Source: Allobosea sp. (GTDB lineage Bacteria; Pseudomonadota; Alphaproteobacteria; Rhizobiales; Beijerinckiaceae). Taken from it: a stretch of DNA of 53,113 bases. Below the pieces are notes generated by a model, which made no database searches, was not told the DNA's origin, and was given only the letters and a program-made list of their open reading frames with translations. The stretch covers positions 1 to 53,113 of the forward strand of contig NZ_JAFKFX010000050.1 of assembly GCF_017308075.1 (NCBI RefSeq), in the 5' to 3' direction. A program made the position numbers and the translations under genes. The stretch's first letter is position 1, and each line of letters begins with the position of its first letter. This document shows, one piece after another, positions 1 to 53,113 of the stretch.

Positions 1-2
1 TC

Positions 3-74
3 GCCGCTGCCGCCCAGAACCTCAGGAAACTCGCAAAGCTCCTTCCGAACGGGCCACAGATCAGGGCCGCATGA
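3..74 (+). pseudogene. Transposase C-terminus (IS1182/IS5-like), cut by window edge
   Basis: The only open frame entering from the left edge encodes about 23 residues containing AQNLRKLAKL and ends with TGA at 72-74. An alanine-rich stretch followed by QNLRKLAKL is typical of the extreme C-terminus of IS1182/IS5-type DDE transposases. The catalytic part lies outside the window, so intactness cannot be judged. The 3' flank contains GGCCGACTTTTTCAAC near 127-142, which resembles sequence often seen at the ends of such elements. Family assignment is inference from a short tail. Confidence 0.45.
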
Positions 75-205
75 GAAGGCGAGCCTCGATCGGCCAGATC
101 CGCCGCCCGGCAGCAGCGCTCAAATGGCCGACTTTTTCAACGATATCGGTCGAGAGCGGAAAGTCCCGCCACGGCGGTCGACCCACCTCCGATGCAGAAT
201 AGCCG
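75..205. mobile_element. Probable right end of an insertion sequence
   Basis: About 130 bases follow the transposase-like stop codon and hold no convincing gene. A 60-codon minus-strand frame (61-243) overlaps the transposase tail and has no recognisable motif or ribosome-binding site. The stretch GGCCGACTTTTTCAAC fits an IS terminal region. The exact terminal repeat and target duplication cannot be set because the other end is outside the window. Confidence 0.35.
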
Positions 206-358
206 ATGATCGGCGCGCTACGGCCAATCATCGCCTTGGCCATGCCGCAACGCTTTGCGACACGCAGGCCCCACGCCTTCTTCTTGCCAGCGGCTAGCGC
301 TGGCAGCGCGCGGGCGCCGTCCCTTTGCGAAGCCGATAGCCCGGACTATCTACGAGCA

Positions 359-1840
359 ATGAGCAGGATCGCTTTCGACAACTCCTATGCGCGGCTTCCC
401 CCGCGCTTTTTCGCCTCAGTCGAGCCGACGGCAGTCAGCGCGCCGCGCCTCATCAAGCTCAACGAGGCGCTGGCGACGGAGCTCGGCCTCGACCCGGCCT
501 GGCTGAGCAGCCCACAGGGCGTTGCGATGCTGGCTGGCAACAGCCTCGTCGAGGGGGCAATGCCGATCGCGACCGCCTATGCCGGACACCAGTTCGGTGG
601 CTTCAACCCGCAGCTCGGCGACGGCCGCGCCATCCTGCTCGGCGAAGTGGTCGACCGCGAGGGCCGCCGTCGCGACATCCAGCTCAAAGGCGCGGGCCCG
701 ACGCCGTTCTCGCGCCGGGGAGACGGCCGGGCGGCGCTCGGGCCGGTTCTGCGCGAGTACATCGTCGGCGAGGCGATGGCGGCACTCGGCATCCCGACGA
801 CGCGGGCGCTCGCGGCAGTGCGGACGGGGGATTGGGTCAGACGGGAGCGTCCCCTGCCCGGCGCCATCCTGACGCGCGTCGCCGCCAGCCATATCAGGAT
901 CGGCACCTTCCAGTTCTTCGCGGCACGCGGCGACGCCGAGGGCCTGCGCGTGCTCGCGGACCACGCGATCGCCCGGCACTATCCGGATTGCGCCGACAAC
1001 GAGGCGCCCTATCTCCGTCTGCTCGAGGCCGTCATCGCGGCGCAGGCCGCGCTCGTCGGGCAATGGCTGCTGATCGGCTTCATCCACGGCGTCATGAACA
1101 CCGACAACATGTCGATCGCCGGCGAGACCATCGATTACGGGCCGTGCGCCTTCATGGACAGCTATGATGCCGGCACGGTGTTCAGCTCGATCGACGAGCA
1201 TGGCCGCTACGCCTATGGCAACCAGTCGGCGATCGCGCGCTGGAACCTGACCCGCTTCGCCGAGGCGCTGCTGCCCCTGCTGGCCGAGGATGTCGATCAG
1301 GCGATTCCGATCGCGCAGGCGGCGCTCGACCGCTTCGAGCCCCTGTTCCAGCGCGGGCTCGTCACCGGCTTCCGCCGCAAGCTCGGCCTCGCCACGGAAG
1401 AGCCCGAGGACATCGAACTGATCAGGACGCTGCTGGAAACGATGCAGCGCGGCAAGGCCGACTTCACTCTGACCTTCCGACGGCTTGGCCAGGACACCAC
1501 CTCCCTCGCCGATGGCGAGGCCTGCCGCGACCTGTTCGAGACCCCCGCCGAATTCGATGGCTGGGAAAGCCGCTGGCGCCAGCGGCTGCAGAAGGAGGCG
1601 CTCGCGGCCGAGGCCGAGGCGCGTCGGGCGGCGATGCGCTCCGTCAATCCGCTCTTCATCTCGCGCAACCACCGTATCGAAGCGGTGATCCAGGCAGCTG
1701 AGGAACGGGACGACCTCGCCCCCTTCGAGGAACTGCTTTCCGTGCTGGCGAGGCCCTATGAGGAGCAGCCGGGGCGCGAGAGCTATGCCTTGCCGCCGGC
1801 CGCCCATGAGCGCGTTCTGGCGACTTTCTGCGGCACCTAG
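359..1840 (+). CDS. selO: Protein adenylyltransferase SelO (YdiU/UPF0061 family)
   Basis: SelO is a pseudokinase-fold enzyme that transfers AMP from ATP to Ser/Thr/Tyr of target proteins, linked to redox stress in bacteria and mitochondria. The 493-residue length is normal for the family. Visible hallmarks are the GDGRA segment, the [20 protein letters not shown] region, the catalytic NTDN motif (D249, N250) and metal-binding DYGP (D259). The protein ends in Phe-Cys-Gly-Thr, so a cysteine sits at the antepenultimate position that is selenocysteine in vertebrate SELENOO. The start at 359 ([10 protein letters not shown]) was preferred over in-frame codons from 206 because family homology begins there and the upstream residues are low-complexity. 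The ribosome-binding site is weak. The gene is monocistronic, with an IS remnant upstream. Confidence 0.95.
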
Positions 1841-1935
1841 AGCACCTCCGCGATACCGGGCCGCGGAAATTCTCTATCCGTTTGTTTTATCGCCTTTTTC
1901 CTCACGCGAACCGGTACCCGCTTCGCACTCAATCT
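1838..1935. repeat. Rhizobial-type intergenic palindromic repeat (degenerate)
   Basis: The short space after selO contains TCTATCCGTTTGTTTTATCG followed by CTCACGCGAACCGGTACCCG and CTTCGC. This string order matches a repeat I recall as common between genes of Rhizobiales (an AGAGCAT-type end, a GTTTTATCGC core and a GCGAACCGGT-ACTTCGC hairpin). GCGAA and TTCGC form the arms of a small hairpin. Only one copy is in this window, so membership rests on recollection. Confidence 0.4.
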
Positions 1936-2405
1936 CGCGGCAGGAGGTCGACGCGCCGCAGGTCCTTGGCCCGCCCGAAGCTCTCGACGATCGCGCGCAG
2001 CTCCTCGCGTTCGGGAACAGGGAGCGCGACGCCGCCGACCCGGACGACCTGCCGCGTCGCGGGAACGATCTCGCGCCAGGCGTCTCCGGCGCGGACCGCG
2101 AAGCCGGCCATGAACTCGACGGGAAGCGGAGCACCGCCCCAGGAGAGATAGACCTCGGAGCGGAACCGGGGATGCGGCGCGGGAGCACGCAGTTCAAGAC
2201 CGAGCTGGCGCGCGACGCGCCTCGCATCCGCGACGCTGGCCAGGATATCGACGTCGGCGACGTCGCTCACGCGCCCGCCATGCAAGGCGATGGCTGCGCT
2301 GGCGATGACCCACCACGGCTCCCGTGCGACGGCCATGATGCCGGCGGCGGCGGCGAGCGTCTCGTGCAGGGCCTTGGGCAAGACGACAGGCGCCGCCCCA
2401 CGCAT
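1929..2405 (-). CDS. Nucleotidyltransferase-fold hypothetical protein
   Basis: This is a 158-residue protein that I cannot name precisely. Residues about 24-52 (WWVIASAAIALHGG, then DVADVDILAS) resemble the helix and the acidic DxD motif of minimal nucleotidyltransferase or AbiEii-like folds, where two Asp bind metal. The rest has no clear signature. It starts at ATG 2405, 5 bases after the stop of the lipoprotein gene of the lipid transporter, so it is probably the last gene of that operon. The longer frame reaching 2753 was rejected because its first 116 residues are a frame shadow of the lipoprotein gene. Function is unknown, and a housekeeping or antitoxin-like role is possible. Confidence 0.7.
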   Translation of the reverse strand: MRGAAPVVLPKALHETLAAAAGIMAVAREPWWVIASAAIALHGGRVSDVADVDILASVADARRVARQLGLELRAPAPHPRFRSEVYLSWGGAPLPVEFMAGFAVRAGDAWREIVPATRQVVRVGGVALPVPEREELRAIVESFGRAKDLRRVDLLPRD

Positions 2406-2410
2406 CGGTG

Positions 2411-3040
2411 TCAGCCGCGGCCGGCCCAGCGCACGATCTCGATCAGCACCTGCGACAGCGCCTTGTCGAGCGCATGGGCCGCGGCAGCCCCGTCGGCCGT
2501 GCCGGCCGGCACCCGCGCCGAGAACAGCTTGGCCCGCTGGATCTTGCCGGTGCGGTCGCCGACCAGCTTGGCGGTGATCTCGACCACGGCCTGGCCGCTC
2601 GCGGCATAGATGTTGAAGCTGCGAATGTCGGTGTTGAGCTGGACATCCGGCACCATGCGCTCGCCCGGCCGGCTGACCGCAGCGATCCGGCTGCCGTTCT
2701 CGAAGGTCTGGATCAGCCGGGTCTGGACCAGCCGCGGCACGCGGTCGGCCCATTGCGCGCTGCCGAGGAAGGACAGCGCGCCGGCGGAATCCTTGACGAT
2801 GAGCCGATCGGAATCGAGAGCCTGCACCGTTGTCGGCTCGGCGACGACGAGGGCCGCCTGCGAGCCGCCGACGCGGCCGAAATCACGCGGCGCCGAGAGA
2901 TCGAAGGTCGTCGGTGTCGGGCCGCCGCCGCAGCCTGCCAGCAGCAGGGCGACCGCGATCGCGCCGGAAGCGGCACGCGCGCGAGCGGAGAGCGACGAAA
3001 GCGGGCTGGGCATCAGCATCGAACTAGCGCGATCCACCAT
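2411..3040 (-). CDS. ABC-type transport auxiliary lipoprotein (PqiC/ABC_trans_aux family)
   Basis: This 209-residue protein has an N-terminal signal and lipobox LLAGC (lipidated Cys37 from the first ATG), followed by Gly-rich sequence and a TTFDLSAP segment typical of ABC-transport auxiliary lipoproteins. In MCE/Mla-like systems of alphaproteobacteria this outer-membrane-anchored lipoprotein takes the place of MlaA/MlaC-type components and partners the MCE protein. The first ATG (3040) overlaps the end of the MCE gene by 17 bases. ATGs at 3019 and 3013 are equally plausible and leave a more typical signal length. It is the fifth gene of the minus-strand lipid transport operon. Confidence 0.85.
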   Translation of the reverse strand: MVDRASSMLMPSPLSSLSARARAASGAIAVALLLAGCGGGPTPTTFDLSAPRDFGRVGGSQAALVVAEPTTVQALDSDRLIVKDSAGALSFLGSAQWADRVPRLVQTRLIQTFENGSRIAAVSRPGERMVPDVQLNTDIRSFNIYAASGQAVVEITAKLVGDRTGKIQRAKLFSARVPAGTADGAAAAHALDKALSQVLIEIVRWAGRG

Positions 3041-4157
3041 ATTGGGGAAGCGGCGGGCGACCGCCGAAGATGAACTGCTGGGGATTACGCTCGAAGCTGC
3101 GCAAAGTTCGGTTCACTTCGGAGAGAGTCCGCTTGCCGTCGGACGCCAGCGTTTCCAGATCGCGCAGGCCGGGGCCGGTGAAGCGGTTGATCCCGGTGGT
3201 GATCTCGGCCGTGCGCTTGTCGAGATTGTCGGCGAGGACGCGAATCGACTTTGCGGCATTGCCGACCTCGGCGAGAGCACCCTGCCCGTCCTCGGCATTA
3301 AGGAAGGACTGCGCTGCCTTGAGCACGCCTTCGACCTGATCGGCAGCCCGGTTGAGCTTCTCGGTGATCGAGGCGACATCGCTAACCACCTTCGAAACGT
3401 CGTTGCTGGAGCCGCCGAGGGCCGCGGTGAACTTGTCGATATTATTGATAATGTTGGAGATCTTCTGGTCGTCGACCGAGCGGACAACCTCCGTCAGCTC
3501 TTCGCTGAGCACGCCGAGCTTCTGCGTCAGCGGCGAGATCGTCTCGGCGATCTGCCCGAAGCTCGCCATCAGCTTGTCGATGCCGTCGGCGTTATTCCCG
3601 AGAGCCGCCGAGAACTTCTCGACGTTGCGAACGGTGTTGGTGATCGAGCCGGAATTCTCCTTGATCAGGCCATCCAGGCTGCCGAGCACCTCGTCCGCCT
3701 TCTGCGCGACATTGCGCACGGATTCGATGATGTCCTGGAACTCCGAGCGGTCGGCGTAGATCGTCGGCAGCGCCTCGCCCTGCTTCGCCTGGAGAACCGG
3801 CGCATCCTGCTGGCCGCCGATCAATTGCAAGGCGACCACGCCGGCCAGCCCCTGCGCCTCGATGCGGGCCCGCGTGTCGATCCGCAGCGGGGTTGTGTTC
3901 TCGACCTCGATCACCCCGTAGATGCGACTGGGGTCGTCAGGCTGGAGCCCGATCTGCTTGACCTCGCCGACGCGCAGGCCGTTGAAGAGCACGCTCGAAC
4001 CGCGCGCCAGCCCGGTCACCGACCCCGTGAAGATCACCCGGACGTCCTGCTTGCGGCCGGAGCCGCCGCTGCCGAACCAATAGACGAAGCCGAACATCGC
4101 CGCGATCACTGCGAGCGTGAAAAGACCGACCAGAGCATAGTTGGCGCGAGACTCCAT
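3024..4157 (-). CDS. MCE-domain lipid-transport protein (MlaD family)
   Basis: This 377-residue inner-membrane protein carries one transmembrane helix near residues 8-27 (YALVGLFTLAVIAAMFGF) followed by an MCE/MlaD domain at about 40-120 (VTGLARGSSVLFNGLRVGEV is a hallmark). A long helical C-terminal region (about 150-350) is rich in Ala, Asp and Lys. MlaD-type proteins form hexameric rings that carry phospholipid between the membranes, and the long helices can extend into a periplasmic tunnel. Its gene lies 9 bases downstream of the MlaF-like ATPase gene. The length is well above the ~180 residues of E. coli MlaD but usual for alphaproteobacterial homologues. Confidence 0.92.
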   Translation of the reverse strand: MESRANYALVGLFTLAVIAAMFGFVYWFGSGGSGRKQDVRVIFTGSVTGLARGSSVLFNGLRVGEVKQIGLQPDDPSRIYGVIEVENTTPLRIDTRARIEAQGLAGVVALQLIGGQQDAPVLQAKQGEALPTIYADRSEFQDIIESVRNVAQKADEVLGSLDGLIKENSGSITNTVRNVEKFSAALGNNADGIDKLMASFGQIAETISPLTQKLGVLSEELTEVVRSVDDQKISNIINNIDKFTAALGGSSNDVSKVVSDVASITEKLNRAADQVEGVLKAAQSFLNAEDGQGALAEVGNAAKSIRVLADNLDKRTAEITTGINRFTGPGLRDLETLASDGKRTLSEVNRTLRSFERNPQQFIFGGRPPLPQYGGSR

Positions 4158-4166
4158 GTTGCTCCG

Positions 4167-5003
4167 TCAGGTCCTCATACTGTCTTGCGGCAATCGGGCC
4201 CGGGCCCGCTCGCCGCCGAAATAGGCTTTCAGCCAGGGATGGTCGCAGGCCAGCATGTCAGCGAGCGAACCGACCGCGATGACACGCTTATCCGCCAGGG
4301 CGGCTATTCTGTCGCACGCAACGAAGAGACTGTCCAAATCATGCGTTACCATGAACACGGTCAGTCCCAAAGTCTGCTTCAGCGTCATGATCAGTTCGTC
4401 GAAATCGGCGGCGCCGATCGGGTCGAGTCCGGATGTCGGCTCGTCGAGGAACACGATCTCGGGGTCGAGGGCGAGCGCGCGGGCGAGTGCGGCCCGCTTG
4501 ATCATGCCGCCGGAGAGCTCCGAGGGCGTCTTGTCGGCGGCGTCCGGCGGCAGGCCGACCATCTCGATCTTGAGCATGGCGAGCTCGTCGAGCAGCTTCG
4601 GCGAAAGCTTGAGATATTCCCGCATCGGCAGCTGGATGTTCTGCTTGACGCTCAGTGCCGAGAACAGCGCGCCATGCTGGAACATCACGCCGAAGCGCCG
4701 CTCGAGCGTCCGGCGGCCACGTGCGTCGAGCCGGTCGACATCCTCGCCGAAGACCTCGATCGTCCCGCGCTGCTTGCCGACGAGACCGAGAATGGTGCGC
4801 GTCAGCACCGATTTACCCTGCCCGGAACCGCCGACAAAGCCGAGAATCTCGCCGCGCATCACCTCGAGGTTCAAGCCATCCATGATGACCTTCTCGCCGA
4901 ACGCGACCTTGAGATTGCACACGCGAATAACGGGCTCGCCGGCGCCGGCAGAGGCAGGCTCCCTCGCGGCCATAGGCATTGCCAGATCCCCCTGCTCCGC
5001 CAT
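4167..5003 (-). CDS. Phospholipid ABC transporter ATP-binding protein (MlaF family)
   Basis: This 278-residue ATPase energises the MlaE permease. Walker A is GGSGQGKS (residues 58-65), the Q-loop lies near VMFQHGALF, the signature is LSGGM (163-167), Walker B is IVFLDE (about 183-188) with DEPTSGLDP, and the H-loop is in MVTHD. FQHGALFSALSV and TVFMVTHDLDS are typical of MlaF rather than of import ATPases. The start at 5003 has a strong AAGGGCAGGG ribosome-binding site, while internal ATGs at 4979 and 4973 lack one. It lies 11 bases after the permease gene, between the permease and MCE genes in the operon. Confidence 0.93.
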   Translation of the reverse strand: MAEQGDLAMPMAAREPASAGAGEPVIRVCNLKVAFGEKVIMDGLNLEVMRGEILGFVGGSGQGKSVLTRTILGLVGKQRGTIEVFGEDVDRLDARGRRTLERRFGVMFQHGALFSALSVKQNIQLPMREYLKLSPKLLDELAMLKIEMVGLPPDAADKTPSELSGGMIKRAALARALALDPEIVFLDEPTSGLDPIGAADFDELIMTLKQTLGLTVFMVTHDLDSLFVACDRIAALADKRVIAVGSLADMLACDHPWLKAYFGGERARARLPQDSMRT

Positions 5004-5014
5004 CGCCCTGCCCT

Positions 5015-6160
5015 TCAGAAACTGATCGAGGCGAAGAACATGGCGAAAAGCCCGTCGACGACGATGACCATGAAGATCGCCTTCACCACCGAGGCCGTGA
5101 CCTGGCGCCCGAGCGATTCGGCCGAGCCCTTCACGGCAAGCCCTTCGATCGAGGCGATCAGGCCGATGACGAAGGCCATGAACGGCGCCTTGATGAGGCC
5201 GACAGCGAAATGCTGCCAGGTGATCACCGATTTCAGCCTGGCGAGAAAGGTGTCGGGGCCGATGCCCCCATAAAGCCAGGAGACGAGCCCGGCACCGACC
5301 AGCCCCGCCATCGCGGAGATGAAGGTCAGGATCGGCAGCGAGATCATCAGCGCCAGGATGCGCGGCACGACCAGGACCTCGATCGGCTCGAGCCCCATCA
5401 CCCGCAGCGCATCGATCTCCTCGCGCATCTTCATCGAGCCGATCTCGGCGGTGAAGGCCGAGCCGGAGCGCCCGGCGACCATGATCGAGGTCAGGAGCAC
5501 GGCAAGCTCGCGCAGGATCAGGATGCCGGTCAGGTTGACCACGAAAGCGGCGGCGCCGAACTGCTGCAGCTGGAAGATGCCCTGCTGCGCGACGATACAG
5601 CCGACCAGGAACGAAATCAGGATGATGATCGGCGCGCCGCTGAAGGCGATCAGCTCGATCTGGTTGATCAGGGACGGGCCGCGAAACTTGCGCGGCCCGA
5701 ACAGCGCCCCGCCGCAGGCGATCATCACCTCGCCGAGAAAAACGGCGCCTCCGACCAGGTCACGGCCGAAATTGGTGATGGCCTTGCCGACATTGACGAG
5801 GACGGTGACCAGCCCGATCGGCTTACCCGGCGCCTTGTAGTCGGAGGAGCGCAGAGCGACCTCGCCCAGCAACACGCCGTGCTCGGGGCGGCGGCTGGCG
5901 AGCTCGACCTTCGCGCCACTGGTCTCGCCGATATCCTTGAGGCGGGCGAGGAGGTAGGCGCCGAGCGTATCGAGACGGGAAATAGCCGAGAGATCGAGCT
6001 GCGCCTGCCGGACCGCTGCGACGCGCTCGCCGATCTCGGCAACGAGCGCTTCCAGACGCGGAGCGCGATCGGCGCTCCAATTGCCGGTGAGCGCGACAGC
6101 CAGGACTCCGCCCTCATCGCGATAGACCGCTTGCGGTTCAGCGTCGTCGACGGCGGTCAT
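5015..6160 (-). CDS. STAS-MlaE fusion: lipid ABC transporter permease
   Basis: This 381-residue protein is a fusion. Residues about 1-95 form a STAS (MlaB-like) domain (LDLSAISRLDTLGAYLLARL) and residues about 150-380 form the MlaE permease with several membrane helices. MLAE hallmarks include FSGAPIIILISFLVGCIVAQ, GRSGSAFTAEIGSMKMREEI and the ALRVMGLEP loop. In E. coli the MlaB STAS protein is a separate subunit. Here it is covalently joined, which is usual in alphaproteobacteria. It starts 6 bases after the MFS gene, so the two are probably co-transcribed. With MlaF and the MCE protein it forms the inner-membrane lipid transporter. Confidence 0.93.
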   Translation of the reverse strand: MTAVDDAEPQAVYRDEGGVLAVALTGNWSADRAPRLEALVAEIGERVAAVRQAQLDLSAISRLDTLGAYLLARLKDIGETSGAKVELASRRPEHGVLLGEVALRSSDYKAPGKPIGLVTVLVNVGKAITNFGRDLVGGAVFLGEVMIACGGALFGPRKFRGPSLINQIELIAFSGAPIIILISFLVGCIVAQQGIFQLQQFGAAAFVVNLTGILILRELAVLLTSIMVAGRSGSAFTAEIGSMKMREEIDALRVMGLEPIEVLVVPRILALMISLPILTFISAMAGLVGAGLVSWLYGGIGPDTFLARLKSVITWQHFAVGLIKAPFMAFVIGLIASIEGLAVKGSAESLGRQVTASVVKAIFMVIVVDGLFAMFFASISF

Positions 6161-6166
6161 GAGGGT

Positions 6167-7381
6167 TTACCGGCCTCTTGCGATCGAATCTGTCGCCCCC
6201 CGGCCTGTATCGCCGCGCAACCCCGCAATGGCAAGCGTCGCGAGCCCGGCCCCGACCAGCGCGACCGGAACCATGGCCAGGAAGACACCCGGGCCGAGAA
6301 GCCGGTAGAGATAGCCGGCGAGCACGGTCAGGGTTCCCATCGCCAGCGCACCGACAGCCACGAGACGCCCCTGCGCCGCCGCCCGGCGCGCCTCCGGAGC
6401 CAGAGCCGAGACCGCGGCGAGCGCGCCCAGATGCGCGCAGGCGAAGCTGACGCCGTGCAGGAGCTGGAGCCCGATGGTGAAGGCGAAACCGGGGTCGAAG
6501 GCCATCAGACCAAAGCGCAGCGCAGCCGCCATGGCGGCGATGACGGTCCAGCGCAGGCCGCCGACGCCACGGGCCGCAATGCCGCCGGCGAAGAGGAAGA
6601 CGCCGATCTCGGCGACCACCGCGATGGCCCAGAGAAAGCCGATGCGCTCGTCGCTGAAGCCGAGACTGCGCCAGTGCAGCGAGCCGAAGGCATAGAGCGC
6701 GGCATGGGTGGCGTTGACGCAGGCCGCGGCCATGATGGCCAGCCAGAAACTGGTCGAGAAGCCGCGGATGGGCATATCCCGCCCGCTCGCCTCGGCCGCC
6801 GCCGCCGGGGGCGGCGGAGCCTGCAAGGCCGCCAGCGCCGCCATCAGGCTGCAGCCCGCGAGAACGAGCGGTATCGGCCAGGCACCATGGCGCGCCACGA
6901 GATAGCCTCCGGCGAGATTGCCGAGCACGAAGGTGACCGAGCCCCAGAGGCGGACCCGGCCATAGTCGCGCAGGCGGCCGGCGCGGACCTGGGTCGTGGT
7001 CAGGATGTCGGCGAGCGGCACGACGCCCGAGAGCGCGACCGCGGCGAGCGTGGTCACGAGCGCGATCGGAACCAGCCCTTCGAGCCTCGACAGCGTGTAA
7101 TAGGCCGCTGCGGCACAGGCGTTCAGCAGCGCCAGCAGCAGAACCGGGGGGATGCGCCGGTCAGCAAGGCCGGTGATCCACGACGCCGCCAGGACGCGCA
7201 CCAGGATGGGAACGGCGAGGACATAGCCGATCTCGACATCGCTCAGCCCCTTCGCGCCGAGCCAGACCGGGAAGAACGGCAGATAGAAGCCGATGCCGAC
7301 GAAGTTCAGCCCGTGCATCAGGGAGAGGCGCGCAGCAAGCCAGCGCCCGGAACCGAACCCGGAATATGGCGAGGAGGACAT
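6167..7381 (-). CDS. MFS transporter, MFS_1-like/HcaT (3-phenylpropionate permease) type
   Basis: This 404-residue protein has about 12 hydrophobic segments. Its opening, SLMHGLNFVGIGFYLPFFPV followed by WLGAKGLSDVEIG, is characteristic of the PPP/HcaT-like MFS_1_like family, with the DRR loop of the A-motif at ITGLADRR. Substrates in this family are poorly known (3-phenylpropionate in E. coli, some nucleoside-like ones). It is the first gene of the minus-strand lipid transport operon, ending 6 bases before the STAS-MlaE start, which is an unusual partner. There is no strong ribosome-binding site before ATG 7381. A role in lipid traffic is inference from position only. Confidence 0.88.
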   Translation of the reverse strand: MSSSPYSGFGSGRWLAARLSLMHGLNFVGIGFYLPFFPVWLGAKGLSDVEIGYVLAVPILVRVLAASWITGLADRRIPPVLLLALLNACAAAAYYTLSRLEGLVPIALVTTLAAVALSGVVPLADILTTTQVRAGRLRDYGRVRLWGSVTFVLGNLAGGYLVARHGAWPIPLVLAGCSLMAALAALQAPPPPAAAAEASGRDMPIRGFSTSFWLAIMAAACVNATHAALYAFGSLHWRSLGFSDERIGFLWAIAVVAEIGVFLFAGGIAARGVGGLRWTVIAAMAAALRFGLMAFDPGFAFTIGLQLLHGVSFACAHLGALAAVSALAPEARRAAAQGRLVAVGALAMGTLTVLAGYLYRLLGPGVFLAMVPVALVGAGLATLAIAGLRGDTGRGATDSIARGR

Positions 7382-7483
7382 GGCCGTGGCAGCGATTTCT
7401 TAAAGAATCACCAGCAGATTGCCGGATGGCCATCTTCGATCGGCTCGACTCGATTTGACCAGCCCGTGGAGAGCAGCCTTGCC

Positions 7484-8374
7484 ATGAGCGATGCGCGTTC
7501 GCTGACACCTCTGAGCGAAGTGGACTATGAAGCCATCTCGGCCGCGGTCATGGAAACCGGGCGCGGCCGCTGGTTCCTCGCGGAATACGCCAAGCGCAAC
7601 CGCCAATCCGACACCGAGACGGTGCTCTCGGCCATTGGCCGGCTCGAACGGCTCCTGATTGCCCCTTCCGCCGTGCTCGAAGCCAATCTCGGCTTCCCGG
7701 ATGCGGCGCGCGCGATCGCGGAATTGCGCGAGGATCTAGAACGCGTCGGCAGCGCGGCCCCGTCGCGGCTGTCAGGCCGGATCCAGGAGGCCGCCTCCGG
7801 TATCATCGGCGCCGCCGAAGCCATTCAGGAAGCGGCCTGGACGCTGCGCGAGAGCGGCGCAGCCCCCGATATCTGCGACAAGCTCGACCGTCGCGCCGCC
7901 GAGATCCACGGCGCCACGGCGACCGTCGAAGCGGCGGCGGACCAGATCGAGAAGATGACCGCCACCGTCGCCATGCTCGATTCCAGCCTGCGCGCCCTGG
8001 TCGAGGGCACGGCCGTTCCGCTCGAGGCCACGCCAGCCGCCGTGATCGTGGAAATCCCGGAGCCGCACCCCCCGCTGCAACTGCGCCAACCGCTCACCGA
8101 TCCCGGCGATATCGACATCGTCGAAGTCGACACGCAAAGGCGCGCACCGCTGGCACAGGACGGGCCGCAGCCCGGCAGGCAGCGCCTGCGCCGGTTGGCC
8201 GGCCGTTCCATGGTCGACGAGGACATCGTCTTCAGCGATATCGGCGCGCCCGCGGAGGCGTTTCCCGCCGTGCCGCCGAGCAGCTCGGCGCGCCTCGAGA
8301 TCAGCTATTCCGAGGCGGATCTGCGGGCGATCGGCTCGCTGCCGGTCGAGGAAAGGCTGCGTTTCTTCGCCTGA
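7484..8374 (+). CDS. Conserved alphaproteobacterial protein of unknown function
   Basis: This 296-residue soluble protein has no signal peptide. Residues about 10-50 (AAVMETGRGRWFLAEYAKRN followed by RQSDTETVL) form a highly conserved-looking block that I associate with uncharacterised Rhizobiales proteins. Residues 90-170 are Ala/Glu-rich and likely helical or coiled-coil. Residues 180-260 are Pro/Asp-rich and probably disordered, and the end (ADLRAIGSLPVEERLRFFA) looks like a conserved short motif. The gene is divergent from the MFS-Mla operon. ATG 7484 follows GGAGAG with suitable spacing. The longer plus-strand frame back to 4979 is an antisense shadow of the Mla genes. Distant kinship to CheZ-like helical bundles is only a thought. 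Confidence 0.8.
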   Translation: MSDARSLTPLSEVDYEAISAAVMETGRGRWFLAEYAKRNRQSDTETVLSAIGRLERLLIAPSAVLEANLGFPDAARAIAELREDLERVGSAAPSRLSGRIQEAASGIIGAAEAIQEAAWTLRESGAAPDICDKLDRRAAEIHGATATVEAAADQIEKMTATVAMLDSSLRALVEGTAVPLEATPAAVIVEIPEPHPPLQLRQPLTDPGDIDIVEVDTQRRAPLAQDGPQPGRQRLRRLAGRSMVDEDIVFSDIGAPAEAFPAVPPSSSARLEISYSEADLRAIGSLPVEERLRFFA

Positions 8375-8392
8375 GCCGGCCGTTCCCGTCTT

Positions 8393-9277
8393 TCAGTTCT
8401 CGCGCTTCAGTGCGCTCTCGTGCCAGCGCCGCAGCAGGAGATGCGAGATCCAGCTCGTCGCCAGGAAGATCGCGACGCCCGTCAGCGAGATCATGATCAG
8501 CGCCGCGAAGACCCGCGGGATCTTGAGCTGGTAGCCGGACTCCAGGATGCGATAGGCCAGCCCCGAAGCGCTGCCGCCGGTGCCGGCGACGAATTCGGCG
8601 ACGACCGCGCCGATCAGCGCCAGCCCGCCCGAGATCTTCAACCCGGCGAGGAAATACGGCAGGGCCGCCGGCAGCTTGAGAAAGCGCAGCGTCTGCCAGC
8701 GCGTGGCGCCATGCAGCTTGAAATAGTCGACGAGATTGTGGTCGGCCGAGTTCAGCCCGAGGATGGTGTTGGAGAGAATCGGGAAGAAGGCGACGATCCA
8801 GGCGCAGATCAAGAGCGAAAGATCGATATCGCCGGCCCAGATGATGATCAGCGGCGCGATCGCGACGATCGGCGTCACCTGCAGGATCACCGCATAGGGC
8901 AAGAGCGCCATTTCCAGCCATTTCGACTGGGTGAACAGCACGGCGAGCGTGACGCCGAAGAACACCGCCGCCGCCAGCGCCATGAAGGTGATGCGCAAGG
9001 TGATCCAGAGCGAGCCGGAAAGCGTCGACCAGTCCTCGACCAGCGTCTGCCCGATCAGCAGCGGCCCGGGCAGGACATAGGACGGCACCTCGTTCCAGCG
9101 GACGAGAAACTCCCAGAGCCCGAGCGCCAGGGCGCCGATGCAGAGCGGCGCCAGCAGGCGCGGCCAGGCGCTGGCCGGCAGGCCGAAGAGATGCGGCTCC
9201 CGATCGAGGACCGGGCGGGCCTCGGCATCGGTGCCGTCATGGGCCGGGGAGGCTGTGGCTGTGGCGGGGGCGCTCAT
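8393..9277 (-). CDS. ABC transporter permease (NitT/TauT/ThiX type)
   Basis: This 294-residue inner-membrane permease has about six helices and the BPD_transp_1 signature region ([23 protein letters not shown]-loop equivalent). It is of the nitrate/sulfonate/taurine/hydroxymethylpyrimidine type. The N-terminus (about 30 residues) is Ala/Thr/Glu-rich and cytoplasmic. The start at 9277 overlaps the stop of the ATPase gene by ATGA, indicating translational coupling. It is the last gene of binding protein-ATPase-permease on the minus strand. The substrate is unknown, and the divergent creatininase-family gene suggests a heterocyclic amide or precursor. Confidence 0.9.
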
Positions 9278-10089
9278 GAGCCGATGGCCTCCTTGAGCCG
9301 GCCGGAAGCGAGCCTGCAGAGGCTGGCATAGTCGGCGGAGGTACGGAACAGATCGTCGCGCGGATAAGGCGCGTCGACCGCGAAATCGGCCATGACCCGG
9401 CCGGGGCGCGCCGCCATCACGACGATGCGCTGCGAGAGGTAGACCGACTCGAATACCGAATGGGTGACGAACACCGCGGTGAAGCGCTCCTTCCACCAGA
9501 GCTGGAGCAAGTCGTCGTTCAGGCGGTGGCGGGTGATCTCGTCGAGCGCGGCGAAGGGCTCGTCCATCAGCAGGATCTTCGGCCGCATCACCAGCGCACG
9601 GGCGATCGAAACGCGCATCTTCATGCCGCCGGAGAGCTCGCGCGGATAGGAGTTCTCGAAGCCCTTGAGGCCGACCAGAGCCAGCATCTCGGCGGCACGC
9701 TCGGCCGCCTCGCGCCTGGGAACATGCTTGAGTTTGAGCGGCAGCATGACATTGGCCAGAGCGTTGGCCCAGGGCATCAGCGTCGGGTCCTGGAAGACGA
9801 AGCCGAGATCGGGCCGCGCGCCCGCTGCGCCGTCCTGTCCGGCGCCACGCCATTCGATCGCGCCCGTGCTGGGGCTGGCGAGGCCGGCGATCATGCGCAG
9901 CAAGGTCGACTTGCCGCAGCCGGAGGGGCCGAGCAGGCTGATGAACTCGCCGGCGCCGAGGTCGAGATCGACATCGCGCACGGCGAGCGTGCCGTTGGCG
10001 AACTGCTTCGAGACCCGGCGGACGCTGACCAGCGGGCTTGTGCCGCTCGCCGATGCCGCCGGGGATGTGCTCAGATAGGCCGTGTCCAA
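9274..10089 (-). CDS. ABC transporter ATP-binding protein (NitT/TauT/ThiZ type)
   Basis: This is an ATPase of the SsuB/TauB/ThiZ group: Walker [11 protein letters not shown]-loop FVFQDP, signature LSGGMKMR, Walker [14 protein letters not shown] and H-loop FVTHS. It energises the neighbouring permease. The 3' end overlaps the permease start by ATGA. The start is uncertain: no ATG precedes the conserved [10 protein letters not shown], and in-frame candidates are TTG at 10155, 10104 and 10089. I give the shortest because the longer versions run into repeat-like noncoding sequence. None has a good ribosome-binding site. The length is about 271 residues, normal for the family. Confidence 0.85.
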
Positions 10090-10253
10090 AGCCTGATGGT
10101 CCAATCGCTTAGGGCTTGTCTGGAATGGCGATAACCCGGATGGGCCGCGGCGCAAAGCGCGCTGCGGTCATTCCGGGCTACCCATCCCCAGGAGGGTTCC
10201 CCGCACATCCGCCGGCGATGGCCGATGGCGGCGGAACCGGGCGGTCGCGACGA

Positions 10254-11282
10254 TCAGGCCTTGCCGACGCCCTTGTTGACGAATTCCAGGCTGTAGGCCT
10301 TGCGGAAATCCACTCCGGCCGGAATGACCCCGGCCTGCGTCATGCTGTTGTAGAAGCGCTCCCAGCGCGCATCGGTCATGGCACCGATACCCAGAGTGAG
10401 CGCGTCGCCGGAGAGGACGATGCCGTTCTCGGTCATCGCCTTGAGGGCGTAGTCGAGCTTCTCCTGGTCGATATCCGGATTGTCCTTCAGGATCCGGGCA
10501 TTGGCCGCGGCGATGCCCGGTCCGCCCTTCAGATACTCGGCCCAGCCCTCGAGCGAGGCGGTGACGAAGCGCTGGACCAGATCCTTCTTCTCGTCGACCA
10601 TCTTCTTCGAGATGGTGATGGTGGTGTTGTAGTTCTCGAAGCCGGCATCGGCGAGGAGATGCACCACCGGCTCGACCCCGGCCTTGCGGATGGCGAAGGG
10701 CTCGGAGGAGAGGAAGCCCTGCTGTGAAAGCCGCTTATCCGCCAGGAAGGGCGCCATGTTGAAGGTGTAGGGCCGCACCTGCTCGTCGCGATAGCCGAAT
10801 TTCAGCTTGAGGAAGGGCCAGAAAGCGACCCGGCCCTGCGCGCCGATCAGGATCGGCTTGTCCTTCAGGGCCGCGAGCGAATCATTGCCCTGGCCGGGAT
10901 GCGAGATCAGGACCTGCGGGTCCTTCTGGAAGATCGAGGCGATGCAGAGGAAGGGAATGCCTTCCTTGGCGAAATGCAGCGCTTCCAGCGAATTGCCCAT
11001 GATCATGTCGACGCGGCCGCCGAGCAGGAGCTGGGTCGGGTTCTGCTGCGGGCCACCCGGGCGGATGTCGACGTCGAGGCCGTACTTCTTGTAGATGCCG
11101 TTGGCGGCGGCGAGGTAGAAGCCGCCATGCTCGCCCTGGGCGCGCCAATTGGTCTGGTAGCTGACCTTGTCGAGCGTCTGCGCGTTGACGCGCGCGCCGG
11201 GAACCGGGATCAGCACCGAAGCGGCCGAACCACCGAGCAGACCGAGCGCGGCGCGCCGATCGAGGCGATACTTCATCGTCAT
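10254..11282 (-). CDS. ABC transporter substrate-binding protein (NMT1/THI5-like)
   Basis: This 342-residue periplasmic binding protein has an N-terminal signal with a twin-arginine-like DRRAALGLL start and cleavage near ARVNAQ. The mature part is of the NMT1/SsuA-like type (VSYQTNWRAQGEHGGFYLAA is close to HMP-precursor binding proteins such as ThiY, and also to those for riboflavin or hydantoin). ATG 11282 follows GGAAGGGA, a good ribosome-binding site, whereas the frame further upstream is unsupported. It is the first gene of the importer operon. Ligand candidates are pyrimidine or other N-heterocycles. The divergent creatininase-family hydrolase supports an amide-type substrate, but this is inference. 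Confidence 0.88.
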   Translation of the reverse strand: MTMKYRLDRRAALGLLGGSAASVLIPVPGARVNAQTLDKVSYQTNWRAQGEHGGFYLAAANGIYKKYGLDVDIRPGGPQQNPTQLLLGGRVDMIMGNSLEALHFAKEGIPFLCIASIFQKDPQVLISHPGQGNDSLAALKDKPILIGAQGRVAFWPFLKLKFGYRDEQVRPYTFNMAPFLADKRLSQQGFLSSEPFAIRKAGVEPVVHLLADAGFENYNTTITISKKMVDEKKDLVQRFVTASLEGWAEYLKGGPGIAAANARILKDNPDIDQEKLDYALKAMTENGIVLSGDALTLGIGAMTDARWERFYNSMTQAGVIPAGVDFRKAYSLEFVNKGVGKA

Positions 11283-11567
11283 GTCTGAAATCCCTTCCGC
11301 AACTGATGGTGGCGGCTCGCGGTGGGCGACGCACGAGCGCTGGGCTGCGACCGGCGGAGAATGCCCCCGGCTCAGCCGGCGCACAAGCGCCAGTCAGCGG
11401 CTTCGGCAGCGCTTGTCCATGCATGGCGGCGCCCGATCCGGCGCGATCCACAGCTAAGCCTTCGCGCCCTGCCTCGCTGCCATGGCGCAAAGGCGGGTTC
11501 CAGCGCGGTCTTTGCAATGTAGAAGACAGCGACGGGACCTGACCCGGCCTAGCGAGGACCAGACGAG
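11283..11567. promoter_or_regulatory. Divergent promoter region, importer versus creatininase gene
   Basis: About 285 bases separate the start of the binding-protein gene (minus) from the creatininase-family gene (plus). It must hold both promoters. I see a ribosome-binding GCGAGGA upstream of 11568 but no convincing -35/-10 pair, riboswitch-like fold or long palindrome. No thiamine-pyrophosphate riboswitch consensus (CUGAGA...ACCUGA) could be recognised. Confidence 0.4.
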
Positions 11568-12365
11568 ATGAGCGCGCGCTTCTGGGGCGATCTGAAGACC
11601 ACCGATTTCCAGGGTCTCTCGCCCGAAACCACCCTTGCCGTGCTGCCGCTGGCGGCGATCGAGCAGCATGGTCCGCATCTGCCCGTCTCGGTCGACACCA
11701 CCGTGATGAACGCGATGCTGGCGCTGGCGATGCCGCAGGTTCCGGCCGGGCTCGACGTGCTCGTGCTGCCGACGCTGGCGATCTGCAAGTCGAACGAGCA
11801 CCTGCACTCGCCGGGCACGCTCACCCTCTCCTGGGAAAGCGCGATCCGCAGCTGGATCGAGATCGGCGAGAGCGTGAAGCGCGCCGGGCTGCGCAAGCTA
11901 GTTCTCGTCACCTCGCATGGCGGCAATGTCGACCCGATGAAGGTCGTCGCCCGCGAACTGCGCGTCGCCCACGGCATGCTTGCCGTCTCGACCTCCTGGA
12001 GCAATTTCGGCCTGCCGCCGGGCCTGTTCGCGCCGCTGGACGCGCTGCACGGCATCCATGGCGGCGATGTCGAGACCGCGCTGATGCTGCATTTCCGGCC
12101 GGACCTCGTCGACATGAGCAAGGCCGGCCGCTTCGAGCCGCTGACGGTCGCCATGGCCGAGGACTACAAGTGGCTGCGTCCGACCGGGGCACACCCCTTC
12201 GCCTGGATGGCGCAGGACGTGAATCCGTCCGGCGCGGTCGGCGATGCCAGCCTCGCCACGGCCGAAAAGGGCAAGGCGACGGCCGAGTTCCAGGCGAAAG
12301 GCTTCGTGGAACTTCTGGCAGATGTCGCGAAATTCCCGCTGGAAAAGCTCTACAAGGCGGGCTGA
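11568..12365 (+). CDS. Creatininase-family amidohydrolase
   Basis: This 265-residue member of the creatininase/creatinine amidohydrolase fold hydrolyses cyclic or linear amides with two metal ions. The metal-binding residues are visible: E32, H34, H37 and D43 in IEQHGPHLPVSVDT, H117 in SHGGN, and E169 in HGIHGGDVE with H161/H164. The family also includes N-formyl-amide hydrolases of riboflavin-type (ArfB) and thiamine-degradation pathways, so creatinine itself is not certain. The gene is divergent from a binding-protein-dependent importer, suggesting uptake followed by ring or amide hydrolysis. Confidence 0.9.
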   Translation: MSARFWGDLKTTDFQGLSPETTLAVLPLAAIEQHGPHLPVSVDTTVMNAMLALAMPQVPAGLDVLVLPTLAICKSNEHLHSPGTLTLSWESAIRSWIEIGESVKRAGLRKLVLVTSHGGNVDPMKVVARELRVAHGMLAVSTSWSNFGLPPGLFAPLDALHGIHGGDVETALMLHFRPDLVDMSKAGRFEPLTVAMAEDYKWLRPTGAHPFAWMAQDVNPSGAVGDASLATAEKGKATAEFQAKGFVELLADVAKFPLEKLYKAG

Positions 12366-12426
12366 ACCCGTCTTTCCTGGGCGCTGCGTAAAGCGTCTAG
12401 ACTCTCCGCACGACATTGCCCCAGCG

Positions 12427-12519
12427 CGTCATGCTCGCCCTTGGGGCGAGCATCCACGTCCTGAACGCCGTACTGCAAAAAGGCAGATGTGGATGGTCGG
12501 GACAAGCCCGACCATGACG
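12427..12519. repeat. Cloverleaf-like dispersed repeat, copy A
   Basis: This 93-bp element is bounded by CGTCATG and CATGACG. Inside are hairpin 1 (ATGCTCGCCC-TTG-GGGCGAGCAT) and hairpin 2 (ATGGTCGGG-ACAAG-CCCGACCAT), with ATCCACGTC able to pair with GATGTGGAT between them. It is near-identical in arms to copies at 27709-27802 and 32617-32714, and lies between two convergent genes. Confidence 0.85.
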
Positions 12520-12552
12520 GTAGCGCACGGCATCTGCGCCACCGCAGCAATC

Positions 12553-13014
12553 TCAATCCGGATCGAGCAGGCGCGGCCCCGGCCCCTGCTGACCGAGCTC
12601 GTCCCAGGGATTGTGGAGCGGACAGCTCTTCACCGAGAGGCAGCCGCAGCCGATGCAGTCGGTGAGATGGTCGCGCAGCCGGGTCAGGCGGTCGATCCGA
12701 CGCTCCAGCTCGAGCTTCCACGCCGCGGAGAGTCGGCTCCAGTCCTCGGCCGTCGGGGTGCGTTCGGCCGGCAGGGTCTGGAAGGCCTCGCGGATGGTCT
12801 TGAGCGGAATGCCGGTGCGCTGGGCGACCTTGATGATCGCGACCCGGCGCAGGACCTCGCGCGCATAACGGCGCTGGTTGCCGGCGCTGCGGCGGCTGCG
12901 GATCAGCCCTTCCGCCTCGTAGAAATGCAGGGCCGAGACGGCAAGGCCGCTACGCCGCGCCACCTCGCCGACGCTCAGATCCTCCGCGAAAACCCTGCGT
13001 GCCTTTGCGACCAC
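12553..13014 (-). CDS. soxR: Redox-sensing transcriptional activator SoxR
   Basis: SoxR is a MerR-family dimeric regulator whose [2Fe-2S] cluster senses redox-cycling compounds. With a GTG start at 13014 the protein has 153 residues. The MerR winged helix lies at 13-80 ([20 protein letters not shown]) and cluster cysteines at C120, C123, C125 and C131 ([12 protein letters not shown]). E. coli SoxR has them at 119, 122, 124 and 130, which supports this start. A TTG at 13077 would add an unconserved extension through the operator. The gene diverges from an FMN reductase gene, with the SoxR box immediately upstream of both, implying activation of the neighbour and likely self-repression. Confidence 0.93.
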
Positions 13015-13019
13015 GGCGC

Positions 13020-13050
13020 TTGACCTCAACCTTAGTTGAGGTCTTATACG
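13020..13050 (+). promoter_or_regulatory. SoxR-box promoter driving the FMN reductase gene
   Basis: TTGACC (-35, 13020-13025) and TATACG (-10, 13045-13050) are separated by 19 bases, the overlong spacer typical of MerR-family-activated promoters. Centred in it is a perfect inverted repeat GACCTCAAC-CTTA-GTTGAGGTC (13022-13043), matching the known SoxR box CCTCAAG/CTTGAGG type. It faces the gene at 13089 and ends 8 bases from the soxR GTG. Confidence 0.92.
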
Positions 13051-13088
13051 GTGTGCTCCGCTGGTTCGCCAGCCCAAGGAGCGCTCCC

Positions 13089-13643
13089 ATGCATCGTCGG
13101 CTCACCCACTCCATCCACCTCGCCGTGATCTACGGCAGCTCCCGCGAAGGCCGCCTTTGCGACAAGATCGCCGGCTGGACTCTGGCGCAGGTCGAGGGCG
13201 AAGGCCCATTCTCGGTGGAAGCGGTCGATCCGGCCGCGCACGACCTCGCCGAGGTCAAGGCGAGGCTCGGCCGCGCCGATGCCTTCATCGTGGTGACGCC
13301 GGAATACAACCGGAGCTTTCCGGCGCCGCTGAAGGCGATCATCGATGATACCGGCCCCGAATGGCGCGGCAAGCCGGTCGCCTTCGTCTCCTATGGCGGT
13401 GTCTCGGGAGGCCTGCGGGCCGTCGAGCAGCTCCGGCTCGTCTTCGCCGAGCTGCATGCCGCGACGATCCGCGACGGCGTCTGCTTCGCCAATGCCTGGA
13501 ACCAGTTCGACGAGGCAGGCCGGCTCGCCGATGCGGAACGGGCCGAACGGGCGATGGCGACGATGCTCGGGCAATTGCACTGGTGGGCGAGCGCCCTGCG
13601 CAGCGCCCGCAACAGCGTACCTTACGGGCAGTTCGCGGCCTGA
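13089..13643 (+). CDS. NADPH-dependent FMN reductase family protein (SoxR target)
   Basis: This 184-residue flavodoxin-fold oxidoreductase has [20 protein letters not shown] as the FMN-phosphate loop, [18 protein letters not shown] as the flavin-ring loop and VSYGGVSGG as the third loop. These match the NADPH-dependent FMN reductase (ArsH/SsuE/chromate reductase) family. ATG 13089 follows AAGGAG with good spacing. The SoxR-box promoter lies 39 bases upstream, so the enzyme is probably induced by redox-active compounds and may reduce quinones or similar two-electron acceptors. That role is inference. Confidence 0.92.
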
Positions 13644-13745
13644 GCGGCGGCTAGCACTCCATCCTGGGCCTGTCGAAATCCGAAACTAGCCTAACGCCGC
13701 GATGCAGTTTCCTTCACAAATCGGAACTGGTCGCGGCGCGGCTTT

Positions 13746-13785
13746 GGCGGAAGGATCGGCGGGGTCCGATCCTTCCGCCTAGGAA
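13746..13785 (+). other. Strong leader hairpin abutting the ribosome-binding site
   Basis: GGCGGAAGGATCGG (13746-13759) and CCGATCCTTCCGCC (13766-13779) are perfect 14-bp complements with loop CGGGGT. One base later comes the ribosome-binding AGGAA (13781-13785) of the gene at 13791. There is no T-run after the stem, so it is not a standard terminator of the upstream gene. It more likely shapes mRNA stability or translation. Confidence 0.75.
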
Positions 13786-13790
13786 CCGCC

Positions 13791-14561
13791 ATGCAGCTTC
13801 AGCTCCTGCGCAACGCCCTGCTCAAGCTCACCTATGCCGGCAGGACGCTGCTGATCGACCCGGATCTGGGCTCGAAGCACAGCCGGCCTTCCTTCACCGG
13901 CCGCTCACAGAATCCGATGGTCGCTCTGCCGGAGCCGATCGAGAGCATTCTTGCCGGGGTCGAGCAGGTCATCGTTTCGCATCTGCATGCCGACCATTTC
14001 GACGCGGTCGCGAAGGAGCGCATTCCGAAGGAGCTGCCGCTGCTCTGCCAGCCCGGCGACGAGGCGGCGATCCGCCAGGCAGGCTTCGTCAATGTGACGC
14101 CGCTCGAGCATTTCCTGCGGCTCGGCCCGATCGTGATCACCCGGCAGCCGGCCCAGCACGGCACCGGTGCGGTGGTCGAAAAAATGGGGCCGGTGATGGG
14201 GCTGGTCTTCGAGGCGCCCGGCGAGCCGACGCTCTATTGGTGCGGCGACAGCGTGCTCTATCCGCCTTTGCGCGATGCCGTCGCGACGACCGCCCCCGAC
14301 GTGATCGTCACCCATTCCTGCGGCGCGCAATGGGACGACACGCTGATCGTGATGGACGCGGAACAGACGCTGGAACTTTGCGAAGCACACCCCGAAGCCA
14401 TCGTGATCGCAACCCATATGGAGGCGCTGGACCATGCGACGGTCGATCGCGCCACCCTGCGCCGGGCGGCCGAGGCGCGCGGCATCGGGGCAAAGCGGCT
14501 GCGTATCCCAGCCGATGGCGAGACGATCGCGATCAGCTGCCCGGCGCCGGCGGGCGCCTGA
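13791..14561 (+). CDS. Metallo-beta-lactamase-fold hydrolase (UlaG-like)
   Basis: This 256-residue soluble hydrolase shows the metal motif SHLHADHFD (HxHxDH) near residues 63-71, a later H in QPAQHG, the WCGDS motif near residue 149 and a distal THMEALDH. These are standard for UlaG/YfhI-like members of the fold that act on small esters, lactones or phosphodiesters. Substrate is not predictable. It starts at ATG 13791 with AGGAA upstream and sits behind a 14-bp hairpin. It appears monocistronic, followed by an intergenic repeat. Confidence 0.88.
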   Translation: MQLQLLRNALLKLTYAGRTLLIDPDLGSKHSRPSFTGRSQNPMVALPEPIESILAGVEQVIVSHLHADHFDAVAKERIPKELPLLCQPGDEAAIRQAGFVNVTPLEHFLRLGPIVITRQPAQHGTGAVVEKMGPVMGLVFEAPGEPTLYWCGDSVLYPPLRDAVATTAPDVIVTHSCGAQWDDTLIVMDAEQTLELCEAHPEAIVIATHMEALDHATVDRATLRRAAEARGIGAKRLRIPADGETIAISCPAPAGA

Positions 14562-14571
14562 ACAGAATTTT

Positions 14572-14670
14572 CGTCATCCCGGACAAGCCGCGCCAGCAAC
14601 GCCGACGCGGGATCCATGCCTGAACCGTTCCGGCACGGATCCCGGGTCGGACTTCTCCGCCCGGGATGAC
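14572..14670. repeat. CGTCATCCCGG-type intergenic repeat, copy 1
   Basis: The element opens with CGTCATCCCGG and closes with CCGGGATGAC, its reverse complement. The interior contains GGGATCCATG and GGATCCCGGGT segments able to form side stems. It lies between convergent genes (the MBL hydrolase and the CoA ligase) and may act as bidirectional transcription-end structure. Related copies occur at 22984-23120, 27644-27858, 36129-36224 and 45622-45730. Confidence 0.7.
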
Positions 14671-14702
14671 CAGGCTTGGATCCGGACTTTCCCCGTTCTC
14701 AG

Positions 14703-16214
14703 CTACTTGGCGTAGATGTCCTTGTAGGTGTCGCGCAGCAGGTTCTTCTGGACCTTGCCCATGGTGTTGCGCGGCAGTTCGGCGACGACGAAGACCTGCT
14801 TGGGCTGCTTGAACTTCGCCAGCCTCTGTTCCAGCGCCTTGGCGATGCCCTGCGCCGTGATGTCCGCACCGGACTTTGCGACGACCACCGCCGTCACGCC
14901 CTCGCCGAAATCAGGATGCGGCACGCCGATGACGGCGCTCTCGATCACGCCCGGCATATCGTCGATCTCGGTCTCGACTTCCTTCGGATAGACATTGTAG
15001 CCGCCGGTGATGATCAGGTCCTTGCCGCGTCCGACGATATGGACATAGCCGGCAGGGTCGATCTTGCCGAGGTCGCCGGTGATGAAGAAGCCGTCCTCGC
15101 GGAACTCGGCCTTGGTCTTCTCGGGGTTGCGCCAATAGCCCTTGAAGACGTTCGGGCCCTTGACCTCGATCATGCCGATCTCGTCGCGGGCGAGTTCCTT
15201 GCCCGTCTCCGGATCGACCACCCGGGCCGAGACGCCCGGCAGCGGGAAGCCGACCGTGCCGGCGACCCGGTCGCCCGCATAGGGGTTGGAGGTGCTCATA
15301 TTGGTCTCGGTCATGCCGTAGCGCTCGAGAATGGCGTGGCCGGTACGCTCGCGCCATTCTCGATGGGTCTCGGCGAGCAGCGGCGCCGAGCCGGAGACGA
15401 ACAGGCGCATATGCTTGGTCGCTGCGGGCGTCAGCCTCTGATCCTGGAGCAGGCGGACATAGAAGGTCGGGACGCCCATCATGCAGGTCGCCTGCGGCAG
15501 GTATTTGAAGACCTGGTCAGGATCGAATTTCGGCAGCAGGATCATCGAGGCGCCGGAGAAAAGCACCGTATTGGTCGCGACGAACAGGCCGTGCGTGTGG
15601 AAGATCGGCAAGGCGTGCAGCAGCACGTCCTCCTTGCCGAAGCGCCAGTAGTCGACCAGCGCCAGGGCGTTCGACGAGAGATTGTCATGGCTGAGCATCG
15701 CCCCCTTGGAGCGACCGGTCGTGCCCGAGGTGTAGAGGATGGCGGCGAGATCGTCGGCGCCACGCGCGACATCGGCGAAGTCGGCGGGGGCCGCCGCAGC
15801 CTTCTCGATCAGACTGCCGGTGCCGACGCCGAGCGTCTCCAGCTTCGCACCGGCCTTTTCGGCATAGGGGCGCAGCGCCTGCGCCTTGGCGGGGTCGCAG
15901 ACGAAGACCGCCGGCTCGGCGTCGCCGAGGAAGTACTCGATCTCGGCCGGGGTATAGGCGGTGTTGAGCGGCAGGAAGATCGCACCGGCGCGGACCGCGC
16001 CGAGATAGAGCATCAGCGCCTCGATGCTCTTCTCGACCTGGACGGCGACGCGGTCGCCCGGCTTGACGCCGAGGGCGACGAGCGCCCCGGCATAGCGGCC
16101 GGAAGCCGCGACCATGTCGGCATAGCTGAAGACCCGGCCGTCATCGATCAGCGCAAAGCGGGCGTCCGGCGCCGGAATCCGCGCCCGGATGAGATCGAAC
16201 AGATGGTTACCCAT
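14703..16214 (-). CDS. matB: Malonyl-CoA synthetase MatB
   Basis: This 503-residue ANL-superfamily ligase converts malonate, ATP and CoA to malonyl-CoA. The AMP-binding core is YTSGTTGRSKGAMLSHDNL, with A5-like ERYGMTETNM, the hinge GDLGKIDPAGYVHIVGRGKD and the C-terminal catalytic Lys in PRNTMGKVQKN. MatB-like features are HTHGLFVATN and FVSGSAPLL. ATG 16214 follows AAAGGAC. The gene is 38 bases downstream of the malonyl-CoA decarboxylase gene on the same strand, together making malonate into acetyl-CoA and CO2. No malonate carrier or GntR-type MatR is adjacent. Confidence 0.92.
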   Translation of the reverse strand: MGNHLFDLIRARIPAPDARFALIDDGRVFSYADMVAASGRYAGALVALGVKPGDRVAVQVEKSIEALMLYLGAVRAGAIFLPLNTAYTPAEIEYFLGDAEPAVFVCDPAKAQALRPYAEKAGAKLETLGVGTGSLIEKAAAAPADFADVARGADDLAAILYTSGTTGRSKGAMLSHDNLSSNALALVDYWRFGKEDVLLHALPIFHTHGLFVATNTVLFSGASMILLPKFDPDQVFKYLPQATCMMGVPTFYVRLLQDQRLTPAATKHMRLFVSGSAPLLAETHREWRERTGHAILERYGMTETNMSTSNPYAGDRVAGTVGFPLPGVSARVVDPETGKELARDEIGMIEVKGPNVFKGYWRNPEKTKAEFREDGFFITGDLGKIDPAGYVHIVGRGKDLIITGGYNVYPKEVETEIDDMPGVIESAVIGVPHPDFGEGVTAVVVAKSGADITAQGIAKALEQRLAKFKQPKQVFVVAELPRNTMGKVQKNLLRDTYKDIYAK

Positions 16215-16252
16215 GATTGCGGGTCCTTTCAGGCAGTGTCGGTTCGTGTGGT

Positions 16253-17587
16253 TCAGGCGCCGGCCGGGCGCAGGAGCTTCTTGACCGAGGATGAGGCGAC
16301 CACGGTGGAGCGGCTGGCGAAGGCCTCGTGATAGGCTTCGATGTCGGCGAGGTCGTAGCGGTAATTGACCATCACGCCATGCGACTCGCGCAGCCCGCGC
16401 TCAGCCAGGTTGCCGCCGACATTGATGCGCTCCAGTCTCGCGCCATTGCCGAGATGGAAGCGCGCCACCGGATCGATCACCCGGCCCGAGCCGGTCCGGG
16501 CCCGCAGCATGTACTGCGCCATCATCTGGCCGAGCAGCTTGTCGCGCCGGGCGCGGCCGGCCTCGTCGAGCGCCGCGACCTCGGCGGGCTTGGCCATCAG
16601 GGCCGCAGCCTCCTCGTTGCCGAGGCCGAGCGCCGCAGGCTCGGCCAGCTCCCTGGCGAGCCAGCGCGCGAAACCCGGCACGGGCGAGAGCGTGACGAAC
16701 ACGTCGAGCCCCGGCAATTCGCGCTTCAGGTCCTCGGCAACCTGCTTGATCAGGAAATTGCCGAAGGAGATACCGCGCAGGCCCTCCTGGCAGTTGGAGA
16801 TCGAGTAGAACACCGCCGTGGTCGCGGCCGAAGCCGGCAGGATTTCACGCTGCTCGCTGAGCAGATCATCGATCCGCCGCGGAATCTCGCCGGTCAACGC
16901 CACCTCGACGAAGATCAGAGGCTCGTCCACGAGCTGGGGATGGAAGAAGGCGAAGCAGCGCCGGTCGGCCGGCTCCAGCCGGCGGCGCAATTCGTCCCAG
17001 TCCTCGATCGTATGCACCGCCTCGTAGCGGATGATCTTTTCCAGCACATTGGCCGGGGTGTGCCAGTCGATCCGGCGCAGCACCAGGAAGCCGCGATTGA
17101 ACCAGGAGGCGAAGAGATGCCTGAAATCGGCATCGACCACCGAAAGCCCCGGCTCGGTTTCGAGTTCCCGCAGCAGGCTCTCGCGCATCCTCACCAGCAC
17201 ATGGGTCCCCCCCGGCGCGAGGTTGAGCCGGCGGAAAAGCTCCTGCCGACGCGGCTCGGAGGCGAGATGCAGCTCCGAGACCGCGCTGGCGTCCGGCGCC
17301 TCGCGATAACGCGCGATCGCGGCTTCGAGCCGGTCGTGATCCGGCCCGAAACGCTCCTGCAGCATCCGGAAGAAGCCGAGCCGGCCGGCAGGGTCGAGCC
17401 GCTCCCATTCCTCGAGCACGGCTTGCGCCAGGGCCATGCCGGAGGCCTCGCCGCGCCCCGAAAGCAGATGCTCGCAGAGCTTGGCCAACGGCTCGCGCCG
17501 GCCAGACGAAAAGCGCTCGAAATTGATCAGCGCCCGTCCGCGATCGGCAACCGTCGTCAGGAGATCGCCGAGAAACGCCATGTCCAT
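16253..17587 (-). CDS. matA: Malonyl-CoA decarboxylase
   Basis: This 444-residue enzyme converts malonyl-CoA to acetyl-CoA and CO2. The helical N-terminal oligomerisation region (1-150) precedes a GNAT-like catalytic domain with FYSISNCQEGLRGISFGNFL, the TLSPVPGF loop that carries the catalytic Ser, and FHLGNGARLERIN, whose His is the second catalytic residue in the family. No targeting sequence is present. ATGs at 17587 and 17581 are six bases apart, and AGGCAGG upstream could serve either. It is the first gene of a two-gene malonate operon with matB. Confidence 0.93.
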   Translation of the reverse strand: MDMAFLGDLLTTVADRGRALINFERFSSGRREPLAKLCEHLLSGRGEASGMALAQAVLEEWERLDPAGRLGFFRMLQERFGPDHDRLEAAIARYREAPDASAVSELHLASEPRRQELFRRLNLAPGGTHVLVRMRESLLRELETEPGLSVVDADFRHLFASWFNRGFLVLRRIDWHTPANVLEKIIRYEAVHTIEDWDELRRRLEPADRRCFAFFHPQLVDEPLIFVEVALTGEIPRRIDDLLSEQREILPASAATTAVFYSISNCQEGLRGISFGNFLIKQVAEDLKRELPGLDVFVTLSPVPGFARWLARELAEPAALGLGNEEAAALMAKPAEVAALDEAGRARRDKLLGQMMAQYMLRARTGSGRVIDPVARFHLGNGARLERINVGGNLAERGLRESHGVMVNYRYDLADIEAYHEAFASRSTVVASSSVKKLLRPAGA

Positions 17588-17627
17588 TCCCGTGCCTGCC
17601 TCTCATCCGGGAGCCGGGGCAGGTTCA

Positions 17628-17647
17628 GGCGGGAACGAATTCCCGCC
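17628..17647. other. Small perfect hairpin between otnK-like and malonate genes
   Basis: GGCGGGAA and TTCCCGCC are 8-bp complementary arms with loop CGAA. It lies after the sugar-acid kinase stop and before the malonyl-CoA decarboxylase start on the same strand. There is no T-run, so it may be a processing or weak termination structure. Confidence 0.45.
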
Positions 17648-17723
17648 CGGCTCGCATCCTGCTCCGGCCTCACCGGCATCCTATACGAGTTTCCCAAGGA
17701 GCAAACGCGAGCGCCGCGGCAGG

Positions 17724-18989
17724 TCAGCGCAGCAGGCTCCAGGCCTTGAGGAAGAAGTCGGGCGCGCCGAAGTTCCCGGACTTAAGCGCCACGACCAATT
17801 CGGGACCGTCGACCACGCGGGTCCAGGGCACGCCCGGATCGATCTCGGGACCAATCTCCAGGGTGCGCACATCGAGCCCCTGCACCACCGCGCCAGAGGT
17901 CTCGCCGCCCGCGACGAGCAGGCGGGAAACGCCGCCCGCGATCAAAAGCCGCGCCGCTTCGGCGAAGGCATGCTCGACGGTCTCGCCCGCCTTCTCGCGG
18001 CCGAGCTTGTCCTGGACTGCGGCAACCTCTGCCGGATCGTCGCTCGAATAGACCAGGAAGGGCTTGTCTTCCGGCTGGGCGAGCGCCCAGGCGGCGAGAT
18101 CGGCGGCCTTCTGCGAGCCCGCGGCCAGAGCGAGCGGATCAACCTTCAGCGCCGGGATGCCGGCGGCGCGTGCCGTCGCGATCTGGCCGCGTGTCGCGGT
18201 CGAGCAGCTGCCCGAGATGATGCCGGCGCGGCCGGCCGGCGCGGAAAGATGGGTCGCCGTCTCGCGCCGCGGCAGCAGCCCGGCCTTGCGGAAGTTCTCG
18301 GGCAGGCCCATCGCGATGCCCGAGCCGCCGGTCAGCAGGACATGGTCGGAAATGGCCTCGCCCAGCACCATCAGATGACCGTTGTCGAGCGCGTCGGTGA
18401 CGACATAGCGCACGCCCTCGGCGGCGAGCTCGGCCAAGCGCTTGCGGACGGCGCTCGCCCCCTGCGAGACGGCGGAATAGGCGACGAGGCCGACCGGATG
18501 CTGCGTCTGCGCGCCCATAAGGCGCATCAGATTGGAATCGCGCATCGGCGTCAGCGGGTGATCCTTCATCGAGCTTTCGTGCAGCGGCACGGCGCCGACG
18601 AAGAGATAACCCTGGAAGATCGAGCGGCCATTGGCCGGGAAAGCCGGACAGATGATCGCCTGGCTGGCGCCGAGACGCTGCATCAGCGCGTCGGCCACCG
18701 GGCCGATATTGCCCTGAGCCGTCGAATCGAAGGTCGAGCAATACTTGAACAGGATCTGGCGGGCGCCCGCGGCGAGCAGGGCCTCGCAGGCGGCGAGCGA
18801 ATCGGCGACCGCCTCGGCGACCGGATTGGTGCGCGACTTCAGGGCGACGACGACGGCGTCCGCCTCCGGCAGCGCAGCGCCCTTGGCGGGCGCGCCGATG
18901 ACCTGGAGGGTGCGCATGCCGGCGCGGTTCAGCATCAGCGCGACATCGGTCGCCCCGGTCATGTCGTCGGCGATCACTCCCAGCAGCAT
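17724..18989 (-). CDS. Four-carbon acid sugar kinase (OtnK/DUF1537 family)
   Basis: This 421-residue kinase has the N-terminal sugar-binding domain (LLGVIADDMTGATDVALMLN, KYCSTFDSTAQGNIGPVADAL) and the C-terminal nucleotide-binding domain (LLVAGGETSGAVVQGLDV). Both are hallmarks of OtnK-type 3-oxo-tetronate 4-kinases or D-threonate/D-erythronate kinases. ATG 18989 follows GAGGAAG, and further upstream codons are not supported. The usual partners (aldolase OtnC, isomerase OtnI, dehydrogenase) are absent, so the pathway is incomplete here. The malonate genes downstream are 136 bases away and may or may not be co-transcribed. Confidence 0.88.
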   Translation of the reverse strand: MLLGVIADDMTGATDVALMLNRAGMRTLQVIGAPAKGAALPEADAVVVALKSRTNPVAEAVADSLAACEALLAAGARQILFKYCSTFDSTAQGNIGPVADALMQRLGASQAIICPAFPANGRSIFQGYLFVGAVPLHESSMKDHPLTPMRDSNLMRLMGAQTQHPVGLVAYSAVSQGASAVRKRLAELAAEGVRYVVTDALDNGHLMVLGEAISDHVLLTGGSGIAMGLPENFRKAGLLPRRETATHLSAPAGRAGIISGSCSTATRGQIATARAAGIPALKVDPLALAAGSQKAADLAAWALAQPEDKPFLVYSSDDPAEVAAVQDKLGREKAGETVEHAFAEAARLLIAGGVSRLLVAGGETSGAVVQGLDVRTLEIGPEIDPGVPWTRVVDGPELVVALKSGNFGAPDFFLKAWSLLR

Positions 18990-19282
18990 GGTCTCGCGCT
19001 TCCTCGTCGGCTCTTCAGATCGTTGGCTCGTCCGGCGGATCGCCGGACGCGCGCCTGAATAACAGAGTTCCTCGGCGATGCGACAGACCTGACCGCGCCT
19101 CAGCCATGCATGCCAGGGCAATCCCGTGGAATAGCGGTTTACTTGCATCCGCGGCCGCGAGCGGGGCAGGATGCATGCAAGCTTGAGAAAAGCGCGAGGG
19201 GTCGGGGCGGTGCTGTTGGCGGCGATGCTATCGACGCAGACCGTGAAATGCGCCACGCTGGTTCCGCGTGGGACCAATCCGC
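18990..19282. promoter_or_regulatory. Divergent intergenic region with inverted repeat
   Basis: This 293-base region separates the kinase gene (minus) and the Dpp-type importer (plus). It contains CTTGCATCC near 19143 and GGATGCATGCAAG near 19169, a gapped inverted repeat that could be an operator or stem. Downstream on the plus strand, 19171-19290 is a 39-codon frame with a hydrophobic stretch (VGAVLLAAML) overlapping the importer start. It may be spurious. No clear -35/-10 was identified. Confidence 0.35.
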
Positions 19283-20325
<1,043 letters not shown>

Positions 20326-20329
<4 letters not shown>

Positions 20330-21423
20330 GCGGAGCCGGCGCGGAACCGATCGTCGAGGCCGTCGGCCTCACCCGTCATTTCAAGGCGAAGAAGCCCTCG
20401 CTCTTCGCCAAGGCGCCGCTGGTGCGGGCAGTCGAGAACGTCTCCTTCCAGGTCCGGCGCGGCGAGACCTTCGCCATCGTCGGCGAATCCGGCTGCGGCA
20501 AGTCGACCCTGTCGCGCCTGCTGCTGCGATTGATCGAGCCGACCGCGGGCGCGATCCGCTTCGAGGGCCGGGACATCACTGCCCTCCCCGCCGAGGAGAT
20601 GCGCCGGCTCAGGCGGCGCATGCAGATGATCTTCCAGGACCCTTACGCCTCGCTCAACCCGCGCATGAGCGTCGGCGAGCTGATCGGCGAGCCGCTGTCC
20701 GTACACGGCATCGCCAGCGGCAAGGAGAAGGCGGCGCGCGTCTCCGAACTGCTCGCCAAGGTCGGTCTCTTACCCGACTATGCCAATCGCTATCCGCACG
20801 AGTTTTCGGGCGGCCAGCGTCAGCGCATCGGCATCGCCCGGGCCTTGGCCTGCGGCCCAAGCCTGCTGATCGGCGACGAGCCGGTCTCGGCGCTCGACGT
20901 CTCGATCCGGGCCCAGGTGATCAACCTGCTCGAGGACCTCAAGGCCGCGTTCGGGCTGACCATCATCCTGGTCGCGCACGACCTCGCCGTGATCCGCCAC
21001 ACCAGCAACCGGGTGGCGGTGATGTATCTCGGCGAGATCGTCGAGCTGGCGGAGGCGGCGACATTGTTCTCGCGGCCACTCCACCCTTACACGCGCATGC
21101 TGATGGCGGCGATCCCGGTGCCGGATCCGCGCGCCCGCAGCGCCGAGCCGGTCACGGAGGGCGACCTGCCGAGCCCGACCGCTCCGCCGCCCGGCTGCCG
21201 CTTCCATCCGCGCTGCCCGCATGCCCGCGCGCGCTGCCGGCAGGAGCATCCGGCCCTGCGGGACAGCGCGGTCGGCCATGCCGTCGCCTGCCATTTCGCC
21301 GAGGAAATCGCGGCTAGCCAGCCCGCCGGGCTGGCGCCGCCGCCGGAGAGCCAGAACCGCCGCCGCCGGATCGCGCTGTTCGCCGCCGCGCAGGCGGCAG
21401 GAGGCGCAGCACCACCGCCATAG
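20326..21423 (+). CDS. Peptide-type ABC importer ATP-binding protein (DppF/OppF)
   Basis: This 365-residue second ATPase of the importer has Walker [11 protein letters not shown]-loop [17 protein letters not shown], signature FSGGQRQR, Walker [14 protein letters not shown] and C-terminal [14 protein letters not shown] cysteines. Its start overlaps the DppD stop by ATGA. The final ~45 residues ([12 protein letters not shown] onwards) are a Pro/Arg-rich extension beyond the family end, possibly unstructured. The binding-protein gene follows 25 bases later. Confidence 0.93.
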
Positions 21424-21448
21424 AACGACAAGAAGAGGGGACGTTACG

Positions 21449-22954
21449 ATGAAACGCTTCGCATTGCTCGCTTCCGCCGCCCTTATCGGCCTTTCCGCCC
21501 TGCCGGCGCTGGCCCAGTCGCCCTCGACCCTGCGCATCGGCCTGCAGGAAGACCCGGACGTTCTCGACCCGCACAAGGCACGCACCTTCGTCGGCCGCAT
21601 CGTCTTCAAGGGCCTCTGCGACAAGCTGCTCGACATCACGCCGGAGCTGAAGATCGTCCCGCGGCTCGCCACCGAATGGTCGTTCTCGGCCGATGGGCTG
21701 ACGCTGACGATGAAGCTGCGCTCGGATGCCAAGTTCCATGATGGCGAGGCCTTCGACGCCGCCGCCGCCAAGGCCAATCTCGAACGGGCGATGACACTGC
21801 CGGATTCGCTGCGCAAATCCGAGCTCGCCTCGATCGAGAGCATCAGCGTGGTCAATCCAACGACGATCGCGCTGAAGCTGAAGCGGCCGGACGCGACCCT
21901 GCTCGCGCAGCTCACCGACCGGGCCGGCATGATGCTCTCGCCGAAGAGCCTCGGCGCCGATATCGGCGCCAAGCCGGTCTGCTCCGGCCCCTACCAGTTC
22001 GTCGAGCGCGTCCAGAACGACCGGATCGTGCTCGACAGGTTCAAGGGCCATTGGGAGGCCGCGAACTACCATTTCGACCGGGTGATCTACCGCGCCATCC
22101 CCGACACCACGGTCAGGCTCGCGAACCTGCGCGCCGGCGAGCTCGACATGCTGGAACGGCTCGCGCCGACCGATGTGAAATCGGCGCAGGGCGACAAGAC
22201 GCTCAAGGTCGCGAGCATGCCCAATCTCGGCTACCAGGGCATCACCATCAACACCAACCATGGCGACGCCGCCAACCAGCCCATGGGCAAGGACAAGCGC
22301 GTGCGCCAGGCGCTCTCGCTCTCGATCGACCGCAAGGTGCTGAGCCAGGTGGTGTTCGAGGGGCTCTATGCCCCGATCATCCAGCCCTTCCCGCCGACCA
22401 GCACCTTCGTCGACGCCAAGCTGCCGGTGCCCGAGCGCGACGTCGCCAAGGCCAAGGCTCTGCTCAAGGAGGCTGGGCAGAGCAAAGTCTCGGTCGAGCT
22501 CTTCGTCACCAACAACCCCGTCGACGCGCAGCTCGGCCAGGTCATCCAGGCGATGGCGCAGGAGGCCGGCATCGACATTCAGATCCGCTCGACCGAATTC
22601 GCCAGCCAGCTGCGCGACCAGCAGCAGGGCAAGTTCCAGATGAGCCGGATCGGCTGGTCCGGCCGCATCGACCCGGACGGCAATATCCACCAGTTCGTCA
22701 CCACCAAGGGCAACCAGAACGACGGCCGTTACTCCAACGCCGAGGTCGACAAACTGCTCGACGAGGCCCGCACCATCTATGACGTCGCCGAGCGCAAGAA
22801 GCGCTATGATGCGGCGCAGAAGATCCTCCAGGACGAGCTGCCGATCGTCTATCTCTACAACCAGACGGTGTTCTTCGCGCTGCGTTCGAGCATTACCGGC
22901 TTCGTGATCAACCCGGACGGGATGATCCGGCTTTCCGGGCTGAAGCGGTCGTAA
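21449..22954 (+). CDS. ABC substrate-binding protein, SBP_bac_5 (DppA/OppA) family
   Basis: This 501-residue periplasmic protein has a classical signal peptide (MKRFALLASAALIGLSALPA, cleavage after ALA at about residue 22) and the family-5 opening LRIGLQEDPDVLDPHKA. It has the extended two-lobe architecture that binds peptides or other small molecules such as opines and glutathione. ATG 21449 follows AGAAGAGGGG. It lies between the ATPase and permease genes of the same operon. The substrate cannot be read from sequence. The downstream GGT-like and DUF1028 genes suggest an amide- or gamma-glutamyl-type ligand. Confidence 0.92.
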   Translation: MKRFALLASAALIGLSALPALAQSPSTLRIGLQEDPDVLDPHKARTFVGRIVFKGLCDKLLDITPELKIVPRLATEWSFSADGLTLTMKLRSDAKFHDGEAFDAAAAKANLERAMTLPDSLRKSELASIESISVVNPTTIALKLKRPDATLLAQLTDRAGMMLSPKSLGADIGAKPVCSGPYQFVERVQNDRIVLDRFKGHWEAANYHFDRVIYRAIPDTTVRLANLRAGELDMLERLAPTDVKSAQGDKTLKVASMPNLGYQGITINTNHGDAANQPMGKDKRVRQALSLSIDRKVLSQVVFEGLYAPIIQPFPPTSTFVDAKLPVPERDVAKAKALLKEAGQSKVSVELFVTNNPVDAQLGQVIQAMAQEAGIDIQIRSTEFASQLRDQQQGKFQMSRIGWSGRIDPDGNIHQFVTTKGNQNDGRYSNAEVDKLLDEARTIYDVAERKKRYDAAQKILQDELPIVYLYNQTVFFALRSSITGFVINPDGMIRLSGLKRS

Positions 22955-22983
22955 CGGCCTTGCTCCAGCTCGCACCAACCGCC

Positions 22984-23120
22984 CCGTCATCCCGGACGAC
23001 CGAAGGTCGCTCCGGGATCCATCGAAGGGCGTCGTGCTCGATAATCGATCCCGGCGCTCCGCGGCGCTTGCCCTTGGGCCGACCCAAGGTCGGTCCCGAG
23101 GGCTGCGGCCGGGATGACGG
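22984..23120. repeat. CGTCATCCCGG-type intergenic repeat, copy 2
   Basis: CCGTCATCCCGG at the left and CCGGGATGACGG at the right enclose about 110 bases with internal side stems (GACCGAAGGTC, GACCCAAGGTC). It sits inside the Dpp-type operon between the binding-protein and permease genes, where a structured mRNA could protect the upstream transcript and damp the downstream one. Confidence 0.75.
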
Positions 23121-23138
23121 CGAATCCGGAAGCGTCCC

Positions 23139-24083
23139 ATGCTCGCCCTGATCGGCCGGCGCGTCCTGATCGCCATCCCGACGCTGTCCCTGGTGTCGCT
23201 CTTCGTCTTCGCGCTGCAGAGGGCGCTGCCGGGCGATCCGTTCCTGGTCATCGCCGGCGAGGAGCGCGATCCCGAGGTGATCGCGCGGCTGCGCGAGATC
23301 TATCGGATGGACGATCCGATCGTGGTGCAGTTCTTCGCCTGGCTCGGGCAGGTCGTGCAGGGCGATTTCGGCCGCTCGCTGCGCACCGGCGAGCCGGTGC
23401 TGAACCTGATCCTGCAGAAGCTGCCGGTGACGATCCAGCTCGCCACCGCCTCGATCATCATCGCAATCGGCATCGGCATACCCGCCGGCATCCTGGCGGC
23501 ACGGCGCAAGGGCACGATGATCGATTACTCGACGAGCGCGCTGGCGTTGTCGGGGCTTTCGATCCCGAATTTCTGGCTTGGCATCATGCTGATCCTCTTG
23601 TTCTCGGTCGAGCTCAAGCTGCTGCCGCCCTCGGGCTATGAATCGATCTTCAGCAATCCCTGGGGGGCGATCGAGCGGCTGATCATGCCCGCCTTCGTGC
23701 TCGGCGGCGGGCTCGCCGCCTTCATCATGCGCCATACCCGCTCGGCGATGCTGGAGGTGCTGCGCTCCGACTATATCCGCACCGCCCGCGCCAAGGGGCT
23801 CGACGAGCGCAAGGTGGTCAACAAGCATGCGCTCGCCAATGCCCTGGTGCCGATCATCACGCTCTCGACCCTGCTGTTCGGCGAATTGCTGGCCGGCGCC
23901 GTGCTGACCGAGCAGATCTTCACCATTCCCGGCTTCGGCAAGCTGATCGTCGATGCGGTCTTCAACCGCGACTACGGCGTCGTCCAGGGCGTGGTGCTGT
24001 GCACCGCCATCGGCTTCATCTTCATGAACCTCGTCGCCGACGTGCTCTATGTCCTGGTCAATCCGCGCCTGAGGACGGCCTGA
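23139..24083 (+). CDS. Peptide-type ABC importer permease (DppB/OppB)
   Basis: This 314-residue inner-membrane protein has about six helices. The opening LALIGRRVLIAIPTLSLVSL, the RALPGDP motif, and the EAA loop RTARAKGLDERKVVNKHALAN are DppB hallmarks. ATG 23139 comes after the intergenic repeat. The stop overlaps the next permease start (TGATG), so the two subunits are translationally coupled. Confidence 0.93.
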   Translation: MLALIGRRVLIAIPTLSLVSLFVFALQRALPGDPFLVIAGEERDPEVIARLREIYRMDDPIVVQFFAWLGQVVQGDFGRSLRTGEPVLNLILQKLPVTIQLATASIIIAIGIGIPAGILAARRKGTMIDYSTSALALSGLSIPNFWLGIMLILLFSVELKLLPPSGYESIFSNPWGAIERLIMPAFVLGGGLAAFIMRHTRSAMLEVLRSDYIRTARAKGLDERKVVNKHALANALVPIITLSTLLFGELLAGAVLTEQIFTIPGFGKLIVDAVFNRDYGVVQGVVLCTAIGFIFMNLVADVLYVLVNPRLRTA

Positions 24084-24970
24084 TGGCGGATGCCGCACTT
24101 CCTGCCGGCGCCGCCGGCCGCTCCGCGGGCGCCGAAACGCCGCTGCGCCGGGCCTGGCGCAAGCTCCGGCGCAACCGGGCGGCGCTGATCGGCGGCACGA
24201 TCGTGCTGGTGTTCGTGCTGATGGCCGTGCTGGCGCCGCTGCTGCCGCTCGCCGACCCCCTGAAGTCGAACTTCCTCGCCATCCGCAAGCCGCCCTCGGC
24301 GCTGCATTGGTTCGGCACCGACGAGCTCGGCCGCGACCAGGTTTCGCGCCTGTTCTTCGGTGCGCAGGCCTCGCTGCTCGCCGGCATCGTCTCGGTGCTG
24401 ATCGCGCTCGGCGTCGGCGTGCCGGTCGGGCTCGCCGCCGGCTGGTATGGCGGCTGGGTCGATGCCGTGATCTCGCGGATCACCGAGGCACTGCTCGCCT
24501 GCCCCTTCCTGATCCTCGCCATCGCCTTGGCTGCCGTGCTCGGCCCGTCCTTGACCAATGCGATGATCGCGATCGGCCTGTCGGCGGTGCCGATCTTCAT
24601 CCGGCTGGTCCGCGGCCAGGTGATCAGCGTCAAGACCGAGGATTTCGTCGAGGGCGCACGCGCCGTCGGCGTGCGCGATTCCGTCATCCTGTTCCGCCAT
24701 GTCGCGCCGAACACGCTGCCGCCGATCGTGGTGCAGTCGACGCTGTTCATGGCGCAGGCGATCATCCTCGAAGCCGCCCTCTCCTTCCTCGGCCTCGGCC
24801 AGCAGCCGCCCTCCCCGTCCTGGGGCCAGATGCTCAACGTCGCCAAGAACTTCATGGAGCAGGCGCCCTGGATGTCGGTGGCCCCCGGCGCCGCCATCTT
24901 CCTCGCCGTGCTCGGCTTCAACCTCCTCGGCGACGGGCTGCGCGACGCGCTCGATCCAAAGGAATCCTGA
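24083..24970 (+). CDS. Peptide-type ABC importer permease (DppC/OppC)
   Basis: This 295-residue inner-membrane protein has an N-terminal cytoplasmic segment with RRAWRKLRRNRAALIGG, the FGTDELGRDQVSRLFFGAQAS motif diagnostic of DppC/OppC, and the EAA loop EGARAVGVRDSVILFRHVAP. It overlaps the DppB stop (TGATG). The next gene, a GGT-like enzyme, starts 23 bases after its stop and is almost certainly in the same transcript. Confidence 0.93.
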   Translation: MADAALPAGAAGRSAGAETPLRRAWRKLRRNRAALIGGTIVLVFVLMAVLAPLLPLADPLKSNFLAIRKPPSALHWFGTDELGRDQVSRLFFGAQASLLAGIVSVLIALGVGVPVGLAAGWYGGWVDAVISRITEALLACPFLILAIALAAVLGPSLTNAMIAIGLSAVPIFIRLVRGQVISVKTEDFVEGARAVGVRDSVILFRHVAPNTLPPIVVQSTLFMAQAIILEAALSFLGLGQQPPSPSWGQMLNVAKNFMEQAPWMSVAPGAAIFLAVLGFNLLGDGLRDALDPKES

Positions 24971-24993
24971 TCCGCCTCTCCAAGGATACCCTC

Positions 24994-26796
24994 ATGTTCA
25001 CCACCCGTCCCGAAATCCTCGGCACTTTCGGCGTCGTCACCTCGACGCATTGGCTCGCCACCGCCTCGGGCATGGCGATGCTGGAGAAGGGCGGCAACGC
25101 CTTCGATGCTTGCGCCGCCGCCGCCTTCGTCTTGCAGGTGGTCGAGCCGCACCTCGTCGGTCCGGGCGGCGACATGCCGGCCGTGTTCTATTCGGCGGAA
25201 AGCAAGAAGGTCGAGGTGCTGTGCGCGCAAGGGACGGCACCGCAAGCGGCGACGATCCAGGCCTACAAGGCGCTCGGGCTCGACATGATCCCGGGCGACG
25301 GGCTGCTCGCCACGGTCGTGCCCGGCGCATTCGGCGGCTGGATGGCGCTGCTGCGCGACCATGGCCGGCTTTCGCTGCGCGAGGTGCTGGAGCCGGCGAT
25401 CGGCTATTTCGAGAACGGCCACCCGATGCTGCCGCGCGTCTCCGACACCATCGCCGGGCTGACCGAGCTGTTCAGCGGCGGCTGGCCGAGCTCCGGCGCG
25501 GTCTATCTGCCGGGCGGGAACGTCCCGAAGGGCCGCGAGCTCTTCCGCAACCCGGCGGCAGCCCGGACCTACAAGCGCATCCTCACCGAGGCGGAGGCCG
25601 CGGGCAGCGACCGGCAGGAGCAGATCCAGGCGGCCCATGACGCCTGGTACAAGGGCTTCGTCGCCGAGGCGATGGATGCCTTCTGCCGTGGCGAAGCCGT
25701 CCTCGATTCCTCGGGCCGGCGCCATAAGGGCCTGCTCACCGCCGACGACATGGCGCGCTGGCAGCCACGCTACGAGGCACCGGCGAGCGCGACCTATCAT
25801 GGCTGGGAGGTCTTCAAGACCGGGCCCTGGGGGCAGGGACCGGTCTTTCTCCAGACCCTGAAGATCCTGGAAGGCATCGACCTCGCCGGCATGGGCCCGG
25901 CCAGCCCGGAATACGTCCACCACGTCACCGAAGCGATGAAGCTCGCCTTCGCCGATCGCGAGGCCTATTACGGCGACCCCGATTTCGTGAAAGTGCCGCT
26001 GACGACGCTGCTTTCGGAGGATTACGCCAGCGGCCGTCGCGCGCTGATCGGCGAACAGGCCTCGCATGAGCTGCGCCCCGGCATGGTCGCCGGCTATGAG
26101 GGCCAGGTCGAGGCGATGCTCGGCAATCTGCGCATCGCCGGCCAGAACGGCAAGCCCGCCAGCGCGACCGTCGGTGAGCCGACCCTGGCCTCGATGGTCG
26201 CCGCCTCGCGCCGCGGCGACACCGTCCATATCGACGTGATCGACCGCTGGGGCAACATGATCGCGGCGACGCCGTCCGGCGGCTGGCTGCAATCCTCGCC
26301 CGTCATTCCCGAACTCGGCTTCCCGCTGAACTCGCGGGCCCAGTCCTTCTATCTTGAAGAGGGACTGCCCTCGTCGCTGGCGCCAGGCAAGCGACCGCGC
26401 ACGACGCTGACGCCGAGCCTCGCCTTCGAGAACGGCGAGCCGCGGCTCGTCTTCGGCACGCCGGGTGGCGACCAGCAGGAGCAATGGCAACTCGGCATGT
26501 TCCTGCGCCGGGTCCATCATGACCTCAACCTGCAGGAGGCCATCGACCTGCCGCTGTTCCACACCCAGCATTTCCCCTCGAGCTTCTATCCGCGCGAGGC
26601 GCGGCCGGGTCAGATCACCGTCGAGGAGAGCCTGGGTGAGGCGGCGCTGGCCGAACTCGTCCGGCGCGGCCATGCGGTCGAGCGGGCTCCGGCCTGGACC
26701 GTCGGCCGGCTGACCGCGGCCGAACGCAGCGCCAACGGGCTCTTGCGCGCGGCTGCGACCCCGCGTCTGATGCAAGCCTACGCAGCCGGGCGCTAG
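24994..26796 (+). CDS. Gamma-glutamyltransferase-like Ntn hydrolase, divergent substrate site
   Basis: This 600-residue enzyme of the GGT family is made as a proenzyme cut before a Thr that becomes the nucleophile. Here GDTVHIDVID gives Thr410 as the expected site. No signal peptide is seen, unlike periplasmic GGTs, so it should act in the cytoplasm on imported substrate. The FREMAP motif of E. coli GGT, whose Arg114 holds the gamma-glutamyl carboxylate, reads AQGTAP here (Q79 in place of Arg). The Ser-Ser of the oxyanion region is Thr-Thr (GKRPRTTLTP) and GSPGGS is GTPGGD. The fold and autoprocessing are probably conserved while the substrate differs. It ends the importer operon and its stop overlaps a strong hairpin. 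Confidence 0.9.
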   Translation: MFTTRPEILGTFGVVTSTHWLATASGMAMLEKGGNAFDACAAAAFVLQVVEPHLVGPGGDMPAVFYSAESKKVEVLCAQGTAPQAATIQAYKALGLDMIPGDGLLATVVPGAFGGWMALLRDHGRLSLREVLEPAIGYFENGHPMLPRVSDTIAGLTELFSGGWPSSGAVYLPGGNVPKGRELFRNPAAARTYKRILTEAEAAGSDRQEQIQAAHDAWYKGFVAEAMDAFCRGEAVLDSSGRRHKGLLTADDMARWQPRYEAPASATYHGWEVFKTGPWGQGPVFLQTLKILEGIDLAGMGPASPEYVHHVTEAMKLAFADREAYYGDPDFVKVPLTTLLSEDYASGRRALIGEQASHELRPGMVAGYEGQVEAMLGNLRIAGQNGKPASATVGEPTLASMVAASRRGDTVHIDVIDRWGNMIAATPSGGWLQSSPVIPELGFPLNSRAQSFYLEEGLPSSLAPGKRPRTTLTPSLAFENGEPRLVFGTPGGDQQEQWQLGMFLRRVHHDLNLQEAIDLPLFHTQHFPSSFYPREARPGQITVEESLGEAALAELVRRGHAVERAPAWTVGRLTAAERSANGLLRAAATPRLMQAYAAGR

Positions 26797-26840
26797 AACA
26801 TGCTGCGAAAAAGCGGCCACGGTTTTTCGCAGCATGTTCT
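26795..26840. terminator. Perfect 18-bp hairpin at the end of the GGT-like gene
   Basis: AGAACATGCTGCGAAAAA (26795-26812) pairs fully with TTTTTCGCAGCATGTTCT (26823-26840) around a 10-base loop. The left arm begins inside the stop codon. The A-run and T-run in the stem make it terminator-like in both directions, though the T-run lies in the stem rather than after it. Confidence 0.7.
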
Positions 26841-26854
26841 AAACTATTAGAATC

Positions 26855-26898
26855 GATCACGCTGCATTCGGACGATTCCGTCCGAATGCAGCGTGATC
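26855..26898. other. Second perfect hairpin, 20-bp stem, 4-base loop
   Basis: GATCACGCTGCATTCGGACG (26855-26874), loop ATTC, then the exact reverse complement (26879-26898). It ends 16 bases before the ATG of the DUF1028 gene at 26915. A stem this close to the start could affect translation of that gene or form a binding site for a protein. Confidence 0.75.
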
Positions 26899-26914
26899 CA
26901 GGAGTTCTGCATCC

Positions 26915-27640
26915 ATGACATGGTCAATCGTCGCCCGCGACGCCGCGACCGGCGCCTATGGCGTCGCTGTCTCGACCTGCGCCTTCGCTGCGGGCGCGCG
27001 CGTGCCCTATGGCTGCGGGCGCGTCGGCGCGATCGCGACGCAGGCCTACACCAATCCGCTCTATGGCGTGGACGGGCTGAGATTGTTGCAGGAGGGGCGC
27101 TCGGCGGTCGAGATCATCGCCAGCCTCACCGCAGCCGATGAGGGGCGCGCCCATCGCCAGCTCCACCTGATCGACCGCAACGGCAAGATCGCCGCCTATA
27201 CCGGCAATGCCTGCATCGACTGGTGCGGCGCGGTCGACGGGCCGCAGGTCTCGGTCGCCGGCAACATGCTGGCCGGGCCGGAGGTCGTCCAGGAGACGCT
27301 GAAGGCCTATGTCCAGAATTCGGGCCTCGATTTCGACGAGCGCCTGCTGGTCGCGCTCGAAGCCGGCGAGAAGGCCGGCGGCGACAAGCGCGGGCGGCAA
27401 TCCTGCGCCATCAGGATCTGGGCCGACGACCCTGTGCCGAGCTTCGATATCCGCGTCGACGATCATGCCGATCCGCTCGGCGAGCTCCGGCGGGTCTGGC
27501 GTGTCGCGCATCAGCGCTATGTGCCGTACCAGAAAGCCTCGCCCTCACGGACGCGGCCTACCGGGGTGACCGACCGGGCGGAGCTCGATCGGTTGTGCGC
27601 GGACTATGCCGCGGCATGGAACGAGCGGCATCCGGAATAG
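26915..27640 (+). CDS. DUF1028 family protein (Ntn-hydrolase-like)
   Basis: This 241-residue protein opens MTWSIVARDAATGAYGVAVS, the diagnostic start of DUF1028, a family with an Ntn-hydrolase-like fold. After Met removal, Thr2 would be N-terminal and could act as nucleophile. The rest shows GAIATQAYTNPLYG, HLIDRNGKIAAYTG and VSVAGNML blocks typical of the family. The biochemical role is not established. Its place right after a GGT-like gene and a peptide-type importer suggests that it works on the same class of amides. Two perfect hairpins separate it from the GGT-like gene, so it may have separate control. Confidence 0.9.
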   Translation: MTWSIVARDAATGAYGVAVSTCAFAAGARVPYGCGRVGAIATQAYTNPLYGVDGLRLLQEGRSAVEIIASLTAADEGRAHRQLHLIDRNGKIAAYTGNACIDWCGAVDGPQVSVAGNMLAGPEVVQETLKAYVQNSGLDFDERLLVALEAGEKAGGDKRGRQSCAIRIWADDPVPSFDIRVDDHADPLGELRRVWRVAHQRYVPYQKASPSRTRPTGVTDRAELDRLCADYAAAWNERHPE

Positions 27641-27643
27641 CGT

Positions 27644-27858
27644 CCGTCATTCCGGGCTTGCCGCGTAGCGGCGAGCCCGGAACCCATGACCGTCGCGCCA
27701 ATCCAGCTCGTCATGCTCGCCCTTGGGGCGAGCATCCATGTCTTGAACACTGCTCTCGCTCGAAAGAAGACGTGGATGGTCGGGACAAGCCCGACCATGA
27801 CGGAAACGGCCGTATTCGGGTGCCGGGCTCAGACCTGCGGTCTGCCCCGGAATGACGG
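27644..27858. repeat. CGTCATTCCGG-type repeat interrupted by a cloverleaf element
   Basis: CCGTCATTCCGGGC at 27644 and CCCGGAATGACGG at the right end are reverse complements and mark an element of the CGTCATCCCGG family. Between them, at 27709-27802, sits a complete copy of the unrelated cloverleaf repeat. The arrangement suggests one repeat inserted into the other. The region lies between convergent genes and holds no coding sequence. Confidence 0.75.
27709..27802. repeat. Cloverleaf-like dispersed repeat, copy B (nested)
   Basis: The same orientation and arms as copy A: CGTCATG, hairpin ATGCTCGCCC-TTG-GGGCGAGCAT, linker ATCCATGTCTTGAAC pairing with AAGACGTGGAT, hairpin ATGGTCGGG-ACAAG-CCCGACCAT, then CATGACG. 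The interior linker has diverged from copy A while the hairpins are identical. Confidence 0.85.
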
Positions 27859-27864
27859 CTGATA

Positions 27865-28821
27865 TCAAGCCGCCTTCGCGGCCCTGCCCTCGCCGGCCCA
27901 GTTGGCGTACCAGCTCTTGAAGCGGCGCCATTCGGCCTCGACGAAATTGCGCTGGGCCGTGGACAGCGCGTCGCTCTCGTTGAAGTGCAGCGCATAGGCC
28001 GAGTGGCCTTCGAGCACCATCAGGTGCTTGTAGAACAGCACGAGATCGACGCCCTCGTCGAATTTCGAGAGCACATAGAGCGCGCGCTCCAGTTCGAGCG
28101 CCCGGCGCTCGGCCTCCGGATCGCCGGCCGCGGCCTTCTCGCTGAGGGCGACGAGGTGGAGCACCTCCTTCGGCAGGGCGTTGCCGATGCCGGTGATCGA
28201 GCCGGTGGCGCCGCAGCGGATGAAGCCATGCGTCACCTGCGTGTCGACGCCGACCATCAGGGTCAGGGCGCGGTCCTTGCTCGTGATGTGCTCGGCCGCA
28301 TAGGACAGCGCCTCGCCGCCGCCGAACTCCTTGAAACCGCGCAGATGCGGATAGCGCTCGCGCAGGGCGAAGAACAGGTCGGCCCGGGTCTCGTAGCCGT
28401 AATGCGGGCTGTTGTAGATCACCGAAGGCAGGTCGACGGCCGCTTCCAACACCGCCTCGAAATGGGCGCGCTGGGCCGGGACCGAGGAGCCGCGCGACAA
28501 CACACGCGGGATGATCATCAGCCCCTGGGCTCCGACCTGCTTGGCATGGGCGGCGAGCGCCGCAGCGCGCTTCGGGTTCTGCGCGCCGGTGCCGACGATC
28601 AGCGGAATGCCGGCCTCGACCAGGCGCCGCACGCCTTCCATGCGCTGCTCGTCGGTGAGCAGCGGCCAGTCGCCCATCGAGCCGCAATAGACCACGGCCG
28701 ACATGCCGGAGCCGATCAGGTGGCGGCCAGTGCGGACGAGCTCGTCATAATCGACGTCGCGCGAGGGGGTGCAAGGGGTCATCAGAGCCGGGATCGTCCC
28801 GCTGAAGATATTCTGGGTCAT
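27865..28821 (-). CDS. Dihydrodipicolinate synthase/N-acetylneuraminate lyase family protein
   Basis: This 318-residue class I aldolase-fold enzyme has Schiff-base Lys K164 (RGFKEFGGG) and catalytic Tyr Y136 (SVIYNSPHYG), both conserved. The GTTGE motif that binds the alpha-keto acid carboxylate in DapA/NAL reads CGSMGDW (about 46-52), so the pair of Thr is replaced by Ser-Met. It probably cleaves or dehydrates a 2-keto-acid other than the classical ones. The gene follows the TRAP transporter genes on the same strand (66-base gap), suggesting that it processes the imported acid. It is the last gene of the TRAP operon. Confidence 0.9.
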   Translation of the reverse strand: MTQNIFSGTIPALMTPCTPSRDVDYDELVRTGRHLIGSGMSAVVYCGSMGDWPLLTDEQRMEGVRRLVEAGIPLIVGTGAQNPKRAAALAAHAKQVGAQGLMIIPRVLSRGSSVPAQRAHFEAVLEAAVDLPSVIYNSPHYGYETRADLFFALRERYPHLRGFKEFGGGEALSYAAEHITSKDRALTLMVGVDTQVTHGFIRCGATGSITGIGNALPKEVLHLVALSEKAAAGDPEAERRALELERALYVLSKFDEGVDLVLFYKHLMVLEGHSAYALHFNESDALSTAQRNFVEAEWRRFKSWYANWAGEGRAAKAA

Positions 28822-28887
28822 GACATAAGGTCCGCTTGGAGGAGGCAGACGGCCGCCGAGCGCGGCGGCCGCGATGATATCGTGGAA

Positions 28888-29877
28888 TCAGGCCGTGATC
28901 GACTGACCAGCCTTGCGCAGCTCGGCCAGCACCGGCGCCTTGGGCAGCCAGATCTTGTCGAACTCCGCGACAACGGCCTCCGCATCCTTCGGATTGGCGA
29001 GCTTGAAATTAGCACCGGCGGCCTTGAACTGCTCGACGAGCTTGGGCTCGTTGACGGCGAGCTCGTCGATCTGCTGGTCGAGCGCCGCCTTGATGGTCTT
29101 GGTGATCAGCTCGCGGTCGGCGGCCGGCATGCCCTGCCAGACGCGGCCGGAAGCGAGCGCGATCACCGGCATGAAGATGGCGTTCATCTGGAGGATGGTC
29201 TTCGAGACCTTGTCGAAGCGCTGGTTCCAGGAGAATTCGAGATCGGCCTCGAGCCCGTCGACCTGGCCGTTGGTCATCGCGTCGAAGACCTGCGGCGTCG
29301 GGATCGGGGTCGGGGCGGCGCCGAGCAGCTGGTAGAAGTCGCGATAGACCGGGGTCGGGTTGATGCGCAGCTTCATGCCCTTGATGCCGGCGACGCCGTC
29401 GATCTCCTTGGCGGCAAAGACGGCGCGCATGCCGGTAATGCCCCAGGCCAGGCCGACGCAGCCGGTCTCGCGCGGCAGCACGTCGAAGAGCTTCATCGCC
29501 ACGGGGTGGCGGACGAGCTTGGCGATCTTGGCGGTGGAGTCTACGATATAGGGCGCGGTGATCGCGCCGATCGCCGGGACACGCGAACCGAGCTCGGCCG
29601 CCATGATCCAGCCCATATCGAGCGCGCCCGACTGCATCTGCTGCAGCATCGCCGCCTCGTTGCCGAGCTGGCCGGAGTGGAAGACCGTCAGGTTCAGCCG
29701 GCCATTGGTCTCGGCCTTGAGCGCTTCGCCAACCTTCACGGCCGCGCGATTCCAGGGATGACCGTTCGGGGTCAGGATGCCGAGCCGCAGCTCCTTGCTC
29801 TGGGCCCGTAGCAGCGCGGGCTTTGCGACGGGCAGGACGGCGGCGGCGGCGAGCAGATGACGGCGTGAGATGGTCAT
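28888..29877 (-). CDS. TRAP transporter substrate-binding protein (DctP family)
   Basis: This 329-residue periplasmic protein has a Tat-like signal (ISRRHLLAAAAVLPVAKPAL) and the DctP fold, with GHPWNRAAVKVGEALKAETN, AAMLQQMQSGALDMG and the central Arg-containing MKLRINPTPVYRDFYQLLGA typical of organic-acid binders. ATG 29877 follows AAGGGGAG. The mature part has residues for binding a carboxylate, but the ligand is unknown. It is the third gene of DctQ-DctM-DctP-aldolase. Confidence 0.92.
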   Translation of the reverse strand: MTISRRHLLAAAAVLPVAKPALLRAQSKELRLGILTPNGHPWNRAAVKVGEALKAETNGRLNLTVFHSGQLGNEAAMLQQMQSGALDMGWIMAAELGSRVPAIGAITAPYIVDSTAKIAKLVRHPVAMKLFDVLPRETGCVGLAWGITGMRAVFAAKEIDGVAGIKGMKLRINPTPVYRDFYQLLGAAPTPIPTPQVFDAMTNGQVDGLEADLEFSWNQRFDKVSKTILQMNAIFMPVIALASGRVWQGMPAADRELITKTIKAALDQQIDELAVNEPKLVEQFKAAGANFKLANPKDAEAVVAEFDKIWLPKAPVLAELRKAGQSITA

Positions 29878-29909
29878 GACGGAACTCCCCTTATGGATGG
29901 CAGGCGGTT

Positions 29910-31178
29910 TCACTTCACCAGGGCCAGCGAGAGCCATGGGTAGATCGAGAGCAGGACCAGGAGGACGCAGGAGATGATGAAGAAGGGCAGCGTCACCAGG
30001 AACATCTTGCCGGGCTTGGCTCCCGTCACCGCAGCGGCGACGAAGAAGCACAGGCCGACCGGCGGCGAGAGCAGGCCGAGCACGAGGTTGATCACCACGA
30101 CCACGCCGAAATGGCGGGGGTCGATGGCGTAGACCTCGGTCGCGATCGGCAGGAGGATCGGTACCGTCATGATCAGGCCGGGGATGCCGTCGATCACCGT
30201 GCCGATGACCAGCAGGATGACATTGACCAGCAGCATGAAGGTCACCGGATCCTTGGCGATCGCCTGGATCGAAGCTGCGACGCTCTGCGGGACCTTGCCG
30301 TAGACCAGCACCCAGGAGAATACGGCGGCGGCGGCGACGAGGAAGAGGACGATCGCCGAATAGACGCCGGCGCGCAGCATCATCTGCGGCAACTGGTCGA
30401 AGCTGAGCTGCCTGGTCCAGTAGCGGCCGATCAGCAGTGCCGCGACCGAGCCGACGGCCGCGGCCTCGGTCGCATTGGCGAGCCCGCCGAGGATCGAGCC
30501 GACGATGACGATCGGGATCAGCAGCGTCGGAGCCGACTTCAGCACAATCCTGGCGCGCTCGCGCAGGGAAAGCTTGTCGCCGGCCGGGTAATTGTAGACG
30601 AAGCCCATGGCGGCGATGATCAGGAAGAACAGGACGGTCAGGAGCACGCCCGGCACGATGCCGGAGATCAGCATGTCGCTGACCGAGACCTGGGCCAGCA
30701 CGGCATAGACGACGAACATCACCGAGGGCGGGATGATCGGGCCGAGCATGCCGCCATAGGCGGTGAGGCCGGCGGCGAAGTCCTTGTCGTAGCCCTTGCG
30801 CTCCATCTCGGGGACCATGACCTGCGCCATGATCGCGACCTGGGCCGTGGCCGAGCCGAGGATCGAGGCGACGAACATGTTGGCGAGAATGTTGACATAG
30901 GCCAACCCGCCCTTGAGCGAGCCGACAAAGGCCATGGCGAGGTCGACGATGCGGCGCGTGATGCCGCCGCCATTCATGATCTCGCCGATCAGGATGAAGA
31001 GCGGGATCGCGATCAGCCCGTAGCTGTCGACGCCCCCGAACATCTGCAGTGGGTAGTTGGGCAGGAGCTGCATGCTGCCGGTGGCGGCGATGAAGACCAG
31101 CGCGCCGAGGCAGAGGCAGAGCGCGATCGGCACGCCCGCCAGCATGATCGCGAAGAAGGCTCCGATCGTGAGTGCCAT
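29910..31178 (-). CDS. TRAP transporter large permease (DctM family)
   Basis: This 422-residue, ~12-helix protein catalyses sodium-coupled uptake of the ligand delivered by DctP. Typical blocks are IPLFILIGEIMNGGGITRRI, GSATAQVAIMAQVMVPEM, GGMLGPIIPPSVMFVVYAVL and NLVLGLLSPPVGLCFFVAAA. ATG 31178 overlaps the DctQ stop (TGATG). The frame upstream of it is a shadow of DctQ. Confidence 0.94.
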   Translation of the reverse strand: MALTIGAFFAIMLAGVPIALCLCLGALVFIAATGSMQLLPNYPLQMFGGVDSYGLIAIPLFILIGEIMNGGGITRRIVDLAMAFVGSLKGGLAYVNILANMFVASILGSATAQVAIMAQVMVPEMERKGYDKDFAAGLTAYGGMLGPIIPPSVMFVVYAVLAQVSVSDMLISGIVPGVLLTVLFFLIIAAMGFVYNYPAGDKLSLRERARIVLKSAPTLLIPIVIVGSILGGLANATEAAAVGSVAALLIGRYWTRQLSFDQLPQMMLRAGVYSAIVLFLVAAAAVFSWVLVYGKVPQSVAASIQAIAKDPVTFMLLVNVILLVIGTVIDGIPGLIMTVPILLPIATEVYAIDPRHFGVVVVINLVLGLLSPPVGLCFFVAAAVTGAKPGKMFLVTLPFFIISCVLLVLLSIYPWLSLALVK

Positions 31179-31804
31179 CAGTTCACCACCCCGTCTGCAT
31201 TGGCGGCAAAGCCGGGCAGCTTCTGCTTTTCGACGAGGCCGAGATCCTCGAAGAGATTGGCGAGCGCATGCAGGCTCATCGAGAGCGCGAAGAGCGGCAT
31301 GATCAGGTAGATCACCCAGGTCGGCCAGTTCAGCGTCTGGGTCCGCTCGGTATAGATGAAGTTGAAGGACTGGCCGGCGTATTCCCTGGCGTCGAAGCCG
31401 GCCTGCGCGATGCCGACCGGATCGAGCCAGAGCCAGCACATCACCAGAAGCCCGATGCCGAAGAGCAGCACGCCGAGCGTCGCGATAATCCGGAAGATCG
31501 CGGCACCGCGCTCCGAGAAGCGCTCCGTCAGCATGGTCACCGCGAAATCGAGCCGCATGCGGGTCATGGCGGAGGCGCCGATGAAGGTCAGCCAGACCAC
31601 GCTGTAAACAGCCGATTCATCGATCCAGTAGATCGGTCGCCCGGCATAGCGCGTCGCGACATTGAGCAGGATCAGGGCCGAGAGCAGGAACATCAATCCC
31701 TGGATCGCCCTGTGCTCGAGCCGCAGCCAGCGCCCTGAGAGCGCGACCACCACCTCCGGAACAGCCATCGCACGACTTTTCGCCGCCATCGCCTGGTTGA
31801 TCAT
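31178..31804 (-). CDS. TRAP transporter small permease (DctQ family)
   Basis: This 208-residue, four-helix membrane protein has the DctQ motif region RPIYWIDESAVYSVVWLTFIGASAMTR split over helices 2-3. ATG 31804 follows AAGGGGA. It is the first gene of the minus-strand operon, divergent from the GntR regulator gene, and its promoter region contains the putative GntR operator. It overlaps the DctM start. Confidence 0.93.
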   Translation of the reverse strand: MINQAMAAKSRAMAVPEVVVALSGRWLRLEHRAIQGLMFLLSALILLNVATRYAGRPIYWIDESAVYSVVWLTFIGASAMTRMRLDFAVTMLTERFSERGAAIFRIIATLGVLLFGIGLLVMCWLWLDPVGIAQAGFDAREYAGQSFNFIYTERTQTLNWPTWVIYLIMPLFALSMSLHALANLFEDLGLVEKQKLPGFAANADGVVN

Positions 31805-31826
31805 TCTTATGTCCCCTTGTGACTTT

Positions 31827-31848
31827 TGTAGATTGTATAAAATCTACA
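31827..31848. promoter_or_regulatory. Near-perfect palindromic operator for the GntR regulator
   Basis: TGTAGATTGTA and TAAAATCTACA are adjoining halves of a 22-bp dyad with 20 of 22 positions symmetric. The centre TGTATAAA resembles the TNGTNNNACNA-type cores of FCD-subfamily GntR sites. It lies 22 bases upstream of dctQ and 44 bases upstream of the gntR ATG, so it can control both. Confidence 0.8.
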
Positions 31849-31892
31849 TGTCAATGGCTTTTCGCCACGCGGCCCGCTAGGATGCCCCGGCC

Positions 31893-32558
31893 ATGTCAAC
31901 CACCCTGAAGCACCGGACGCTGTCCTCGGCGATCGTCGACCAGCTCCGCCAAGCCATCCTCGACGGCAGCTATCCGGCCGGCTCGCAATTGCGGCAGGAC
32001 GCACTGGCGCAAGCCTATGCGGTCAGCCGCATCCCGGTGCGCGAGGCGCTGTTCCAGCTAGAGGCGGAAGGTTTCGTGAAGATCGTGCCGCACAAGGGCG
32101 CGATCGTCTCGGGGCTGTCGCTCGACGAGATCAACGACGTCTTCGAGCTGCGCAAACTGCTCGAGCCCCGGCTCTTGGCGAGCTCGATCCCGGCGATGAC
32201 GGCTGCCGATTTCGAGGCGGTGGCGGGCATGGAGGCCGCCTTCGAGGAGGCGATGTCGGCCGGCGACATCAGCCGCTGGGGCCTGCTCAACGCGGATTTC
32301 CATCTCGCGCTCTATGCCCGCGCCACCCAGCCGCGCACGCTGTCGATCGTCGCGGGTCTCTTGCAGACCAGCGACCGCTATACGCGGCTGCAGCTCCAGC
32401 GCGGCTCCTCGATCGAGCGGGCGCAGGCCGAGCACAATGAGCTGATCAGCCTGTGCCGCAATGGGCAGCTAGCCGAGGCCGAGCGCTTGCTGGTCGACCA
32501 TATCGAGATGGTCCGGCGCGACCTGGTTGAGTTTCTGGAGGCTGGCGGGAAAGAGTGA
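31893..32558 (+). CDS. GntR-family transcriptional regulator, FCD subfamily
   Basis: This 221-residue regulator has a winged-helix domain (residues about 10-75, PVREALFQLEAEGFVKIVPH as recognition region) and a C-terminal FCD domain (about 85-210) with metal-binding Asp/His residues (NADFHLALY, EHNELI, DHIEMVRRDL). FCD-GntR proteins sense carboxylic acids. It is divergent from the TRAP operon with a 22-bp palindrome between the starts, which fits local control of that transporter. ATG 31893 follows AGGA. Confidence 0.93.
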   Translation: MSTTLKHRTLSSAIVDQLRQAILDGSYPAGSQLRQDALAQAYAVSRIPVREALFQLEAEGFVKIVPHKGAIVSGLSLDEINDVFELRKLLEPRLLASSIPAMTAADFEAVAGMEAAFEEAMSAGDISRWGLLNADFHLALYARATQPRTLSIVAGLLQTSDRYTRLQLQRGSSIERAQAEHNELISLCRNGQLAEAERLLVDHIEMVRRDLVEFLEAGGKE

Positions 32559-32616
32559 AGCTCTCCCCGCCGGACAAGCGGCGAAGCGCCGCAAATCCCA
32601 ATTACCGGCGCGCTGC

Positions 32617-32714
32617 CGTCATGGTCGGGCTTGTCCCGACCATCCACGTCTTCGCTTCACTGATCGCGTGCGGTGTTCAAGACGTGGATGCTCGCCACAA
32701 GGGCGAGCATGACG
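32617..32714. repeat. Cloverleaf-like dispersed repeat, copy C (inverted)
   Basis: This copy is in reverse orientation to copies A and B. It begins with CGTCATGGTCGGG-CTTGT-CCCGACCAT, then ATCCACGTCTT, a variable middle, GTTCAAGACGTGGAT, and ATGCTCGCC-ACAA-GGGCGAGCAT to CATGACG. The first-hairpin loop differs (ACAA instead of TTG). It lies between convergent genes. Confidence 0.85.
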
Positions 32715-32738
32715 GTGTGGTACCTGAACGAGAGCCGT

Positions 32739-33818
32739 TCAGGTCAGCTTGCCGCGGGCCGCCACCGGCAATTCGCCGATCAGCTTGTCGCCGCGCACCG
32801 TCACCAGACGGTCGACCATGTTGACGACGACGCAGACATGGTTCGGCACGATGCGCACGACCTCGCCGACCTTGGGCCGCTCATTGCTGGCGGAAAGGTC
32901 GAGGAAGCCGTGCTCCTCGGCGAATTTGGCGATCTTCGCCGAAGGGTACTCGAGGATCAGCCCATGCCCGTCGAGGCCGCCAATATCGCTGGTCAGCGTC
33001 TTCGAGCCGGAATCGAGGATGCCACGCTCGGGCGCCGCACGGCTGACCACCGTCGCATAGACCGTCAATGCGCATTCTTCGAGCGAGGCGACCCCGGCTG
33101 CGATCTGCATGCGGTCATTGAAGATCGAGGTACCGGCGCGGTGCTCGGTCGCGCCCTTGAGCTTGCCGATATTGGGCACGTTGGGCGAGCCGCCGGTCGA
33201 GACCATCCCCGCCTCGAGCCCGGCCTCGCGCAGACCGGCATTGGCGGTGTCGAGGAAAACCTGCGTGCGCTCCCAGCCATCCTCGGGCGGGTACATCATG
33301 AAGCCGGCGAAGGTCAGCCCCTTGGAGCCAGCGATAAGCTTGGCGAGCTCGACCGCCTCGCCCGGCGTGACGACGCCGGCGCGCTCGCGGCCGGTGTCGC
33401 ATTCGACCACCACTTCGAGATCGCGCCCGGCGATCTCGGCCGCCTTGGGCAGGCCGGCGATGGTGACCGGATTGTCGGCGGCGACGATCATGCGCACCCG
33501 GCGCTGAAGCGCGCCGAGACGCCCGAGCTTCTCCTCGCCGAGGATGTTGTAGGAGATCAGGATGTCGTCGATGCCGCCATCGGCCATGACCTCGGCCTCG
33601 CCGAGCTTCTGGCAGGTGATGCCGCGCGCGCCGGCCGCGATCTGCAGCCGCGCCAGCTCGGGCGATTTATGAGTCTTGATGTGCGGGCGGTTGGCGATGC
33701 CCGCGGCATCGCAGGCCGCCTGGAGCTTGGCGATGTTCGCCTCGACCTTGTCGAGGTCGATGACGACGGCCGGCGTACCGTAGACGCGGGCGATTTCCTC
33801 GGCGAGCGCAGTCGTCAT
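32739..33818 (-). CDS. D-serine dehydratase/D-threonine aldolase-like PLP enzyme (fold III)
   Basis: This 359-residue enzyme of the alanine-racemase-like fold has the PLP Lys in RPHIKTHKSPE (K48) and an N-terminal barrel followed by a C-terminal beta domain with NHVCVVVN (H327, C329). In the DSD1/D-TA group a metal is held by His-x-Cys in eukaryotic-type D-serine dehydratase and His-x-Asp in D-threonine aldolase, so HVC points to the dehydratase type. It would turn D-serine or a related D-3-hydroxy amino acid into 2-aminoacrylate. The start overlaps the RidA stop by ATGA, which links it to an enzyme that destroys 2-aminoacrylate. Confidence 0.88.
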   Translation of the reverse strand: MTTALAEEIARVYGTPAVVIDLDKVEANIAKLQAACDAAGIANRPHIKTHKSPELARLQIAAGARGITCQKLGEAEVMADGGIDDILISYNILGEEKLGRLGALQRRVRMIVAADNPVTIAGLPKAAEIAGRDLEVVVECDTGRERAGVVTPGEAVELAKLIAGSKGLTFAGFMMYPPEDGWERTQVFLDTANAGLREAGLEAGMVSTGGSPNVPNIGKLKGATEHRAGTSIFNDRMQIAAGVASLEECALTVYATVVSRAAPERGILDSGSKTLTSDIGGLDGHGLILEYPSAKIAKFAEEHGFLDLSASNERPKVGEVVRIVPNHVCVVVNMVDRLVTVRGDKLIGELPVAARGKLT

Positions 33819-34273
33819 GGCAGTACCTTGATGATGACTTCGATCTCGACCGTCATGCGGTTCGGCAGCGAGCCCATGCCGACGGCCGAGCGGGCATGGC
33901 GGCCATTCTCGCCGAGCACGGCGACGAACAAGTCCGAGCAGCCATTGATGACCTTGGGGTGATCCGAGAAATCAGGCGCGGCATTGACCATGCCGAGTAG
34001 CTTGACGACCTCGACCTTGTCGAGCGAGCCGGCCGCCTTCTTCATCGCCGCGAGCAGGCCGAGCCCGGTCTGCTTGGCATGCTCATAGGCTTCATCGATC
34101 GAGACGTCGGCGCCGACCTTGCCGGTCGGATAGGTGCCGTCGGCGCGCTTGGGCCCCTGGCCCGAGAGATAGACCATGTCGCCGACCCGCTTGAAGCTGA
34201 CATAGGTCGCGACCGGGCTCGGCACGTCCGGCAGGCTCAATCCGAGATCCTTGAGCTTCTGATCAGCACTCAT
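33815..34273 (-). CDS. RidA/YjgF family protein
   Basis: This 152-residue protein belongs to the RidA family (Rid deaminases hydrolyse enamine/imine intermediates such as 2-aminoacrylate). It has PVATYVSFKRVGDMVYLSGQ, the conserved LGMVNAAPDF block, and NGCSDLFVAVLGENGRHARS. The RidA-type Arg appears at GRHARSAVG. ATG 34273 has the ribosome-binding GGAGGAA at ideal spacing, while the ATG at 34279 sits almost on top of it. Its coupling to the PLP enzyme and nearness to diaminopropionate ammonia-lyase fit a role in clearing aminoacrylate, though it is of the longer YjgH/RidA-like subtype and its activity is not certain. Confidence 0.9.
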   Translation of the reverse strand: MSADQKLKDLGLSLPDVPSPVATYVSFKRVGDMVYLSGQGPKRADGTYPTGKVGADVSIDEAYEHAKQTGLGLLAAMKKAAGSLDKVEVVKLLGMVNAAPDFSDHPKVINGCSDLFVAVLGENGRHARSAVGMGSLPNRMTVEIEVIIKVLP

Positions 34274-34319
34274 TCGCATTTCCTCCAGGCAGATTCCGGC
34301 GCCGTCTCGGCACCGGCGA

Positions 34320-34826
34320 TCAAAGTTCGCGCGTCATGTAGCGGGCGTCATCGTCATAGCTCGCCAGCTTGCGATCAAGCGATGCGTCATGCGTCAGGCG
34401 AAAGCCATGCCGCTGCCAGAAGCCGGCCGAGCGGTTGACCGCGATCAACGCCATCCGGCGAAGCGCGGCCTTGCGCGCCTCCTCTTCCAGCAGCGCGACC
34501 ACACGCGACGCCGCGCCGCTGCCCTGCGCACGCGGCAGCAGAGCAAGATCATGGATGTAGTAGGCGTCGGCATCCGGCGGGATCGCGCCGAGCCGGCTGT
34601 TCAGCGCCGGCGCCTGCAGCAGCGGCCAGGGGTGACTGACGACATAGCCGGCGAGGCCGCCATCGGCGCCGGCAAGCGACAGGCACCCGGCCGGCGACAG
34701 CACCAGCCGCTCGGCGAAGACCGCCTCGTCCTCGGGAAAGCCGGGATGGACTTCCGCCGCGACGTTCATGACGCCCGGCAGATCGGCTGGCACCATGGGG
34801 CGCCAAAGGAGAGCGGTCGCAGTCAT
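34320..34826 (-). CDS. GNAT-family N-acetyltransferase
   Basis: This 168-residue acetyltransferase has a GNAT core: DAYYIHDLALLPRAQGSGAA contains the acetyl-CoA-binding RxQGxG/A-type loop, and NRSAGFWQRHGFR the late helix. The N-terminus LLWRPMVPADLPGVMNVA is a typical beta1-alpha1. The substrate is unknown, with amines or amino acids likely. It lies 46 bases upstream of the RidA gene on the same strand, and may modify or detoxify a cluster intermediate. Confidence 0.87.
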   Translation of the reverse strand: MTATALLWRPMVPADLPGVMNVAAEVHPGFPEDEAVFAERLVLSPAGCLSLAGADGGLAGYVVSHPWPLLQAPALNSRLGAIPPDADAYYIHDLALLPRAQGSGAASRVVALLEEEARKAALRRMALIAVNRSAGFWQRHGFRLTHDASLDRKLASYDDDARYMTREL

Positions 34827-34921
34827 CGTCTTCTTCTACCCGGAACGATCCCCCGCAGGCACCACTCAGCGCCGCGCCCGGGGAAGTCGTGCCGGGTGTA
34901 GCAGAAACGTTCGGGCGGCGG

Positions 34922-36088
34922 CTACGCCGCCTCGACCTTCCTGAACTTGTTGCTGCGCTTCGGGTGCCACCAGGCGCCCTTGAGCACGACGCCCTCGGAG
35001 ACGATCTTCTTGTCGCCGATCAGATGCTCGCCGGTGACGTCGACATAGTCGAACTTGCCTTCCTTCACCGTCAGGATCGTCGCATCACCGAGCGAGCCGA
35101 CCTTGAGCGAACCATATTCCGGCCGCTTCAACGCCATGCCGGCATTCAGCGTCGAGGCGGCGACGACGTTGTTGAGGCTCATGCCCATGCAGAGGAACTT
35201 CGACATCGTGGTGACCTGGTCATAGGCCGGCCCATCGATGCAGAGCTTGTGCACGTCGGAGGAGATCACGTCCGGCTCGAAGCCGTTGGCGAGCATGGCG
35301 CGCGTGGTCTTGAAGGAGAACGAGCCCTTGCCGTGGCCGATGTCGAAGATGACACCGCGCTTGCGGGCGGCGAGCACCTCTGGCTTCACCGTGCCTTGCG
35401 CGGTCGAGGGCGCGTTCGGGAACGGGCGGAAGGCGTGGGTCAGCACGTCGCCCGGCCGCAGCATGCCGATGACCTCCTCATAGGATGGCGGCGGATGGTC
35501 GATATGGCACATCAGCGGCATGCCGACCTCGTTGGCGACCTGCAGCGCGATGTTGAGCGGCACGGTGCCCGAATTGCCGGAGGCGTGCAGGCCGACGCGG
35601 ACCTTGATGCCGACGATCAGGTCGCGGTTCTTGTCGGCGACCTCGACGCAGTCGATCGGGTTCATCATCCTGAGGTCGCCGCTCTCGCCGACCATGACGC
35701 GGTGGTCGAAGCCGTAGATACCGGCATGCGAGACATGGAGATAGGCGAGGATGCGCGCCTGGCTCTTCTCGATGACATGCTTGCGGAAGCCGGCCCAGTT
35801 GCCGGGACCGGCCGAGCCGGTATCGACCGAGGTGGTGACGCCGGAAACCCGGCAGAATTCGTCGGCATCGATGCCGAGCGAAGTGCCGCCCCAGTAGACA
35901 TGGGTGTGCAGGTCGATCAGCCCGGGCGTGACGATATAGCCGGAGACGTCGCGGATCTCCTTGGCGCCCTTCAGGTCCTTGCCGAAGCCGGAGACCTTGC
36001 CGTCGGTGAAGGCGACGTCGAGGACGCCGTCATGCTTCTGCGAGGGGTCGATGACCCGGCCGCCCTTGAGAATGAGATCGTGGGTCAT
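34922..36088 (-). CDS. Dihydroorotase-like amidohydrolase/deacetylase metallohydrolase
   Basis: This 388-residue member of the amidohydrolase superfamily belongs to a group related to Agrobacterium Atu3266 and dihydroorotase-like deacetylases. Metal residues are seen: H61 and H63 (DLHTHVYWGG), K162 as probable carboxylated Lys (VGIKVRVG), H195 or H198 (MCHIDHPP), H252 (FDIGHGKGSF) and D278 (SSDVHKL). It would hydrolyse a cyclic or N-acyl amide, ester or ureide. ATG 36088 follows GGGGAAG. It is located between the D-carbamoylase and GNAT genes. It is not a typical D-hydantoinase, since the substrate loops of that family are absent. Confidence 0.87.
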   Translation of the reverse strand: MTHDLILKGGRVIDPSQKHDGVLDVAFTDGKVSGFGKDLKGAKEIRDVSGYIVTPGLIDLHTHVYWGGTSLGIDADEFCRVSGVTTSVDTGSAGPGNWAGFRKHVIEKSQARILAYLHVSHAGIYGFDHRVMVGESGDLRMMNPIDCVEVADKNRDLIVGIKVRVGLHASGNSGTVPLNIALQVANEVGMPLMCHIDHPPPSYEEVIGMLRPGDVLTHAFRPFPNAPSTAQGTVKPEVLAARKRGVIFDIGHGKGSFSFKTTRAMLANGFEPDVISSDVHKLCIDGPAYDQVTTMSKFLCMGMSLNNVVAASTLNAGMALKRPEYGSLKVGSLGDATILTVKEGKFDYVDVTGEHLIGDKKIVSEGVVLKGAWWHPKRSNKFRKVEAA

Positions 36089-36128
36089 GCTGCTTCCCCG
36101 CCTTGGCGTTCATTGTCGAAATTCATCT

Positions 36129-36224
36129 CGTCATCCCGCCCCTAGCAAAGCAGGAATGTGGAATCCACGGCCGTGTCTTCATCGCGAAGCCGGCTGCAAA
36201 AATCGCGGCTCTCCCGGGATGGGC
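36129..36224. repeat. CGTCATCCCG-type intergenic repeat, copy 4 (degenerate)
   Basis: The element opens with CGTCATCCCG and closes near CCCGGGATG in the 165-base gap between the amidohydrolase and D-carbamoylase genes. The interior has GCGAAGCCGGCT and AATCGCGGCT segments. The right end lacks the full TGACG, so the copy is decayed. It lies between genes that read the same way. Confidence 0.5.
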
Positions 36225-36253
36225 CCGCGACGATCCGGTGCGGGCCAGGGCGG

Positions 36254-37186
36254 TCACGCCACCGCCGCGCCCTTGCGCTCTACGATCATGCCGTAGGTCT
36301 GCGGCTCGCGGTGTTTCGCGAAGTTGAAGGTCGAGTTCTTGTAGCTCTTGCCGAGATCGAGATCGCAGCGGGCGATGACGAGCTCGTCGCCCTCGGTCAC
36401 CGCCTGCGCCACGACCTCGCCGGTCGGCGCGATGATGCAGGAGCCGCCGATCTGGTCGACACCGGCTTCGAGGCCGGCCTTGGCGACGCCGACAACCCAG
36501 GTCGCGTTCTGGTAGGCGCCGGCCTGCATGACGAGCTGGTTGTGGAAATTGCCGAGCCGGTCATGGTCGGGCGCCGGCGGGTTGTGCTTGGGCGTGTTGT
36601 AGCCGAGCACAATCATCTCGACGTCCTGGAGCCCCATGACGCGGTAGCTCTCGGGCCAGCGCCGGTCATTGCAGATCATCATGCCGAGGCGCCCGCCCAT
36701 GGTCTCCCAGACCGGCCAGCCGAGATTACCGGTCTCGAAATAGCGCTTCTCGAGATTCTGGAAGGCTGCGTCGGGGCGGTGCTCGGGATGGCCGGGCAGA
36801 TGGATCTTGCGGTATTTTCCGACGATCGCGCCGGATTTGTCGACCAGGATAGCGGTGTTGAAGCGGCGCTTGCGGCCATCCTCGAAAGCGAGCTCGGGAT
36901 AGCCGAGATGGAAGCCGATGCCGAGCTTCGCAGCTTCGGCGAAGAGAGGCGCCGTCTCGTTCGAGGGCATGGCGCTCTCGAAATAGGAGTCGATCTCGGC
37001 CTCGTCCTCCATCCACCAATGCGGGAAGAAGGCGGTCAGCGCCGCCTCCGGGAAGACGACGAGATCGCAGCCATTGGCCTTGGCCTGGCGCATCAGCGCG
37101 ATCATGCGGGTGACGGCCGAGGCGCGGCTCTCCTCGCGGTGGATCGGCCCAAGCTGGGCGGCGGCGACGGTCAGGATACGACTCAT
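36254..37186 (-). CDS. N-carbamoyl-D-amino-acid hydrolase (D-carbamoylase)
   Basis: This 310-residue nitrilase-superfamily enzyme splits N-carbamoyl-D-amino acids into D-amino acid, CO2 and ammonia. The catalytic triad aligns exactly with the well-studied Agrobacterium enzyme: E47 (FPEAAL), K127 (KYRKIHLPGHPEHRPD) and C172 (MMICNDRRWPE). HPEHRPDAAFQNLEKRYFET is the D-carbamoylase-specific block. The start overlaps the stop of the ammonia-lyase gene by ATGA. No separate hydantoinase of known type is in the window, so natural substrate may be a ureido acid other than an industrial hydantoin product. Confidence 0.93.
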   Translation of the reverse strand: MSRILTVAAAQLGPIHREESRASAVTRMIALMRQAKANGCDLVVFPEAALTAFFPHWWMEDEAEIDSYFESAMPSNETAPLFAEAAKLGIGFHLGYPELAFEDGRKRRFNTAILVDKSGAIVGKYRKIHLPGHPEHRPDAAFQNLEKRYFETGNLGWPVWETMGGRLGMMICNDRRWPESYRVMGLQDVEMIVLGYNTPKHNPPAPDHDRLGNFHNQLVMQAGAYQNATWVVGVAKAGLEAGVDQIGGSCIIAPTGEVVAQAVTEGDELVIARCDLDLGKSYKNSTFNFAKHREPQTYGMIVERKGAAVA

Positions 37187-38322
37187 TTCAGCACGTCCTC
37201 GGCGGAGCGGCCGACAATGCCGCGATAGACTTCCGGATCGGTCGCGCCCTCGGTGCCGTAGCAGAGCACGCGGGACGAGGTGTCGAGGCCAAGCGCGCTG
37301 CGCAAGGCCGGATCGCGCGCCGCCTTGAACAGACCGGCGAGCCCGGCGACGCCGGATTCTCCGCCGACCACGCCGAGCGTCGCGAGTTGGCGCATCGCAT
37401 CGGCGGCGGCCGCGTCGCGCACCGTCATGAAGGCGTCGGCGCCGGGCTGGAGGATGCGCCAGGCCAGGATCGAGGGCTCACCGCAGGCAAGGCCGGCCAT
37501 GATCGTCTCGAGATCGCCGCCGACCGCCGTGACCGCCCCGGCCTTGGCCGATTCGAACAGGCAGGCGGCATTCTCCGGCTCGACCACCACGAAGATCGGC
37601 CGCGCCGCGCCATGGCGCTCCCAGCTATCGGAGAGCACGGCCGCAGCGATGCCGCCGACGCCGCCCTGGACGAAGACATGGGTCGGCTGCGCGCCTTGCG
37701 TCTCGACCTCGTTGGACAGGACCGAATAGCCCTGCATCACGTCCTTCGGCAGCTGCTCATAGCCGGGCCAGGAGGTATCGGAGACGATCTGCCAGCCATT
37801 GGCCTCGGCTGCCGCCGCACAGGCGCGGACGCTGTCGTCGTAATTGCGGCCCTCGCGGACGACGGTCGCGCCATAGGAGCGGATCGCCTCCGCCCTGCCC
37901 TCGCTGACGTTCTCGTGGATGTAGATCACCGCCTTGACGCCGGCACGCCTTGCGCCCCAGGCGACCGAGCGGCCGTGATTGCCATCGGTCGCGCAGGCGA
38001 CGGTCAGCCCCTCCCGACCACGCGCCGCGACCAGCCGGTCGACGGCATAGGCGCCGCCGAGGGCCTTGAAGCTGCGCAGGCCGAAGCGGCCGCCCTCGTC
38101 CTTGTAGAGCACCTGGCCGAGATCGAGCGCGTCGGCGATGGCCGGAAGATCGCGCAATGGCGTCGGCGCATAACCGTCCCATGCGGCGATCGCCGCATGG
38201 GCGCTGCGGCCCTTGTCGCGGGAGAGGATGGTGCGCAGATCGTCGCCATAGGGCGCGTTCCGGTCGAGCCGCGGATTGAGGATGAAGTCCGGACCGCGGC
38301 TATCTGAATTGGCGTCTGTCAT
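37183..38322 (-). CDS. dpaL: Diaminopropionate ammonia-lyase
   Basis: This 379-residue PLP (fold II) enzyme converts D- or L-2,3-diaminopropionate to pyruvate and two ammonia. The PLP Lys is K86 (GLRSFKALGGAYAV), followed by CATDGNHGRSVAWGARRAG, SDTSWPGYEQLPKDVMQGYS and VGGVGGIAAAVLSD, all characteristic of DpaL (E. coli YgeX). ATG 38322 is preferred over a TTG 36 bases upstream. It overlaps the D-carbamoylase start by ATGA, tying the two reactions together. The importer genes lie 32 bases upstream. The reaction proceeds through 2-aminoacrylate, which matches the nearby RidA gene. Confidence 0.94.
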   Translation of the reverse strand: MTDANSDSRGPDFILNPRLDRNAPYGDDLRTILSRDKGRSAHAAIAAWDGYAPTPLRDLPAIADALDLGQVLYKDEGGRFGLRSFKALGGAYAVDRLVAARGREGLTVACATDGNHGRSVAWGARRAGVKAVIYIHENVSEGRAEAIRSYGATVVREGRNYDDSVRACAAAAEANGWQIVSDTSWPGYEQLPKDVMQGYSVLSNEVETQGAQPTHVFVQGGVGGIAAAVLSDSWERHGAARPIFVVVEPENAACLFESAKAGAVTAVGGDLETIMAGLACGEPSILAWRILQPGADAFMTVRDAAAADAMRQLATLGVVGGESGVAGLAGLFKAARDPALRSALGLDTSSRVLCYGTEGATDPEVYRGIVGRSAEDVLK

Positions 38323-38354
38323 GGGCTGATCGTCGACCTCGCTCGGCCCCCTGG

Positions 38355-39385
38355 TCAAGCGTCGGCGAGCGCAGGCACGGCCTGCTTCAGGAGCGGGTTA
38401 TCCTCCGCCGGCAGATCGTGCAGATGGCAGGCGGCGACATGGCCCTGCGCCATTGGGCGCAAAGCCGGCTCTTCCGTACGGCAGCGATCGAAGACGTAGG
38501 GACAGCGCGTGTTGAAGCGGCAGCCCTTGGGCGGATTGATCGGGCTCGGCACGTCGCCCTTGAGCAGGATGCGCTCGCGCCGGATTTTTGGATCGGGCAC
38601 CGGCACGGCAGAGAGCAGAGCCACCGTATAGGGGTGGCGCGGCGCGCCGAAGATCTGCTCCTTGGTGCCCATCTCGACGATCTTGCCGAGATACATCACC
38701 GCGACGCGGTGGGTCATGTGCTCGACGATGGCGAGGTCGTGGCTGATGAAGAGCAGGGCCAGGCCAAGTTCCTTCTGCAGATCGCAGAGCAGGTTGACGA
38801 TCTGCGCCTTGACCGAGACGTCGAGCGCCGAGACCGCCTCGTCGCAGATGATCAATTCCGGCTCGGCCGCGAGCGCCCGGGCGATGCCGATGCGCTGACG
38901 CTGGCCGCCGGAGAATTCGTGCGGCCAGCGATTCACTGCGTCTCGCGGCAGGCCGACCTTATCCATCAGCGCCATGGTGCGCTCGGTGACCGCCTCCTTG
39001 CCCTGGACGATGCCGAAATTGGTGATCGGCTCGGCGAGGATGTCGCGGACGCGCATGCGCGGGTTGAGGCTGGAGAACGGGTCCTGGAACACGACCTGTA
39101 CACGCTGGCGCAGCGGCCGGAGCTTGCCGGTGGAAAGCTGGTCGATGCGCTGGCCGTCGAGCACCACCTCGCCGGAGGTGATATCGAACAGGCGCAGGAT
39201 CGCCTTGCCGACGGTCGACTTGCCGCAGCCGGATTCGCCGACCAGCGACAGCGTCTCGCCCTTGGCGATCTCGAAGGAGATGCCGTCGACGGCGTAGACA
39301 TTCGCCGTGATGCCCGAGAGCAGCCCGCCGCGGATCGGGTAGTGCTTCTTGAGGTCGTTGACCTGGAGGATGGGCTGGGTCGTGC

Positions 39386-39389
<4 letters not shown>
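38355..39389 (-). CDS. Peptide-type ABC importer ATP-binding protein (DppF/OppF), second system
   Basis: This 344-residue ATPase has Walker [11 protein letters not shown]-loop [16 protein letters not shown], signature FSGGQRQR, Walker [14 protein letters not shown] (Ala in place of Pro) and the [14 protein letters not shown] cysteine extension. Its start overlaps the DppD-type stop by ATGA. It is the last of five importer genes reading minus, directly before dpaL, so the transporter most likely feeds that pathway. Confidence 0.94.
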
Positions 39390-40375
<986 letters not shown>

Positions 40376-40377
40376 GG

Positions 40378-41295
40378 TCAGAGCCTTTTCGCCATGCGCG
40401 GATCGAGCGCGTCGCGCAGGCCGTCGCCGAGCATGTTCACGGCAAGGACGGTCAGCGACAGGAAGATGGCGGGGAAGAGGATGATGTGGGGCTTGACCTG
40501 CCAGAGCGCACGGCCCTCGGCCATGATGTTGCCCCAGGACGGCGTCGCCGGCGGCACGCCCGCCCCGATGAAGGACAGGATCGCCTCGACGATCATCGCG
40601 CTGGCGCAGATATAGGTCGCCTGCACGCTCATCGGCGCCAGCGTATTGGGCAGGATATGGCGGAAGACGATCATCGGCGTGCGCGTGCCGGCGGCGATCG
40701 CCGCATCGACATAGGGCTGCTCGCGCAGCGACAGCACGACGCCGCGCACGAGGCGCGCAACGCGCGGGATCTCGGCGATGGTGATGGCGATGATGACGTT
40801 CTGGACCGAGCCGCGGGTCAGCGCCATCAGGGCGATGGCGAGCAGGATCGGCGGGATCGACATCATGCCGTCGATGACGCGCATGATGATGCCGTCCGAC
40901 CAGCGCACGAAGCCGGAGAACAGGCCGATGACCAGGCCTGCGATCGAGGCCAGGATCGCGACGCTGAAGCCGACAAGCAGCGAGACCCGCGCGCCATACA
41001 TGACGCGCGAATAGATGTCGCGCCCCAGCATGTCGGTGCCGAACCAGTAGAGCTCGGAGGGCACGCGAGTGCGCCGCGCGGTCGAGATCGCGGTCGGATC
41101 GACGGTGCCGAGCCAGGGCGCGAACAGGGCGATGAAGAACATGATCAGCAGCAGGACGCCGCCGATCGCGATCGAAGGGTTCTTGCGCAGGAAGCCGGTG
41201 AAGCCGGTCAGCGGCTTCCGGGCCTTCAGCACGTCGGGAAGTTCAGGAGCGACCGCGAGGTCGCCCGGAACCGGGGCGGGATGCTGCACGGTCAA
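40378..41295 (-). CDS. Peptide-type ABC importer permease (DppC/OppC), second system
   Basis: This 305-residue permease has [20 protein letters not shown] and an EAA loop [20 protein letters not shown]. The start is not ATG: TTG 41295 overlaps the upstream stop (TTGA) and has GAGGA at good spacing, while GTG 41289 is the alternative. Both lie before a ~35-residue cytoplasmic tail. A near-minimal gap to the ATPase gene marks one operon. Confidence 0.92.
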
Positions 41296-42233
41296 TAGCG
41301 TATCCTCGGATCGACGAGGGTGTAGATCAGGTCGATGGCCAGGTTCACCAGCACATAGACGAAGGAGAAGATCAGCACGACGCCCTGGATGACGGGGTAG
41401 TCGCGGCGCAGGATCGCATCGAGCGTGAGGCGTCCGAGCCCGGGAATGGCGAAGACGCTCTCCGTCACCACGGCGCCGCCGATCAGCAGCGCGACGCCGA
41501 TGCCGATGATGGTGATGATCGGCACCGCCGCATTCTTCAGCGCGTGCAGGAAGAGGATGCTGTTCTGCGCAACGCCCTTGGAGCGGGCGGTGCGGATATA
41601 GTCCTGCTGCAGCACGTCGAGCATGGTCGCGCGGGTGATGCGGGCGATCAGCGCGACATAGACCAGGCCGAGCGTGACCGCCGGCAGGATCAGGTTCTGG
41701 AACCAGGGCCAGAGCCCTTGCGAAATTGGCGTGTAGCCCTGCACCGGCACCCAGTCGAGCTTGAGCGCAAAGACATAGGCGAGCAGGTAGCCGACGACGA
41801 AGACCGGCACCGAAAAGCCGAACACGGCGAAGGCGACGACGGCGCGGTCGATCCAGGTCCCGGCCTTCCAGGCAGCGACGACGCCGAGCGGCACGGCGAC
41901 GCTGACGGCCAGGATCAGCGTCAGCACCATCAGCGAGAGTGTCGGCTCGATGCGCTGCGCGATCAGCTGCGTCACCGGCAGCGACGTGAAGATCGAGGTG
42001 CCGAGATCACCCTGGAGCACCCGGAAGAACCATTCGCCGAAGCGGACGAGATAAGGCCGGTCCAGGCCCAGGCTGGCGCGGATGCGTTCGACATCGGCCG
42101 GCGAGGCCTGGTCGCCCGCGATGATGGCGGCGGGGTCGCCCGGTGCGATGTAGAGAAGCGAAAAGACGAACAGCGCCACGAAGGCCATGACGGGTATCGT
42201 CGTGATGATGCGTCTTACGATAAAAGCGAGCAT
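41292..42233 (-). CDS. Peptide-type ABC importer permease (DppB/OppB), second system
   Basis: This 313-residue permease opens MLAFIVRRIITTIPVMAFVA with the IAPGDPAAIIAG motif, and has the EAA loop RTARSKGVAQNSILFLHALK. ATG 42233 follows AAAGG and is preferred over ATG 42266, which would add unconserved residues. It overlaps the DppC-type gene. The binding-protein gene lies upstream across a structured 124-base gap. Confidence 0.93.
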   Translation of the reverse strand: MLAFIVRRIITTIPVMAFVALFVFSLLYIAPGDPAAIIAGDQASPADVERIRASLGLDRPYLVRFGEWFFRVLQGDLGTSIFTSLPVTQLIAQRIEPTLSLMVLTLILAVSVAVPLGVVAAWKAGTWIDRAVVAFAVFGFSVPVFVVGYLLAYVFALKLDWVPVQGYTPISQGLWPWFQNLILPAVTLGLVYVALIARITRATMLDVLQQDYIRTARSKGVAQNSILFLHALKNAAVPIITIIGIGVALLIGGAVVTESVFAIPGLGRLTLDAILRRDYPVIQGVVLIFSFVYVLVNLAIDLIYTLVDPRIRY

Positions 42234-42300
42234 CCGCAGCCTTTTGCTGGAAAGTGGGCGCCGCATCGTTTCGGACTGGAACAATCCGAAGCCGCGCGAC

Positions 42301-42345
42301 GGGCGTCGTTGAAAAGCCGACGCCCAGGCAGCGGCCCGGGCGTCG
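42301..42345 (-). other. Mutually exclusive stem-loops between binding-protein and permease genes
   Basis: GGGCGTCG occurs at 42301-42308 and 42338-42345, and its complement CGACGCCC lies between at 42318-42325. The middle copy can pair with either flank, giving alternative hairpins in the mRNA, one followed by CTTTT. This lies just after the binding-protein stop and before the DppB start, where partial termination or mRNA protection commonly sets subunit ratios. Confidence 0.65.
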
Positions 42346-42357
42346 ATCTCATCCGTG

Positions 42358-43956
42358 TCAGGCCTTGGCGACGTTCCAGAAGAACGGCAGCGGGCCGCTG
42401 GTCACGCCGGTGACGTTCTTCCGCCAGGCCTGATAGCCGAGATAGAAGCCGGTCGGCGCGAAGACGACGTTCTCGACGGCGGCCTTGTTGAGACGGGCCA
42501 TCGCGGCCTTTTCCTCGGCCATGTCCTTGGCGTTGAACCAGTTGGTGACCTCGGTCTCGACCGCCGGCACATCCGGCCAGCCGAACCAGGCCTTGTCGCC
42601 ATTGGCGCGGATCGCGGTGTAGGAGGACGGGTTGAGGCAGTCCGCACCGGCATGCCAGGTGTGGAACATGCTCCAGCCGCCCTGCCCCGGCGGGGTCTTC
42701 TGGGCGCGCCGCGCCCCGACCGTGCCCCAATCGGTGGCGACGAACTCGACCTTCATGCCGATGCTCTTCAACAGCTCGGCGGTGACGTCGCCCATCGACT
42801 TGGTCGCCGACATGTCCTGCGCGACCACGCAGATCACCGGCTCGCCCTTATAGCCGGCCTCGGCCAGGAGCTTCTTGGCGGCCTCGATGTTCTTCATCTT
42901 CAGCATCGCCCCACCCTCTTCGGTGTAGAGCGGCGTGCCGGGGGTGAAGAAGCCGGGCAGCGGTTTCCAGAGCTTGTCGTCGTCGCCGACGATCGAGCGC
43001 ATATAGTCTTCCTGGTTCATCGCCGTGAGGACCGCCTGGCGCACCTTCACATTGTTGAAGGGCGGATGCAGGTGGTTCATGCGGAAGGACCCGATATTGC
43101 CGAGCGGGTCGCCGATATCGACATTGATGTTGGCGTTGCTCTTGAGCACCGGGACGAGATCGGAGAGCGGGGTCTCCCACCAGTCGACCTCGCCGTTCTG
43201 CAGCGCGGCGGCGGCCGTCGCGGCGTCGGGCATGATCACCCATTCGATGCGGTCCACGAGCATCTTCTTGCCGCCGGCGAGCCAGTCCGCCGGCTCCGAG
43301 CGCGGCACATAGTCGGCGAACTTCTCGAACACCGCCTTGGCACCGGGGACCCATTCGCCGCGGGCGAATTTCATCGGGCCCGAGCCGACATATTCGGTGA
43401 TCTGCGTGAAGGGATCGGTCTTGGCGATGCGCTCCGGCATGATGAAGGAGCAGGGCGCATTGTTCTTGGCCAGCGCCAGCAGCATCTTCGGATAGGGCTG
43501 TTTCAGCACCCATTTCCAGGTGCGGTCGTCGACGGCGGTCAGCTCGTTCTCGATCGCCCGGATCATCAGGCCCATCGGGTCGCGGGCCTGCCAGCGCTTT
43601 AGGCTCTGCACCACGTCCTTGGCGAGGACGGGGGTGCCGTCATGGAATTTGAGGCCGGGACGGAGCTTGAAGGTCCAGGTCAGGCCGTCGGCGGAGACCT
43701 CCTCGGCCTCGACCATCTGGCGCTGCGGCTGGAACTTGGAATCGATGCCGTAGAGCGTGTCCCAGACCAGCGCCGCCGCGTTGCGGACGACGTATTGCGT
43801 TCCCCAGATCGGATCGAAATTGGCGAGGTTGGCTTGCGGCACGAAGCGCAGGGTCTTGGCGGCGGCTCCCTGAGAAAGGGCCGGCATCGCCAGCCCGCCG
43901 GAAGCTGCAAGCACGCCCGTCCCTGCGGCAGACTTCAGAAAACTTCTGCGGTCCAT
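42358..43956 (-). CDS. ABC substrate-binding protein, SBP_bac_5 family, second system
   Basis: This 532-residue periplasmic protein has a Tat-type signal (MDRRSFLKSAAGTGVLAASG, then LAMPALSQG) and family-5 binding-protein features (LRFVPQANLANFDPIWGTQY, WTFKLRPGLKFHDGTPVLAK, VGSGPMKFARGEW). ATG 43956 follows GGGGAGA. It is the first gene of the second importer operon. The Tat signal suggests folding before export. Ligand inferred from context: an N-acylated or N-carbamoylated amino acid or small peptide. Confidence 0.93.
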   Translation of the reverse strand: MDRRSFLKSAAGTGVLAASGGLAMPALSQGAAAKTLRFVPQANLANFDPIWGTQYVVRNAAALVWDTLYGIDSKFQPQRQMVEAEEVSADGLTWTFKLRPGLKFHDGTPVLAKDVVQSLKRWQARDPMGLMIRAIENELTAVDDRTWKWVLKQPYPKMLLALAKNNAPCSFIMPERIAKTDPFTQITEYVGSGPMKFARGEWVPGAKAVFEKFADYVPRSEPADWLAGGKKMLVDRIEWVIMPDAATAAAALQNGEVDWWETPLSDLVPVLKSNANINVDIGDPLGNIGSFRMNHLHPPFNNVKVRQAVLTAMNQEDYMRSIVGDDDKLWKPLPGFFTPGTPLYTEEGGAMLKMKNIEAAKKLLAEAGYKGEPVICVVAQDMSATKSMGDVTAELLKSIGMKVEFVATDWGTVGARRAQKTPPGQGGWSMFHTWHAGADCLNPSSYTAIRANGDKAWFGWPDVPAVETEVTNWFNAKDMAEEKAAMARLNKAAVENVVFAPTGFYLGYQAWRKNVTGVTSGPLPFFWNVAKA

Positions 43957-44091
43957 CAATCTCTCCCCTGAAACGGCCACCTCTTGCGGGCGACCTTGGG
44001 GCGAGTGTGGGCGGAAAAATCCGCTCTGACAACACGCTCCGCGAACCGTCCGCGACGGCAGAAGAGCTTGCAGGGTTCGTGCCAAAAGACA

Positions 44092-44119
44092 GATGTCGGC
44101 GCCTCGCGGAGCCGACATC
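44092..44119 (-). terminator. Probable intrinsic terminator after the amidase gene
   Basis: GATGTCGGC and GCCGACATC form a perfect 9-bp stem with a 10-base loop. On the minus strand it is followed by TGTCTTTTG. It lies after the amidase stop and before the binding-protein start, so the carbamoylase-amidase pair may be a separate transcript from the importer-dpaL operon. Confidence 0.6.
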
Positions 44120-44173
44120 ACGGAATGATGCGTGAACCGGAGGCTATCCGGCAAAAAATTGCGCGCACCCTAC

Positions 44174-45586
44174 CTAAATCGTTTCAATCGGCGCATCGAC
44201 ACGCGGGAAGGGTCGCAAGGCCTCGAAAGCCGCTGCCGCCTGCAACACCCGATAATCGCTTCCGTAAGGTCCGACGATCTGCAAGCCAGCGGGCAACCCG
44301 GCCCTGGTCAGGCCGCAAGGCACCGAGGCCGCGGGGGCCTGCGTGATGTTGAACGGGTAGGTGAACGGGGTCCAGCGGGTCCAGTCCTCGCCATAGCCGC
44401 CATGGGCCGGCGTGTTGCGGCCGACGGCGAAGGCGGGCAGCGGCAGGGTCGGGGTCAGCAGCAGATCGAAGCGTGCATGAAATTGCGCCATCTGCAGAGC
44501 CAGCGCGTTGCGCCGATTGAGCAGGACATCGACATAGGTGGCACCGTCGATGCGCTCGCCGGCCTCCGCCACCGCGACGAGGCCCGGGTCCATCCGCGCC
44601 CTCGCCTCGGGGCCGGCACTGCGCAAAGCGAGGGCCGCGCCGGCCGACCAGAGCGTCATCAGCGTGTCGAGCGGATCGGCAAAACCCGGATCGACCTCCT
44701 CGACGCGGGCGCCGAGCTCGCGGAAGGCCAGAGCGGCATCGCGCGTCAGCGCCGCAATCTCGGGATCGACCGGCACATCGCCGCCGAGCGTCGCCGACCA
44801 GGCGATCCGCAGCCCCCGCACCCCGGCATCGAGGCCCGCGGTGAAATCGGGCGGCGCATCGGTCATCGCCGTCATGTCGCGCTCGTCCGGCTGGCCGATG
44901 GCGTTCATCGCCAGCGCGGCATCGCGAACCGTGCGGGTCAGCGGGCCGAGATGGGCGAGAAAGCCCATGGTCGAGACCGGCCAGGCCGGGACGCGGCCAT
45001 AAGTCGGCTTCAATCCGAAAACCCCGGTGAAGGCGGCGGGGATGCGCACCGAGCCGGCCCCGTCGGTGCCGAGATGGATGCAGCCGAGATTGAGCGCCGC
45101 CGCGGCTGCGGCTCCGGAGGACGAGCCGCCCGGCCCGGTCGCGACATCCCAGGGATTGCGGGTGATGCCCGTAAGCGGCGAATCACCGACGCCCTTCCAG
45201 CCATATTCCGGCATCGTCGTCTTGCCGAGGAAGACGCAGCCGGCCTCGCGCAGCCGCGCCACCGCCGGAGAATCGGCTGTGAAAGGCGCATCGGACGCCA
45301 CCGCCGAGCCGCGTCGCATCGGCCAGCCGGCGACACCGAGATTGTCCTTGATCGTCACCGGCACGCCGTCGAGGGGCCCGAGCGGCGCGCCCTTCAGCCA
45401 GCGGGCCTCGGCGTCCTGCGCCATGGCGAGCGGCACCTTGTCGTCGCGGACGACGAAGGCGTTGACCTGCGGCTCGAAGCGCTCGATGCGCGCCAGCGCA
45501 TCCTTGGCGACCTCGAGCGGCGAGAGCTCGCGGGAGGCGTAGAGCGGCGCGAGCTCGGCGGCGGAAAGCGAGGCAATGGCGGTCAT
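44174..45586 (-). CDS. Amidase (amidase-signature family)
   Basis: This 470-residue enzyme has the Ser-cisSer-Lys triad: K80 (VTIKDNLGVAG), S155 (GPGGSSSGAAAA) and S179 (GTDGAGSVRIPAAFTGVFGL). The 24-residue spacing of the two serines is that of the family. It hydrolyses a carboxamide, ureide or N-acyl bond, as in GatA-like, AtzF-like or peptide amidases. ATG 45586 was chosen. ATG 45598 is possible, and neither has a strong ribosome-binding site. It follows the M20 carbamoylase gene across a repeat-containing 166-base gap. Confidence 0.9.
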   Translation of the reverse strand: MTAIASLSAAELAPLYASRELSPLEVAKDALARIERFEPQVNAFVVRDDKVPLAMAQDAEARWLKGAPLGPLDGVPVTIKDNLGVAGWPMRRGSAVASDAPFTADSPAVARLREAGCVFLGKTTMPEYGWKGVGDSPLTGITRNPWDVATGPGGSSSGAAAAAALNLGCIHLGTDGAGSVRIPAAFTGVFGLKPTYGRVPAWPVSTMGFLAHLGPLTRTVRDAALAMNAIGQPDERDMTAMTDAPPDFTAGLDAGVRGLRIAWSATLGGDVPVDPEIAALTRDAALAFRELGARVEEVDPGFADPLDTLMTLWSAGAALALRSAGPEARARMDPGLVAVAEAGERIDGATYVDVLLNRRNALALQMAQFHARFDLLLTPTLPLPAFAVGRNTPAHGGYGEDWTRWTPFTYPFNITQAPAASVPCGLTRAGLPAGLQIVGPYGSDYRVLQAAAAFEALRPFPRVDAPIETI

Positions 45587-45621
45587 GACGGCACCCATTC
45601 GGAAGATGAGATCGGAACTCA

Positions 45622-45730
45622 CCGTCATCCCGGGCAAGCGGCTTCAGCCGCGCAGACCCGGAATCCATCGCAGGGCTCCGCGCCCTAAGACGGATCCCGA
45701 CGCTCCGCTTCGCTGCGTCCGGGATGATGG
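45622..45730. repeat. CGTCATCCCGG-type intergenic repeat, copy 5
   Basis: CCGTCATCCCGGGC at the left and GTCCGGGATGATGG at the right are complementary apart from one base. The middle contains GGAATCCATC and GGATCCCGA segments. It lies between the M20 carbamoylase and amidase genes, both on the minus strand. Confidence 0.7.
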
Positions 45731-45752
45731 AGAGTGGTCGTGAACACTCTGG

Positions 45753-46985
45753 CTATCGGGCATTCGCCGCGCGCCAGGCGGCGCTGAGCAGGACATTGGC
45801 GCCGGCGACCATGTCCTCGTCGGTGCTGAGCTCGGCCGGATTGTGCGAGAGGCCGCCGATCGAGGGGATGAAGATCATCGCCGTCGGGCAGAGCCGCGAC
45901 ATCATCTGGGCGTCGTGGCCGGCCCCGGAAATCATCCGGCGGATCGGCAGCCCGAACTCGGCGGCGCTCGCCTCGACGCTGGCGATCAGCTCCTCGGCGA
46001 AGGGCGTCGCCGGAAAGCGGGCGAGATCGCGGAAGCTGATCGCGATGTCGTCGCGCTCCGACAATTCGGCGCAGAACTTGCGGACCGCCGCCTCAGCCTC
46101 GGCCAATGGCGCGTCCAGCGGGTTGCGCAGGTCGAGCGTCATCACCACCGTCTCGGGCACGACGTTGACATTGCCGGGCTGGACGCGAATGACGCCGCAA
46201 TTGGCGAGCTGTCCGGGGATCGTCCTGGTCAGCTCATTGGCGAAGATGTTGATCCTGGCGGCTGCGAGGCCGGGGTCCCGGCGATAGCGCATCGGCGTGG
46301 TGCCGGCATGGCTGGGCCGCCCTGTCAGGGTCAGTTCGAGCCAGCAGATCCCCTGGATGCCGGTGACCGCGCCGAGACCGCCGCCCTCGCTCTCCAGGAT
46401 CGGGCCCTGCTCGATATGCAGTTCGAGATAGGCATGCGCCGGCAGGAAGCCGGGCTGTTCCTGACCGTGATAGCCGATGCGGCCTAGCTCGGCGCCGAGC
46501 ACGGCGCCGTCGGCGTCCTTCTCGGCATGGGCTGCCTCGACGCTCATGCCCCCTGCCCAGACATAGGAGCCGAGCATGTCCGGATGGAAGCGCGCGCCCT
46601 CCTCATTGGTGAAGGCGATCACCGCCATGTCGCGCCTCGGCTGCAGGCCGGCATCGCGCAGGGCGGCAAGCACCTCCAGCCCCGCGATCACGCCGAGCGC
46701 GCCGTCGAAGCGCCCGCCGGTGCCAACCGTGTCGATATGCGAGCCCATCACCACAGCCGGGCCGTCCTGCTGCCCCTTCAGGATGCCGACGATGTTGCCG
46801 ATGGCGTCGACCTTCACCGTCAGGCCGAGCGCCTGCATCTGGCCGACCAGCCAGTCGCGCCCCTGCTTGTCCTCATCGCTCAGAGCGAGGCGTCGGCAAC
46901 CGCCCTCCGGCGTCGCGCCGATGCGCGAGAGCGCCGCCAGCCGCGACACCAGTCGCTCCCCATCGATCCGCAGGTTGGTGCTCAT
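45753..46985 (-). CDS. M20 amidohydrolase: N-carbamoyl-L-amino-acid hydrolase/allantoate amidohydrolase type
   Basis: This 410-residue enzyme is of the HyuC/AllC/beta-ureidopropionase group of the M20 fold. Metal and catalytic residues seen are H83 (GSHIDTVGTGGRFDGALG), D94, E128/E129 (FTNEEGARFHP), H190 (ELHIEQGP) and the late His in SGAGHDAQMM. Members remove carbamoyl groups from N-carbamoyl-L-amino acids, allantoate or beta-ureidopropionate with CO2 and ammonia release. ATG 46985 follows GGAGCG. It starts the long minus-strand series that continues with amidase, importer, dpaL and D-carbamoylase, and is divergent from a MATE pump. Confidence 0.92.
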   Translation of the reverse strand: MSTNLRIDGERLVSRLAALSRIGATPEGGCRRLALSDEDKQGRDWLVGQMQALGLTVKVDAIGNIVGILKGQQDGPAVVMGSHIDTVGTGGRFDGALGVIAGLEVLAALRDAGLQPRRDMAVIAFTNEEGARFHPDMLGSYVWAGGMSVEAAHAEKDADGAVLGAELGRIGYHGQEQPGFLPAHAYLELHIEQGPILESEGGGLGAVTGIQGICWLELTLTGRPSHAGTTPMRYRRDPGLAAARINIFANELTRTIPGQLANCGVIRVQPGNVNVVPETVVMTLDLRNPLDAPLAEAEAAVRKFCAELSERDDIAISFRDLARFPATPFAEELIASVEASAAEFGLPIRRMISGAGHDAQMMSRLCPTAMIFIPSIGGLSHNPAELSTDEDMVAGANVLLSAAWRAANAR

Positions 46986-47142
46986 CTCGCAGGCGCTCCT
47001 TGGCAGGCATGGCTTCGGTTCGGATACGCAGCAGGCAGGAAGCGAGCCGCCCGCGCAAGAGGCAGAATGGCTCCCCGACGTGGAACGAGGGCGCTTCATG
47101 CGCAATGCACCGCCTGCCACGACAGCATGGGGGCTGTTAAGT

Positions 47143-47169
47143 GGCTGCCTGCCCAGATAAAAGGCAGCC
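47143..47169 (+). promoter_or_regulatory. Hairpin masking the ribosome-binding site of the MATE gene
   Basis: GGCTGCCT (47143-47150) pairs with AGGCAGCC (47162-47169), which contains the AAGG ribosome-binding site and touches the ATG at 47170. The 11-base loop is GCCCAGATAAA. Folded mRNA would have its binding site locked, which could be opened by a factor or by upstream translation. Confidence 0.6.
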
Positions 47170-48582
47170 ATGTCACAGATCGCGCTTCACATGCGGCCGG
47201 CGAGCCCCTGGCTCACCGAGGTCAAGGCCATGCTGGCGTTGAGCTGGCCGATGGTGCTGACCAATGTCGCACAGACCGCGATGACGGCGACCGACGTCAT
47301 CATGATGGGCCATCTCGGGCCCGATGCGCTGGCCGCGGGCGCGCTCGCCACCAATCTCTACATGGCCGTGCTGATCTTCGGCATCGGCGTGATGGCGGCA
47401 GTCGCGCCGATGGTCGCGATCGAGCTCGGACGGAACCGGCATTCGGTTCGCGACGTGCGCCGCACCGTGCGCCAGGGTTTCTGGGTTGCGGCGACCCTGG
47501 CGGGGCCGATGTGGCTCTTCCTCTGGCAGGCCGAAGCGATCCTCAAGACGATGGGCCAGAACCCGGCATTGGCGGAGGCGGCTGGCTCCTATCTGCACAC
47601 GCTGCAATGGGGTCTGCTGCCTTTCTACATCTATCTCGTCCTGCGCGGCTTTCTCGCTGCTCTGCAGCGGCCGTTCTGGGTCTTCGTGACCGTGCTCTTC
47701 GCGGTCGTCTTCAACGCCTTCGCCAACTGGGTGCTGATGTTCGGGCGGCTCGGCTTCCCGGCGCTCGGCCTGCCGGGCTCGGGGCTGGCGACCTCGCTGG
47801 CCTCGACCCTGATGTTCGCCGGCCTCGCGCTCGTGGTCTCGCTCGACCGGCGCTTCCGGCGCTACCGCCTGTTCGGGCGCTTCTGGCGAGCGGACTGGAG
47901 CCGCTATCGCGCCTTCTGGCGCATGGGCCTGCCGATCGGCACGACGGTGAGCTTCGAGGTCTGGATCTTCAACGGCGCCGCCTTCCTGATGGGCCTGCTC
48001 GGCCCGACCTCGCTCGCCGCCCATGCGATCGCGATCCAGATCGCCTCGCTGTGCTTCATGGTGCCGATGGGCATCGGCCAGGCCGGAACGGTCAGGGTCG
48101 GGCATGCCTACGGTGCCGGCGACAGGGAGGGCATCGCCCGGGCCGGCGCCACTGCGCTCGTGCTGGCGACCGCTTTCATGTGCTTCACCGCGCTCCTGAT
48201 GCTGCTGATCCCGCACTGGCTGGTGGTGCCGTTCCTCGACGCCAGCAAGCCGCGCGCGGCCGAGGTGGCGCAGCTTGCCATGCTGTTCCTGTTCTATGCG
48301 GCGATCTTCCAGATCGTCGACGGCATCCAGGTGGTCGGCGTCTCGATCCTGCGCGGCCTGCGCGACACGCGCGTGCCGATGTTCTTCGCCGGCCTCGGCT
48401 ATTGGGGCATCGGCCTGCCGCTCTCGGCGGCACTCGGCTTCCTGACGCCGCTCGCCGGCGTCGGCATCTGGATCGGGCTCGCCACCGGTCTTGCAATCGT
48501 CGCCGTGCTGATGCTGACGCGCTGGTTCGCCCGCGAACGGCTTGGCCTGATCCGGAGGCCGGCGGCCACCGACGCCGCCTAG
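47170..48582 (+). CDS. MATE-family multidrug/metabolite efflux transporter (NorM-like)
   Basis: This 470-residue, 12-helix antiporter has the MATE hallmarks: ALSWPMVLTNVAQTAMTATD with VIMMGHLGPDALAAGALATN, LRGFLAALQRP, a second repeat with VPMGIGQAGTVRVGHAYGAG, and GIQVVGVSILRGLRDTRVPM. It exports cationic drugs or metabolites using sodium or protons. ATG 47170 is preceded by AAGG inside a hairpin. It is divergent from the catabolic series and may export an intermediate or inhibitor, though this is inference. Confidence 0.93.
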   Translation: MSQIALHMRPASPWLTEVKAMLALSWPMVLTNVAQTAMTATDVIMMGHLGPDALAAGALATNLYMAVLIFGIGVMAAVAPMVAIELGRNRHSVRDVRRTVRQGFWVAATLAGPMWLFLWQAEAILKTMGQNPALAEAAGSYLHTLQWGLLPFYIYLVLRGFLAALQRPFWVFVTVLFAVVFNAFANWVLMFGRLGFPALGLPGSGLATSLASTLMFAGLALVVSLDRRFRRYRLFGRFWRADWSRYRAFWRMGLPIGTTVSFEVWIFNGAAFLMGLLGPTSLAAHAIAIQIASLCFMVPMGIGQAGTVRVGHAYGAGDREGIARAGATALVLATAFMCFTALLMLLIPHWLVVPFLDASKPRAAEVAQLAMLFLFYAAIFQIVDGIQVVGVSILRGLRDTRVPMFFAGLGYWGIGLPLSAALGFLTPLAGVGIWIGLATGLAIVAVLMLTRWFARERLGLIRRPAATDAA

Positions 48583-48612
48583 ATCGCCGCTCGGACGCGA
48601 TCACAGTGATCC

Positions 48613-48680
48613 ATCTCATTATTATCGCATCTGATTTTTTCGAAAAATGGAGCCCATTTTTCGGTCCGATGCGATGAGAT
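48613..48680. repeat. Long dyad element with CGAAAAATGG hairpin core
   Basis: The core CGAAAAATGG-AGC-CCATTTTTCG (48641-48663) is a perfect 10-bp hairpin. Outside it ATCTCAT and CGCATC (48613-48631, split by TATTAT) pair with GATGCGATGAGAT (48668-48680). This makes a long stem with one bulge. The T-run TTTTTT near 48635 and the hairpin could stop transcription from the MATE gene. Confidence 0.7.
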
Positions 48681-48900
48681 CGGCTCCGATCAGCTTGCTC
48701 GGTCATCCGGCTGGCGCCCTCGGGGCCGCCCCTGAGCGGACCCGAAGATGAACGCTGCGGAATGCCGGAAGCCCTCGCGTGCCTCTGGTCCCCTACGATG
48801 GCTTCCGGAGCTGCGTGGCTTCGCCGCTTCTCCGGAGCGACGATCAAGTCAGAGCGTCCTGCTGCAGTTTCCGCCGCCAGACAGGGCTGCCGGACATGCG

Positions 48901-48930
48901 AAAAGGGCCGCTCCCGGCAGGAGCGGCCCT
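48901..48930 (-). terminator. Intrinsic terminator of the chemoreceptor gene
   Basis: AGGGCCGCTCC and GGAGCGGCCCT are perfect 11-bp arms around CGGCA. On the minus strand the stem is followed directly by TTTT. It lies 60 bases after the chemoreceptor stop at 48990, in the expected orientation. Confidence 0.85.
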
Positions 48931-48989
48931 CGGATCGGTCTTGCGCGGGCGCCCGGGCCGGCTCGATCGGGAACCGGCCTCTCCCTGCC

Positions 48990-51086
48990 TCAGAACTCCT
49001 CCCAACCGGCATCGCCCTGGCGGGAATTGGCGACCTTGCGCATCGGTGCGGCCGGTCGCGGCTCGCGGCGCGGCGTCGCCTTCTGCTGGGCGAAGGCAGC
49101 CTCCGCGAGCTGGCGCAGGCGCCGCGGCTCGCTGTCGGCCTCGCTCGCGGCAGACGTGGTGGCACGCGACTGCGGCGCAGCGGCAAGCGGCACGGCCGAA
49201 GCGGTCCCACCGGTGCGGAAGCTCGCCACCAGCGTATTGAGCTCGCCGATCTTGCCCGAAAGAGACCCCGCCGAAGCGGCGCTCTGCTCGGCCAATGCGG
49301 CGTTCTGCTGGGTCATCTCGTCCATATGCGCCACCGTCTGGCTCATCTCCTCGATGCCGTTGGCCTGCTCCGCCGAAGCGGCCGCGACCTCGGAGACCGT
49401 GGTCTGGACCTTGCGCGAGGCATCGACGATGCGGGTCAGGGCATCGCCAGCCTGACGGACCAGCTTAACGCCCGCCTCGACCTCGGTGTTCGAGGAGGAG
49501 ATCAGCCCGGAAATATCCTTGGCCGCCTCGCCCGAACGCTGTGCCAGCGTACGCACCTCGCTCGCCACCACGGCGAAACCCTTACCGGCATCGCCGGCGC
49601 GCGCCGCTTCGACCGCCGCGTTCAGCGCCAAAAGATTGGTCTGGAAGGCGATGTCGTCGATCACCCGGATGATGTCCGAGATCTTGCGCGAGGCGTCCTC
49701 GATACGGGCCATCGCGGAAACCGCCTCGTTGACAATGCCCCCGCCGGTCTGCGCGACCGCCATGGCCTCACCGGCCAGAACGACGCCCTGCTGCGCGGCC
49801 TGCGCCGACGCCTTGACCGAGGCCGCGAGCTCCTCGGTCGTGGCGGCGCTTTCCTCGAGCGAGGAGGCCTGCTCCTCCGTGCGCTTCGAGAGATCGTCTG
49901 CGCCGGTCGCGATCTCGCGCGCCGAAAGCCCGACATCGCCGGCGGTCGCCTGGATGGTGCGCAGCGTCAGCGACAGCTTGTCGGCGGTGTCGTTGATCGC
50001 GCCCTTGAGATCGGCGAAGCGGCCGCGATAGGCGCTGTCGATACGATGCGTGAGATCGCCGGCCGCGATCGCCTGGAGCGCCTCGGCGAACTCGGTGGTG
50101 GCGGCGTCGACGACGCGATTGATCTCGTTGATCCCGGCGACCAGCTTCGCCATCTCGGCATCGGCCCCGTCGAGCGCCAGCCGCGCCGAGAAATCGCCGG
50201 CTGCGGCAGCGGCGACGACCGTGCCGACATCGGAAACCACGAGCGCCATGGATTCGGCCCGTGCCAACCGCTCCTCCGCCGCCGCCCGCTCCTGGGCCTG
50301 CAGCAGCGCGACCTGCTCCGTGCTCTGACGCAGCACGGCGAGGGCGCGCGCCATGGCGCCGATTTCGTCGCCGCGCTTGGTGTGGGGAACCTCGATCTGC
50401 GTGTCGCCCGCGGTGACGCGGTCCATCGCCTGTCCGAGATCGAGCAGTGGGCGCGTGATCGACCGCTGGGCGAACAACATGGCGGCAGCGAACGAGGCGA
50501 TCAGGGTAGAGAACAGCAAGACCGGCAGAATCCACTGAACCTGCCGGGTGAAGCTGGCGGCCTCCTCGGCGAGCGCATCGCCGACGGCCTCGTTGCGCTT
50601 GGCGAAGGCGACGAGGTTGTCGTTCAGGGCACGCCGATTGGCGCGGTTCAGATCGGTGTTGCCCTGCTCGTCCGCCGCAGCCGGCGAGACCTCGCGGCCA
50701 AGCCTGATCGTCTCGGCGCGGAAGGCGATGAACTCATCGATCGATTTCTGCACCTTGAGAGCCGCTTCGCGCTCCGCCGCCGGCACGCGTGCGACCAGAT
50801 CGGCCGCGAGCTTGCGCATCACCGGGAAGCGCGCCTCCTTCGTCTTGGCGAAAGGTTCCGCCTCCTTCGCATCCTTCGACATGTAGATGCCGCGCGAATC
50901 CATCACGACAGCGAAGACCTGCGTGTTGATCCGTTCGGTGAGCAAGGTGATTTCACCCTGCACGTCGGAGCGGTGATTGAGATCCTGGGAGCGGGAAAGC
51001 GCGTAGAGGGCGAGGCCAGCCGACAGCACGGCACCGATGGCGATAATGCCGAGCATCGCCAGTATCTTGAAGCGAATCGATTTCAT
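48990..51086 (-). CDS. Methyl-accepting chemotaxis protein with C-terminal CheR/CheB tether-like motif
   Basis: This 698-residue receptor has TM1 at about 7-30, a helical periplasmic sensing domain (31-184), TM2 at about 185-207, HAMP regions following, and the signalling domain with the conserved hairpin [20 protein letters not shown] and [20 protein letters not shown]. An extra HAMP-like segment ([17 protein letters not shown]...) precedes the signalling part. The last residues GWEEF follow the xWxxF pattern that docks CheR/CheB in high-abundance receptors (NWETF in E. coli). The sensing domain ligand is unknown. ATG 51086 follows GGAGGGG and AGGA. An intrinsic terminator follows. Confidence 0.94.
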
Positions 51087-51506
51087 TGCGTCCTGCGCCC
51101 CCTCCCCCGGGCGCACGGCCGCGGGTCAAATGCCTTGGTCCAACGGCCGGGCGCCGCAGGATAGCCAAAGGTTGAAGAAAGACTTGCCGGGCAACCTTTA
51201 AAACTCGCTTAAATTGCTGTTAAATTGAGCATATCACGACGTCCTGATCGGATCGGCGGCTCCGGACCGGAGCTCCGCCCTCGCCTTCGCAAGCGCGCGG
51301 CAACCAGTTTGGTCATGCGTACGACGCATGAAAAACTGTTGCATCCAGGCAACGCTCTGCAACCGCCTTACTTTCGCCATATCGTCTTCACCCGAGCGCC
51401 ATGCCAAGCCGCGAAGTGAAAAGCCGTCCGCCGGGCACGGCTCTTTGGAACCGACCGGCGCTCCAATCGTTTTCGCCGCCAGTTGCCCTATTTACGAGCC
51501 GAGTTC
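51087..51506. promoter_or_regulatory. 420-base divergent promoter region with palindrome
   Basis: This gap separates the chemoreceptor (minus) and the L,D-transpeptidase (plus), and is AT-richer than its surroundings near 51180-51240 (AACTCGCTTAAATTGCTG), as expected for promoters. CATGCGT-ACG-ACGCATG (51314-51330) is a perfect 7-bp inverted repeat and a possible operator. GTTGC-ATCCAG-GCAAC follows at about 51339. No sigma-28 or sigma-54 consensus could be picked out for the chemoreceptor. Confidence 0.45.
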
Positions 51507-52262
51507 ATGCCCTCCCGCCAGCCTGCCGCCCCCGACCAGCTCTCCCGCCGCCGGTTCGTCACCCTCGCCTCCGCGTTCGCCCCGGTCGCGCTGACCGGCT
51601 GTGTCAGCACGACGCAGCAGCCCTATGAGGTGCGGGCGCCGATCCATCACAACGCCGCTTTCCTGTCGATGTATGACGAGCGGCCGGAGGAGACGTTCCC
51701 GCTGCCGGCCACCGATATTTCCGAGGTCGAGACGCGTTTCCTGCGGCAGGAAGTGAACTACCGCACCAATGAGGCGCCCGGCACGATCGTCGTCGACACC
51801 TCCGCGCGCTATCTCTACCTTGTGCGCGAGAACGGCCGCGCCATCCGCTACGGCATCGGCGTCGGCAAGCAGGGCATGTCCTGGCGTGGCCGCGCCACCG
51901 TGGCGCGCAAGGCGGCCTGGCCGCGCTGGACGCCGACCGCCGCGATGATCAAGCGCGAGCCCGAACGGAATGCTCCCTGGGCCGGCGGCATGAAGCCGGG
52001 GCTCGAGAACCCGCTCGGCGCCCGCGCGCTCTATCTCTACCAGGGCAGCCAGGACACGCTCTACCGCATCCATGGCACCAGCGAGCCCTGGTCGATCGGC
52101 AAGGCCGTGTCCTCAGGTTGCATCCGCCTGTTCAATCAGGACATCATCGACCTGCACAGCCGCGTACCGACCGGCACTCCGGTCGTCGTGCTGAACCGCA
52201 ATCCCTCGAACGAGCCGCTCCTGGAGACGGATGCCCCCGCCCCCGAAGACGACTACATCTGA
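51507..52262 (+). CDS. L,D-transpeptidase (YkuD family) lipoprotein
   Basis: This 251-residue periplasmic enzyme makes 3-3 peptidoglycan cross-links or attaches proteins to peptidoglycan. The YkuD active site is HGTSEPWSIGKAVSSGCIRL with H189 and catalytic C205. The N-terminus combines a twin-arginine-like SRRRFVTLASAF with the lipobox LTGC (C32), so it may be a Tat-exported lipoprotein. ATG 51507 gives a signal of normal length, and a TTG 24 bases upstream is less likely. HutD-family gene follows with a 32-base overlap. Confidence 0.92.
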   Translation: MPSRQPAAPDQLSRRRFVTLASAFAPVALTGCVSTTQQPYEVRAPIHHNAAFLSMYDERPEETFPLPATDISEVETRFLRQEVNYRTNEAPGTIVVDTSARYLYLVRENGRAIRYGIGVGKQGMSWRGRATVARKAAWPRWTPTAAMIKREPERNAPWAGGMKPGLENPLGARALYLYQGSQDTLYRIHGTSEPWSIGKAVSSGCIRLFNQDIIDLHSRVPTGTPVVVLNRNPSNEPLLETDAPAPEDDYI

Positions 52263-52884
52263 TAGCTTGAGGCCCGACGGTCTCGCGCTGACGCTGCTGG
52301 ATCCGGCCGAGTACGGCCGGGCGCCCTGGAAGAATGGCGGCGGTGTCTCAATCGACATCGCCGCGCGCTACCGTGACTTCGCCGCCATGGGCTCCGAGGA
52401 AGGACTGGTCTGGCGTCTCGGCCGCACGTCCATCTCGGCCGCGGCCCCCTTTTCGGATTATGCGGGCCATGATCGCCAGCAGGTGGTCGTGACCGGTCGC
52501 GGCCTGGTGCTGGAGACGCCTGACGGTGAGCTCTCCCTGCGCGAGCCCTTTCGCCCGATCGGCTATGACGGGGGCTTGAGCATCGTCAGCCGGCTCGAGG
52601 ACGGCCCGGTCGAGGTCGTCAACCTGATCGCCGACCGCAGCATGGCGAGAATCGCGCTTGGCGTGCTGCAGGAAGGCTCGGCCCTCTTCCTCCAGCCGGG
52701 AACGCATATCGTCTACGCAGCGGCCGGCCCGCTGGCCCTCGAGGTCGAGGGCGCGGCGACACCGCTCGGCAATGACCAGGGCCTGCGGATCGAGGCCGCG
52801 CGCCCTCTGAAGCTGCGCGGCGAGGCCGGGCGCGGGCTGATCGCCTCGATCTATCCGGCAACCCCGGACGCGCTTCCGGCCTGA
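52231..52884 (+). CDS. HutD/Ves family protein
   Basis: This 217-residue cupin-like protein belongs to the HutD/Ves family: LLDPAEYGRAPWKNGGGVSI at the start, WRLGRTSISAAAPFSDYAGHDR, and VEVVNLIADRS. HutD is often found with histidine-use genes and is thought to moderate their expression, but no hut genes are near. ATG 52231 overlaps the L,D-transpeptidase end by 32 bases and follows GGAGACGG. A later TTG at 52267 is a weaker option. Confidence 0.88.
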   Translation: MPPPPKTTTSDSLRPDGLALTLLDPAEYGRAPWKNGGGVSIDIAARYRDFAAMGSEEGLVWRLGRTSISAAAPFSDYAGHDRQQVVVTGRGLVLETPDGELSLREPFRPIGYDGGLSIVSRLEDGPVEVVNLIADRSMARIALGVLQEGSALFLQPGTHIVYAAAGPLALEVEGAATPLGNDQGLRIEAARPLKLRGEAGRGLIASIYPATPDALPA

Positions 52885-52976
52885 GCCAAGCGCGTCGCGA
52901 ATTTGCCTGGCGACCGATTTGCTATAGGGGCTGCGCCATCCGGCAGGCCCGCCGGGCAACAGGATAAGAGTGCCTT

Positions 52977-53113
52977 ATGCGCGTTACGATGATTGGCTCG
53001 GGCTATGTCGGCCTGGTTTCGGGGGCGTGCTTCGCTGATTTCGGCCATGAGGTGATCTGCGTCGACCTGGACGCCGGGAAGATCGCGGCGCTGAACCGCG
53101 GCGAGATCCCGAT
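52977..53113 (+). CDS. UDP-glucose/GDP-mannose dehydrogenase, N-terminal part (cut by window)
   Basis: The first 45 codons read [20 protein letters not shown] then [20 protein letters not shown], the NAD-binding Rossmann start (GSGYVG) of UDP-glucose 6-dehydrogenase. The product makes UDP-glucuronate for exopolysaccharide or lipopolysaccharide. ATG 52977 follows AAGAG with suitable spacing. The gene continues past the window, so UDP-glucose versus GDP-mannose specificity cannot be settled. Confidence 0.88.

Follow-up and report, generated by a model that had tools for sequence, protein, structure and literature searches.

Positions 32739-46985 of the window, the whole stretch of 53,113 nucleotides analysed here, belong to the genome of a Bosea, a bacterium of soil, and hold a cluster of 13 genes, all on the minus strand. 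Its members are a diaminopropionate ammonia-lyase (DpaL), a D-carbamoylase (DCase), an M20 ureidohydrolase, an amidase, a Dpp-type importer, a cog3964-type amidohydrolase (a name that we take to denote the PRK09237 type), a GNAT acetyltransferase, a RidA-like protein and a PF14031 enzyme. The gene list of an earlier note on this stretch is borne out, every gene being confirmed at its coordinates:

45753-46985, minus strand: M20 ureidohydrolase of the hydantoinase/carbamoylase family (TIGR01879, 392.2 bits against a cut-off of 204)
44174-45637, minus strand: amidase-signature amidase (NF004815 (PRK06169), 617.4 bits against 506; PF01425)
42358-43956, minus strand: SBP_bac_5 binding protein, putative part of the substrate importer (PF00496, 240.5 bits)
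41292-42284, minus strand: DppB-type permease (NCBIfam Opp2B/GsiC family, under the equivalog cut-offs)
40378-41295, minus strand: DppC-type permease (NCBIfam Opp4C/GsiD family, under the equivalog cut-offs)
39386-40375, minus strand: DppD-type ATPase (PRK11022/OppD family, under the cut-offs)
38355-39515, minus strand: DppF-type ATPase (PRK11308, 413.3 bits against a cut-off of 408)
37183-38358, minus strand: DpaL, diaminopropionate ammonia-lyase (NF006058, 461.9 bits against a cut-off of 276)
36254-37186, minus strand: DCase, predicted to remove a 2-ureido group from the D form (429.6 bits to 8i99)
34922-36088, minus strand: PRK09237-type amidohydrolase (NF006689, 436.9 bits against 371; 2ogj, 196.8 bits)
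34320-34826, minus strand: GNAT acetyltransferase (PF00583, family-level match)
33815-34279, minus strand: RidA-like protein, putative 2-aminoacrylate deaminase (PF01042/PF14588, family level)
32739-33818, minus strand: PF14031/Ala-racemase-N enzyme (BhcC profile, 189.6 bits against a cut-off of 690)

The DpaL frame opens on TTG with an in-frame ATG 12 codons further in, the longest open reading frame of the M20 gene starts at 47171, and the true start of DppF is probably an in-frame ATG 42 codons in. A GntR gene on the plus strand (31893-32558) lies tail-to-tail with the cluster and divergent from a TRAP/DHDPS operon, which is therefore the operon that it probably serves.

The residues expected of the core enzymes are in place. 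Counted on the alignment, K98, D125 and D194 of DpaL stand opposite K77, D120 and D189 of the E. coli enzyme (4d9g), which we take to be active-site residues of diaminopropionate ammonia-lyase; in the test for the YgeX type (TIGR03528) the protein scores 319.4 bits, under the cut-off of 532.25. The genes for DpaL and DCase share the ATGA overlap that had been reported, and the E47-K127-C172 triad claimed for the DCase is intact, with H129, R175 and R176 also kept. The DCase, which scores 380 bits to 1fo6/1erz as well, would by its family imply a D centre at C2 of the substrate. The solved structures closest to the M20 enzyme are 5thw, 5tp4, 5i4m, 4wjb and 8c46. Its ligand residues E128, Q193, R287 and H381 (numbered from MSTN) are kept, corresponding on the alignment to Glu131, Gln196, Arg291 and His385 of 8c46, and its subfamily marks V/I273, R350 and Q360 set it apart from the 8c46 enzyme and from five Bosea paralogues, one of which has I at 273. 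Because it joins the ligand residues of a beta-ureidopropionase to marks of its own subfamily, L-carbamoylase action would be no more likely than removal of a 3-ureido group. The families behind the suggestion that both stereo preferences are represented, D-type DCase and M20, are thus present, but the preference ascribed to the M20 enzyme derives from its family name.

Among the remaining proteins, the binding protein has an N-terminus of the twin-arginine type (MDRRSFLKSAAGTG). The amidohydrolase has motifs, presumably metal ligands, that line up with those of 2ogj, and it may be a ring opener or a D-acylase. The RidA-like protein scores 35.2 bits with TIGR00004, under the cut-off of 106.25, and the kin of the PF14031 enzyme include D-threonine aldolase, D-3-hydroxyaspartate aldolase/dehydratase and D-serine dehydratase.

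A near-identical gene order occurs in further Bosea genomes and in four MAGs, two of Methylobacterium and two of Beijerinckiaceae; in most cases it lacks the GNAT gene, which had no match at five loci (L060-L064) and is outside the conserved core. When genomes of 84,980 species were scanned, 586 DpaL candidates were confirmed, and among the best 80 of these, selected for their resemblance to a query that already included DCase-linked sequences, 51 have a DCase on the same strand at most 9 kb from DpaL and 41 have both DCase and M20, in Alpha-, Beta- and Gammaproteobacteria; such a survey of co-occurrence was what the earlier note had called for. Because the order recurs in relatives and DpaL is so often joined to DCase in this set, the arrangement exceeds chance and the DpaL-DCase core is not a local peculiarity. 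Gene order in relatives, chosen beforehand as a point on which the proposal could fail, is mostly kept, but some Bosea deviate: G385 has a cluster without dpaL and a generic second DpaL elsewhere in its genome, and DppD and DppF gave no match at the two loci of G013/BK604.

Taken together, these observations suggest that the operon serves to take up and break down 2,3-diaminopropionate in a ureido-substituted form, a proposal to which, for the full route, we give slightly better than an even chance. The substrate would most likely be (R)/D-2,3-diureidopropionate (DUPA), the corresponding hydantoin (ureidomethyl-hydantoin, UMH) or a derivative with a single ureido group. In the sequence of reactions that we infer, the Dpp-type importer would take the substrate up from outside in Bosea, which is without SsnA, YgfK and a Pleomorphomonas-type XDH; if the substrate is cyclic, the amidohydrolase would act first as ring opener; the DCase would remove the ureido group by hydrolysis from C2, which would have the D configuration, and the M20 enzyme would do likewise at C3; DpaL would eliminate ammonia from the resulting diaminopropionate to give 2-aminoacrylate, which RidA would convert to pyruvate; and by-products resembling D-serine may join this pool through the PF14031 enzyme. 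The direction is that of the earlier note, from ureido-diaminopropionate through diaminopropionate to pyruvate, and its strongest backing is comparative (the Pleomorphomonas operon and the linkage to D-hydantoinase and YgeY elsewhere), but no positive evidence was found for ODAP, L-albizziine or peptides as the substrate. The word 'aerobic', applied there to the gene set, is extrapolated from the genus.

The reductive uric-acid pathway, which is oxygen-free and was reconstructed only in 2025, is encoded by a cluster of XdhD-YgfM, YgfK or UacX, SsnA, HyuA, YgeW with YqeA or UacY, YgeY and YgeX, its lower half being served by YgeW and YgeY in E. coli and by UacY and YgeY in C. difficile. Three Pleomorphomonas loci have the order DpaL-M20-DCase-YgfK-XDH-SsnA with short gaps. 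Family scans were made on the proteins of one of them (L084), to which the counterparts in the other two are 77-90% identical: the selenium-type XDH scores 870.8 bits, above the TIGR03311 cut-off of 830.45, while the YgfK-like protein (403.7 bits with the N-terminal portion of TIGR03315) and the SsnA-like protein (266.8 bits to PRK07203) fall under their family cut-offs. Judged by family resemblance, these Pleomorphomonas genes correspond to the pathway's upper half. None of the three genomes has a YgeW above the cut-off (best 34.5 against 500 bits), and the DpaL operon holds no hydantoinase, each genome having one D-hydantoinase above the cut-off away from the operon. On a 5-kb MAG contig YgfK likewise follows the DCase, which there reads in two pieces. 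Six loci carry a D-hydantoinase at least 55% identical to that of L077, and ten a YgeY at least 58% identical to that of L080, the family scans having covered the L077 and L080 proteins only. Among the best 80 of 586 DpaL loci, a D-hydantoinase, YgeY or YgfK is present at 20 of the 51 linked to DCase, against none of the 29 others. Some loci carry a UacY-like protein. At two loci without DCase (L103 and L115), a protein akin to the D-aminoacylases 1m7j/3gip adjoins DpaL or M20; in C. difficile, a D-aminoacylase-type enzyme is described as performing the step for which we propose the DCase (PMC12507026).

In the Bosea genome itself no SsnA exceeds the cut-off (best 131.1 against 455.5 bits), the best YgfK match covers just positions 439-835 at 202.4 bits (cut-off 835.3), and a search with the Pleomorphomonas-type XDH (L084 query) finds nothing at E 1e-150, so the link to urate rests on relatives and not on the window. 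The genome has one HyuA-type D-hydantoinase (contig 10, 528.7 against 393.25 bits), unlinked to the cluster, and family scans named neither YgeW nor YgeY among the cluster genes. In two other members of the class, the 18-20 kb around an XDH (40-41% identity) gave no match to DpaL, DCase or M20. Relatives of the binding protein (39-47% identity) lie near DpaL-DCase at five loci; Bosea-type importer relatives accompany DpaL-DCase in Alcaligenes, a member of the Rhodovibrionaceae, a Sneathiellales MAG and one further genome (G076). We tentatively suggest, rating the statement as a whole somewhat below an even chance, that the DpaL-M20-DCase triad is another lower half for the reductive breakdown of uric acid, one that works by hydrolysis throughout and on D-configured intermediates, joined to the upper half in Pleomorphomonas and more often free-standing with interchangeable importers, by which Proteobacteria would live on ureides released by others, and that one branch of the industrial D-carbamoylases has this as its natural role.

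It is rather unlikely that the operon is instead a general scavenger of mixed N-carbamoyl and N-acyl D-amino acids (for example those of D-serine), in which DpaL, RidA and the PF14031 enzyme make pyruvate from D-serine, D-diaminopropionate and the like, with no uric-acid link in Bosea. DCase and PF14031 are both D-directed families, and one Bosea keeps the cluster without DpaL. In a sample of 397 Pseudomonadota with 36 DCase genes, 14 have a D-hydantoinase-like gene (at least 38% identity) nearby, and most of the 36 lie away from DpaL; four, the window's own included, have DpaL within 7 kb and a fifth at about 10 kb. Four genomes of one genus carry a DCase 72-74% identical to that of Achromobacter and lack DpaL genome-wide. 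The specific M20 subfamily is nevertheless tied to DpaL-DCase in just over half of the best 80 of 586 loci, and links to YgeY, YgfK, XDH and SsnA are unexpected of a general scavenger.

Decidedly improbable is a drift of the Bosea-type clusters, with their amidase, cog3964-type amidohydrolase and PF14031 enzyme, to another substrate than that of the widespread triad, such as an N-acyl-D-diaminopropionate opened by the amidohydrolase. Proteins closely related (at least 60%) to the amidase and to the PF14031 enzyme are, among the loci examined, confined to Bosea, Methylobacterium, Beijerinckiaceae and one further genome (G072), four loci have DpaL-amidohydrolase-RidA and no DCase or M20 match, and position 144 of the Bosea DCase is Asn where 54 of 60 DpaL-linked rows have His, a residue described as a ligand contact in a Pseudomonas model. 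Against this, DCase is present in every Bosea cluster found, even the one without dpaL, and M20 in each whose examined stretch extends that far. We give still less credence to the idea, partly that of the earlier note, that a plant non-protein amino acid or derivative (L-albizziine, ODAP or a willardiine-like compound) is the substrate: YgeX is reported to be equally active on both isomers (PMC12507026), a Bosea strain was isolated from a legume root nodule (PMC10868267) and the cluster amidase carries no assigned step, but no examined relative ties the core to such compounds, family scans of the cluster proteins named no oxalyl-specific enzyme, and the D centre implied by the DCase is at odds with plant albizziin, an L form (PMC12990295).

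The proposed ureide route resembles the E. coli and C. difficile clusters in ending in DpaL/YgeX, in that two ureido groups must leave diaminopropionate, in the hydantoinase near several relatives' loci and in the upper-half-like genes of the Pleomorphomonas operon. It differs in that a nitrilase-fold DCase for the 2-ureido step and a hydantoinase/carbamoylase-type M20 enzyme for the 3-ureido step are proposed to replace YgeW/UacY and YgeY, and in that Bosea is without the upper half and coupled to a Dpp-type importer. The early likening to the E. coli ygeX/ygeW/ygeY/hyuA set, with other hydrolases, holds on comparative grounds, and the route would amount to a hydrolytic variant of the known lower half. 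The pathway is published in the order UMH, DUPA, albizziin, diaminopropionate, pyruvate, and the main text makes no mention of carbamoylase, nitrilase or PF00795 (PMC12507026). A commentary counts the leaving order of the two ureido groups and the stereochemistry of the intermediates, with R proposed, as unsettled (PMC12990295); D-specific enzymes in place of the uncertain steps would make both points testable with purified proteins. The M20 enzyme shares its ligand residues with the N-carbamoyl-beta-alanine amidohydrolase (8c46) of the pyrimidine reductive pathway (hydantoinase-type PydB and beta-ureidopropionase), yet its subfamily marks and its DpaL-DCase context are different. With the D-hydantoinase/D-carbamoylase operons of the industrial hydantoinase process the cluster shares the DCase family and its catalytic residues, and some DpaL-DCase relatives also have, as those operons do, a D-hydantoinase and a hydantoin-racemase-family protein; here, however, the partners of DCase are DpaL and a particular M20 enzyme, and not hydantoinase alone. 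If the proposal is true, it would give a branch of D-carbamoylases a physiological role and add Proteobacteria of soil and water to the users of ureides derived from uric acid.

The thirteen minus-strand genes running from 46985 down to 32739 form an operon that rather probably serves the breakdown of ureido-diaminopropionate. They are, in order:

45753-46985, minus strand: M20 ureidohydrolase (M20)
minus strand: amidase
42358-43956, minus strand: binding protein
minus strand: DppB
minus strand: DppC
minus strand: DppD
minus strand: DppF
37183-38358, minus strand: diaminopropionate ammonia-lyase (DpaL)
36254-37186, minus strand: D-carbamoylase (DCase)
minus strand: PRK09237-type amidohydrolase, matching the amidohydrolase structure 2ogj
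minus strand: GNAT
minus strand: RidA
minus strand: PF14031 enzyme

Four-base overlaps occur at DppB/DppC, DpaL/DCase and RidA/PF14031, the second being the overlap of dpaL with the D-carbamoylase gene that the earlier note had reported. DppF and DpaL also overlap by four bases provided that TTG is the DpaL start, the DppF reading frame begins inside DppD unless a later ATG is used, and the remaining intergenic gaps measure 2 to 214 bases. Scans for promoters (1 match, against a shuffle mean of 1.6) and terminators (5 matches, against 5.8 in shuffles) did not rise above shuffled sequence. Directly downstream, at 27865-32558, lies a separate operon for a TRAP transporter (DctP, DctM, DctQ) and a DHDPS-family aldolase with a divergent GntR gene; this GntR (31893-32558) was rejected as regulator of the thirteen genes because it meets them tail-to-tail and is transcribed divergently from the TRAP genes. 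Upstream, at 47173-51164, long overlapping reading frames occupy both strands, and those tested gave no Pfam match.

The window DpaL scores above the NF006058 cut-off and below that of TIGR03528, and its nearest named relative among the matches listed is that of Bosea sp. WAO (90%). By manual count on the alignment, its K98, D125 and D194 stand opposite K77, D120 and D189 of the E. coli structure 4d9g, which we take to be functional residues. A second, generic DpaL is encoded on contig 45 of the same genome. The solved structures nearest to DCase are N-carbamoyl-D-amino-acid hydrolases, and the full E47-K127-C172 triad attributed to it earlier is indeed intact, together with H129, R175 and R176. 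This triad is invariant, save for one gap, across 93 DCase places (duplicates included), and the same Glu-Lys-Cys triad is named for a Pseudomonas DCase in PMC11503299. Residue 144 of the Bosea-type DCase is Asn rather than His, as in 6 of 60 DpaL-linked rows (duplicates included); stop-containing translations and matches below 230 bits were left out of these residue counts.

For M20, the nearest solved structures are 5thw, 5tp4, 5i4m, 4wjb and 8c46, the last an N-carbamoyl-beta-alanine amidohydrolase whose ligand residues are Glu131, Gln196, Arg291 and His385 and which is reported to have no activity on N-carbamoyl-D-amino acids (PMC10952681). All four ligand residues are retained in the window enzyme. 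The idea that M20 lacks the carboxylate-binding Arg, and hence takes a carboxylate-free substrate, was ruled out: Arg291 of 8c46 is the R of a DLR motif. With stop-containing translations left out, 53 of 55 M20 rows retain this R and two have a gap there. R350 and Q360 set the M20s of the DpaL-M20-DCase triad apart from five Bosea paralogues, and V/I273 from four of the five. Position 273 is V in 39 and I in 9 of the 48 M20s linked to DpaL and DCase (duplicates included), and I (twice), V, R, T, H and a gap in seven other M20 matches, rows with a stop in translation being left out. We take V/I273, R350 and Q360 as subfamily marks of the triad M20s.

Among 61 genomes (our own plus 60 relatives, including 36 congeners), the long cluster lies beside a close DpaL in three congeners (G004, G011 and G013), in a search keyed on close DpaL that a cluster-bearing congener without such a DpaL would escape. 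In one of these, Bosea BK604 (G013), DppD and DppF gave no match. Gene order is kept in Bosea WAO, in two Methylobacterium MAGs and in a Beijerinckiaceae MAG (L064), GNAT being absent from the MAGs; L063, another Beijerinckiaceae MAG, gave no GNAT, RidA or PF14031 match, and G072, of the same family, holds the cluster from the binding protein to the PF14031 enzyme, up to the limit of the stretch examined. In Bosea G385 the cluster runs from amidase to PF14031 enzyme, but DCase follows DppF with no DpaL in between, and the sole DpaL of this genome is a generic one at another site. In this locus (L141, approximately 7850-8050) some 70 bp separate the DppF stop from the DCase start, dpaL being absent. 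Nature thus offers a case in which to ask whether the cluster requires dpaL or whether the generic second copy takes its place. The plasmid search returned no record with a single place covering more than 80% of the cluster.

Beyond Bosea, the DpaL-alignment scan yielded at least 586 confirmed candidates, the best 80 of which were examined (threshold 250 bits, genes on the same strand, DCase at most 9 kb and M20 at most 10 kb away). Both DCase and M20 accompany DpaL in 41, DCase alone in 10, M20 alone in 3 and neither in 26, some of these last on short contigs. DCase linkage changes 13 times on a quick 104-row tree of DpaL, so the linkage is spread over several clades. Genomes duplicated across two collections (L040/L065, L041/L060, L043/L066) lie within the tree rows and the DCase and M20 residue sets; the 80-locus counts are free of such mixing. 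An RpiR-type gene is present in 35 of the 80 loci by hand compilation (31 with DCase and M20, 3 with M20 alone, 1 with neither). In L042, L043, L044 and L066 we observed DpaL-amidohydrolase-RidA with no DCase or M20 match, with SIS/glutamine-amidotransferase and sugar nucleotidyltransferase genes alongside in L066/L067.

DCase as a strict partner of DpaL was ruled out by a wider Pseudomonadota sample, where 36 DCase genes were found in 25 of 397 genomes (1e-60). Their surroundings comprised 34 stretches holding 35 of the 36, the remaining one being the window's own. DpaL lies within 7 kb of DCase in G000, G072, G145 and G273 and at about 10 kb in G076, and a D-hydantoinase-like gene (at least 38%) is near 14 sampled DCases. 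Since few sampled DCases are near DpaL, the DCase family is broader than its DpaL-linked members. Four genomes of one genus (L145, L146, L148, L149) encode a DCase 72-74% identical to that of Achromobacter, with no DpaL match in the genome.

An association with uric-acid genes is seen in three Pleomorphomonas genomes, where a divergent RpiR gene is followed in close order by DpaL, M20, DCase, YgfK-like, XDH and SsnA-like genes. In family scans run on the proteins of one of them (L084), XDH exceeds the TIGR03311 cut-off, the 628-aa YgfK-like protein has a ferredoxin-type domain and a match to TIGR03315 confined to the N-terminal part of that family, and the SsnA-like protein falls under its family cut-off. 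No YgeW was above cut-off in the three genomes, and each has one D-hydantoinase above cut-off, away from the operon. A 5-kb contig (L081) begins DpaL-M20-DCase-YgfK as in Pleomorphomonas, with DCase in two pieces. D-hydantoinase immediately follows DCase in L073, lies within a divergent ABC-importer operon in L077, L096 and L097, and is about 8 kb away in L109 and L131, where a hydantoin-racemase-family gene adjoins DCase. A UacY-like D-aminoacylase relative takes the place of DCase in L103 (11185-12828, searched directly) and L115 (7595-9232, 72% identical to it). Ten loci have a YgeY-like gene, and the one protein scanned, from L080, scores 376.1 bits with NF009555 (cut-off 321) and 227 with TIGR03526 (cut-off 321.5). 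This gene follows DpaL-M20-DCase in L078, L079, L080, L082, L085, L089, L090, L093, L095 and L126, thus placing three ureido-type hydrolases together where two would suffice. Overall, HyuA, YgeY, YgfK or XDH/SsnA occur in 20 of 51 DCase-linked loci versus 0 of 29 others, a hand-compiled count over non-independent loci that takes HyuA and YgeY at 50% or more and so excludes the unlinked L136 (HyuA 44%) and L105 (YgeY 30%). Elsewhere, a Pleomorphomonas-like XDH (40-41%) occurs in two of 385 class genomes, with no DpaL, DCase or M20 match in its surroundings, and the sole SsnA cluster above cut-off in 398 Pseudomonadota genomes (G212, L177) was rejected, having no DCase match.

The Bosea genome is without SsnA, YgfK and a Pleomorphomonas-type XDH but has an importer, and the simplest reading is that it imports its substrate as 2,3-diureidopropionate, ureidomethyl-hydantoin or a mono-ureido form. 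For the amidase, the PRK09237-type enzyme and the PF14031 enzyme we can only guess at a role. Our search of the open-licence literature found no paper linking diaminopropionate ammonia-lyase with a carbamoylase, which does not prove absence in print. We suggest, tentatively, that the DpaL-M20-DCase triad could be a hydrolytic lower half of reductive uric-acid degradation, acting on D-configured intermediates. The published route leads from urate through ureidomethyl-hydantoin, 2,3-diureidopropionate, albizziin and diaminopropionate to pyruvate, the 2-ureido group being removed by YgeW or UacY and the 3-ureido group by YgeY (PMC12507026); another order of ureido removal has also been proposed, according to a commentary (PMC12990295). 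Set against this route, the 2-ureido step would fall to DCase and the 3-ureido step to M20, provided that C2 is D.
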